Shown here piece after piece: positions 1-43,254 of a stretch of DNA of 43,254 nucleotides (within the stretch, counting starts at the first letter, position 1; every line of letters begins with the position of its first letter). A program made the translations under genes and the position numbers. Source of the DNA: a virus. A model generated the notes under the pieces. The model worked only from the letters and a program-made list of their open reading frames with translations. It searched no databases and was not told where the DNA came from. The stretch lies in IMG/VR virus record IMGVR_UViG_3300009173_002997, positions 1 through 43,254 of that record. One strand, written 5' to 3'.

Positions 1-3000
1 TCTCTGACCTTACTTTCGTACATGAAATAATATGACCAATAAGAATATGTTCCGGTTAAAGAAGCGGTTTCGGCGGTTATCACATCTCCAGCGTTTACCG
101 AAATGCTTGTAGAATTACCAACGTGACTCAGGTAACAATAACCACGTGTTAAAGTCGGGCCAGTAATAGTTTGATTTATGATTCCGTTCACTCTAATTAT
201 GACGTCAGTCACAATACCTGTGCGTGGAGTGCAGTCTCTCACTCTGAATTCTAAAGTCATCGTTCCTGTAGATACGGCGGTATGTTTTAATACTTTATCC
301 CCCATCATCGTCTTGCCGTCGTCTCCACTGCCGATTATTTTCGTGCCATTATTGCCAGCGGCACAATCTACCTCAGAACAATAAAAGGGCTGATTATAGT
401 AATCATAGCAAACTGTCGTTAAGCTGCAGTTGTCTTGACAAACAGTTTCTGGTAATCTAGGCGGTAATTTAGGTTCAACCCAAATTCCGAGCCCTCGCTC
501 GAGTTGGCTACCGTACGCTGAGGCAGCAAATCTGTGAGACCCCAACCTTGTTAACGTGTTCGTCGGCGCCACGATTACGTCAGAAAAAACATGTAATCCT
601 TCTTCTCCATTGGCTACATAAATAAAATCTCCATCTCCCCAAACATCATAATGGCTAGGCAAGAACCCCGCAGTATGGTGGGCCCCCGTACTATTTTCTA
701 GCGCAGTTTGATCAGCTCCAACGTGAGCAAAAGATGTGCCATCAAAAGAAAAAATATTTACTGCGCTGTCGTCAGCGACATACCCCGTGCATGCGTAAAT
801 ATAGTTTTCATCCCCCCAAATCTTTTTCACATTCCTCGTGCGTGATGTTTTTATACTATCCTTAAGAATCAAAGATACTCCGTCAAAAACGAAAGCATGT
901 AATCCAGAATTATTACCCATATAAATGTATTGCCCGTCACTCCAAACGCCATCTGCACCCTGTTCGTCAGATAAAGCTGACATAGTTTTGAAAGTTAAGC
1001 TCCCGGCGTTATCGACGGAATAAACATATAACCCACTATACGCATCTGGATCGACTACAGCGCTGTTATCGCCGCCTTTGAGGGTTGCGTAAATATAAGT
1101 TCCATCTCCAGTAATATTTCTAAACCCTTCTTCCGCTCCAACCGACGCATTCGGGAAAGTTCCTTGAAGCGAAGCGGTAGATACGTTAGTTAGAATACCA
1201 TTATCATCAACGGAATAGACTTCTATCCTAGAGTCTCCAGTTGTTGGCACTGAGGGGTCGATACAATTAAAACAACCATTAGCTACATAGACGAAACTTC
1301 CATCCCCCCAAACCCCACAAGCTGAACCACCGCCAACGTGAGAACTTTTATGCGTTAGATTCCCCACGCCATCATCAGAGTAAACATGTAGACCATTGCT
1401 TTCGTAAGTCACGTAAATAAAATTATTTTGACCGTTTGTAATGTCTTTATCTCCCCAAACTGCGGTCGCCTCTGCGAAGTTATTCGCGAGTGCCCCGGAA
1501 GAGCTGGTTATCCCAGTATCGTCAGAATCTACAGGAGTTATTCCCCCAGCCTCACTAACAGAATAAGTTTGTACGCCAGCTCGACCATTAGCAATATAAG
1601 CAATTCTCCCCACAGGCTTAGCTGTTGTTGTCGTAGTTGGCTCAGCGGTTGTCGTCGTCGGATAAGGATTCCATCCTCCCGAACAACTACTGCATGAATT
1701 GCACAAATACCAAGATAATTGATCAGTAACGTCGACGGGTATTGTCAAAGCCGGATAAATACTAATAGTTGAGGGGCAACCACTTCCTTCGGTAATGCTT
1801 AAAATAGTATGATAATATGTCCCCGCATACGACCCGCTATCGACCTTTAAATATATACAGTCCTTTTCTTTCCAAGTCGTTTGTATTTGGGTTTGCGTCG
1901 AAGGCGTGTCGCAGAACTTAAGTACGCTACTTCCTATGGGGTAAGTATAAGCGCCACTACCGCCAGAGAGGTCGACAACGTACTGAGATCTATTTTCTGC
2001 ATTTTCTGGGCAAAAATTTTGATTACAAACATTACCGTAACAATCAGAAAGGTTTGTTGTCGCTTGAGATATGTCTGTATAATAAGTGCTCATTATTATA
2101 TCTGCACCCCACCTTGTTGTGTCAACATTTCCCGTGGGATTTATGTTACCGCTTTGGAATGGAATTATAACATTTCTTTCTGTATTTTCTGAATTATCTC
2201 TTACGATTATCCAATCCGTATTACCAGAATTAGAAATGTCATCAGCGGCTCCAGAAGGAATATATCCTATAATTAGTACTGCGTGGCCCTTCGCCTTTCC
2301 GGACCAATAGGGGGTGGCTGCAATCATTTGGGTGTAAATTTCACCATTATCGTAGTCTACCGTGACTTCGTCATTAATGTGATAATAGCCAATTCCATCT
2401 CCTATCGCAGCTGAGGTAGTCTGTTTCTCTAGCGTATGCGTTGTGTTCGGAAAGTTTGCTGGCATAACGACTGGGGCAATAGGCTGTATACTCCACCCCT
2501 GCATATGCGCGATGACGGTTCTTCCGTCGTCTATTTCTGTCCTTATTGTTTCCCAAGTTATAGCTGGGTTTACCCCCGCAATCATATAATTTCCGTCTAA
2601 CATTCCATCTAGCGAATTATCTATCCAATGTCGGGGAAGAATTCCTTGAGGCTGTTCTGGCACCTCTAGCGGAAGTTCTACGTTAGACGGATAAGAGGTG
2701 GCGGGGTGAAGTGCGCCCATATGAAAAACCATTCCAATAACATTGTCGTATCCGGCAACCCTATAAAAATCTTTTAACCCCCTGTATGCGCCCATTACGC
2801 TCGTTCCTAAATCGCTTTCATCCTCAATTAATCCATCTCCGATTCTTGTCCCCGCCGGAGAAGGCTGAGTTACATCTTCGGAAGAGTTACTGGTATTCAT
2901 AAACCACCCAAAGTCTGTTAGCTCGCAAGCCCCAACAGTCGCAGGATTTATTGAGTAAAAAGATGGAATTTGATTAACCTGAGGTCTCCATATAGGTCCG

Positions 3001-6000
3001 TCTATCAAATAATCTCCCCATCCATGCCCCCCTCCTTTCGTTGATGATTCGTTCCATTTTATTGTACCGTCAATTCCTATAGAATCTTGGCCAAGTATAC
3101 CGCCGTCGATCTTATCGTCTATTCCATGTAGATGCCCGTAAGATTTATCTGGTAAAGCTAAATTACCTTGCGTATTTAAATGCCCCAGCTGAGAAGCGGC
3201 TGAAGCTGGAGAGCTCCAAGCGTAAAAACCGTCACTATTACCTACGCTAGATTCCGATATGTACAAGCCCGTGATAGGTCCGGTCGTATTTACGCTAGTT
3301 CTTTCGTAGAATTTAGGTTGATTCCAGTTTGGCACATTTCCTTCAACAAAGATCGTCGGAGCAACTATAACCTGTACGCCAGCGGTTTTATAGTTTGAGG
3401 TGGCAGACAGAAGAGTATTGCTACTGTCCACCAACGCCACATAAATTGTATGAGTCCCTTTAGTAAGTTCTGTAATCGTAGCGGTATTTCCCGAGAGGAC
3501 TTGGTTCCCTCCCGCAGCCCCACTTGCTGGAAAAGGTGTATCGATTCGCCAAGCCCAATGGTCATGAGCATTATTTACATCGACTACGCTAACTTTTAAT
3601 TCCGGCACATTACCCAACGAGTTGTAGGTTGGAAAGTCTGGCTTGGTTATGGATATCCTCAATTCTGGCGCGGGAGTAGTAGTCGTTGGAGCAGCGGTTG
3701 TAGTCGGCAGTGGAGTAGTAGTAGTAACGGGACATGGAACATTGGAGTCTTTTTCGTCCCACAATCCACTTTGTTTTTTGTAAAAATTTGTGATACTTCC
3801 TTCTTCGTCTACTTTTATCCAAAAGTCTCCGTTTAAAGCGCATACTGGGTTAACTTTAGAAACGTACAGCTCTCCCGTTCCCCCGGGGCACCCTCCCTTA
3901 CAAATAGTTACCTTGTCTCCGTTGACTACGCTATTTAATACAGAAACGTCACACAGGGGTTCTATGTTTATAAAATCATTTACGATACTAATTATTCTTA
4001 CTTCCGCAGAGACCCTTTTGTCGCATCGTTCGTCTGACGAAGTCAGACAATAGATGCCATCTTCTTCGATGCAACTCGTGACCGTTGTGGGCGCTGGCGT
4101 AGTTGGGGCTGCCGTCGTCGTTGTCGTTGCTCCTTGACTAGCTCCATCGTTCCATTTATGAACTATAATGCCCCCACCTACCGCAGCGGTATAAACGAAA
4201 TCACTACTGTCTCCCAAAACGTCAACCGCTGGCCATGACGCCCCATTATTTGGGTCTGCATAGTGAGCTGAATCTGACGCTAATAGATTAAGGCTTCCAT
4301 TGTTTTGGTTTACTCCGTACGCTAGGAGCCCTCCTGCATAGTTCGCTACAAATAAATACGCTCCCTTACTCCATATTTCGTAAGCGTAATGCGCTGAACC
4401 CGATTGAGCGTTTTCAATATGATTGGCCAACAAGGTTAACGTTCCACTGCTTGTCGAATATACATTTATGCCACCCGACATATTCGCAGAATATATAAAA
4501 TTACCATCTCCCCAAACGTCTAGTATAGCCTCATTGTTTACGTCCACATAAGTGCTTGTGTTTGTGAATGTGTTTGTCGTTGAATCTATAGAATAAACAT
4601 CTATTCCATTATATCCATTAGCTAAATAAACATAGGTCCCACTAGACCAAACTCCGTAAGCGTGGCTACCTGTGGGCGCAAACCTTGTCACAAAATTTAA
4701 ATTAGAATCATATACACCAAGACCAAAAAGGTCCTCAGCGGCATAAAGGTAATTATCGTCTTGAAACAAATTTAGAGCCATTGTCGCCCCAGACACGCTG
4801 CTGCTTCCTCCGGCAGTTAGAAGACCATTTGCGTCCACGGTATATATTTGTATTCCGTCTAACCCATTCGCAACATATATGTCGTTTCCTGAATTCTTTT
4901 TACCCCAAATACCAAGAAATGTTTTCGTTGAATATGGAATTTGGTGCAGCTCAGTTAGAAAACCTTGCGCGTCTTTACTGAAAACGTATAAGCCTCCATC
5001 TGTGCCTGCGCCAGAATCTACGGCGTAAACAAAGTTGTCGTTAGAATATACCCCAATACAATTGGATAAAAATCCAGATTGCTGCACGTAATCTAATGAA
5101 GCTGATGAAGAAGGCGTCGCAGTTGTGGTTGTAGTCGTTGTTCCGCTGGTTACCGCACTAAAAATGCCGGATCTTTGATTCACCAGACAATCTCTCATTC
5201 TGCCGCTTTGACCGCTTGTGAACATGTTCATACAGGCATCATCAGTATAATCCATATAGTTTTCCCACATATCTGGGTCAGCTAAATTTGGACAAGTATC
5301 CTTAGATTCCTGTGGACAGCCAATGTTATACATGCCCGAAACTGGAGTATCACTTACCAAGTCGTCTACCTCACAATTTCCATCTCCCCATATATGAAAT
5401 AAATTAAGATAATGCCCAACCTCATGTGTCGCTGTCCTTCCGAGATTATAAGGGGCGCCGCCGCTCCCCAGTCCGGGTAAAGATGAAGCGCTAATAACTA
5501 TTCCGTCTGAAGCGGGCAACCCTCCGGGGAATTGTGCGTACCCCAATATCCCTCCGTCAATTAAACAAACCCATATATTTAAAAACGCCGTTGGATTATG
5601 AACATCGCTGCCGCCGGTGGCAGCATATTTCATACTGTCATCAGCTAAAAATATTTCTGATGTTGTTACTCTGTTTATGTCTGCCGCGCTCCAAGAAAAT
5701 TGAATTTGTGTATCTATGTTTTTGCTAGCCCATCTAGCTGGATCATTTCCATGAGTATTCCTGAAGTCGGCATTTAATACGTCTATTTGCCCTTGCAGTA
5801 TAGAAGGGTCTAGCGTTGCTTGCTGCGCGCTATCCACAATAACATGATAATATACTTTAATTTCATAAACAGGATGCGAGGAGAAGGGGCTATTTCTTTT
5901 TTCTTTTATTCTGTCTCTAGTTTTTAATTCTTGAGCAATGTAGTCTTCTTTAAAATTAGGATTTTTTTCAATATACTTACTTAACACCTTGGTCGTGGCG

Positions 6001-6083
6001 CAGACATGAACGTCCTCTACGTAAGGATCACTCCACGGTAGAGTTACGTGCTCGTCTTTCGGTATGTTGTTTGATTCTTTCAT
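1..6083 (-). CDS. Giant virion protein, partial: M43 pappalysin-like protease plus two beta-propellers
   Basis: The frame is open from ATG 6083 to the window edge (at least 2027 codons), so the C-terminus is missing. Residues about 60-310 look like an M43 (pappalysin/cytophagalysin) zinc metallopeptidase: HEVGHYLNLFH at 220-230 fits HExxHxxGxxH except that the Gly is Asn227, and a Met-turn (YMDY, Met277) follows before a C-terminal GQxxRM. Residues about 330-645 and 1490-1870 each contain seven blades of a WGDG..YVAN..G..VYS type, so each is probably a seven-bladed propeller. Thr/Pro-rich linkers separate the domains. Between the propellers, Cys1053, His1267 (GHAVLIIGY) and Asn1297 (RDNS) could form a papain-like site, which is speculative. 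The start lies 4 nt after the stop of the 3753-aa gene. It is probably a secreted or virion adhesin with proteolytic capacity. The domain calls come from motif reading, not a search. Confidence 0.85.
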   Translation of the reverse strand, partial: MKESNNIPKDEHVTLPWSDPYVEDVHVCATTKVLSKYIEKNPNFKEDYIAQELKTRDRIKEKRNSPFSSHPVYEIKVYYHVIVDSAQQATLDPSILQGQIDVLNADFRNTHGNDPARWASKNIDTQIQFSWSAADINRVTTSEIFLADDSMKYAATGGSDVHNPTAFLNIWVCLIDGGILGYAQFPGGLPASDGIVISASSLPGLGSGGAPYNLGRTATHEVGHYLNLFHIWGDGNCEVDDLVSDTPVSGMYNIGCPQESKDTCPNLADPDMWENYMDYTDDACMNMFTSGQSGRMRDCLVNQRSGIFSAVTSGTTTTTTTATPSSSASLDYVQQSGFLSNCIGVYSNDNFVYAVDSGAGTDGGLYVFSKDAQGFLTELHQIPYSTKTFLGIWGKKNSGNDIYVANGLDGIQIYTVDANGLLTAGGSSSVSGATMALNLFQDDNYLYAAEDLFGLGVYDSNLNFVTRFAPTGSHAYGVWSSGTYVYLANGYNGIDVYSIDSTTNTFTNTSTYVDVNNEAILDVWGDGNFIYSANMSGGINVYSTSSGTLTLLANHIENAQSGSAHYAYEIWSKGAYLFVANYAGGLLAYGVNQNNGSLNLLASDSAHYADPNNGASWPAVDVLGDSSDFVYTAAVGGGIIVHKWNDGASQGATTTTTAAPTTPAPTTVTSCIEEDGIYCLTSSDERCDKRVSAEVRIISIVNDFINIEPLCDVSVLNSVVNGDKVTICKGGCPGGTGELYVSKVNPVCALNGDFWIKVDEEGSITNFYKKQSGLWDEKDSNVPCPVTTTTPLPTTTAAPTTTTPAPELRISITKPDFPTYNSLGNVPELKVSVVDVNNAHDHWAWRIDTPFPASGAAGGNQVLSGNTATITELTKGTHTIYVALVDSSNTLLSATSNYKTAGVQVIVAPTIFVEGNVPNWNQPKFYERTSVNTTGPITGLYISESSVGNSDGFYAWSSPASAASQLGHLNTQGNLALPDKSYGHLHGIDDKIDGGILGQDSIGIDGTIKWNESSTKGGGHGWGDYLIDGPIWRPQVNQIPSFYSINPATVGACELTDFGWFMNTSNSSEDVTQPSPAGTRIGDGLIEDESDLGTSVMGAYRGLKDFYRVAGYDNVIGMVFHMGALHPATSYPSNVELPLEVPEQPQGILPRHWIDNSLDGMLDGNYMIAGVNPAITWETIRTEIDDGRTVIAHMQGWSIQPIAPVVMPANFPNTTHTLEKQTTSAAIGDGIGYYHINDEVTVDYDNGEIYTQMIAATPYWSGKAKGHAVLIIGYIPSGAADDISNSGNTDWIIVRDNSENTERNVIIPFQSGNINPTGNVDTTRWGADIIMSTYYTDISQATTNLSDCYGNVCNQNFCPENAENRSQYVVDLSGGSGAYTYPIGSSVLKFCDTPSTQTQIQTTWKEKDCIYLKVDSGSYAGTYYHTILSITEGSGCPSTISIYPALTIPVDVTDQLSWYLCNSCSSCSGGWNPYPTTTTAEPTTTTTAKPVGRIAYIANGRAGVQTYSVSEAGGITPVDSDDTGITSSSGALANNFAEATAVWGDKDITNGQNNFIYVTYESNGLHVYSDDGVGNLTHKSSHVGGGSACGVWGDGSFVYVANGCFNCIDPSVPTTGDSRIEVYSVDDNGILTNVSTASLQGTFPNASVGAEEGFRNITGDGTYIYATLKGGDNSAVVDPDAYSGLYVYSVDNAGSLTFKTMSALSDEQGADGVWSDGQYIYMGNNSGLHAFVFDGVSLILKDSIKTSRTRNVKKIWGDENYIYACTGYVADDSAVNIFSFDGTSFAHVGADQTALENSTGAHHTAGFLPSHYDVWGDGDFIYVANGEEGLHVFSDVIVAPTNTLTRLGSHRFAASAYGSQLERGLGIWVEPKLPPRLPETVCQDNCSLTTVCYDYYNQPFYCSEVDCAAGNNGTKIIGSGDDGKTMMGDKVLKHTAVSTGTMTLEFRVRDCTPRTGIVTDVIIRVNGIINQTITGPTLTRGYCYLSHVGNSTSISVNAGDVITAETASLTGTYSYWSYYFMYESKVR

Positions 6084-6087
6084 TTTA

Positions 6088-9000
6088 TTATGTTCCGCAG
6101 AAATCGCAACCGCACGTCCCGCCGCTTTGGCCTGTTGCGCACGGGGAAGTGAGTCTCAAGCCGGTGGTCGCGCCACCAAGGGCTTCCCATTCGTCAAACC
6201 AGTTTATGTCAGCGTCGTTAACGTCCCATGGGTCAGCATTGGTTTCGCTACCCGTGGGTCCCGATCCAGCCGAACCCATGCCGGTGCCATATGTATACTT
6301 AGCAAAATTTGGAATAAATATACAACCCGCTGCCGCTTCTCCGCCACATGACTCTCCGATGCTCCATCCTGACCAATTGGTGGAGTTTTCTATGCCGTTA
6401 ACTAAATTTGAGAAGTCGCAGAAATAGAATTGTTTATCTACCCCGTTTTCTTGCACAAACTGCCCGCCAACGCCATCACAAATATGCCCCATGTAAACAA
6501 TCGGGGTGGGTATGGGCATCGGTGTCGTGGTTAAGCCGCCGCCGCCTGCAAGTACGTATCTTCTTACCGTGCTCTCATCGCAACAGCCCCCAGAGGGCGG
6601 CTGGGAAATTTCTTCGCAGCCGGGGCAGTTGACGAAAGCGTTGCACCACTCTACGGATGTAGCGTTTGTTCCGGTAGCTTCTTCCGGACCAAACCAGGGC
6701 GACCCGAGAGCGGGATTGGCTGAATTATACGGGCATTCTGGATTCGACTGATATTCAAACACGGGATCGCCATTGGCATCGAGGGTGCCCGTATCCTCCA
6801 CCAAAGACGCTATGTATGGTGAGTAGGTAGAGGAAGCCGTTGAGCCACCGAAATCATCCACCGATGAGATAACGCACATTTGGTTATTGCCCGCAGCCGC
6901 AGTCATCCACATATAATAAGTAATTGGGGTGCTACCCGCTAGCGGAGCGGGGTTCGTGTGAGACCATACCTGTTTTCCGTTAAACCGCTCGTCCCCAGCG
7001 GCCCCAACGTTTTGCCACCCCTCGTTTGGTTCGTCGGGCTGGGTATAACTCGCTGGCACGGTAGTTAAAAGCCAATTTCCATCCAAGTCACCGAGCTGAA
7101 GCCCGCCCGCTGGCAACTGACCACCGCCCGCACTCGCGCCGTCCATGCCATCTATACAGACATTCGAGCATACGTAGACCGGATTCTCACATACACAAGT
7201 GCAACCCAGATCTCCCTTGGTGCAATCTTCTCCTTCTTGATCGTGACCCACGTCGTACGTACATTTTTCAACTTCAGGAGTTTCACAACATGGGTCAGGC
7301 AGTGCTCCGCATTGCGTTGGGCGAGATTCTGGAGCAGCTCCATTCGCCATCCATTCGCAGCACGACATATCGTCCACGATGTTTCCGTCAACGTCAACTT
7401 TTGTCATGAATTTAATTTTATCATAAGCTGCCCGTAAGGCGGGGCCGCCGCCGGGCTGACCGAATCCAAAGCCCATGCTCCTCAGGCTGGCGTCGATGGG
7501 GTTCACAGCTCCTTGATCGGCAAACGCATCTACGACGTCTTGGTCCCCTCCTCCAAGCCTTCCGGCCCGGAAATAATTAGCCGCAGAACTTGTACTGATT
7601 GCCTCGACGAAGAACGGGCCATCTTCGCATCTGTTCACTATCAACTCGTTGGTGGAAACCCCCGAGGCGAGATCAGAGGTCACGACCCAAGTATCATCTG
7701 TCAGGCCAAAATTCGGGGTCCCGTTATATTCCAAATAATAACAATGCGTTGCGCAGTCGCACTCTACCCAGCCTTGGTTGGATCTGTATTCCCATTCATC
7801 AAGTCTTCTTCCGCTGCCCTGCCCCGGCGCTTCGTCAGCGACAGCTTGGGCGGGTGACTTCATGGATGGAGCCGTGGGTCGGCTATCTCGATCATCAGAC
7901 CATGCCCGCCCACCTGCTGCGTGATACGGCTCAATTTGATTAATGTAAGTGTAATCTTGCACTCTGTAGCATTTATCTTCTCCGGTGACATTGATCGGTT
8001 GTACGTAACTTCCATCATCTGGGGCTACGCCGTTGCATGAGGTCTCTTGCCCCATTGCCCAATCTTTTTTCCCATAGCCTTTTCTCTTAATTTTTTGTGT
8101 TAGATGGTTTTGGTCTTCTTTGTTGGGGTAGAAGTCTCTATCCCATATGGGGATATCATTTTTGTTTAGGTCCCCCTTGTTCGGCGAGAAGGCTGCGTCT
8201 GGATTTTCTAAATCCGCTTCGTAATGACTATCCCTAGCGGGTTGCGAAATATCTGCGCAATTAAAATCAATGTGTCTCATATCACCGCCCCCAGCATCTT
8301 CTCCAAGCTGATCGACGCAGTCGTTCATATAAACAATATAATTTGTATCTACCGGCAGCAACTGATAAGTCGGAGGGAAAGAATCAACACCATGGTCTCC
8401 CCTAAACTTCCAGAAGCAAAAACATGGATCACTTGCCCATGAGCCAAGGCCCGTCGGAATCGGGTCACCTATATCACCGAGGGGACCATCGATTACAGCG
8501 TTTACACTGTCTTGCCCACTATTACAACTGGGATTCTGAAAATTGTAACTCGGTACGAATAATTTACCGCCATTCCCATTTACTTGGATCATTGTATTCA
8601 CCGCGGGCTTATTCGCGTTTGGCATGAAGGCGTCTCCCAACGCGTCGCCGAGAAGATCAACACCGGTGGCGTGTGCGGCTCCACCCACAATCAAAAATTT
8701 AGCTGTTGGATGGGTCGAAAGATAACCATTAATTTTTTTTGCCCAATGGATATTTCTTTTATTGATTGCATCATCTTCAAGGTTGATTCCAACAATGTCG
8801 ATACCTTCATCACTACACGCCTTGAATAATTCCATCCATTGATCTACCATCCTGTCCCCCGGCCAAGCTTCTGAGCAACAGAATCCACGTTCATCTTTAT
8901 CGGTAGGGTTGTCAGAAAATTGGCCACCGTGAGCGTGGGAGCCTATATCCCACGTCCCCATAGTGTGAAGCATTGCGTGATATTCTTTTGTGCCGGGTCC

Positions 9001-12000
9001 ACCTTTGGTAGCTAGCCATTCATTTAATATATCTTGGTGTGTTTTTACAGTGGCGCCTTCGGGAATAAGATCGTCTTTTATGGAAGTAGGTAAAGTGTAT
9101 TTACCTGTAGGCTTGCCGTCGGGGCCGAGTAACGGCATGTCACTTATATGCTCAAGGAATAATACATTAATATTTAAAGCTGCTATATTTTGCGTAATCC
9201 AATCAATGAAAGCAGGAATGCTATGCGAAGCCTCTGCGATCATAATGCCCCCTTGAACGGATCCTCCTGTTTGACCCGCTGACTGCGTGCTTCTTACGAT
9301 TGAAGCTTCCATAGAATAAACAAGTTGGCTGTTGGCGGGATTCTCACCATCTCCTTCAGCGCCGGAACATATAAGCGCCCTAGCACCTCTGTTGTCGACC
9401 ATAGTTACTGTTAATATGTTGTTCATTAGTCCAGCCGAGGTTGCTTGCGTGTTGTTGGCTCCTGCCGGAAGCTCTATTTTTATCTGAAAAGTTCTGGTTG
9501 CGCCTTCTCCAGAGCCCGGAATGGCCATAAACACCACAGGCGTTCCGCCTACCTGATTATTCCCGCGCGTCATGCTCGAAGTGAAGGCGAAACTCGCTCC
9601 AATTGGACAGACCGGGTTAGCGGTTGAGCCGTCCGCCGAGAAATGTACACCGCACTCTGCGGATCCATCTATGGTAGTGAAGGTGATATCGGTTACCATT
9701 CCACTCGCGAGTGTTCCGTCGCGTAACGTACGTATGATCCCGTCGCCAATCTCATTAATGTCGGTACCGTTTGTACCATTGGTGCCCACGGTAAGCGTTG
9801 CGGGGTTGCCAAACCTATCTGGGTCCCACCCCATATATACCGAATCGTCATTATTTATGGTTACGTAATGACCCAACCACGTCGGTGCGCCGACGGCATC
9901 CCATGTAATAACCGGCGTACTGCCGAAGAAATCCGTCGTCGGTGACGACAAAATAACCTCGAAAACCTCATCGCTTTCCGGCAACTGGTCGGGATCGATA
10001 ACAAGCTCAATGACCATAACTTCATCGCCATCATTAAATGTTAGCGTCCCCGTTTTTACAGTTTGTTGACCGAGGGGATTTTCTCCGACCGCGATCAGGT
10101 CATCATCATCGGCAAAAGTATGGTACGGGGTGTTGGTGCCCGGCATCGACACCTCATAATTAACAGTAGCTGTTCCTCGTAATTCGTTAAATCTTTGAAC
10201 ATGAACCTGATGTATGGTCTTTCTCGGGGAGCCGGTTTCGGGATTTATTCGTTGGGGCTCCTTAGCTCCAGTCCCCTCTCTAACTCTCGATTCGTAATCA
10301 GGTAGCCACTCCCACCCCCGCTTCGCGCCGTCCATCACCAAGGTCCTATATGCAAATCTAAAATAAGTAGCTTCAGGTGGAGCAGCTGTTGTCGTAACGC
10401 ACTCCATTTCGCTATGAATATTTGGTTCAGAATTACCGCAACAATCTTCCATGAAGCCGCGCTGGTCATTATGCCCAAGCCCCATCCCATCCCCCGCGTC
10501 AGTCCAAGCTGTGAAGTCGGTTATACTGGTTGCACCAAGAATAGTATCCTGAGGGTCCAGCACAATGCCCCGCGGCGCTTCCATGGCGTTAAAGGTCCTC
10601 ATCGCCTCATTGCTATGTATCCCGCTACAAGCCTTTTTGTTTTGATTTACAAGCACGCCATCAATTTCTAGACTTGGGTCTACGAAAATCCATTCATTTA
10701 GCCCTTCTTCGAATTCCGAGCAGATATCCCCCCGGACACAACAGCTATATCCCTCCGCGAGCAGGGAAACGGGATTAGCCGATATAGAAAAGGCATGGTC
10801 GACGCTTTCGGTGTTCGCGCTCCCCAGATCATCCTTGACATTGAAAAACGTCTTGCACCCAGAAACGGGTGGTATCACTCTGCTTTGCGTACCCCTGAGA
10901 GTTATCGCACTCGGCCCGTACGGCTTGGTTAAATCTTGTTCACTTGCTCCCAACTGCAGGCCCGTGGTCAGGTCTATGTTACTGATGCCCTTCCCAAAGG
11001 AGAGATGTTCTTCAAGCGTTTTTTCGGGGTCGGCTGAAAAATACATCCACCCAGCGCCCCAAGTCACAGATAGGTTGGGGCGTTCACCATACGCCACGAA
11101 GTCGCCGCCCAAATCCGCCTCGTTTCCGCAGATGGGAGCTTCAAAACTGCAGAAATGTTCGTTGTCCTTGAGCATCCGACTGGAGCAATTAAGCTGCGCT
11201 GAAGAAGGCCCACCTGCCCCAATATATGTAGGGAGAAGTCCTCTCACCTGTTCCTTTCCGCCGAGCTCTGCGTCGATTTCAAATCGCACCATCGAGTGCC
11301 AGCCATACCCCTTTAATATTGGTATACCATCCGGCTTGCGCTCCTCCGCCGACGAAGCTTCCACTCTAAGGGCGAAGTTGCTCCAATAGCCGATCTCATC
11401 GTCCCGATTCTCGAAGGTCAATCCGGTAATGATTGGCGGCACTACGCTCTCAAGAATATCAAATTGACTTATATAATTATCGCTTGTCTCACCCGTTGGC
11501 AAACCAGTTGCGGGATCTGTGATTGCCTCATCTCTCTGACCAGTTCGAGCCATTTTTGTTAAATCGCCGGCTTTTGCGCTAAATTTTATAGTAGCCGGGG
11601 AGTTTTGTGGCAAATCAGTTACGGGATCTTCAGCCATGTTGATACACTCATCTCCCGAGAAACACGAACAATTATTGTCTGTGTGTGTAACATTTATTGA
11701 GCTTGAGCTAAAGTTGTCATCATACCATGCGTCGTTGAGTTCCATCTGGGCATAATCGATGGGGTCCCAACACGGGTCATCGTCGCACCATAATTTTTCC
11801 GGCTTGGTGCCGCCCTCAGACGTTAGGATGAGGGCTCGCCATTCATAACCATGTTGACTTTCGTACCCGGGCGGATGATCATCTTCATTCCACCGAATCG
11901 TATCACACCCCCCTCTCCTTTCTCCCACGGTCGAATATGGATGGGGCGCATTTGTTACGGTATATTGTAATATGTCGACGGTAAAAGACGGCACGTTGTT

Positions 12001-15000
12001 CGCATAAGGCGTAAGAGTAATCGCTTCCATAGGGTATTCTGTTATATCGGGGAATACACTCCCGGCAAAAAGCGCGTACGAGGGTTTAAGAGAATGAAAT
12101 TCTTCCGCCTTCAGGTCGACAGTTTCGCCGTCGGAAGTGGCAGTAGCTCTAAATTTCAGTCTAGGTTCTGCCGCCCATCCGCCGAGCGCATCAGCGATAT
12201 ACCAAAGGTACGCGCCACCACCCCCCGAAAAATTACCACCGCCTTCTCCGCCGTCCCCTTGCATGGCCGCGTTCAGCGTCAGTTGATTAACAGACTGAGC
12301 GTTGGAAGTGTCAAACTGATGCGAGGCTCGCTCATGACCGGTGCATGCGGACCCTTCGTAACAACACGCCTCGTAAATAGCAATTGCCTCCCATTTCCCA
12401 CTATGACTAAAGTCCACCAGCAAAGTCTGTTCCGTCCCCATGTCGCTTCGTTTTTCGTCTTTTCTCAGGGTGCTAACTTTAACCATTCTTACACGCGGCA
12501 TTCCTGCTAGCGGATTGGAGTGCTCTACGCCCATCCGGTCTGTGAGTTTTTCCGGGTGTAACGCGTCCCCTTCGACGCCCTCCAATAATATAGTCTTAGT
12601 GGTGCGACCAAGGAGCTTTTCGCTCAATAAATCTAGTTGCACTTCTCGCAGCCACAAGCCGCTAGGCGGCCCTGAATACGGTGCCTTCCCTTTTGCTGTT
12701 ATTCCTGTAAAATATATTCTATCTCTTTCATCGTCTGAGCCGCACCTTATTGCGCTGTAAGCCTTTTGGTCTCCCGCGCAAGTTGGGTCGTCAACCTCCG
12801 CCGCGACTTCCGGGAACATCTCTCGCCAACCCCCTTCCGCAGACATGACTGGCCCGGGGTGAGAAACAACGGGAACACGCAACCCTAAATGTTCACAGTC
12901 ACCAATCAAAGGTTTAACTGGGTATTTAATAGTTCCCGGCACGGTTTTTAGAAAGCCATGGGGTAATTCGGCTATTGCTTTTTTGATAGCATCTTTTTTA
13001 TCGGGCGCGCCCTCCGCGTCCTCGCTATCAACATACATCGGAGCCTCCCATTCAGGGTCGAACGGCCCAAGCGGCAAGCCGTCCACCGGACCTACATTTG
13101 CCGGATTCAACACCGGATCCGGATAATTGTACCCACACTTCAAGAAAAACGAAGTGGCGGTGTCGCCGAGCTGGAACGATCCGCCGGAGCTGCTCATTAA
13201 GTCGGTGTGCGAAACTGTTGGATTTGAAGGGTTTAACCGAAAATATATTCTCTGGCCTGCGCTACCTAAATCACCTAAAACACCAATATCGGTGCAGTTA
13301 TCAGTCATTGATCCACATATCTCTGCTGAGTACCATTGAGGACAAATAGAGCAGGAAGACAAGTCCCAATCCCCACTCCCCACATATTGGGTAACGGTAA
13401 GGTTTCGTTCTGCAAATCTAAAATCAGGGTCAAAAAAGCTTGGGTCAGCCCCGTCATTGAAGCGGTTGGCGTTGATCACTGCATTCGCCCTAACGGGGTT
13501 ATTCGGATCTGGAACACCAAAGCGTGTACCAACCCACATTACGTCATCCTTGTTCGCTGGATGACTAATATCTACGGTGCCATATGCCCAGTACTTGGCT
13601 CTTGCGTTCTCGCCGCCGACCTCGCCGGGGCCGAGTCCGACTGGATCGCCTAGAGCGGTCTTCAAGGTGTCGTAAACCGTTTGACTTGACGATGACAGAA
13701 GAGATGTCAGGAGTGGGTTGCTTGGATCAAACCTTTGAAAAGTGGTCCACCTTGGTTCCGGCCATGCCGCGAAATCCGGAAGAGTGCTAGCGCCTGATGG
13801 CATCAAGTAAAAATCTTCCCCAGTAACCGCACCAGCTACGCCGTTAAGAGTACTATCTTTGTCAAAAAATAGCTCTGATGCAATGGACGGTATGGGTGCC
13901 AAGCATGTGTCTGTTATAAATGGAGAATTATTTAAACCGTCATTACCCGATAAGTAACAAGCTATTTTGCTTGTTGAGCATGCTACGATTGCTGAAACTT
14001 TTTCAAATTTATGCTCTGTTGCGGAGTACACTTTAACAAATGGCACAAGACCAAGCCAGCCTTCGACTGATTTATCCGCATTGATTTGACATGATTTTGT
14101 AAATTTAATTCTATTACGCTCATCCATTGCCTCTTCGTAAGTATTATATAACGCAAAATATTCGTTGGCATCTGCTCCGACAATCCCGAGTCCTACACTT
14201 ACATAATAAGTTTTACCCAGTCTAAATTCTGGACCAAGATGTCTCATGATTTTTCCTGTATTCACTCGTTCATCAATCATGATCATGTCTCCAGTCTCAA
14301 GGCAATGACCTTTGTGATGGCAGGAAGAATTCAACGCACCTCCCCCAACCACCTCTTTTCTTACTAAGGTAGAAACGCCCCAATCGTGTTCTTCGCCATA
14401 TCTTTTCTGAAGATCGTACGCCTCGTCTGAAGACTCGTGATCAATCGATAGTCTTAATGGACCTATAGGAACTGGGGTCGAATTGTGCCAAAGGCAAAAT
14501 TGCGGGCCGCCGGTCGTCCACGAGCCCGGCGGTACCAACCCGAGGTTATTAAGAGCCATTGGGTCTACGCCATTTAAGGCATCCCCTCTAGTGTAATGTA
14601 AAGTAGCGTGGGTATCGGAGATCTTTCTCGGCCATAAAACCGGCGGTGGGCTACAGTGGGAGCTGCTACAATTGGAAGCCTGCGACTTGTCGCCGGCGCA
14701 TCGGCCACGATAATCCACGCCGTGGCCGTCGTCATCGGATATGACATAGCATCCAAAAAAATCTTCCAAAGCCATCAGCGGGGGCAGATCGCCACACTCA
14801 TCCCCAGCAATTGTAGGCCAATTCTCGTATACCACCGTAGATTCGCCGGTTACGAAACCGTGGGCGCAGGGCGCGCCGTCTTGGAACAATGGATCCTCAA
14901 AACATTTAATTGTGTAAATTGCATTTGTATCCGGAAAGGCGGTCCCATTCCCGTGAACTTGTCCGGCTTGTCCGGTCGTCATTTGAAATCTTTGTGGTTC

Positions 15001-17349
15001 GTTCAAAACCGACGTTGGGCTTGTCAATCCCAGTTCAATCTCCCATCCTTCATGATTGGGGCATGGCTTGAATAAGTGAGCGTCACCTTTACAATCAAAG
15101 CCTACATATAGGTCCCGTCTCCATGACGACGTCAAACCAGATATAAAACTTCCAATGCCGAAATCGAAACTAAGCGGCTTCACTTGTATCTCGGCGGCAT
15201 CACGAATGTCTACTACGCCCCGTGTATGAAGCTTGCTTGGTAAAGTTCCGATCGGAGTTATGTTTTGCACTTCAACGTCTTCTGATTGAACTGAGCCATC
15301 TCCGGTAACGCCAGTTATTCTTATGATGTCACCGATTTCTAGATTGCCGCAATTATTTGTGCAATTAATTTCAATACTAGTATCTCCGTAACTTGTCGCG
15401 GCCCTTAAAGTTCCTACGGGGGACGTCCCACAAACGAATACAAAATCGTCTCTCACAAGACTAACGGATAATGCTGGTATTATTCTATACTCTAAAATAC
15501 AGGAACCTTTATCTTCTATTTGTGTTATTGTGTGATAATAAGTTGTTCCATCTTTTTGTATGTATATGCAGTCTCCCAGTTTAGCGGTATCAATTAAAGT
15601 TTGAGGTCCATATTCGTTACAAAATTCTAAAGTATTTGCTTCTGCGGCGGCGTCGGCATTCAAAAATCCCACAGAATCAGCCTCACTTTCTTCGCAATCA
15701 GCGGAAGTGCATGCAGCCCAGTCTTCTATGTTAGTTCCCCATGTAAATTCATCACACCCCGGACACCCATCTTTCCCTAATACGCCTTGGTAGCCTTGTC
15801 CTGCGTAAGCGCCAGATATACCTTGTTCTCCAGACTCGCCTTGTTCCCCTTCCTCACCCACTGTACCTTGGTAGCCTTGATATCCTAAGCCTTGGTACCC
15901 TTGGTAACCTTGGTCACCTTGATAACCTTTTTGGCCAACATTAATTAAAAATCCATCAAAAGCAGCGTCGATTAATTGAGTTGTTCCGTTAGAATATGTA
16001 ACGTTCTTAAATCTAAACCAAACTTCAAAATAATCCGATGAACCGTTTGCTTCAGCTATGCCTCCAGTTTCCACGGATGCGTGAGCGATGTGGCCTGCGT
16101 CTGGTGCTGTATAAAAATTTTCCGCTACGATTGTACCCGTAGGGGCCGTGGTTGTTCCCGCCGTGCCCGATGCATTTTTTACAATTCGGATATCAATATG
16201 CTTACCGCCCCCGCCGTAGTTAGGGCTACTATATATACCGCTACCGCCTATCTTAGCGTGAAGTTTGTATTTTCCTGCCGTGGTTGGAGTAAATCTACTT
16301 GTGCTAACATCATAGTTAGAAGCTGTATCAATTAATTCATTATCAACATCCGCTTTATGCCAGAGTGGGCATCCCTCGCTTGAGCAGTTAGTGGTATTGT
16401 CGGTAAAATCGTAATAAGTAGATGTATTTTCGTCAGCAGAGAATACAACTTCTGGACCCCCTTCGCCTTGGTAACCCTTGTTTCCTTGATACCCTTGCGC
16501 ACCGTCAGTCCCATCTACGCCGTCAGCCCCATCTACGCCGTCAGCGCCATCTACGCCGTCAGCACCACCATTTCCTTGGTGCCCTTGGTATCCTTGGTTT
16601 GCCACAGCGCCATCTAATCCTTGATATCCTACACCTTGATATCCTTGGTAACCTTGCGCGCCGTCATTCCCATCAGCGCCACCATTCCCTTGATATCCTT
16701 GATACCCTACCCCTTGATACCCTAGCCCTTGATAGCCCTGATAACCTTGCTCCCCATCCGCGCCGTACGTGCCGTCGGCACCGGTCATTTTTAAAACACC
16801 ACCCATAAGGTCGTGGGTAGCACAATAATAATACATGCTATCATTTATGCCGTTGGGCACATCCCAAATTAAATATGCTGCCCCGTTACCATCGGTTCCT
16901 ACTTTTTGTAATTCATTACTTGAACCACCCGTATAGGTGTTATTGTTACTCCACGTTCCGTCAGCTCCGGTGGATAAGGAAAAAATATGGCCAGAATTAG
17001 AAGAGTCGTTTAGGTTGAAATTGTATTTAAAATTCGGAAGAAGCTTTAAGGACGGTTGTTGTATTCCGTCGATAAAATATTTATTAGCGTTTACGGTTAC
17101 TATGAATTCTATTTCTGCTAACCCTGTTTCGCCTTGATTTCCCTGATAGCCTTGATAACCTTGGTATCCTTGGTCACCGTCTTCGCCGCTTATTCCCGCT
17201 ACCCCGGTTGATCCTTGGGACCCCTGAGGCCCTACCCCTCCAGCGCCAGAGCCAGAAGAAGACGACGACGAGGAGGAAGTACTGGAAGCGCAATATAATT
17301 CGCTCCCAGTAACTAAATTTGTAATACAAACTTTGTAATTTGTAGTCAT
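6088..17349 (-). CDS. Giant 3753-aa modular virion protein (fibre/adhesin) with toxin-like TIKI/ChaN-type domain
   Basis: This is a single 3753-codon gene; an AAAAGGAG motif sits just before its ATG. Order by approximate residue: Ser-rich N-terminus (23-33); collagen-like GxY with many YQG triplets (40-75); cupredoxin-like domain (78-190) ending YYYCATHDLMGG; further collagen-like triplets (190-295); C1q/jelly-roll-like sandwich (300-470); collagen-like triplets (471-530); a Cys-containing module (570-643) also found in the neighbouring giant protein; a long Cys-rich region I cannot assign; two Calx-beta-like domains (about 2326-2690); a TIKI/ChaN-like domain (about 2700-2920) with AEASH, LEH and GGAAHATG motifs; then a Cys- and Gly-rich C-terminus. 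Its size and modularity fit a receptor-binding fibre or other virion appendage. Base composition is visibly richer in G+C than the rest of the window. Existence as a gene is certain. Placement in the virion is inference from context. Confidence 0.9.
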   Translation of the reverse strand: MTTNYKVCITNLVTGSELYCASSTSSSSSSSSGSGAGGVGPQGSQGSTGVAGISGEDGDQGYQGYQGYQGNQGETGLAEIEFIVTVNANKYFIDGIQQPSLKLLPNFKYNFNLNDSSNSGHIFSLSTGADGTWSNNNTYTGGSSNELQKVGTDGNGAAYLIWDVPNGINDSMYYYCATHDLMGGVLKMTGADGTYGADGEQGYQGYQGLGYQGVGYQGYQGNGGADGNDGAQGYQGYQGVGYQGLDGAVANQGYQGHQGNGGADGVDGADGVDGADGVDGTDGAQGYQGNKGYQGEGGPEVVFSADENTSTYYDFTDNTTNCSSEGCPLWHKADVDNELIDTASNYDVSTSRFTPTTAGKYKLHAKIGGSGIYSSPNYGGGGKHIDIRIVKNASGTAGTTTAPTGTIVAENFYTAPDAGHIAHASVETGGIAEANGSSDYFEVWFRFKNVTYSNGTTQLIDAAFDGFLINVGQKGYQGDQGYQGYQGLGYQGYQGTVGEEGEQGESGEQGISGAYAGQGYQGVLGKDGCPGCDEFTWGTNIEDWAACTSADCEESEADSVGFLNADAAAEANTLEFCNEYGPQTLIDTAKLGDCIYIQKDGTTYYHTITQIEDKGSCILEYRIIPALSVSLVRDDFVFVCGTSPVGTLRAATSYGDTSIEINCTNNCGNLEIGDIIRITGVTGDGSVQSEDVEVQNITPIGTLPSKLHTRGVVDIRDAAEIQVKPLSFDFGIGSFISGLTSSWRRDLYVGFDCKGDAHLFKPCPNHEGWEIELGLTSPTSVLNEPQRFQMTTGQAGQVHGNGTAFPDTNAIYTIKCFEDPLFQDGAPCAHGFVTGESTVVYENWPTIAGDECGDLPPLMALEDFFGCYVISDDDGHGVDYRGRCAGDKSQASNCSSSHCSPPPVLWPRKISDTHATLHYTRGDALNGVDPMALNNLGLVPPGSWTTGGPQFCLWHNSTPVPIGPLRLSIDHESSDEAYDLQKRYGEEHDWGVSTLVRKEVVGGGALNSSCHHKGHCLETGDMIMIDERVNTGKIMRHLGPEFRLGKTYYVSVGLGIVGADANEYFALYNTYEEAMDERNRIKFTKSCQINADKSVEGWLGLVPFVKVYSATEHKFEKVSAIVACSTSKIACYLSGNDGLNNSPFITDTCLAPIPSIASELFFDKDSTLNGVAGAVTGEDFYLMPSGASTLPDFAAWPEPRWTTFQRFDPSNPLLTSLLSSSSQTVYDTLKTALGDPVGLGPGEVGGENARAKYWAYGTVDISHPANKDDVMWVGTRFGVPDPNNPVRANAVINANRFNDGADPSFFDPDFRFAERNLTVTQYVGSGDWDLSSCSICPQWYSAEICGSMTDNCTDIGVLGDLGSAGQRIYFRLNPSNPTVSHTDLMSSSGGSFQLGDTATSFFLKCGYNYPDPVLNPANVGPVDGLPLGPFDPEWEAPMYVDSEDAEGAPDKKDAIKKAIAELPHGFLKTVPGTIKYPVKPLIGDCEHLGLRVPVVSHPGPVMSAEGGWREMFPEVAAEVDDPTCAGDQKAYSAIRCGSDDERDRIYFTGITAKGKAPYSGPPSGLWLREVQLDLLSEKLLGRTTKTILLEGVEGDALHPEKLTDRMGVEHSNPLAGMPRVRMVKVSTLRKDEKRSDMGTEQTLLVDFSHSGKWEAIAIYEACCYEGSACTGHERASHQFDTSNAQSVNQLTLNAAMQGDGGEGGGNFSGGGGAYLWYIADALGGWAAEPRLKFRATATSDGETVDLKAEEFHSLKPSYALFAGSVFPDITEYPMEAITLTPYANNVPSFTVDILQYTVTNAPHPYSTVGERRGGCDTIRWNEDDHPPGYESQHGYEWRALILTSEGGTKPEKLWCDDDPCWDPIDYAQMELNDAWYDDNFSSSSINVTHTDNNCSCFSGDECINMAEDPVTDLPQNSPATIKFSAKAGDLTKMARTGQRDEAITDPATGLPTGETSDNYISQFDILESVVPPIITGLTFENRDDEIGYWSNFALRVEASSAEERKPDGIPILKGYGWHSMVRFEIDAELGGKEQVRGLLPTYIGAGGPSSAQLNCSSRMLKDNEHFCSFEAPICGNEADLGGDFVAYGERPNLSVTWGAGWMYFSADPEKTLEEHLSFGKGISNIDLTTGLQLGASEQDLTKPYGPSAITLRGTQSRVIPPVSGCKTFFNVKDDLGSANTESVDHAFSISANPVSLLAEGYSCCVRGDICSEFEEGLNEWIFVDPSLEIDGVLVNQNKKACSGIHSNEAMRTFNAMEAPRGIVLDPQDTILGATSITDFTAWTDAGDGMGLGHNDQRGFMEDCCGNSEPNIHSEMECVTTTAAPPEATYFRFAYRTLVMDGAKRGWEWLPDYESRVREGTGAKEPQRINPETGSPRKTIHQVHVQRFNELRGTATVNYEVSMPGTNTPYHTFADDDDLIAVGENPLGQQTVKTGTLTFNDGDEVMVIELVIDPDQLPESDEVFEVILSSPTTDFFGSTPVITWDAVGAPTWLGHYVTINNDDSVYMGWDPDRFGNPATLTVGTNGTNGTDINEIGDGIIRTLRDGTLASGMVTDITFTTIDGSAECGVHFSADGSTANPVCPIGASFAFTSSMTRGNNQVGGTPVVFMAIPGSGEGATRTFQIKIELPAGANNTQATSAGLMNNILTVTMVDNRGARALICSGAEGDGENPANSQLVYSMEASIVRSTQSAGQTGGSVQGGIMIAEASHSIPAFIDWITQNIAALNINVLFLEHISDMPLLGPDGKPTGKYTLPTSIKDDLIPEGATVKTHQDILNEWLATKGGPGTKEYHAMLHTMGTWDIGSHAHGGQFSDNPTDKDERGFCCSEAWPGDRMVDQWMELFKACSDEGIDIVGINLEDDAINKRNIHWAKKINGYLSTHPTAKFLIVGGAAHATGVDLLGDALGDAFMPNANKPAVNTMIQVNGNGGKLFVPSYNFQNPSCNSGQDSVNAVIDGPLGDIGDPIPTGLGSWASDPCFCFWKFRGDHGVDSFPPTYQLLPVDTNYIVYMNDCVDQLGEDAGGGDMRHIDFNCADISQPARDSHYEADLENPDAAFSPNKGDLNKNDIPIWDRDFYPNKEDQNHLTQKIKRKGYGKKDWAMGQETSCNGVAPDDGSYVQPINVTGEDKCYRVQDYTYINQIEPYHAAGGRAWSDDRDSRPTAPSMKSPAQAVADEAPGQGSGRRLDEWEYRSNQGWVECDCATHCYYLEYNGTPNFGLTDDTWVVTSDLASGVSTNELIVNRCEDGPFFVEAISTSSAANYFRAGRLGGGDQDVVDAFADQGAVNPIDASLRSMGFGFGQPGGGPALRAAYDKIKFMTKVDVDGNIVDDMSCCEWMANGAAPESRPTQCGALPDPCCETPEVEKCTYDVGHDQEGEDCTKGDLGCTCVCENPVYVCSNVCIDGMDGASAGGGQLPAGGLQLGDLDGNWLLTTVPASYTQPDEPNEGWQNVGAAGDERFNGKQVWSHTNPAPLAGSTPITYYMWMTAAAGNNQMCVISSVDDFGGSTASSTYSPYIASLVEDTGTLDANGDPVFEYQSNPECPYNSANPALGSPWFGPEEATGTNATSVEWCNAFVNCPGCEEISQPPSGGCCDESTVRRYVLAGGGGLTTTPMPIPTPIVYMGHICDGVGGQFVQENGVDKQFYFCDFSNLVNGIENSTNWSGWSIGESCGGEAAAGCIFIPNFAKYTYGTGMGSAGSGPTGSETNADPWDVNDADINWFDEWEALGGATTGLRLTSPCATGQSGGTCGCDFCGT
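15780..15945 (-). repeat. Collagen-like triplet repeat tract (third block)
   Basis: This degenerate 9-bp-based tandem repeat encodes Gly-x-y triplets, mainly GYQG and GEEGEQG, at about residues 471-530 of the 3753-aa protein. Tyr-Gln replaces the Pro-rich pairs of classical collagen. Confidence 0.85.
16460..16770 (-). repeat. Collagen-like triplet repeat tract (second block)
   Basis: Repeated ccttggtat-type 9-mers encode GYQG triplets mixed with GADG and GVDG triplets, at about residues 195-300 of the giant protein. Such tracts in phage fibres usually form trimeric stalks. Repeat number is likely to vary between isolates by slippage or recombination. Confidence 0.85.
16511..16564 (-). repeat. 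18-bp tandem repeat, three copies (GADGVD)
   Basis: Three adjacent 18-bp units start with ccatctacgccgtcagc and differ only in the last base. They lie at 16511-16528, 16529-16546 and 16547-16564, inside the collagen-like tract. Near-identity at the DNA level suggests recent expansion. Confidence 0.9.
17125..17240 (-). repeat. Collagen-like triplet repeat tract (first block)
   Basis: This tract encodes GVGPQGSQGSTG-type and GYQGYQG triplets near the N-terminus of the giant protein. It precedes the cupredoxin-like domain and follows the Ser-rich segment. Confidence 0.8.
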
Positions 17350-17374
17350 TCTCCTTTTGCCGTTCTCCTGTTAT

Positions 17375-17746
17375 TTAACTATAATCCGCATCCACGCCGC
17401 TGGTAACTTCTGGATGAATTAAAAATTTTCCTTTCAAGATTTTTTCAATATCTTCCGCGCCAGTTAGCGGGAATCTTTCTATATCGTATAATGCTTCCGT
17501 AATGGGAAGCTGAGCAGTTTGAATGGAGGTTAAAAGAATATCTACGAGACCATTTGGGCCATCGTAGATAACGGGGTCTAAATTTACTAAAATATTAGTA
17601 TCAGGATCAGAATATTTGTTTTTTACTACGCCCCTTACTTCATTGCCTGTTAAATCAACAGAATTAAGGCTAGCGTCTAATACCTGTATCCTTATATTAA
17701 AGGTCGAACCTTGGGTTATATTTAGATCTACGTTCTCCGCGCTCAT
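17375..17746 (-). CDS. Small beta-sandwich structural protein (123 aa)
   Basis: The 123-residue product has the pattern ITQGSTFNIRIQV then VDLTGNEVRG, followed by a region ending LPITEALYDIERF. This resembles the small phage proteins with an Ig-like or BppU-N-like sandwich (EQGATF..LTGY..R) that sit next to tail fibre or baseplate genes in many tailed phages. There is no signal peptide or membrane segment. It lies 25 nt upstream of the 3753-aa gene and is probably co-transcribed with it. An adaptor, or a small subunit attaching the giant protein to the virion, is plausible. That role is inference from family likeness and position; no catalytic motif is visible. Confidence 0.75.
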   Translation of the reverse strand: MSAENVDLNITQGSTFNIRIQVLDASLNSVDLTGNEVRGVVKNKYSDPDTNILVNLDPVIYDGPNGLVDILLTSIQTAQLPITEALYDIERFPLTGAEDIEKILKGKFLIHPEVTSGVDADYS

Positions 17747-17797
17747 ACATATATTATTTACACCTGAGCAAGGAAAATATACTTTTTTTTATTACTT

Positions 17798-18214
17798 TTA
17801 TCGACCTTCGTCCAATATTTTTTTTGCTTCGTTCGAAATGGGAGGGATTGAGGAGAGCTTTTGATCTGGTTTTCTAAATCCAGAAATATATGTTTTAAAT
17901 TCGTAAACTAATTTTTTAGTGATAGTTACCCTATCGTCTACCGGAATAAGCCCCATTTTGTGCGCGTGAGATTGTAAATCAGACGTATTCATGTTTTCTA
18001 GCTTCCTGACATATTCATTTACATCAACCGTGCCATATTTCGTGCTTCCCTTATCTCCCCAAATTTGATCTAAGGTTGTAGGCTGACACTTTTCTTCTTT
18101 CCCGTGGGTTTGGGAAAGCGATCCGAGAAGCGTTTTTCCCTTTTTAGAGCCCTTTGTCGACTTTTTTACCGCTTTACTAGCAGCCTTCTTCGATGGTTTA
18201 TTCTTTTGTGTCAT
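17798..18214 (-). CDS. Basic protein with SAP/HeH-like segment, unknown function (138 aa)
   Basis: Residues 1-30 are strongly basic (KKAASKAVKKSTKGSKKG), which suggests nucleic-acid contact or a disordered tail. Residues about 75-110 (KLENMNTSDLQSHAHKMGL, then a charged helix) resemble the helix-extension-helix of SAP or Rho-N-like domains, with low confidence. It is the first gene after the capsid gene terminator, so it needs either its own promoter in the 92-nt gap or read-through. Upstream of ATG 18214 I see no convincing Shine-Dalgarno. I do not recognise the family. A head-completion or DNA-associated virion protein is possible. Confidence 0.7.
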   Translation of the reverse strand: MTQKNKPSKKAASKAVKKSTKGSKKGKTLLGSLSQTHGKEEKCQPTTLDQIWGDKGSTKYGTVDVNEYVRKLENMNTSDLQSHAHKMGLIPVDDRVTITKKLVYEFKTYISGFRKPDQKLSSIPPISNEAKKILDEGR

Positions 18215-18256
18215 GACTTATGGTATTAGACTTAGCTAAAAAAACAAATATTTAAA

Positions 18257-18286
18257 CAAAAAAATCCCCGCCCGAAGGCGGGGATT
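18257..18286 (-). terminator. Rho-independent terminator after the major capsid gene
   Basis: On the minus strand, a 10-bp stem (aatccccgcc / ggcggggatt, 18263-18286) closes a TTCG tetraloop with a C-G closing pair. A run of seven T follows at 18264-18258. It lies 21 nt past the capsid stop codon, a classic strong intrinsic terminator. Confidence 0.95.
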
Positions 18287-18306
18287 AGAGTTTAATACTG
18301 TTCGTG

Positions 18307-19464
18307 TTACACAATCAAACCAAGGACTGCGCGTGAGTCGATGCAGATACGTCCCTCTTCGAGGAATCCGTAAAAGCCAGTCTTCTCAACGCGACTTCCG
18401 TACATGTTGAATTGCTCATCAGGAAGAGCCCTGAATGTGCCGTCGCCTCCACTGTCGTGTTGACGAGCAACAGGACGAATGAATGCGCCGCGTGTATTGT
18501 CGACACCAACGAGAACTTCGTGGGATGCAACAGCAAACGGCTGAAGCCCGACGGTATCATCGTCGATATCATCTTCGAGAGCTTCCAAGTTGTCGGTGGC
18601 AGAAGTAAACGCAAACTCACTAAAGAGCTTATTGTACTTCTTGTCTTTTCCGAACTCGACCATCTCAACGAGGTTAACGCCGTAGATAGACTGCATGCCA
18701 GCACTGCGATAAATGTCCTCACGGATATTATCTGACAAAGTTTGGTCATGCGTGCCGGTAGCAGCGCCAGTTGTGTTAATCGGGTTATACGCAAACGCGC
18801 GAACCTTTTCCATAACCTCAGGACTGAGGTACAGGTCAGTGATTCCGTTCGAATAAGGTGCGATCGGTGTGTTGCCTGAGAAGGACTCGTTAAGTCTCTT
18901 AGTAAGAGTCATCATCTTATTAAGATCTACGAGACCAAATTGACCGATTTTATCAGCCGCGACAACGTGCTTCAAGCCGTTTGTCTCTGCGTCAGCAAGA
19001 GCTTTCATGATAACGGCCCAAGCATTACGCTCTTGCTTAACAAGAACTTCCTGCGCCATTCTTTCGATAGCCTTACTTACGACATCAAGACGTGCTCTGC
19101 GAGCATAACGCTTGTTGAAACTCACTGCTGAGTCTAAACGATACGTTGCGATCTTGACCTCTTTCATACCCTCAACTTGTGAAGTGGGTAAACCACCAGC
19201 CATGTGCTGACTCCATACGGTTACGTAGCCATCGCCTTCGCCGTAGTAAAGATCGAGAGGATAGCTAGGGCTATCGTCCTCATCAAATTGGGAATCAACA
19301 AAAATTTGACTTGCAGTTCCAGCGGTATACAGAACTTTCTGAATCACTGGTCCAAGAAAAGCGGCAAAGGCTTCCTGCGCCTCGCGGGCAACAGCAGGAT
19401 CTTTCGATCCCATAGCTTTGATAAGCTCTACTTGTTCTGGAGTATTTTTTAATTTTAATTTCAT
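18307..19464 (-). CDS. Major capsid protein (HK97 fold)
   Basis: The 385-residue protein forms the capsid shell. Evidence is the position directly after protease/scaffold and a candidate decoration gene, the usual MCP length, and an HK97-like layout: a helical N-terminal arm (residues 8-45), a long spine-helix region with RYARRARLDVVSKAIERM near 120-140, and a C-terminal P/A-domain-like end. A strong Shine-Dalgarno (AAAGGAG at about 19475) precedes ATG 19464, and an intrinsic terminator follows the stop. Its codon use is richer in G/C at third positions than nearby accessory genes, as expected for the most expressed virion gene. No cleavage site for the protease is obvious by eye. The call rests on context as much as on sequence. 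Confidence 0.88.
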   Translation of the reverse strand: MKLKLKNTPEQVELIKAMGSKDPAVAREAQEAFAAFLGPVIQKVLYTAGTASQIFVDSQFDEDDSPSYPLDLYYGEGDGYVTVWSQHMAGGLPTSQVEGMKEVKIATYRLDSAVSFNKRYARRARLDVVSKAIERMAQEVLVKQERNAWAVIMKALADAETNGLKHVVAADKIGQFGLVDLNKMMTLTKRLNESFSGNTPIAPYSNGITDLYLSPEVMEKVRAFAYNPINTTGAATGTHDQTLSDNIREDIYRSAGMQSIYGVNLVEMVEFGKDKKYNKLFSEFAFTSATDNLEALEDDIDDDTVGLQPFAVASHEVLVGVDNTRGAFIRPVARQHDSGGDGTFRALPDEQFNMYGSRVEKTGFYGFLEEGRICIDSRAVLGLIV

Positions 19465-19492
19465 TTTCTAAAGTCTCCTTTATATTATTTGT

Positions 19493-20113
19493 TTATAGCA
19501 TTACTCCGTGGCAATGCAATTGAATTAGTACCATGTCACCCGCGGCGGTGGACAGCGACGAGCTGGTCCAACCTGCTCCAAGAGCGGTTGCTACAGCGGC
19601 GTCATTGCCTGCTCCGAGGGTAATACCTGTGGACGTTAATTCTCCGTTGGCGGCAATTGTTAAAGCCGCGCCGGCGTTGAATGTTTCGGCCCCTAAGCTA
19701 GCGCTTTCGTACAGGAAGATTCCATGTGTTACGATGGGTACTGCTTGTCCGGGCAAAACTGCCTCAAGCTCACTGGCTTTTCTCGGGTTGAATTTCAATA
19801 GTTCTCCGTTCTCGTCATGATTTGCTACGTCGTGCAGCATCATGCCAAGCGGCATACTTTGTACTCCCGCGATCTCTACCTTAGCTTTAACATGGTAGCG
19901 CTGGGATGTTACACCGGCGACAGTGAAGTCTCCGGCTGATTCGGGCATGTCAAGCTCTTGGCTTGTGTTCCATCCCGTGTTCGATGCCTTAACTAGTGTT
20001 CCTTTTTTAATACGATTTACGTAAGTGTCAATAGTCAAGCCAGTCGTGTCAAGGGCGAATAAGTTAATAACGTCCTTTTCATCATAGTCTCTAAATGGTC
20101 TTAAATTAGCCAT
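19493..20113 (-). CDS. Probable head decoration/stabilising protein (206 aa)
   Basis: The 206-residue protein lies between protease/scaffold and major capsid genes, the usual place of a head decoration protein. It begins MANLRPFRDYDEKDVINLFAL, has a middle rich in beta-strand pattern, and an Ala/Gly/Thr-rich C-terminal half with LTIAANGELTSTGITLGAG. It lacks Trp-rich or enzymatic motifs and any signal peptide. AAAGGAAA lies upstream of ATG 20113. The gap to the capsid gene is 28 nt. I infer a capsid-surface or cement role. It could alternatively be a minor head protein. No specific family is recognised. Confidence 0.75.
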   Translation of the reverse strand: MANLRPFRDYDEKDVINLFALDTTGLTIDTYVNRIKKGTLVKASNTGWNTSQELDMPESAGDFTVAGVTSQRYHVKAKVEIAGVQSMPLGMMLHDVANHDENGELLKFNPRKASELEAVLPGQAVPIVTHGIFLYESASLGAETFNAGAALTIAANGELTSTGITLGAGNDAAVATALGAGWTSSSLSTAAGDMVLIQLHCHGVML

Positions 20114-20136
20114 AATTTATATTTCCTTTAAATGTT

Positions 20137-20781
20137 TTATTTGAGTTCGAATTGATCCAAGCTAAAAGCGGATCTGTATTTATCCATAAGGGATTCGTCC
20201 TCTGCTCGAATAGAATTAGGAAGCTCGTCGTTTGCCTTTTCGGCTTCATCAACCGCGGTATCGACAACGTCTGCCTTAATTTCTTCTACAGGTTTGGACT
20301 CTTCTGCTCTGGCCTCCTCAGCCTTAGCCTCTTCAGCCTTTTTGGATTCGATGGCAGCATTTGATTTATCTTTCAAAAGAATTGAAATTTTCTTTTGATA
20401 AGACTCAAAGCCTTCATCATTCATGTCTTTAATGTCTGAGGCCATAACTTCACGATCTTCATCGGTCAGTTCATAGTCTTCATCAAGCAAAGTCATGCGC
20501 TCGTTGAACCTAGCTTCAGCTTCTCTTTGGGACTTTTCTTCTTCGAGGTCGGCTAAAGTTTTTCCAACTTCTTCAAGCTTAGTTTTAAGATCTTCGTGAT
20601 CCTTTGAAAGGTTTTCACGTTGCTCTTTCGCTTCGTCAAGATCTGCCACGAGCTTATTCTTCTCTTCGGCAAATTTCTCAGAGGCTTGCTTTAGCTCTTC
20701 CTCGATAAAGTCAGCCACAACAGAAGCTTCCACTTGTTTTAACAAGTCATTATTTATGTCATTTACTGAGTTTATTTTCAT
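20137..20781 (-). CDS. Nested in-frame scaffold protein (214 aa)
   Basis: ATG 20781-20779 is in frame with the protease gene (codon 280). It is preceded at 9 nt by AAAGGAG, a better Shine-Dalgarno than the one for the full-length gene. The product would be the coiled-coil scaffold alone, beginning MKINSVNDINNDLLK. This matches the lambda C/Nu3 logic, where few protease fusions and many free scaffolds are made from one reading frame. The product is inferred from sequence and has not been observed. Confidence 0.75.
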   Translation of the reverse strand: MKINSVNDINNDLLKQVEASVVADFIEEELKQASEKFAEEKNKLVADLDEAKEQRENLSKDHEDLKTKLEEVGKTLADLEEEKSQREAEARFNERMTLLDEDYELTDEDREVMASDIKDMNDEGFESYQKKISILLKDKSNAAIESKKAEEAKAEEARAEESKPVEEIKADVVDTAVDEAEKANDELPNSIRAEDESLMDKYRSAFSLDQFELK

Positions 20782-21618
20782 AGTAGTATTCTCCTTTGAA
20801 ATTACATTAATTTCAGGTTCATGTGAAATATTATTAGGCGTTCCTGAGTCTTTTGCCAAAGTTTTTTCATCTTCTTTTTTGTCTTCTGTGGCTATTCCCA
20901 TGACATCTGCGGCTGGATTTTCGGTTAAACCGATGCCGAGCGGGACAACTTCCCCGACGACTTGTCTATACGCCTTTGTGTTTTCGTCTATTTTTCCATC
21001 TCCCCCGAAAGCTCTTAAATGTTCTTGAAGTTGTTCAACGCGCTTCTCTTCGGCGATAATTTCTCCATTTTCAATGTTTTTATCTTCGTTTTTAAGTAAA
21101 ATTATATTAAAGTCCGAAAACCCTAATTCCCAGCTTGCGGAAATTGTCATATAATTGTCGCTAGTTGGATCGCTGGCTTCTTCAATTAATTCAGCTAAAT
21201 CGCTATTAACTATCTTCCAGAATACTCCCCCTAAAGTTATATTAAAAGGCTCTGTTTTGCCTGAAATTTTTTCCGCATCCAAGGCGTCGTCTGAGCCGAA
21301 CTCACTAAACCCTGCCGTCAAAATCACCCCAACTACGCGCTCCCTGTTGTGCTCAATATTAATGGGCTTATTAATAAAGTTATCATAAATCTTGGTGGCA
21401 GTTTCGGTGTCAATCACATCGCCATTCTTATTTACCCTATTGATTACGCAAGCGTTGAACGCGATTGGTAAAAGGTCAAGATTTTCTTCGGTATCGATAT
21501 CTGGAATAAAGTCACCAATGTCAGCAAGACTCGCTAAAGCTAGGTACTTGTCCTTTTCTTCGGAAACCAAGGGTTTGATTGTCGAGCTAAAAATTGTTTT
21601 ATATTTATGATCTTTCAT
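20137..21618 (-). CDS. Prohead maturation protease fused to scaffold (493 aa)
   Basis: The N-terminal half (about 1-240) looks like a herpesvirus-assemblin-type prohead serine protease: INIEHNRERVVGVI places a candidate catalytic His at 90, and MTISASWELGF places the nucleophile at Ser160 or Ser162, in the family's usual order. Residues 280-493 are highly charged coiled coil rich in Glu and Lys, ending in a basic and hydrophobic tail, as in internal scaffolds that bind capsid protein. The protein would drive prohead assembly and then cleave itself and the scaffold. A ribosome-binding site inside the gene starts a nested scaffold product, listed separately. It starts 2 nt after the preceding gene, with AAGGAT upstream. 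Confidence 0.88.
   Translation of the reverse strand: MKDHKYKTIFSSTIKPLVSEEKDKYLALASLADIGDFIPDIDTEENLDLLPIAFNACVINRVNKNGDVIDTETATKIYDNFINKPINIEHNRERVVGVILTAGFSEFGSDDALDAEKISGKTEPFNITLGGVFWKIVNSDLAELIEEASDPTSDNYMTISASWELGFSDFNIILLKNEDKNIENGEIIAEEKRVEQLQEHLRAFGGDGKIDENTKAYRQVVGEVVPLGIGLTENPAADVMGIATEDKKEDEKTLAKDSGTPNNISHEPEINVISKENTTMKINSVNDINNDLLKQVEASVVADFIEEELKQASEKFAEEKNKLVADLDEAKEQRENLSKDHEDLKTKLEEVGKTLADLEEEKSQREAEARFNERMTLLDEDYELTDEDREVMASDIKDMNDEGFESYQKKISILLKDKSNAAIESKKAEEAKAEEARAEESKPVEEIKADVVDTAVDEAEKANDELPNSIRAEDESLMDKYRSAFSLDQFELK
20791..20797 (-). promoter_or_regulatory. Internal Shine-Dalgarno for nested scaffold
   Basis: Minus-strand AAAGGAG lies 9 nt before the in-frame ATG at 20781, inside the protease/scaffold gene. 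The encoded residues there (KENTT before Met280) form a low-complexity linker, so the motif is tolerated at a domain boundary. Confidence 0.8.
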
Positions 21619-21620
21619 AT

Positions 21621-21899
21621 TTATCCTTGTAGGGCGTCATACGTTATTGTTACGTTGGCCGTGCCAACGAGAGTAATGCCGTTTCCTTTGCCAAAGTTAA
21701 TGGGAGAGTTCAGGTTACAATTTCCTGTTTGGACATGCATGATGGTGTTGCTTCCGTCTGTTAAAGAAATTGGCGCACTAGTTAAAACGTCATACACTAC
21801 GATCGATTTCCCAGCTACGCCGGTAATTAGCGCTCCGGCTGCGGTTGCGTTTACAACTCCCGAAGCGTTTGGTCTGCCCGTTTCTCTATAGTATGCCAT
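21621..21899 (-). CDS. Small beta-sandwich virion protein, paralogue of Calx-beta protein N-terminus (92 aa)
   Basis: The 92-residue protein has KSIVVYDVLTS, then NTIMHVQTGNCNLN, then ANVTITYDAL. The same spacing appears at the start of the 479-aa Calx-beta protein (KSIIIYDILVSS ... NITITYAIVDG), so the two share a domain. Both begin with a short RETGRP- or RDTGKR-like segment followed by a stretch rich in small residues. AAGGAAA precedes ATG 21899, and the next gene starts 2 nt after the stop. It is probably a small virion surface or head-fibre subunit made of this domain alone. Function is otherwise unknown. Confidence 0.75.
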   Translation of the reverse strand: MAYYRETGRPNASGVVNATAAGALITGVAGKSIVVYDVLTSAPISLTDGSNTIMHVQTGNCNLNSPINFGKGNGITLVGTANVTITYDALQG

Positions 21900-21908
21900 T
21901 ATGTTTCC

Positions 21909-22913
21909 TTAGTATACCCAAGGCATACTTACATTGCCTTCTATTACTCGTAATTGGTCGCCTGTTTTTTCCAAAACATCTCCTTCGTCCCAATGTACGC
22001 CTGCATTAATAGTGCTATAAGCGAATAGATATCCGGCGTCTTGTTTTTCTTCCGTATGTTTGCCGTTATCATCTGCGGACGCGTTTTTCGTATGCATCCC
22101 AGCAATCTTTTTCATGGCCACTATGTTTCCTCGGCTTCCGAAATGCTTGCAATCAGGGTTAATGTCTTCAACCATGTCTCCTACTGCAAGGCCATGCGCC
22201 GAGGTCGTAACTTTTTTATAAAGCTTCGAATAATCTTTTGACTTGCTCTTTTTCTTGTTTAGCCACGGCGGGAGCTTCTTGCCGTTCTTGTCTTTTTCTT
22301 CGTCTCCCTTCTCACCGTTTTTCTTGCCATCTTTCTTGTCGTCTTTCTTGCCGTTTTTCTTGTCGCCCTTTTTCTTGTTTAGCCATGGCGGGAGCTTCTT
22401 ACCGTTCTTACCTTTTTCTTCTTTGTCTCCCTCCTTGCCGTTTTTCTTGTCGCCCTTTTTCTTTAGGAAGTCGGGCTTTTTAGCTTTTGCGTCGTAGTTG
22501 CCTTCGTCCCAATGAAGAGGATGATCTACTTCCCTCAATTCTTCTTGTAGTTCGGGAGCCAAGTCTTCCATTTTTCTGACAGAAGAGTTTTGCGGCAGAT
22601 CAACCGCTTTCTCTGAGATTTTCCACTGAGGGTCGGCGGCCATAGTCTCTACCTCCGATAACTCAGGAAGAACTTTTAAGAGCCTAAGCTCGCAATCAAA
22701 GTTCGTAAATTCATCTTTCCCTTCGTCACCCCATTCATAACCTAAATCAGCTAAATATTTCTTAAGGTGGTCTTGGCTAGAAAAAAGAACCTTTACAAAA
22801 TTGTCATTTTCGTTTTTAGCGAAAAGAGCATAACCACTCCCGGTGGGGAACGGTTTGTGCAAAACGTCCTTTTCTTTCATTTCTTTAATATTTTTCGTGA
22901 AGTCAATATACAT
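21909..22913 (-). CDS. Unknown protein with duplicated lysine-rich spacer (334 aa)
   Basis: Residues 1-140 form an acidic/aromatic globular region of no recognised family (YALFAKNENDNFVKVLF early on). Residues about 145-225 are low complexity, dominated by GDKKNGKK-type units, with KNGKKLPPWLNKKK occurring twice exactly 40 residues apart. The C-terminal 100 residues are again globular (HGLAVGDMVEDINPD, then GVHWDEGDVLE), possibly a small beta-barrel. HWDEG occurs in both globular parts. The gene sits in the accessory block between portal and protease and starts 4 nt after its upstream neighbour. The basic spacer suggests nucleic-acid or capsid-interior contact, which is inference only. Confidence 0.7.
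   Translation of the reverse strand: MYIDFTKNIKEMKEKDVLHKPFPTGSGYALFAKNENDNFVKVLFSSQDHLKKYLADLGYEWGDEGKDEFTNFDCELRLLKVLPELSEVETMAADPQWKISEKAVDLPQNSSVRKMEDLAPELQEELREVDHPLHWDEGNYDAKAKKPDFLKKKGDKKNGKEGDKEEKGKNGKKLPPWLNKKKGDKKNGKKDDKKDGKKNGEKGDEEKDKNGKKLPPWLNKKKSKSKDYSKLYKKVTTSAHGLAVGDMVEDINPDCKHFGSRGNIVAMKKIAGMHTKNASADDNGKHTEEKQDAGYLFAYSTINAGVHWDEGDVLEKTGDQLRVIEGNVSMPWVY
22249..22422 (-). repeat. 120-bp direct duplication encoding lysine-rich unit
   Basis: Two near-identical stretches, about 22249-22302 and 22369-22422, are offset by exactly 120 bp (40 codons). Each includes ttgtttagcca and ggcgggagcttctt and encodes NGKKLPPWLNKKK. The DNA between them is itself made of degenerate cttgccg/ttcttgtc units. 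Confidence 0.85.
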
Positions 22914-22917
22914 ATTC

Positions 22918-23436
22918 TTAATCTTCCCAGTTTGGTTCTAACGGTTCGTACTCTAGATACAAATTATTTATACTTTTGTAGCTATATTCTAAATTATTTT
23001 CTTTAATTTCTTCCCTCGCTTTCGTAAAGTCTCCAGCGTTCGGAATCCACCCCTCGGATATATCAATAAACTTAGAGGGGGTTTTGCAGGTTAGCGTTTC
23101 TAATTGAAGCTCTGTCATACTATCTACTTCTGAGGCTTCTGTGCTTTTAATCATTCTTTCTCCAGACTTAAGTCTTAAAAACATGTTGACTCTTGCCAAG
23201 GAATATAGATTAATATCATCTGATTTTTGGATTTCCCCTAGTCTAGCGGAATGACAATATACCTTTTTAAGTTGGCCCAACGTAAGGGAATAATTGTTTT
23301 TATTTGAGAAGACTTTGGCCTTGCCGTGAAGAAAGTCGACGAGCTTAGATGAGAATAGTACGCTCTCTTCTTGCTCGTTCATATCCACCTCGTCTGAGGC
23401 TTCATTGCTAATGCCTTCGATATCTAATTTTTTCAT
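22918..23436 (-). CDS. Hypothetical protein (172 aa)
   Basis: The 172-residue protein is largely helical with an acidic N-terminus (NEASDEVDMNEQEESV). It has a middle helix-rich part (LTLGQLKKVYCHSARLGEI, LYSLARVNMFLRLKSGERM) and an acidic C-terminus ending PNWED. No signal peptide, membrane segment or catalytic motif is visible, and I do not recognise the family. The purine run GGAAG lies just upstream of ATG 23436. The stop lies 4 nt before the next start. Its position before protease/scaffold suggests a head-assembly or minor virion role, by context only. Confidence 0.65.
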   Translation of the reverse strand: MKKLDIEGISNEASDEVDMNEQEESVLFSSKLVDFLHGKAKVFSNKNNYSLTLGQLKKVYCHSARLGEIQKSDDINLYSLARVNMFLRLKSGERMIKSTEASEVDSMTELQLETLTCKTPSKFIDISEGWIPNAGDFTKAREEIKENNLEYSYKSINNLYLEYEPLEPNWED

Positions 23437-23511
23437 GAAAAAAAACTTCCCTACATTAAGAAATACACTTTTTTATACGAAATTTTTCAATAAATTATAA
23501 AAAATATTCAA

Positions 23512-24015
23512 CTATTTCTTGATAAGATATATTTCTTTAATAATCGTGCCTTTTCCAAAAAAACTTTCAATATTTTTATCTACAGGAAAGCACACCCAAT
23601 GGTATGTCATGCTGTTTCTTTTCTTAATTAGAATTATGGCCGTATCCTTATTGTCGTTTAATTGTTTTAAGCTCCCTATAGAGACGATGGTGAACCCTTT
23701 TTTCTTTAAAATCTTTTTCATTTCAGCCGGAAAGGTTATTTGCCTAGCTTCGTTATGAAAAACGGACAAAAAGTCTCTTAAAAGATTACTGCACGAAGGG
23801 TCAGTCTGTATCTTGTGGCTAATATTTTTTATATTTAATTCGACTCCATGCCTAGCAAACGCTTTTTCAAGTGCTTCTGGCCCGCAGCTTTGGATATGGT
23901 AAGGATCGTAATTTGCCGCTCTAGCCTGTTTAATGTGGGCCGAGTCTCTTGCACCATTTAGCACGCCGCACCCTGAAGTAAAAAACACAAGTAGAAAAGC
24001 TAAGATAAATTTCAT
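23512..24015 (-). CDS. Predicted lipoprotein with C39-like cysteine-peptidase domain (167 aa)
   Basis: Residues 1-16 form a lipoprotein signal peptide: Lys2, a hydrophobic run, and a lipobox-like FTSGC with Cys16. After a short linker, IQSCGPEALEKAFARHG places a candidate catalytic Cys44 in a CGPxxL helix start typical of C39/papain-like peptidases. MTYHWVCFPVD places the partner His139 in the expected later strand. The 167-residue length fits a minimal C39-like domain of the bacteriocin-processing and peptidoglycan-crosslink type. An exported lipoprotein expressed from the head module is unusual. Roles could include superinfection exclusion, envelope modification or a virion-borne peptidase. 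The acidic third residue is not clear. The domain call is motif-based. Confidence 0.7.
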   Translation of the reverse strand: MKFILAFLLVFFTSGCGVLNGARDSAHIKQARAANYDPYHIQSCGPEALEKAFARHGVELNIKNISHKIQTDPSCSNLLRDFLSVFHNEARQITFPAEMKKILKKKGFTIVSIGSLKQLNDNKDTAIILIKKRNSMTYHWVCFPVDKNIESFFGKGTIIKEIYLIKK

Positions 24016-24032
24016 CCATAACGATTACACGC

Positions 24033-24824
24033 TTATTTAAACAAGCTTAACATTTCATTGCAGTAGTCTAAGCCGTGTATGTTTTTTATAGCAATTATTT
24101 TATGGATATGTTCGTAATGGATGTTGGAGTCTATATCTATTTTCTTTAGCAGTTTAATAGTTTCTTCGAGGGGAGGGTCTTTCTTTTTCGGCAATGTCTC
24201 TATTTTCATATCAAGAAACTTAATGTCTTCCCCAAAGTAATTATAGCATCTGTCTCTATAAGAAAGAATCTTGTAAAAAATATTTAAATTGTTTTCGTTG
24301 TACAAATCTAGCAAATCTTTTTCGTCGAAAAGCAGGTCGTGGTTAATTGAGCACAAATGAGTTATCAGGTTGGTCTCGCCACAAAGGTCTAAATCAAAAA
24401 CTCCTACATCCTCAAAAAAGTCTCTATTCACTACCGCTGGAGACTCATGCTTTAATTCTCTATTTAACCTTACAAGCTTGTACTCTTTTAACAAGACTGA
24501 GGCTTTCTCGGCCCAATCATTGTCTGATATTAAAACGCCGCTGTTAAGCCAAGCTATTTTTTTGTATTTCTTAGGGACCTTAGAAGATAGAACGTTTAAA
24601 GCATTCCCCTTAATTAGGATGGGTAACAAAATCCTTTCAAGGAAATATTGCTCACCGCATATCTTTGATAGATCGGGGATGTTCCCCTCGGGGACCACCT
24701 CTATTACGAAAAGAGGGACGCCCTGTTCTTTTAGCCTTTCTTTGAATTTAATGAAATTGTTTACTTCGTCTAAATCATTTTCAAAATTCAAGAAACATGT
24801 TATTGCTGCTACGTCATTCTCCAT
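24033..24824 (-). CDS. GT-A-like glycosyltransferase fold, apparently lacking the DxD (263 aa)
   Basis: The protein resembles nucleotide-sugar transferase-fold proteins seen in large phages and giant viruses. The N-terminal pattern AAITCFLNFEND with NFIKFKERL and PLFVIEVVPEG matches their first strand-helix-strand. YKKIAWLNSGVLISDNDWAEKA corresponds to the segment that normally reads WLDADxxF.NxxWA. Here the DxD aspartates are replaced (Asn94, Ser95, Gly96), so metal-dependent catalysis is doubtful. The C-terminal third is helical and unassigned. AAAGGAT lies upstream of ATG 24824, 12 nt after the tubulin-like gene. It may be a binding protein or a structural remnant. It is far from the glycan operon. 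Confidence 0.65.
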   Translation of the reverse strand: MENDVAAITCFLNFENDLDEVNNFIKFKERLKEQGVPLFVIEVVPEGNIPDLSKICGEQYFLERILLPILIKGNALNVLSSKVPKKYKKIAWLNSGVLISDNDWAEKASVLLKEYKLVRLNRELKHESPAVVNRDFFEDVGVFDLDLCGETNLITHLCSINHDLLFDEKDLLDLYNENNLNIFYKILSYRDRCYNYFGEDIKFLDMKIETLPKKKDPPLEETIKLLKKIDIDSNIHYEHIHKIIAIKNIHGLDYCNEMLSLFK

Positions 24825-24836
24825 GACCGATCCTTT

Positions 24837-25991
24837 CTATCTATACGATGTTGGATTTGCAAGACCGCCTATCGCGGTGAATATCATCAAGCTCGGTTTA
24901 TCCCCACTATAAATCCCTCTATGAACCACGCTTCCTTGCCTAAGTATTCTATTAAGCTGATCGAGGGCTTGATCTATGTGATTTTGGGGAAGTTTGTCTA
25001 AAATTTCATTTCCAGCAATTACTATAACCCCGGCGATATTGCCCGTTGATATATCTAATTTTCCAGATAATAAACTATTTTTCAAATTATCCCTAACAGT
25101 CCTAGACAGCGCCACAGGGTCTTCCCAATTTTTTACCGGAGAAACGCCAAGCGCAACCGTACCAGAATCTAAAATAGTTTTATAATCGTTTTTGTCGAAA
25201 GACGAATATGAGCTATCCTTATTAGAAGTCAAATTATACAAATGAAAAAGTCCCGCCATACTAGAGTTTGCGGTATCCCAAAATTTAGAAACAGAAAGAT
25301 TAGGGTATAGCTCGCTTATTCTTTCGTTATCTAGGAGTATGAGCGGGGAGACGAGCCCTTTTGCTTTTAGGTTGTTCACTTCCGCCAAGGCTTTCATTGC
25401 ATTTTGGTGTACTTTTTCTCCTTCGGATCTTCTTGGCAAGGTGAGTATTACGCCGACCTTTTTGGACGAGGTGTTTAAACTAACCTGCAGGTCGTGCGCA
25501 GCCTCTATTAGTGGGCCCACGCTACCGGAGCCCGATCCCCCACCACCGCCAGCGCACACTATGATTCTGTCAAACTCCTCCCCGAAAGAATACCGCATAA
25601 AATCTAAAACATCTTCTTTTCTTTCTAGAAATTTTTCTCTAGCTAACTCTGGTTGTTTACCGGCTCCACCGTCCCCGATACAAAGTTTATTTTCCAAAGA
25701 GATAGTGTTGAGGTCTTGCTCTGCCGTATTAATCACGGCAGTCCTATTATAACCTAATTTACCAAACGTTTGCACAATTCTTGATCCACCTTGCCCTGCG
25801 CCAATAAATGCAAATTTAAAGGAGACGTCTACATCGTCTTCTATTACGTTTCGGTACACGGCTTCCGACCCTTCGTTGACCGCCTCTGGCGTAGGGATCA
25901 TCATTTCGTCAGGTAATGAGATATCTATCTCTTCGTTATACATGTGTTTGATTTGATCGTCGTTATTTAAATTTTGATTTTCTTCAGTCAT
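24837..25991 (-). CDS. FtsZ/TubZ-like tubulin-family GTPase (384 aa)
   Basis: After an acidic 55-residue N-terminal extension, FIGAGQGGSR (63-71) matches the first GTP-binding loop. CAGGGGGSGSGSVGP (146-160) matches the tubulin/FtsZ G-box GGGTGSG. SSFDKNDYKTIL (263-274) matches the T7 loop (NxDxxDxxT), keeping two aspartates expected to activate the GTP of the next subunit. A longitudinally polymerising GTPase is therefore likely. Phage tubulins (PhuZ of phiKZ-like phages, TubZ-type proteins) organise replicating DNA or capsids. Its place between Calx-beta and capsid genes, rather than among replication genes, is notable. A filament role in positioning capsids or DNA is inference. No nucleus shell gene is visible in this window. 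Confidence 0.88.
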   Translation of the reverse strand: MTEENQNLNNDDQIKHMYNEEIDISLPDEMMIPTPEAVNEGSEAVYRNVIEDDVDVSFKFAFIGAGQGGSRIVQTFGKLGYNRTAVINTAEQDLNTISLENKLCIGDGGAGKQPELAREKFLERKEDVLDFMRYSFGEEFDRIIVCAGGGGGSGSGSVGPLIEAAHDLQVSLNTSSKKVGVILTLPRRSEGEKVHQNAMKALAEVNNLKAKGLVSPLILLDNERISELYPNLSVSKFWDTANSSMAGLFHLYNLTSNKDSSYSSFDKNDYKTILDSGTVALGVSPVKNWEDPVALSRTVRDNLKNSLLSGKLDISTGNIAGVIVIAGNEILDKLPQNHIDQALDQLNRILRQGSVVHRGIYSGDKPSLMIFTAIGGLANPTSYR

Positions 25992-26029
25992 TATTTTTCC
26001 TTTTCTTTACTTACACTTTTTAATTACGC

Positions 26030-27469
26030 TTATGGCCCACCATTCTCTGAATCACAGGTAGCACAGGTATACGGATCCGAATTGAAGTCTTCCACGCCCT
26101 GAATATCTCCCACGCTCGTACCACCAATGCCAGTTTGAGTAATCGTACCGCAATAGTTAGTGGTATAGCCGGTGTCCACCCAAAACACAACATCGCCCAC
26201 CGAAGGCGCGTACGACATGGAATCATCAATAATATAATACGTGCCCGAGGCAGTACAGTCTTCTACTCGGAAGTAAGCTCCCGGGGTTGCCGTAGTTGTC
26301 GTCGTTGTGGCCGCTGTATCGTCATCGACTATAGTTACAGTGACCGGGTTAGTTCCGGTAATAGCGGCGGTGTTATTTGTGGCAGATCCAACCCCATCCT
26401 GCTGTGCGTTCGCCAGCGTGATCTCAAATGTTTCATCGCCTTCGACTGCTGTGTCACTATGAATCGTTACATCAAAGGTTAAATAGTTTTGACCATTATC
26501 GAATGTTAATGTTCCGTTGGAGCCTGTATAATCTGCCCCATTAGTAGCAGTGCCACCGCCAAACGAATAATCGACTCTCGCTTCGGCGCCGCTATTATAA
26601 TTTTCTCTTACGACAGCGACAGTAAGGGTTTGGTTTCCTGAGTCTCCTTCTGTGATAGAATATGTCCGAGCAATGCTGTCAATCACTTCACCTTCTGTGG
26701 CAAACCTTAAGTCACAATAACTAGCGTCATCATTTAAGACTGTTACAGTGTGAGTGTTAAGCGGTGTTATAGAAACGGTGCCCTCGGTAACCGTCGCGTT
26801 TGTGAGTGCAACGGTAAAGGTCAAATCGTCCGATACATAGCTGTCAGCATTTATAGTTATGTCTATGGTTTGCGATGTTACACCGGGGCCAAATGTCAAA
26901 GTGCCAGACGCTGCAACGTAAGTGCAGCCGACGCAATCCATGGCTGTGCCATCTGCCGTGGCATAGGCAACTGTAGCAGTACCGTTCACATTATCAGAGG
27001 TAACGGTAACGGAGTGTATCGAGGTTGCTCCCAAACCACCGGTTCCTTCCGCTATAGAAGATGTTGCCGTGGCAAAAGATATGTGCGTCGCTTGTGGCGT
27101 AGCGGTTGTTGTCGTCGTTCCTCCCCCTCCTGAAACTATATTGGTTATTACGTTGGCAAAAAAGCCATCCACAATGGCGTAAGTAATTGTTATGTTTCCA
27201 CTTTGAGCATCAGTGTATACGGCTTGCCCCTTAGGCACTATGGCGCGCGTATGATTGTTTCCTGCGTTTATAAGGCAAATCCGTGTTCCCCCTCCGTCGG
27301 CAGCAGTGCCTAACTTGCCTGAGCCAGAAGACACTAAAATGTCATATATAATAATGCTCTTGTCTGCTGCGCACGCAGGAATAAGCAAACCGTTATTTGC
27401 GTCTAGATAAGCGGCGTCTCTGCTTATGGTATTCCCGGGGTCTCTTTTTCCTGTATCTCTAAAAGTCAT
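26030..27469 (-). CDS. Calx-beta domain virion protein (479 aa)
   Basis: Residues 1-110 form a beta-sandwich also present as the stand-alone 92-aa protein encoded near 21.7 kb. A Thr-rich linker (TTTTTATPQ) leads to a first Calx-beta-like domain (about 130-250, VTVTSDNVNGTATVAYATAD and ending TVLNDD) and a second (about 255-390, YSITEGD, GADYTGSNGTLTF, ending TVTIVDDD). A second Thr-rich linker leads to a C-terminal Cys-containing segment (YFRVEDCTASGTYYI). Calx-beta domains are extracellular, calcium-binding adhesion modules. Here they suggest a head- or neck-attached fibre. The start overlaps the portal stop as ATGA, with AAGGAAC upstream. The same linkers and Calx-beta modules recur in the giant proteins. 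Confidence 0.85.
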   Translation of the reverse strand: MTFRDTGKRDPGNTISRDAAYLDANNGLLIPACAADKSIIIYDILVSSGSGKLGTAADGGGTRICLINAGNNHTRAIVPKGQAVYTDAQSGNITITYAIVDGFFANVITNIVSGGGGTTTTTATPQATHISFATATSSIAEGTGGLGATSIHSVTVTSDNVNGTATVAYATADGTAMDCVGCTYVAASGTLTFGPGVTSQTIDITINADSYVSDDLTFTVALTNATVTEGTVSITPLNTHTVTVLNDDASYCDLRFATEGEVIDSIARTYSITEGDSGNQTLTVAVVRENYNSGAEARVDYSFGGGTATNGADYTGSNGTLTFDNGQNYLTFDVTIHSDTAVEGDETFEITLANAQQDGVGSATNNTAAITGTNPVTVTIVDDDTAATTTTTTATPGAYFRVEDCTASGTYYIIDDSMSYAPSVGDVVFWVDTGYTTNYCGTITQTGIGGTSVGDIQGVEDFNSDPYTCATCDSENGGP

Positions 27470-29520
27470 TTTTGTTCCTTTGCCTTACTGTGATACAGCA
27501 TGCTAGCCATGAACATGTCTAGCTGGTGTTCGAAAGCTATTTCTTCCACAGCTTTAACTTGTTTTTCGTTTTGATCTGTCGGGGTCTTGCAATATTTAGA
27601 AACAGAAGCGCCCCAATCCTCTGGAGCTTCATTGACTGCGATAATTTCGCCTATGGTCTTGGCTACTTCCTTTTGCGCCTTTGAGAGTCTTGTCTTCTTG
27701 TGCGTTTTTCTAAGCTCTTTTTCAACTTTCTTTTCTAGGTCTTGAGACTTAATTATATTATCTTTAACCTGCTCAAGATTAAATTTTCCCTTCGACGCTC
27801 TTTCTTGAGGAACACCATCTGTCCCCGAGGGCCTTCCGTTATTCGGAGAAGTAGTTTGACTCTTCTTTGTCGTGTCCTCCGTGGGTTTTTTAGCGGCGGG
27901 GGGGACATTTTGTTTTTGTAGCTCTGGGTGAGCGACTTCTTGCGGGGTCCACTTTTCCATAGCTGGGTTATCTACGGGTGATCCGCCAACAAGAGGGAAA
28001 TAGAGACCATCGTCTCTGTCGTCTATGTATTTCTTTTGAGCCTCATGAGAATCTTCCTCGTTCGGAAGTCTATTTGTGTTGAGGGCTTTGAAAAGTTCCT
28101 CCGGAGTGAGTAGTCCAAGCTCGGCCATTCTGGTGTACACTCTGTATTTCTGAGTATTGTCTCTTAGCAAGATTTCTTCAAACTTAGGGACGGGGTAATT
28201 TTTAAAACCAAGAACTTTGGACACCCTTTTTACCTCAGGTAAAAGAAAGTCGTTCAAAAACGTTTTCCTAGCTTGCCTAAGCCTAGCGATGAATACTTCT
28301 ACCTTTCCCTGTTGATTCGCAAATTTTTCTCCACTAGAGCCTACGCCGGTGAGCATGTTGTTAAGTCCGGCGTTAATGTCTGCATTGACAACTTCGTATT
28401 TTTTTGGATCAAGAATATCCGAAACCTGAGGGATAACAAATTTAGCTTCAGTCGTGTAGTCTGCGATCAAAACTCTTCCTACAGATTGGTTTTCGAAAAG
28501 CGCTTGCATCTTAGCTAGATTCTCCTGATTTATGCCGCCCTTATCCGGCTCAGTGCCCATGGTCACGATAAGGATTGCCTGTTGAACAGTCCTCGTAATA
28601 GCCATGTCCATTCTTTTAAGTTCAGCCTTATGATTTAAATCTTCTAAAACCGGGTACCCCATAGGTACGGCGTACGGCTCGTAGTCTTGTTTTTTGTAAA
28701 AAATTGCTGAAAATCTTTCTCCGTCTAGCTCAATGGTCACTGAGTTTGCAAGCGGCGAATTTTTTATAGCTTTCTTGGTTGCCTCCGGAAGCGCATCATA
28801 AATTTCACTATCTTCTTGAGTCTTGGGGTTTCTTATTTTCTCTAGTTCATAGTCGGTAAGCACTTTGTGATATTTTTTGGTTTGGTTGAAATTTAAAGAT
28901 CCGGCGACCGATATGTCCGCTGGGTTTAAAACCACATACCTATAGGGAATTTCTACCTTAGAGGTTTTTCCTCCAAAGGTTTGGGTAATTTTTTTTACGT
29001 CAGCAGGCTTTAATTTCGCATCAAACCTGTAAAGAAAAACGTTTCCTGATCTATAATACTCTCTGAAGAATCTATCTTGCAAGTCCCAGATGTTTACTTT
29101 GTTAAACAAAGACTCGAAGAAGTTTCTCGATTTTTTGCTTCCACCTTCGAAAAAGATTTCGCTAGTAGAAAATTCTGTCATCAAGTCGATTGTGTTCCTA
29201 AATACCGAAAAGTTATAATAAGCCTTCTGGCACAAAATTACAGCATCTCGGATAGAAACTCCCGACGACCCGGCCCCGCTGTAAGCTTTAAACGGTATAA
29301 GGCCATCTTCAATATTCTTAAATTTATCCGTTCTTTCTATTGAGCCAGCTTTATTTCTTCTGTAGCTTGTACCTACGTGAGACGCTAAAGATTCGTGCGA
29401 AGCCGTAGAAGTCATTAAGGGTTCTCCGCTTATTGCCTTTGCAGGTTTATTCGCGGGTTTATTCGCGGGTTTCTTCGCCTTTTTTGGCGAGCTTTTTACG
29501 TTTCCTTTACTTTGGTCCAT
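27466..29520 (-). CDS. Portal protein (684 aa)
   Basis: The 684-residue protein directly follows TerL in transcription order. It carries portal-like features: VSIRDAVILCQKAYYNFSVF and FRNTIDLM early, then DRFFREYYRSGNVFLYRFDA, the usual entry to the portal wing/stem, and YRYVVLNPADISVAG. A portal forms the dodecameric DNA channel at one capsid vertex. The N-terminus has a short repeat (KPANKPANKPAK), and the C-terminal 150 residues are charged and probably disordered or helical (KNVPPAAKKPTEDTTKKSQ). The gene ends in ATGA overlap with the Calx-beta gene. The call rests on order plus these motifs. Confidence 0.85.
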   Translation of the reverse strand: MDQSKGNVKSSPKKAKKPANKPANKPAKAISGEPLMTSTASHESLASHVGTSYRRNKAGSIERTDKFKNIEDGLIPFKAYSGAGSSGVSIRDAVILCQKAYYNFSVFRNTIDLMTEFSTSEIFFEGGSKKSRNFFESLFNKVNIWDLQDRFFREYYRSGNVFLYRFDAKLKPADVKKITQTFGGKTSKVEIPYRYVVLNPADISVAGSLNFNQTKKYHKVLTDYELEKIRNPKTQEDSEIYDALPEATKKAIKNSPLANSVTIELDGERFSAIFYKKQDYEPYAVPMGYPVLEDLNHKAELKRMDMAITRTVQQAILIVTMGTEPDKGGINQENLAKMQALFENQSVGRVLIADYTTEAKFVIPQVSDILDPKKYEVVNADINAGLNNMLTGVGSSGEKFANQQGKVEVFIARLRQARKTFLNDFLLPEVKRVSKVLGFKNYPVPKFEEILLRDNTQKYRVYTRMAELGLLTPEELFKALNTNRLPNEEDSHEAQKKYIDDRDDGLYFPLVGGSPVDNPAMEKWTPQEVAHPELQKQNVPPAAKKPTEDTTKKSQTTSPNNGRPSGTDGVPQERASKGKFNLEQVKDNIIKSQDLEKKVEKELRKTHKKTRLSKAQKEVAKTIGEIIAVNEAPEDWGASVSKYCKTPTDQNEKQVKAVEEIAFEHQLDMFMASMLYHSKAKEQK

Positions 29521-29565
29521 TTTTTTAAATTTTAGATTATTTTTTTGTTTAAAGTCTCATTTTAA

Positions 29566-31392
29566 TTACACCATTCTTGGTACAAAGGTGGAACTTCCTT
29601 CGTCTAGTTTATAATTTTGCATATCAAAGTAACATTTGACAGCCCAGTTTGCAAGCAATAAAGCCGTGTAGTTATCTTTTCTTGCCCTACTTGCGCTAAT
29701 ATTTCGCTTTAAATGCTGGGGAAGATCAAATGTCTGTGTCCCCCTAGCTGTGGTTTTAACTTCAACTAGCGCGCATTGTCTTTTAACTTGATATACTAGA
29801 TCATCTTGAGTTTCTATGAACATTCCTAAATTTGTTTCATTAACTTGTTTTAAGTTTATCCTATAAGTGCTTTGTTTGTCAAATTCGGAGCCATTTGCCG
29901 ACGTTCTAGAGGCAAACCATATTTTTTTATAATCAATATTAGCCTGAAGAAGCTCGTTAGCCTTCCTTATCCAATCGCTTGAAAAAACTTGATTGAACGC
30001 TATTTGCCTGTTTTCTTTATTATATGCTCTTTTAAAATCTCTTGTTTGTTTAATGTAGTCTGTACCCTCCTTGTTGGAGTCAAATTCAATTGTTTTTAAA
30101 TTAATTTTATTATCTAAAAAAAGCTTAGAGTTGTTAGCTGCGTCGAGAAACATGTCTGACCCAGCATTATCAACAGAAATTAAAACTGGATCAAAGTTCT
30201 CTAATATATAATAAAGGTATTGCACGTGCTTATTTAAGTTCCCCAGCCCCGCATAATTATGCACTAATGTAGAGGTTTCTTTTTCTTCGTCAATTTCCAT
30301 TATCGCTATACCGAAATAATCTGCGCTTGGGCTATCACTCATATTGGGGTCAATACCCACTATGTATTTTTTGTCTTGCCTTTTCTTTATGAGGGTTGTT
30401 GGCTCTTCTCCGTCTGGGACAGTGCAATCGTGCATTTTAATTGCGCTAAAATAACTATCGCTACCATCAGTAAACATCGCACAATATTCCCTTTGGAAGG
30501 AAGCGTTTGAAGTCCCTCCGTCTTGAGCCGCTTCAATAATGGTTTGATCGATCATGTGCTCGGGTAATGATTCGTACCCCATTTGTGAAATAAAATACGA
30601 GGAATCACTTTTTTTGTTGTCGTAAATATGATTTGACCAATCTTTGTAAGTTCTGTATAAATTTTCAAACGTGTATGACGCGGAGGACAAGGCGATCATT
30701 TTTGAATCATTATCAAACACTATTCTTTCTTCTTCTGTCATATGGCCGGATCCAATTAGCTTGTCCTCCATTTCTCTAATTTCAATACGCTCTTTCATGT
30801 TTTGAGGAGCCACCAAGAACGGCATAAGAACCGTATTGATTAAGTCTTCCGGCAATAAAAGGTACTCGTCTAGCAAAAGGACGTTAGCGCGAAAGCCACG
30901 AATCTTTTCCCCGTTAAGAGGAATAGCTGTTATGGTTCCCCCATTAATAGACCACTCGAATTGGTCATTGCGTTTTATTTTTGCGCCGAAACATTGGGTC
31001 AGCAGTTCTGCCCCTTTAGATTCAACCATCTTTTCCAAGTTGCTAAATATAAACCTTGCCGTACGAAACGTTGGGCCAGCAACTAATATCTTAGTTCCGG
31101 GGTTAAATATGCACTGGAGAAAACAAAAAACCGAAGCTATAAAAGTTTTACCGCAACCACGCCCCCACACGCACATCGTAAAGTTTCTATTCATCATGCC
31201 GCGAAGAGTTACCTCTTGGTATGTCGCAAGTTTAATTCCCGATAATAGCTCAGTAGTAAAACCTAGATTGGCTTGTAAAAACTTTGCTAAAGTTATTTTC
31301 GCTTCTCTGTCAGACAAAAAGCCTTCCATTTCTAACATCTTTTTATTGATGTTTGCTGGCTCTGTTTCGTATTTTTCAGGGCAGTACCACAT
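29566..31392 (-). CDS. terL: Terminase large subunit (608 aa)
   Basis: This is the DNA-packaging motor ATPase and headful/cos nuclease. From the chosen start, Walker A GRGCGKT lies at about 77-83, Walker B VLLLDE at about 171-176, and the RNase-H-like nuclease begins with VGIDPNM at about 345-351. A second acidic strand (LISVDNAGSD, about 404-413) follows. I chose ATG 31392 because it overlaps the preceding stop as TAATG. The longer GTG frame to 31446 would overlap the ERCC4-type gene by 55 nt and adds residues with no family likeness. Its neighbours, the ERCC4-type nuclease upstream and portal downstream, are consistent with a packaging module. Confidence 0.93.
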   Translation of the reverse strand: MWYCPEKYETEPANINKKMLEMEGFLSDREAKITLAKFLQANLGFTTELLSGIKLATYQEVTLRGMMNRNFTMCVWGRGCGKTFIASVFCFLQCIFNPGTKILVAGPTFRTARFIFSNLEKMVESKGAELLTQCFGAKIKRNDQFEWSINGGTITAIPLNGEKIRGFRANVLLLDEYLLLPEDLINTVLMPFLVAPQNMKERIEIREMEDKLIGSGHMTEEERIVFDNDSKMIALSSASYTFENLYRTYKDWSNHIYDNKKSDSSYFISQMGYESLPEHMIDQTIIEAAQDGGTSNASFQREYCAMFTDGSDSYFSAIKMHDCTVPDGEEPTTLIKKRQDKKYIVGIDPNMSDSPSADYFGIAIMEIDEEKETSTLVHNYAGLGNLNKHVQYLYYILENFDPVLISVDNAGSDMFLDAANNSKLFLDNKINLKTIEFDSNKEGTDYIKQTRDFKRAYNKENRQIAFNQVFSSDWIRKANELLQANIDYKKIWFASRTSANGSEFDKQSTYRINLKQVNETNLGMFIETQDDLVYQVKRQCALVEVKTTARGTQTFDLPQHLKRNISASRARKDNYTALLLANWAVKCYFDMQNYKLDEGSSTFVPRMV

Positions 31393-32351
31393 TATAAAAC
31401 TTTCGTATCGTATGCGTATTGTAAATCTATTTGTTTGTAAAAACACCCACTAAAGAATATTTTTTTAATAACTCTTTCGGCTTCCCTTCTTCCTCCAACG
31501 AAGAGGAATTGGATATGTGGATATTTTTGTATTAGTTCTCGTACGTTGTGAAATATGTATTCTGGCGTTGCTTTTATTTTTTTTGATATATGAGGTAAAT
31601 ATTTAAAGCTAACCGCGTGACTTAACGTGTCTTCTATCAAAATAATTAAATTGATATTTTCATCTTCAGCTCTTGCTATTTCTTTTTCAAATCTTTCTAA
31701 ATTTTTAACGCTCATGGTGGAAATAAAGTCAGCTAAAGATTTTCTTTCTATATAACAATTGCATGTCAATTTAGGTTCACTAAAAGTATAGTCCCCTACG
31801 GATAGCGTCGTGGATTTAGTGCGATAATCATCGAACTTTAAGGGTCGCTGCTCCCTTGTGTCTATGTGTATAGAATACTGCGGCTTTGCATACTCCTTAC
31901 CTTCAACTATTTCTGTCGGTAATTGATATTTGTTTTTGAACCCCATCTCTTCGCACACCTTATAATACCCATCTAAAATATCTCTCAAGTATTGAATGGG
32001 CGGCGAAAGTATTGTTCTAAGCTCCACCTGAGTTGGGGTATATACAAGCCCTTTGTCATTTTTTCTTTTTAATAGAGTGTTTCTGCAATAGGTCTTGGCT
32101 TCTTTCTTCGGGGCCGATTTAAGCCAAAGCCTAAGATTGGTTCTGGAGTTAAAGTCTGTCGAAAAATACTGTTCTAAGGATTTATACTTGATAATGTCGC
32201 CGTCATGAAGGTCATGCCTTGGGAAATATTTTTGATAATACCCTACGACCCTTAAATCATGAGCCTTAATGTGCGCGTGTAGTTGTCTGTGTGTTTCGAA
32301 TTGTTTTTGACAAGCTTGGCAAGTTGGTTCTGGCGCGTCGGTTTTACTCAT
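31392..32351 (-). CDS. ERCC4/XPF-type nuclease with N-terminal C2H2 zinc finger (319 aa)
   Basis: Residues 11-31 form a classical C2H2 finger: C-x2-C-x3-F-x5-L-x2-H-x3-H with Cys11, Cys14, His27 and His31. Residues about 158-290 match an ERCC4 nuclease domain: IDTREQRPL (Asp164), VGDYTF (186-190) and IERKSLADF, giving the GD-x(n)-ERK-x3-D core with ERK at 202-204. XPF-family nucleases cut branched DNA and junctions. The gene overlaps the upstream gene by 8 nt and TerL by 1 nt (TAATG). Coupling to TerL suggests resolution of replicative DNA branches before or during packaging, analogous in logic to T4 endonuclease VII. That role is inference. The middle region (32-157) is unassigned. Confidence 0.88.
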   Translation of the reverse strand: MSKTDAPEPTCQACQKQFETHRQLHAHIKAHDLRVVGYYQKYFPRHDLHDGDIIKYKSLEQYFSTDFNSRTNLRLWLKSAPKKEAKTYCRNTLLKRKNDKGLVYTPTQVELRTILSPPIQYLRDILDGYYKVCEEMGFKNKYQLPTEIVEGKEYAKPQYSIHIDTREQRPLKFDDYRTKSTTLSVGDYTFSEPKLTCNCYIERKSLADFISTMSVKNLERFEKEIARAEDENINLIILIEDTLSHAVSFKYLPHISKKIKATPEYIFHNVRELIQKYPHIQFLFVGGRREAERVIKKIFFSGCFYKQIDLQYAYDTKVL

Positions 32352-33432
32352 CTAAAACTTCTCCTTTACTTATCCCCATGATTTTGCATTTAATTTCGTC
32401 CATGTCGGTTAAGTTTTCGATTTCATCTGCCACGGCTTTCTTTCTTACGTTCGCAAGCTGTATCAGTTTTTTTCTGGTTTCTTCTTCTTTCCAAAGTTGG
32501 ACAAGGTTTAGCACGCTTGCGTTTTCTTTTATCTTGTTTTTAAGTACATCGCTTCTTTTTTGCTTTAAGTGCTCCAACAGCTTCTGTTGCCTGTTGATGC
32601 ATTGGTTGTACTCTGTCTGGGCGGAGCTGATGGCGTCTACAAGGGCCATGGCGATACGTCTTCCTTCCGTGTCTTCCGCAGCCGTATCAAGCAATATCTG
32701 AAGCCTTTCTGTCCTTCTTTGGATGCTGGCGGCAATAATAACTTCTGTAGAAAGGACTATGTATTGATCTACTTCTTCTTGAGATAAGTCTGGTTTATTG
32801 TGGGTATACCTTACGAAGCTGCTCTCGAACAGCTCTCTGTCTGTCTGCGATGAGTAAGTATTAATTTGATGACTGAACCTATAAGTGCTTAAATAGTTTA
32901 TCAAAGAATCAATATTCTTTTTGACAGAACTTGTAATTTTATTTTTATCAATCGTATTATTAACGTACCTGTTAACTGTATTGACGGTTTTGTCGAAAGT
33001 TCTGGGGGGTTTATATTCTGCGCTAGGAACTTCGTCAGGGTTTTCGTACGGATTTAAATCTAGGGACTTTATGTATTCATTTACCGTGCGAACTTCTTGG
33101 TGAAGGTTTGTAAGCTCGTCATTGGCGAATATAACGCGCGCTATTTCTCTTCCGTTCATCATACCCGCGTTACTTTCTACAAATTGTTTGTGTTCTTGGG
33201 TAAGCTCTACTTTTTCTTTCGCTTGGTATTCGTGCGCACCCCTTGCCTTTATTTTTCTTGTAGCTAGAAAAGCCTTAATTTCTCTGCCTTCTTTACTTCT
33301 TCCGTCTAGCTCTGGATTATTTGGATGCACGAGCCTTATTAATTCTAGCAACGAAGGAGGGTTGTCCTCACGAGAATTCCATTCGTTAAGAATTATTTTC
33401 TTTTGATCTTCGGTGAGTGAGGGGTTTTCCAT
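32344..33432 (-). CDS. Helical DNA-binding-like protein, candidate small terminase (362 aa)
   Basis: The N-terminal 140 residues contain two helix-turn-helix-like stretches (PSLLELIRLVHPNNPELDGRS and GREIARVIFANDELTNLHQE). The C-terminal 200 residues are helical, with coiled-coil character (RRTERLQILLDTAAEDTEGRR, then KQKRSDVLKNKIKENASVL). No catalytic motif is seen. It sits directly before the ERCC4-type nuclease and TerL genes, where a small terminase subunit is often found, and overlaps the nuclease start by 8 nt. TerS proteins have an HTH plus an oligomerisation coiled coil, which fits, but the protein is longer than most. I give TerS as a hypothesis rather than an identification. Confidence 0.7.
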   Translation of the reverse strand: MENPSLTEDQKKIILNEWNSREDNPPSLLELIRLVHPNNPELDGRSKEGREIKAFLATRKIKARGAHEYQAKEKVELTQEHKQFVESNAGMMNGREIARVIFANDELTNLHQEVRTVNEYIKSLDLNPYENPDEVPSAEYKPPRTFDKTVNTVNRYVNNTIDKNKITSSVKKNIDSLINYLSTYRFSHQINTYSSQTDRELFESSFVRYTHNKPDLSQEEVDQYIVLSTEVIIAASIQRRTERLQILLDTAAEDTEGRRIAMALVDAISSAQTEYNQCINRQQKLLEHLKQKRSDVLKNKIKENASVLNLVQLWKEEETRKKLIQLANVRKKAVADEIENLTDMDEIKCKIMGISKGEVLDE

Positions 33433-33437
33433 AAAAT

Positions 33438-34148
33438 TTACATTAAATCTACTTCGCCTTTTGCCAGTAACTTTTTAACTTTTTCTATAACTTTTTTTCT
33501 TATATTTTTAATTTGCTTATATCCGGGCTTACGGTTTTGCTCGTTAGACTTAAATCCTAACAACTTAGAGACTTCTTCTTCCTCCTGATTATTTATAAAA
33601 AGCCCTTCATATACAACCCATTCGTTAGGTCTAAGGATTTTTTTCATTTTTAAATGTAATTTTTTCGCGCTTCGCTCTATATCTATGCCGCTTTCAAAAC
33701 TTACGGATTTAATTTCATGATAATGATCGTCTAACGCTAATGGCATTTTTACGTCATAAGCTTTTTTCTTTGTTTTTTCCCATTTTGCGTATAATGGACA
33801 TTCCGAGCATTGTTTTCCGTATATTTTACATGAGCTATTAGGCTCTGCCGCTTCGCATTTTAAGCATGGCCTACTAAAATTACCATAATAATTTCTTATA
33901 AGGTTTTTAATTTGATTTGAAATTATTCTATTAATCCATGGCGCCAAGGGTTTTTCTGGATTGTAAAGATGCCATTTTTCATATATATGAATCCTTATTA
34001 TTTGAGAAACGTCGTCATAGTCCATCCAGTGAAGGGAGGTTAGGCTCCATTTTCCCCTTCTCTTTCTTATCTCCACGTCGATAAAACCAATAGACTCTTC
34101 AAAGGTTGGTTTCTTAGCTGTAGATTTCTTCTTTCCATCGTTAGACAT
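33438..34148 (-). CDS. Sigma-70-like transcription factor with cysteine cluster (236 aa)
   Basis: Residues 42-88 (YDDVSQIIRIHIYEKWHLY, PWINRIISNQIKNLIRNYYG) match sigma region 2. Residues about 165-230 (RPNEWVVYEGLFINNQEEEEVSKLLGF, ending KNIRKKVIEKVKKLL) fit the region 4 helix-turn-helix. Between them are Cys95, 98, 107, 114 and 117, a probable zinc site not present in ordinary ECF sigmas. A phage sigma for late or structural gene transcription is likely, and its position at the head of the packaging and head module supports this. It overlaps the upstream zinc-ribbon gene by 8 nt, with a GGGGGA ribosome site inside that gene. Matching phage promoters were not recognisable. Confidence 0.82.
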   Translation of the reverse strand: MSNDGKKKSTAKKPTFEESIGFIDVEIRKRRGKWSLTSLHWMDYDDVSQIIRIHIYEKWHLYNPEKPLAPWINRIISNQIKNLIRNYYGNFSRPCLKCEAAEPNSSCKIYGKQCSECPLYAKWEKTKKKAYDVKMPLALDDHYHEIKSVSFESGIDIERSAKKLHLKMKKILRPNEWVVYEGLFINNQEEEEVSKLLGFKSNEQNRKPGYKQIKNIRKKVIEKVKKLLAKGEVDLM

Positions 34149-34533
34149 TTTCCCCCGGCTTTAGAGTCCCCGCCTCTTTTTTGAATTCTTTTTTAAATTC
34201 TTCCCTTGAAGTTTTTTCTCTTTTGACCGGGAAGAGGTGGTCGGTTAATTGAGCCTCGTCTAACGTCCCCATTACTTCTTCAATTTTTCGACCACGAACA
34301 GATAGTGCGTTTTCGTCAAACTCAAAATCAAGTGCGTCGATATTTATATCTTTTACTCGAACGGCTTCTTCGTGGTCTTCGTGGTCTTCGTGATCTTCGT
34401 TGTCTTCCGTGTTTCCCGCGTTTTCGGAAGAAGCAGAAGAATCTAATGCGGTTCCGCATTTTTGACAAAACTTTGGTTTTTCTCTAGCTGAAAAAACCAA
34501 CTTAGCCCCACACTTAAAACAGTATTTCTTCAT
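34141..34533 (-). CDS. Zinc-ribbon protein with acidic repeat (130 aa)
   Basis: The N-terminal zinc ribbon has Cys5, Cys8, Cys23 and Cys26 (YCFKCGAKL and FCQKCGTAL), as in DZR or zinc-ribbon-type domains. An EDHEDHEDHE run at about 44-56 is encoded by four 9-bp tandem repeats. The C-terminal half is charged and ends with EEFKKEFKKEAGTL. It overlaps the sigma-like gene by 8 nt, so the two are probably translated together. It may be a partner of the sigma-like factor or RNA polymerase, or a small regulator. That is inference, and no enzymatic function is visible. Confidence 0.75.
   Translation of the reverse strand: MKKYCFKCGAKLVFSAREKPKFCQKCGTALDSSASSENAGNTEDNEDHEDHEDHEEAVRVKDINIDALDFEFDENALSVRGRKIEEVMGTLDEAQLTDHLFPVKREKTSREEFKKEFKKEAGTLKPGENV
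34371..34406 (-). repeat. 9-bp tandem repeat (EDH units)
   Basis: Four consecutive 9-mers (cgtggtctt twice, then cgtgatctt and cgttgtctt) encode three EDH units and one EDN in the zinc-ribbon protein. This is a probable slippage site. Confidence 0.9.
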
Positions 34534-34608
34534 ATAACCTATACTAACCGTATATCGTTTTTTTAAAAATAAAAATTTCCATTTTAGGTGTAATTGATAT
34601 TAGGCGAA

Positions 34609-34764
34609 ATGGAAGAAAAACTGAAAGAAATCATGGAGTTAAGTTTCCCTTTTTGTAAAAACGAAGATGGACAAATGGCCTTGTATTTTCAAAAAATAAA
34701 TTCCCTAGCTCATGACGCCGAGGTTTACTTGGAGCACAATAAGCCCGATCAAAGACCCAAATAA
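34609..34764 (+). CDS. Small plus-strand ORF, 51 aa, hypothetical
   Basis: ATG 34609 to TAA 34762-34764 encodes 51 residues that read like a real helical protein (MEEKLKEIMELSFPFCKNED at the start, AEVYLEHNKPDQRPK at the end). It fills the only long gap (34534-34748) between minus-strand genes and overlaps the last 16 nt of the 104-aa gene on the opposite strand. TTAGGCG just upstream is a weak ribosome-site candidate. No family is recognised. It would be the only plus-strand gene in the window, so it may be expressed at a different time. Evidence is codon texture and position only. Confidence 0.5.
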   Translation: MEEKLKEIMELSFPFCKNEDGQMALYFQKINSLAHDAEVYLEHNKPDQRPK

Positions 34765-35063
34765 TTTAAATACTCGCTTGGAGTTTGGAACTTAATTAAG
34801 ATTTCGTCAGCCAGTTTTTTCGGTAGGCCATCTTCTATTGTGAATCCTTCGTTCTCGGCCCATTCCCATTTTTTTAGATTAACTTTAAAGCAGGACAGCA
34901 CGTTGTGAATTTTGGTTTCTTCTATAACTAGGCACACTAGCTTTTCTCCGTTAGAAATAAAGACTGCGTTTTCCATCTTGGTTTCTATAATCGCAAGGGG
35001 CGACCCCTCTTCTTGAGACAAGGATTTAAGGTTTTCAAATTCTTTCCTTAGGGCTGAATGCAT
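34749..35063 (-). CDS. Hypothetical protein (104 aa)
   Basis: The 104-residue alpha/beta protein has an N-terminal helix (LRKEFENLKSL), then ENAVFISNGEKLVCLVIEE and a C-terminal helix DEILIKFQTPSEYLNYL. It lacks membrane or catalytic motifs, and I do not recognise the family. Its ATG abuts the PhoH stop (TAAATG), indicating coupled translation, so it may act with PhoH. Its 3-prime end overlaps the small plus-strand ORF tail to tail. No terminator hairpin is evident after it. Confidence 0.7.
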   Translation of the reverse strand: MHSALRKEFENLKSLSQEEGSPLAIIETKMENAVFISNGEKLVCLVIEETKIHNVLSCFKVNLKKWEWAENEGFTIEDGLPKKLADEILIKFQTPSEYLNYLGL

Positions 35064-35867
35064 TTATTCTTCCTCTGCGAACTCACGGATTTTTTTAATT
35101 AAAAATTTGACTAGTTCCGATCTCATTATGTCTTCCTCTGAAAATTCAAACGTATATATCCCCATGTTAACGCTTTCTTCGTCAGAGAAAACTTGAGATA
35201 ATCCTTCGAACCCCCCCTGCGTATTTTCATTTTTTAAATCAGTTTGCATCGGGTCAGCTAACACAAAGCACCTGCACCCTTCCCCCATTCTGGTGAGTAC
35301 AGTTATAATTTCTTTTATGGAGCTATTTTGAGCTTCATCAAGAATGATGCATTTATGTTTCCAATTCATGCCTCTGGCAAAATTTACCGGGAACATGGAG
35401 ACCCTCTTTTGGTCTTCTAATTTTTGAGCAGTGCTCTCGGCTAGCAGTTCTTCTAGCTTATCAAGAAAGGGTAAGTTGTAGAATCTCAGCTTTTCATTTG
35501 CGTCTCCGGGTAGGTATCCCAAGCTTTTATCGGAGCTTTCTACGGCGGACCGCAAGTACATTATATCGTCAGCAACCTTCATATTCAAAAGCTGGAGACC
35601 GCAGTATACGGAAAGAAGAGTCTTTGCTGTCCCCGCTGGACCATTAACGAAAACTACGTTAGTTGAAGGGTCTAAGGCTATTCTAAAAAATTCTTTTTGT
35701 TTGTCGGTCCAAGGAAATTGATTAATCTTTATTTGTTTTTTAATTGGGTTAGGCGTAATGATTTTAGGGTCTCTGTTCGTTTTGTTTAAGTCTCTAGCTA
35801 ATTCCTTACCGCCGCGGATTTTAACTTTTCCCTTAGCTGCGGGTCCGTCATTATCTTTTTTTTGCAT
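35064..35867 (-). CDS. phoH: PhoH-like ATPase (267 aa)
   Basis: VVFVNGPAGTAKTLLSVY gives Walker A GPAGTAKT at 76-83, and HKCIILDEAQN gives Walker B LDEAQ at 176-180. MGEGCRCFVLADPMQTD matches the PhoH sensor region (normally G...K.V..GD..Q.D). PhoH proteins are P-loop ATPases related to the helicase core of RecD-like proteins and are common in marine phages. Their exact role is unsettled, with RNA-linked activities proposed. The first 45 residues are basic and variable. An inverted repeat sits immediately before the start codon. The downstream gene starts at the stop codon. Confidence 0.92.
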   Translation of the reverse strand: MQKKDNDGPAAKGKVKIRGGKELARDLNKTNRDPKIITPNPIKKQIKINQFPWTDKQKEFFRIALDPSTNVVFVNGPAGTAKTLLSVYCGLQLLNMKVADDIMYLRSAVESSDKSLGYLPGDANEKLRFYNLPFLDKLEELLAESTAQKLEDQKRVSMFPVNFARGMNWKHKCIILDEAQNSSIKEIITVLTRMGEGCRCFVLADPMQTDLKNENTQGGFEGLSQVFSDEESVNMGIYTFEFSEEDIMRSELVKFLIKKIREFAEEE

Positions 35868-35896
35868 AGCTAACGGAGATTACACTCCATTTAGCT
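35868..35896 (-). promoter_or_regulatory. Inverted repeat abutting the phoH start codon
   Basis: On the minus strand, AGCTAA-AT-GGAG-(6 nt)-CTCC-G-TTAGCT ends directly at the phoH ATG. The GGAG, the only Shine-Dalgarno-like motif nearby, would pair with CTCC in the hairpin. It could control phoH translation or be a weak terminator remnant for the WbqC-like gene, though no T-run follows. Confidence 0.5.
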
Positions 35897-35912
35897 TTAT
35901 TTCTTAACAAAA

Positions 35913-36545
35913 TCAAAATAGATTATCGTCAGACATAAGGCTATCTATTATAGAATAGTTATCCGCATACGACGCAAAGTAACTTACCCTTATATTAGCG
36001 CGCAAAAATTTCTTTTCATCAAACTCCCCCCTGTGTCTTGAGAAAGTATAATATGTGCTAGCTTTTTCTCTTTGGCATATCTCGAAAATCTTATCGTGGT
36101 ATGATTTTTTTACACAGCCGTGCTTGACAGAAGAGATGGTAAACTCCGTTTTGCAGCCTAGCTCATCACATATCCTAAATACACTATACGCAGAAATGTC
36201 ACAAATATTTTCTGAAGGCAAGTCTATCACCTCTTTCAAGATAGGGAACACCAAATTAAAGTTAGGATAATTCCTGTATTGTGTTTTAGTAAATTTAAGA
36301 AACTTTTTCTTCCATTGGTCTCCCTTGACTTTCACGTTTTTTGTTAAAGTGGCAGTATTTTCTTTATAGTCGACAGGTACCCTGAAATAAAATTTAGAAG
36401 AGTTTAGCTTAATGATAGTTTTGTTTACCCAGTTTTTAGCGCTATAGTTGAAGTCGTCTAAAAAAATAAATTTATCCACCCTTTGAGCTAAATCATAATA
36501 AGCTTTATAGGGAAAGAAATTGGGTTGAACAATAGCAAGTTTCAC
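35913..36545 (-). CDS. WbqC-like family protein (210 aa)
   Basis: The N-terminus MKLAIVQPNFFPYKAYYDLAQ, with FIFLDDFNYSAKNWVNKT, is the signature of the WbqC-like family (AIxQPxFxPxxGYFxxI...DDxQYxxxxWxNR). These proteins occur in O-antigen and polysaccharide loci and in some phages. Their reaction is not established; an amino-sugar or acyl/aminotransfer-linked step has been suggested. The start is GTG 36545; no in-frame ATG gives a better family match, and AAGG lies 6 nt upstream. It is the last gene of the glycan operon, 30 nt after the dehydratase gene. Length is typical of the family. Confidence 0.85.
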   Translation of the reverse strand: MKLAIVQPNFFPYKAYYDLAQRVDKFIFLDDFNYSAKNWVNKTIIKLNSSKFYFRVPVDYKENTATLTKNVKVKGDQWKKKFLKFTKTQYRNYPNFNLVFPILKEVIDLPSENICDISAYSVFRICDELGCKTEFTISSVKHGCVKKSYHDKIFEICQREKASTYYTFSRHRGEFDEKKFLRANIRVSYFASYADNYSIIDSLMSDDNLF

Positions 36546-36575
36546 AGGGGGCCTTTTAAGCGGGAGGTAAAATAT

Positions 36576-37529
36576 CTATAAAGATTTTTCTTCATAGTAC
36601 TTTATAGTTTTTTGCAAACCTTTCACCAATTTTGTAGAAGGTTTCCATTTTAAGTTTTTTGATATTTTGTCATTGTTAATGGCATATCTAAAGTCGTGCC
36701 CCAAGCGGTCTTCAACAAACGTTATAAAATCATCAGGGTTCCTTTTCAATATTTTACAAATTTCGTGTATTATTTCCAAATTTGTTTTTTCACAATTTGC
36801 TCCCACCAAATAGGTCTCGCCCTTCTTTCCTTTGGTCAGCACTTTCCATAACGCCTTACAGTGGTCTTCTACGTAGATCCAATCTCTGATGTTGTCTCCT
36901 TTTCCATAGACCGGGATTAGGGCTTCGTGCAACAAGGAGTCTATGACGGTAGGTATAAATTTTTCTTTATGTTGGTTTGGCCCGTAATTATTGCTGCAAT
37001 TTGAAATCGTTACCGGTAAACCGTGGGTATGAAAGTACGACCTCACCAAGAAGTCGGAAGCCGCCTTCGACGCAGAATATGGATTTCTTGGGTCATACGG
37101 GGTATCCTCCGAGAACTTTGGATCGCCCTTCTCCAAATGGCCGTACACCTCGTCGGTAGATACGTGATGGAATCGCTTTATTTTAAATTTTAAAGCGGCT
37201 TTAAGTAGGTTGTGTGTCCCAAGTACATTTGCCTCTAAAAACGCGTCAGCGTTGCGTATAGAGTTATCTACGTGCGTTTCTGCGGCGAGATGAACTACGT
37301 GAGTTATGTCAAATTTGTAGAACGTATCATATACGTACTTGTACTCAGACAAATTATATTTTTCCGAAAGATACTTCGGGTGTTTGCAGAAATTAACCGT
37401 ATTATCTAGTGAGCCCGCGTAAGACAAGCAGTCTACGTTAACAAGCCTGTGAACTTGTTTTTTATCTATAACGTGCTCTATAAAATTAGAGCCGATAAAC
37501 CCACATCCTCCTGTTACTAATAAGTTCAT
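36576..37529 (-). CDS. rmlB: dTDP-glucose 4,6-dehydratase-like SDR (317 aa)
   Basis: This extended SDR enzyme would convert dTDP-glucose to dTDP-4-keto-6-deoxyglucose. NAD-binding TGGCGFIGSNF (6-16), STDEVYG (124-130), catalytic Tyr151 and Lys155 in YSASK, and ISNCSNNYGPNQHKEK, which follows the RmlB pattern, are all present. HDFRYAINNDKI near the end also matches RmlB. I use ATG 37529 because it overlaps the upstream stop as ATGA. A longer frame to 37718 adds residues before the Rossmann start that match nothing. Length is slightly below the usual 340-360. RmlA, C and D are not in this window, so the final sugar cannot be told. Confidence 0.9.
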   Translation of the reverse strand: MNLLVTGGCGFIGSNFIEHVIDKKQVHRLVNVDCLSYAGSLDNTVNFCKHPKYLSEKYNLSEYKYVYDTFYKFDITHVVHLAAETHVDNSIRNADAFLEANVLGTHNLLKAALKFKIKRFHHVSTDEVYGHLEKGDPKFSEDTPYDPRNPYSASKAASDFLVRSYFHTHGLPVTISNCSNNYGPNQHKEKFIPTVIDSLLHEALIPVYGKGDNIRDWIYVEDHCKALWKVLTKGKKGETYLVGANCEKTNLEIIHEICKILKRNPDDFITFVEDRLGHDFRYAINNDKISKNLKWKPSTKLVKGLQKTIKYYEEKSL

Positions 37530-38542
37530 AAATTTCCAAAGCGTTGAAGAAGTCTTGACATTTGATAAAAGCTTCCTTCCCAAGTCCACCCAGTATCTAA
37601 CAACATAGATCGTGAGTTTGTTTTCGATAAAATTACACAGTCTACTAAAGCGTCTATGACAGCCTGTTTGCTTATTTCCATATTGTATCCTCCAAGAAAT
37701 TTTCCCTCGACAAACCAAGGAGATTTTTCATCTTGTTTTTTTATGTATTCTTCTTTTGCGTATGATATGACGTGGTTTGGCCAACATTCGCGGAGAACGT
37801 TTTCCGCTTCCTTATTATCTGCGCAAAGAAAAATATTTTCAGCTCCTGAAGAAATAGCGTTTTCTATTACGTAAGACGCGTGACCCAGATCGATGGGGTG
37901 GAGATTGATCGTTCTAAAATGGTATCCGACCGTTGACTGTTTATTTATATTATTCTTTTTACAGAATTCCTCCGCCCTTCTTAAGATGTCTTTTTTTATT
38001 ACAAATACATTTTGAAATAAATCTTCGACAACCTTTATGGGGTCATAATTTGGACTCCATGAATCAGCTAATACTGTCGGATAACAGTCTGTGATAATAA
38101 TTGTTTTATCTTCTTCAGCTGAATTTATGATATCTAAAACTTCGTCAGAGCTTTTTTCTTTTGTCCCGATCGTCAAACCCAAGTTGTGGCTATCTGGTCC
38201 GTGAGCAGGCCAAAGCGATCCTGCCGTAAGGCGGGTTAAAAACACGGGCATACTTCTATCGCAAGAATTTTGATCGTTCTTCATCAGTTGGTGAATGCCT
38301 TCATCGTGAGTCAACCAAATTTCGTTTCCACTCAGTTTTACTAACGAAGGATCAACGTCACAAACGTTTATTTTATCCGAATTTATTTCAAATAAATCAC
38401 CCCACCCAGCATAACAGCCCGCGTCACGCGGCCAATATATATTTAATATCGAATTTGTTCTGTGAGCAAAATAATAAGCCGTAAGAAGACCAAAAAATCT
38501 ATTACCCATTCCGCCCCCAACGGTTGCAAGTATTTTTTTCAT
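37526..38542 (-). CDS. Fucosyltransferase-like glycosyltransferase, GT-B/NodZ-like (338 aa)
   Basis: The N-terminus MKKILATVGGGMGNRFFGLL, with YFAHRTNSILNIYWP and CYAGWGDLFEI, resembles alpha-fucosyltransferases of the GT11/GT23 type (GGLGNR...LNI.WP). VGYHFRTINL gives an HxR-like motif (208-210) seen in GDP-fucose-binding proteins. DCVILSKTNSRSMLLDTG resembles their C-terminal acceptor-side motif. With GDP-L-fucose synthase two genes upstream, transfer of fucose or a related deoxysugar is a reasonable prediction. The gene overlaps both neighbours as ATGA. Family assignment is by motif likeness, and the acceptor is unknown. Confidence 0.75.
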   Translation of the reverse strand: MKKILATVGGGMGNRFFGLLTAYYFAHRTNSILNIYWPRDAGCYAGWGDLFEINSDKINVCDVDPSLVKLSGNEIWLTHDEGIHQLMKNDQNSCDRSMPVFLTRLTAGSLWPAHGPDSHNLGLTIGTKEKSSDEVLDIINSAEEDKTIIITDCYPTVLADSWSPNYDPIKVVEDLFQNVFVIKKDILRRAEEFCKKNNINKQSTVGYHFRTINLHPIDLGHASYVIENAISSGAENIFLCADNKEAENVLRECWPNHVISYAKEEYIKKQDEKSPWFVEGKFLGGYNMEISKQAVIDALVDCVILSKTNSRSMLLDTGWTWEGSFYQMSRLLQRFGNL

Positions 38543-39120
38543 ATTTTAATCGCTTCTATATTTAAGCTCATTAAAGTTCCATTTTCTTTATCCATGTGCG
38601 GCAAATACGCTTGGCTGTAATCATCCACGTCCCCGTGAGAAGCCTTCTTCCAGTCCCATTCTCTAACTTCGAAAAAACCTACTTTTTTTAATGTTTTAGT
38701 TAATGTTTCTTTGTCGAAAATCATTTTATGAAAATCGTATTCATCCCTCTGCCCTCCAATCAACAGCCCTGTAATTAAGCCTAAATCATGAGTTTTGTTA
38801 TAATGATCAACTACTTTATCAAAATCAGGTACAGCCAACCTAAGTATTCCTCCCGTGCGTATTTTTTTAAACCATGTTTTTAAAACTCTTTCGTATTCAT
38901 GTCTTCCGAAATGCTCTAGTATGTGACTTCCGTATATTAGAGCGCATGACTCATTTTCGATACTGGGTAAGTTTTTTACGTCTTCCATCACATCTGTTCT
39001 TATGTCGTCTGATATATCTACATTAACCCAGCCGTCTAGATATTTGACGCCACATCCTACGTGCAGCTTTGTACCGTCTCTCCGCCGTTCGGCCCACGCG
39101 CCTTCTTCGTATTCTTTCAT
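38539..39120 (-). CDS. Class I SAM-dependent methyltransferase (193 aa)
   Basis: TKLHVGCGVKYLDGWVNVDI matches motif I of a small class I methyltransferase (LhvGCG...GwxnvDi). YGSHILEHFGRHEYERVLKTW and GGILRLAVPDFDKVV match the usual LEH...W...L.PGG.L.iavPD series seen in sugar-locus methyltransferases. The acceptor is probably a glycan or sugar nucleotide. The start overlaps the GDP-fucose synthase stop as ATGA, and the stop overlaps the fucosyltransferase-like start the same way. Length is typical. Confidence 0.85.
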   Translation of the reverse strand: MKEYEEGAWAERRRDGTKLHVGCGVKYLDGWVNVDISDDIRTDVMEDVKNLPSIENESCALIYGSHILEHFGRHEYERVLKTWFKKIRTGGILRLAVPDFDKVVDHYNKTHDLGLITGLLIGGQRDEYDFHKMIFDKETLTKTLKKVGFFEVREWDWKKASHGDVDDYSQAYLPHMDKENGTLMSLNIEAIKI

Positions 39121-40037
39121 AATCGTGCGTTATTATAGTTTGCTTCAAACCATTTTACTGTACCGACTATTGCTTCGTCAAAATCAGTAAAGCTGTTAAA
39201 CCCAATCCTTTTTAATCTAGACATATCGCATGGCTTTTTAAATTGCCCTCTTGGCATATTAGTGTCCCACTCTATGTTTTTAGAAAAATTAAACGCATTA
39301 GAAATGGTGGTCGCGACTTCTTTTATTGATCTTTCTTTGCTGTCACCTATGTTTATTAAATCGTAAAGGCATTCATTATCCGCAAGCCACAATAATATTT
39401 TGGCTATATCTTTGGAGTAGGTAAATTGTCTCAAGGGGGATCCGTCTCCCCATAATGAAACTGATTTGTTTTGTTTTTTTGCTTCATATATTTTTCTTAT
39501 AATAGCGGGAATCACGTGTGAATCATTTAAATTAAAATTATCATATTCACCAAATATATTTGTTGGAATCGCTCCAATAAAGTTGCAGCCGTATTGTTTG
39601 CGGTAAGATCGCATTTGTACCTCTAACATTCTTTTAGCATAAGAATAGGCGAAATTGGATTCATGCGGTGGACCAAGATGCAAATAGTCTTCTTTAATTG
39701 GGTACTCTACTCTATCTGGGTAAATGCAGGAACTAAGCGTACATACTAACTTTTGCACTCCATACTTATGCGCGCAATCCATAATATTTAAACTCATGTT
39801 AACATTGTCTGCGTAAAACTGTACTGGATTATCCATGTTAGCTTTAACCCCTCCTACTTTTCCAGACAAATGAATAACTTTCTTAGGTTTATATTTGTCG
39901 AACATTTCAATTGTTTGATCTTTTTTGGTTAGATCGTAATCTGATGAGGATATAAATATTGAATTCTCTGGACTTAAGGACTGTATAGCTTTGCCCACCA
40001 GCCCTGTCCCTCCTGTAATTAAAATATTGGTTTTCAT
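39117..40037 (-). CDS. fcl: GDP-L-fucose synthase (306 aa)
   Basis: This bifunctional epimerase/reductase would make GDP-L-fucose from GDP-4-keto-6-deoxymannose. ILITGGTGLVGKAI (5-18) binds NADP, SSCIYP (102-107) and Tyr131-x3-Lys135 (YSYAK) form the active site, and IPTNIFGEYDNFN matches the family's PTNLYGPxDNF. SGKVGGVKANMDNP also matches. I use ATG 40037, which overlaps the upstream stop as ATGA; the TTG-started extension to 40058 is not supported. GDP-mannose 4,6-dehydratase, which makes the substrate, is not in the window, so it must be host-encoded or lie upstream. Confidence 0.93.
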   Translation of the reverse strand: MKTNILITGGTGLVGKAIQSLSPENSIFISSSDYDLTKKDQTIEMFDKYKPKKVIHLSGKVGGVKANMDNPVQFYADNVNMSLNIMDCAHKYGVQKLVCTLSSCIYPDRVEYPIKEDYLHLGPPHESNFAYSYAKRMLEVQMRSYRKQYGCNFIGAIPTNIFGEYDNFNLNDSHVIPAIIRKIYEAKKQNKSVSLWGDGSPLRQFTYSKDIAKILLWLADNECLYDLINIGDSKERSIKEVATTISNAFNFSKNIEWDTNMPRGQFKKPCDMSRLKRIGFNSFTDFDEAIVGTVKWFEANYNNARL

Positions 40038-40600
40038 GTTAATTTTTTCAACGCCCAATCCGAGTCTTCGCTTAGCATTATCATTCTAAAATCGTAGTTA
40101 TTGGCGAATTCGTCTACCGCCCTGTCTACTCCCTCGAATCTTATATATTGATTATTGTAGTCATGACCGCACATTAATCCATTGCTTTTTAACTTTGGTA
40201 AAAATATTTCTAAATCAGCTTTTACGCATCCATATAAATGACACGCATCAATATAAATAAAATCAAAAAAATTGTCAGGAAAAAAGTCTACCACATCGTA
40301 AGAGAATCCTTTCTTTAATATAACTTGTCCATTTGATATTTCATTAGAAAATCTTTCTTTTACTTTTTCGAAATTAGTTAAATTACTGTAAGCTGTTGGT
40401 TGTTTATTTAAATCTTCATAATAGGGCACATCGTTCTTATCGCCGCCGACTTCCCACGGATCAATCAAATACAATTTTTGCGGATTTAAGGCGTCTAAAA
40501 TTTCAACAGAGAGGTCTCCGTCCAGAACCCCCGCTTCAACACACACAGGGTTTTCATCAAGAAAAGCTTTTATATTATGTAGAAATTCTTTTCGATTCAT
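40034..40600 (-). CDS. SAM-dependent methyltransferase, Methyltransf_24-like (188 aa)
   Basis: PVCVEAGVLDGDLSVEILDA matches motif I (vEiGvxxGxst), KLYLIDPWEVGGD gives the acidic SAM-ribose strand, and FDFIYIDACHLYGCVKADLE with GLMCGHDYN matches the metal-dependent TylF/macrocin-O-methyltransferase-like pattern (iDg.Hxy..v..Dl...GG...gHDy). It probably O-methylates a sugar. It overlaps both neighbouring genes by ATGA. Length is typical of a single domain. A one-base register difference from close relatives at the His/Asp segment cannot be checked by eye. Confidence 0.85.
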   Translation of the reverse strand: MNRKEFLHNIKAFLDENPVCVEAGVLDGDLSVEILDALNPQKLYLIDPWEVGGDKNDVPYYEDLNKQPTAYSNLTNFEKVKERFSNEISNGQVILKKGFSYDVVDFFPDNFFDFIYIDACHLYGCVKADLEIFLPKLKSNGLMCGHDYNNQYIRFEGVDRAVDEFANNYDFRMIMLSEDSDWALKKLT

Positions 40601-41154
40601 CTGGAAGCTAGGGTTGACTGATCAATACCGTTAAAATCATTATTATGTATTTTACGTAATACGCACATGATTAGAGCCTTGTCCCCCACGTAAGGGGGAT
40701 TTTTGTATATTTCATTTTTCAGTATTTCGTATTTATTAAGCTCAGATAATCGATTAAAGAAATCTAAGGTATACCAATGATCACAATGATTAGGCCAATG
40801 GCCGGAGTGAGGCACAACGTTAAAAATCAGCCCTCCCCTTAATGTAAAATTATGAATATTTTTCCAGCAGTGAAACTGATTATTAACATGCTCGGACGTG
40901 CCAAAGTTGGTCACTATATCGACCGGTGGAATACCTTTTATTTCAGAGCACAAATCTAATGGAAGCGCGCCATCTTCTCCGTTTAAGTCTATAGAAATAT
41001 GATTAACTCCTAGGTCGGAAAAGTATTTTTTGCCAGTTTCGTTATTGTCGAGTATTTGATTGCCCAGCTCTATCATGGAAATATTTTTCCAACCCAGATA
41101 GGATCCGATAAAGCCGTTCAATTCTCCTAAGCATGTGTCGCGATCTATACCCAT
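40597..41154 (-). CDS. SAM-dependent methyltransferase-like protein (185 aa)
   Basis: ISMIELGNQILDN resembles motif I with a replaced second glycine (ELGNQ). VNHISIDLNGEDGALPLDL gives the acidic strand, DIVTNFGTSEHVNNQ the motif IV region, and RGGLIFNVVPHSGHW the post-II strand. This pattern is seen in small methyltransferase-like proteins of polysaccharide clusters. The atypical motif I leaves SAM binding uncertain. The C-terminal end is hydrophilic. It starts 6 nt after the preceding gene with no clear ribosome site and ends in an ATGA overlap. Confidence 0.75.
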   Translation of the reverse strand: MGIDRDTCLGELNGFIGSYLGWKNISMIELGNQILDNNETGKKYFSDLGVNHISIDLNGEDGALPLDLCSEIKGIPPVDIVTNFGTSEHVNNQFHCWKNIHNFTLRGGLIFNVVPHSGHWPNHCDHWYTLDFFNRLSELNKYEILKNEIYKNPPYVGDKALIMCVLRKIHNNDFNGIDQSTLASR

Positions 41155-41160
41155 GGTGTT

Positions 41161-41805
41161 TTATTTTTTAAAAACTATAAATGTTTTATGTACGAAGCCG
41201 GTATTAAGATTCTCTTGGCTTTCGTAATCTAAAGTCGAAACAATAGTCCCAGCTGACTCTATCATTGTTTTATATTCTTCTAAGGAAGCCCCAAAACAAT
41301 CGACCTTCATTCCGTCGAGCGTGTCAGAATAGCTTTCCTCCGAATCATATTTGCTCCATTCTATTATACATATTCCATCGAGAGACAGGCATGAAACCCA
41401 TCGTCTTAAGACTAAGTTAGGGTCGTAAGAATGATCTAAAGAATTACTATAAATTATATCAATATTGTTTTTCCATTCATTTTTTACTTTGTGAAAATCC
41501 CATTGTATTAATTTCATTTCTTCATTCGTCTCTGTTGAAATATCTGTCCCAATAAAATCTACACCCGTCACTTCTTCAAACCATTTGTTTTCTTTTCCCA
41601 ATTTAGCTCCATGACATATGCCTTTTTTAGGGGTTATGTTTAATTTATCAAAATGAGGGTTAATGATATTATTTTTTATAAATTGTATTTCTGGATAGTT
41701 GACCCATTCATAATCCACGGAATTTCCTAACGCCGGATGATTATACACTCCTTTTTTTTGACAACTTATATACTCTTCGTTGTTTTTGTATTTATATAAT
41801 TTCAT
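41161..41805 (-). CDS. SAM-dependent methyltransferase-like protein (214 aa)
   Basis: GICHGAKLGKENKWFEEVTG followed by VDFIGTDIS matches a methyltransferase family with an unusual glycine loop (G.cHG...G.E...F ... GtDi). IDIIYSNSLDHSYDPNLVLRR and LDGICIIEWS correspond to motifs IV and VI. It may modify a sugar or lipid-linked intermediate. The gene is 2 nt downstream of the fusion-protein gene and 6 nt upstream of the next methyltransferase, so it is part of the same operon. The substrate is unknown. Confidence 0.8.
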   Translation of the reverse strand: MKLYKYKNNEEYISCQKKGVYNHPALGNSVDYEWVNYPEIQFIKNNIINPHFDKLNITPKKGICHGAKLGKENKWFEEVTGVDFIGTDISTETNEEMKLIQWDFHKVKNEWKNNIDIIYSNSLDHSYDPNLVLRRWVSCLSLDGICIIEWSKYDSEESYSDTLDGMKVDCFGASLEEYKTMIESAGTIVSTLDYESQENLNTGFVHKTFIVFKK

Positions 41806-41807
41806 AA

Positions 41808-43205
41808 TTATTTAATGCATTTTATTAAAGCGCAACACCCATTAATGCTTTCTTTATATCCGGTGAAATACCATTCTTTTTTTGGTTTGTATAGTTCGTA
41901 TTTTCCGTTATTTTTGTCTATAGTGTTTACCATTTGTTGTATTGCGTGAAACCCTTTTTCGTGATTGCCTGCTGAGTCATAATAATCATGAGTAACAAAG
42001 TAAAATTCATCGCTCGCAAGGTTATAAATTTTTTCAGCATCTTCGGCGCTTAGGTCTGCGTCATTAAATATAAATTCCATTCCATCAAGAATTCCATAAT
42101 CTAATAATTGACCACTCCAAGTGCCCGGAAAGACTTGGATTCTTTTTGCTACAAGCTCTTGTGAATAAAAAAATGCATCTTGAATATCGCAAGTATAAAT
42201 TATTGAATCAAATTCTTCGGTAGCAAAAGCCATGGAATATGTCGTGTTGCCCACCCAAGTTCCTATTTCTAAGATTTTTTTAGGGCATTTTTCTAAACAT
42301 AGTAATTGTAAAAATTTACAATCCTGCATGCTAGTTGTACCGTCGAATTGAGTGGCTATTTCGTTTGCTCTTTTTGATACTCTATCATGAATGGGCTTAA
42401 AGGTCTGGTTGACGGAATTTAGTTTTTTCTTATGCTTTTCCAATAGTTCGTCAATAAGAATGGCGGTATTATTTATTATTTTATTTTTTATATGGTCTGG
42501 AATATTTTTTACATTGTTAATTCTTTCCTCAAAAGACTCTTTCATGCCTAAATAATCAGGACTAGTTCTGAAATGTAAAATTTTAGAATTCGAATTGTAG
42601 TCCATTGAAGAAATCTTTTGTATATTGTTTTCTTTAATTAAAAATTTGTTTGAATTCGTTTTTAGAGCCTCGCAAAGGGCGGGGGTTTCAATATGCGAGC
42701 TTTCTATTGTCGGCATTAGTTTTTGCCATTTTTCAATAAATGATTTGCCTTTCTCATTATGCACCACAAACCAACACCCGATATGATCTATTAGAAATCC
42801 GTCCCAATTTATTATATGTGGATTTTGTGGGCACACTTGTATATCGCATCCGTAAAAAATTTCATCGCTAAAATCCTTTAAGACGTACATGTCTGAGTCA
42901 ATCATTAAAACTGGATAATTTTTTTCATTACATATTTTTTCTAGCCCGATAGTCTTTTGGTTGATTACTTTTCTCCATTCTTCTGTGTGCGAAGTCTCCG
43001 CGCGGATTTCCTCTGACGTTTTAATATATTCTACCTTGTCATGAATTTTTTGAAGCTTAACCCTTTGCTCTTCTGATAGACCTATATCGTTTATTATAAT
43101 TTTGTTTAGCTTTTCGTCGGGGTAGTTTTCTTTTAACGAAGAGATAAACACTTCGGCAAAATCAAAATAGTCATAATTAACAACAGTATATATAGTAAGC
43201 TTCAT
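41808..43205 (-). CDS. Glycosyltransferase (GT-A) fused to SAM methyltransferase (465 aa)
   Basis: Residues 1-230 form a GT-A glycosyltransferase: MKLTIYTVVNYDYFDFAEVF start, VLMIDSDMYVLKDF with the DxD metal site (Asp103-Ser-Asp105), and HIGCWFVVHNEKGKSFIEKW of the acceptor region. Residues about 265-465 form a class I methyltransferase: KILEIGTWVGNTT motif I (311-322), IIYTCDIQDAF, FIFNDADLSAEDAEKIY and FVTHDYYDS. A single enzyme that adds and then methylates a sugar is likely, as in O-antigen or phage glycan caps. The start overlaps an upstream partial gene as TAATG, and the stop lies 2 nt before the next start. No obvious linker repeat separates the halves. Confidence 0.88.
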   Translation of the reverse strand: MKLTIYTVVNYDYFDFAEVFISSLKENYPDEKLNKIIINDIGLSEEQRVKLQKIHDKVEYIKTSEEIRAETSHTEEWRKVINQKTIGLEKICNEKNYPVLMIDSDMYVLKDFSDEIFYGCDIQVCPQNPHIINWDGFLIDHIGCWFVVHNEKGKSFIEKWQKLMPTIESSHIETPALCEALKTNSNKFLIKENNIQKISSMDYNSNSKILHFRTSPDYLGMKESFEERINNVKNIPDHIKNKIINNTAILIDELLEKHKKKLNSVNQTFKPIHDRVSKRANEIATQFDGTTSMQDCKFLQLLCLEKCPKKILEIGTWVGNTTYSMAFATEEFDSIIYTCDIQDAFFYSQELVAKRIQVFPGTWSGQLLDYGILDGMEFIFNDADLSAEDAEKIYNLASDEFYFVTHDYYDSAGNHEKGFHAIQQMVNTIDKNNGKYELYKPKKEWYFTGYKESINGCCALIKCIK

Positions 43206-43254
43206 TAGAATCCTAGTTTGACGTTCGGGTTGAAAGGAAAATTGTATCGGGTCA
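43205..43254 (-). CDS. Partial upstream gene, C-terminus only
   Basis: One minus-strand frame reads TRYNFPFNPNVKLGF and then TAA, whose last base is the A of the next gene's ATG (TAATG). The overlap matches the other junctions of this operon, so I take it as the end of a further operon gene cut by the window edge. Sixteen codons do not allow identification. Confidence 0.5.
   Translation of the reverse strand, partial: TRYNFPFNPNVKLGF

Follow-up and report, generated by a model that had tools for sequence, protein, structure and literature searches.

Ulilysin and mirolysin, which gave the leading matches in our searches of solved structures, are secreted cellular M43 metallopeptidases of ~300–360 aa. 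For mirolysin, latency, a calcium switch and specificity for a basic P1΄ residue are established, and the same properties have been proposed for the whole group (PMC6949598). Cytophagalysin of Cytophaga resembles the protein described here in joining numerous additional extracellular segments to an M43 zymogen, but it is a bacterial secreted protein found outside any phage fibre locus (PMC11674741). Virus-encoded M43 folds are represented in BFVD, where the strong matches came from giant viruses of eukaryotes; the strongest were those of Tupanvirus (A0A6N1NN82), Sylvanvirus (A0A3G5AHV3) and Yasminevirus, whose domain architectures differ from the one reported below. In phages, virion-associated depolymerases and peptidoglycan hydrolases act on the host surface at entry, where they cut polysaccharide or peptidoglycan, and the words 'protease' and 'proteolytic' are absent from the text of a review of these enzymes (PMC6116005). 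Automatically annotated metzincin domains of another family, the M10 matrixin-like proteins, occur in uncultured phages; the example that we matched weakly (A0A6J5P205, 162 aa) lacks M43. We found no paper on pappalysin or Peptidase M43 in phages in the open-access literature, which is weak evidence of absence.

We analyzed a 43,254-nt stretch of viral DNA (hereafter the window; IMG/VR record IMGVR_UViG_3300009173_002997), to which all positions below refer. Its main late-region features are as follows:

3..6083 (-): P0001, the whole M43-bearing open reading frame, at least 2027 aa

6088..17349 (-): P0002, giant collagen-like tail-fibre protein of 3753 aa (Pfam Collagen, 4.7e-16)

17375..17746 (-): 123-aa protein similar to assembly proteins of L-shaped tail fibres (phrog_3304, 6.9e-05)

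18307..19464 (-): probable major capsid protein (assigned by position and conservation only)

27466..29520 (-): portal protein (phrog_2739, 1.4e-06)

29566..31446 (-): terminase large subunit (phrog_2, 5.1e-23, and phage terminase matches)

Because the record contains terminase and portal genes, its source is a tailed phage. The length of P0001 is a lower bound, since its reading frame continues beyond the left end of the window. P0002 lies upstream of P0001 and also matched the tail fibre family phrog_6320 (3.9e-29); its frame ends with TAATAA, 4 nt separate the stop from the P0001 ATG, and the two reading frames differ, so that P0001 and P0002 look like two cistrons. The best PHROG match of the 123-aa protein upstream of P0002 was to a family of unknown function (phrog_1084, 6.9e-17). 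P0002 and this upstream gene together match families of phage collagen-like fibres and L-shaped-fibre assembly (PHROGs 6320, 5073 and 3304). The Pfam Collagen and PHROG matches accordingly support the phage late-region setting and the adjoining collagen-like fibre that had been proposed in the initial annotation; the collagen and tail-fibre homology belongs to P0002 and, by fusion, to the giant protein of a relative (L003, below), not to P0001 itself. The putative capsid protein had no match in PHROGs, INPHARED or GTDB genomes, and is 71–86% identical in seven IMG/VR relatives besides L003 and 58% identical in one more.

The head of P0001 is an M43B lower pappalysin of the ulilysin-like type, in which every family feature that could be tested was found. 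The relevant segments are:

5886..6083 (-): M43 zymogen pro-segment, residues 1–66 (homology to other M43 pro-segments)

6000..6002 (-): Cys28, predicted cysteine-switch residue, corresponding to Cys23 of mirolysin and ulilysin (alignment)

5151..5885 (-): M43B catalytic domain, residues 67–311 (sequence, profile and fold matches)

5394..5426 (-): zinc-binding motif HEVGHYLNLFH, residues 220–230 (40-sequence alignment)

5238..5261 (-): Met-turn, Tyr-switch and S1΄ Asp, NYMDYTDD, residues 275–282 (alignment; roles according to PMC6949598)

The motifs from which M43 membership had initially been recognized are present as described in the translation of 3..6083 (-), with HEVGHYLNLFH at residues 220–230, YMDY at 276–279 and GQSGRMR at 291–297, and none of 20,000 shuffles of P0001 contained both a HExxHxxxxxH motif and an MDY turn. 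Membership itself was confirmed by the Pfam profile Peptidase_M43 (PF05572; 2.4e-13; 50.7 bits, cut-off 23) and by a sequence search of solved structures, in which proulilysin (8cdb) was the top match (1.3e-50 over residues 67–311) and mirolysin was matched at ~1e-49. An AlphaFold model of the domain, computed with an input of 40 sequences (window, viral and bacterial), had a mean pLDDT of 88.4 and a pTM of 0.90. When overlaid with Foldseek, it matched ulilysin at 1.5e-26 with a TM-score of 0.82–0.84 (normalised to ulilysin), and proulilysin with TM-scores of 0.80/0.83 over 305 columns, a span which indicates that the pro-segment is aligned too. The domain and its pro-segment occupy residues 1 to ~312 (5148..6083 (-)), and positions 5000–5147 encode a Thr-rich linker and the beginning of a β-propeller outside the M43 domain. 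What is new is the phage setting of M43B, not the domain itself.

P0001 has in common with ulilysin and mirolysin the fold with its pro-segment, the zinc motif, the Met-turn, the Tyr-switch, two disulfides, the S1΄ Asp and the cysteine switch. In the 40-row alignment, no row departs from the zinc histidines H220, H224 and H230, the general base Glu221, Met277 or Tyr279, and H220, E221, H224, N227 and H230 match the pattern HExxHxx[GND]xxH. The initial annotation had suggested that Asn227 may alter activity; this was not supported, since ulilysin itself has Asn at this site (HEIGHWLNLYH), mirolysin has Asp, and about half of the 40 homologues have Asn. Met277, Tyr279 and Asp282 correspond to mirolysin Met284, Tyr286 and Asp289, the last of which confers the family preference for cutting before Lys/Arg (PMC6949598). 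The pairs C237/C264 and C256/C284 are in register with the mirolysin disulfides 243–271 and 262–291, and, in the alignment only, D241 and D245 are in register with the acidic double-calcium segment of that enzyme.

Helices are predicted in the pro-segment at residues 30–40 and 42–62 (AlphaFold model), and a Cys at position 28 occurs in all aligned homologues whose fetched stretch reaches that position. In promirolysin, Cys23 binds the catalytic zinc and Arg21 fills the specificity pocket (PMC6949598). Here P0001 departs from ulilysin and mirolysin: the RxCG motif of the cysteine switch reads HVCA in the window (HVCG in L003), with CA in place of CG, and Arg21 is replaced by His26, changes which could make latency weaker. 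It also differs in that the zymogen heads a phage protein of >2000 aa, at whose N-terminus no signal peptide was visible by eye. Because the catalytic, disulfide, S1΄ Asp and cysteine-switch residues are kept in both the window and L003 despite ~45% identity, the alignment argues against decay of the M43 copy.

The remainder of P0001 contains the following modules:

4149..5057 (-): first β-propeller-like repeat region, residues 343–645 (Pfam Lactonase, 6.9e-11)

2040..3359 (-): tentative C39-like (papain-fold) domain, residues 909–1348 (motif level only)

480..1616 (-): second β-propeller-like repeat region, residues 1490–1868 (Pfam Lactonase, 9.8e-05)

6..407 (-): C-terminal module, running off the window, residues 1893–2026 (37% identical to L003 residues 7000–7155)

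The Pfam Lactonase family is a 7-bladed propeller. The repeats of the first region are common to the L003 giant, and the second region, which scored 22.1 bits against a cut-off of 21.7, also matches L003 propeller repeats. Residues 810–1348 align with residues 10266–10812 of the L003 giant (43% identity, E = 3e-107), and the C39-like domain alone is 49% identical in a separate alignment (residues 909–1348). In L003 this domain keeps WCVPTAAA, GHTILIVGY (pattern GHxxLIxGY) and VRDN, whereas the window has WSSPASAA in place of the first, a change of the putative catalytic Cys to Ser. The Pfam C39_2 match was below the cut-off (0.057), the model had a pLDDT of 26 with few homologues, and a PDB search with the domain gave no match.

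The relative L003 (also L016/L095; IMG/VR contig IMGVR_UViG_2785510824_000057) has capsid-region genes in common with the window; its putative capsid protein is 76–79% identical, and its M43 domain 42–45% identical, to those of the window. The L003 M43 lies within one unbroken frame that is cut off by the end of the contig and encodes at least 10,929 aa. Because the collagen/cupredoxin-like head of P0002 recurs at the start of this frame, protease and fibre are one polypeptide in L003. The same giant holds propellers, LamG-like repeats (recognized by eye), the C39-like domain and an M10 matrixin domain (Pfam 1.1e-19; MMP-14 1e-13). The M43 domain of P0001 corresponds to L003 residues 2665–2978, its Cys-rich module to 3148–3275, its Ig-like and C39-like part to 10266–10812 and its C-terminus to 7000–7155; the two phages thus have modules in common, in a different order. 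In the relatives L018–L025 the sequence breaks off soon after the start of the giant gene or does not reach it; L025, which extends furthest, covers 2837 aa.

A scan of IMG/VR with the single protein found nothing, and two alignment-based scans recovered 13 and 22 loci, which overlap. Three kinds were seen. The first comprises large proteins without a signal peptide (the window, L003, L012/L032, L013, L014, L015, L028 and L029/L030). Among them, L012 and L013 have M43 inserted between two halves of a phage protein, with the junction near residue 197 of the homologue; an M43-free homologue of 393 aa was found in L028, whose own M43 is in a separate protein of 1133 aa further downstream. The second kind, M43 with a signal peptide and a T9SS-like tail, occurs in large records of T4-like phages; the M43 gene of L038 lies one gene after that of the major head protein, and its sorting domain matched Por_Secre_tail below the cut-off (5.5e-4). 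Short lipoprotein-like enzymes (L004, L005, L008 and L009) form the third; they resemble ordinary Bacteroidota-type secreted enzymes and were set aside as evidence for virion proteases. A terminase was found in 13 of the 24 M43-bearing virus records (one below the family cut-off), and records without one may be fragments. M43 loci from genomes (n = 54) were nearly all from Bacteroidota. In the tree, the window and L003 formed a group of their own (100/98), apart from the remaining viral M43s, which hints at separate acquisitions; we withhold this claim because the bacterial rows were chosen by patterns derived from the window and L003 and the support was 87/91. PHROGs had no family matching the M43 domain, and INPHARED contained no convincing phage M43: its single match, MT837139, appears to be a bacterial contig, with reading frames that by eye read as trigger factor, RpiB and DUF389. 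The initial annotation made no mention of the cysteine-switch pro-segment, the L003 giant with its M10 domain, the C39-like domain or M43 elsewhere in phages.

We propose with moderate confidence that P0001 provides a latent M43B protease on the phage fibre, which is activated extracellularly and clips host surface proteins before Lys/Arg. The protease would be made in the host cell in a latent form, with Cys28 of the short pro-segment capping the active-site zinc, and its conserved double calcium site and two disulfides would form poorly in the cytoplasm, which is reducing and poor in calcium. The fibre locus and the fusion in L003 suggest that P0001 is present in the virion, where the propellers, collagen-like stalk and adhesin-type modules of P0001 and P0002 would anchor the protease, held at the fibre tip or along the fibre. 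By analogy with the calcium dependence and cysteine switch of mirolysin (PMC6949598), activation would take place outside the cell: after lysis, in calcium-rich, oxidising surroundings, the pro-segment would be cut off at basic P1΄ sites in TRDRIKEKR. During adsorption, the active enzyme would then cut on the N-terminal side of Lys/Arg in S-layer, outer-membrane or adhesin proteins. Like the depolymerases and peptidoglycan hydrolases, it would be a virion enzyme acting on the host surface at entry, but its proposed target is protein. Of the two roles considered in the initial annotation, digestion of the host surface is favoured over maturation of virion adhesins. Several points tell against this proposal. 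The changes at and near the cysteine switch may weaken latency, and the last part of P0001 lies beyond the window. P0001 is a separate cistron in which no attachment domain was identified, so that release rather than virion binding is possible, and the C39-like second domain lacks the putative nucleophile Cys.

The protease might instead process the phage's own giant fibre protein(s), in cis or in trans, during maturation of P0001 and P0002, and not act on the host. M43 zymogens are known to remove their own pro-segments and trim their termini (PMC6949598), the chain of at least 10,929 aa in L003 has M43 in mid-chain among other modules in the manner of a polyprotein, and in the window P0001 and P0002 are distinct products from the outset. 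However, the cysteine switch, calcium sites and disulfides fit extracellular, post-assembly activity, M43 also occurs in unrelated phage proteins (~850 and 1133 aa) that show no obvious sign of being processed, and T4-like phages have it as a secreted enzyme with a signal peptide. We regard self-processing as unlikely. We give slightly less credence to a soluble enzyme, released at lysis or present on infected cells, that breaks down proteins outside the cell and whose gene is host-derived cargo lying beside fibre genes by chance; matrix, competing or defence proteins would be its candidate targets. The independent cistron of P0001 would suit such an enzyme, as would the signal peptides and the weak T9SS-type sorting domain (L038) of the M43s in T4-like records, but P0001 has no signal peptide by eye, exceeds 2000 aa and carries propeller and adhesin-like modules, and its L003 counterpart is covalently contained within a collagen fibre protein.

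It is improbable that the M43 domain has lost all or nearly all of its catalytic activity and functions in binding a peptide or a receptor. The Cys-to-Ser change in the C39-like domain of the same protein indicates that enzymatic modules do decay here, but M43 keeps all its catalytic and structural residues, and Asn227 is the ulilysin residue. Although the window is a metagenomic-type virus record and the M43 match in INPHARED looks bacterial, it is hardly credible that the M43 frame is bacterial or chimeric and was joined to a phage contig by misassembly, because P0001 matches the L003 giant through its M43, Ig-like/C39-like and C-terminal modules, the capsid-region genes are syntenic, and independent chimeras would not agree between the window and L003.

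We therefore retain the latent, fibre-borne protease as the preferred reading of P0001. A broader reading, which we consider somewhat less likely than not, is that a class of phages carries batteries of proteases (M43, M10 and C39-like) as latent zymogens in giant virion fibres and uses them to cut the protein coats of hosts. Such fibres would be of ~4,000 to >10,900 residues, and their proteases would be switched on extracellularly by calcium and loss of the cysteine switch. If this is true, the batteries would be the protein-directed counterpart of tail-spike polysaccharide depolymerases.

Known phage virion enzymes are mainly polysaccharide depolymerases and peptidoglycan hydrolases. Our results suggest that some phages carry true surface proteases to cut host-cell proteins, and a latent Lys/Arg-specific metalloprotease in a fibre would be a different way through a protein coat. 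The zymogen design would explain how such an enzyme is produced without harm to the producer cell. The phage M43s are compact domains that can be directly expressed and assayed, and they widen the range of the M43 family to phage structural loci, in several contexts.

The giant collagen-like tail-fibre protein (6088-17349, minus strand) contains a TraB/ChaN-like segment at residues ~2680-2900 (Pfam TraB_PrgY_gumN, 0.042, below the cut-off), and a similar segment was recognized by eye in the giant protein of the IMG/VR relative L025. Another relative, syntenic with the window at the putative capsid gene, carries on its contig (L003, with L016 and L095; IMGVR_UViG_2785510824_000057, 1-32788, minus strand) a single unbroken open frame that spans no fewer than 10,929 codons and exits the phage contig at its end. 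Collagen, propeller, M43, LamG-like, M10 matrixin and C39-like modules are found in this frame, together with long poly-Thr linkers.

Elsewhere in the window, we distinguished the following features:

23512-24015, minus strand, small protein with a lipoprotein-like signal and a C39-like motif, CGPEAL...YHWVCF (Pfam C39, 0.026, below the cut-off)
24837-25991, minus strand, FtsZ/tubulin-family GTPase (Pfam PF00091, 2.8e-10)
31392-32351, minus strand, ERCC4-type nuclease domain (1.9e-10)
36-43 kb, minus strand, clustered sugar-nucleotide dehydratase/epimerase, glycosyltransferase and methyltransferase genes (read by eye)

The GTPase gene lies in the late region between portal and capsid, and the small protein is possibly another papain-fold product of that region. 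The nuclease gene adjoins the terminase gene, and its product has a C2H2 zinc-finger-like N-terminus.

Secreted M43 genes were also observed in other records. MT837139.1 (L002), labeled 'Bacteriophage sp.' in INPHARED, carries one, and its ORFs appear bacterial, resembling trigger factor, RpiB and DUF389 proteins on inspection by eye. L038:7203-11185, from the record of a T4-like phage, encodes a secreted M43 protease with a T9SS-like tail one gene past the major head protein, and similar genes occur across the loci L033-L040 from the IMG/VR M43 scans.
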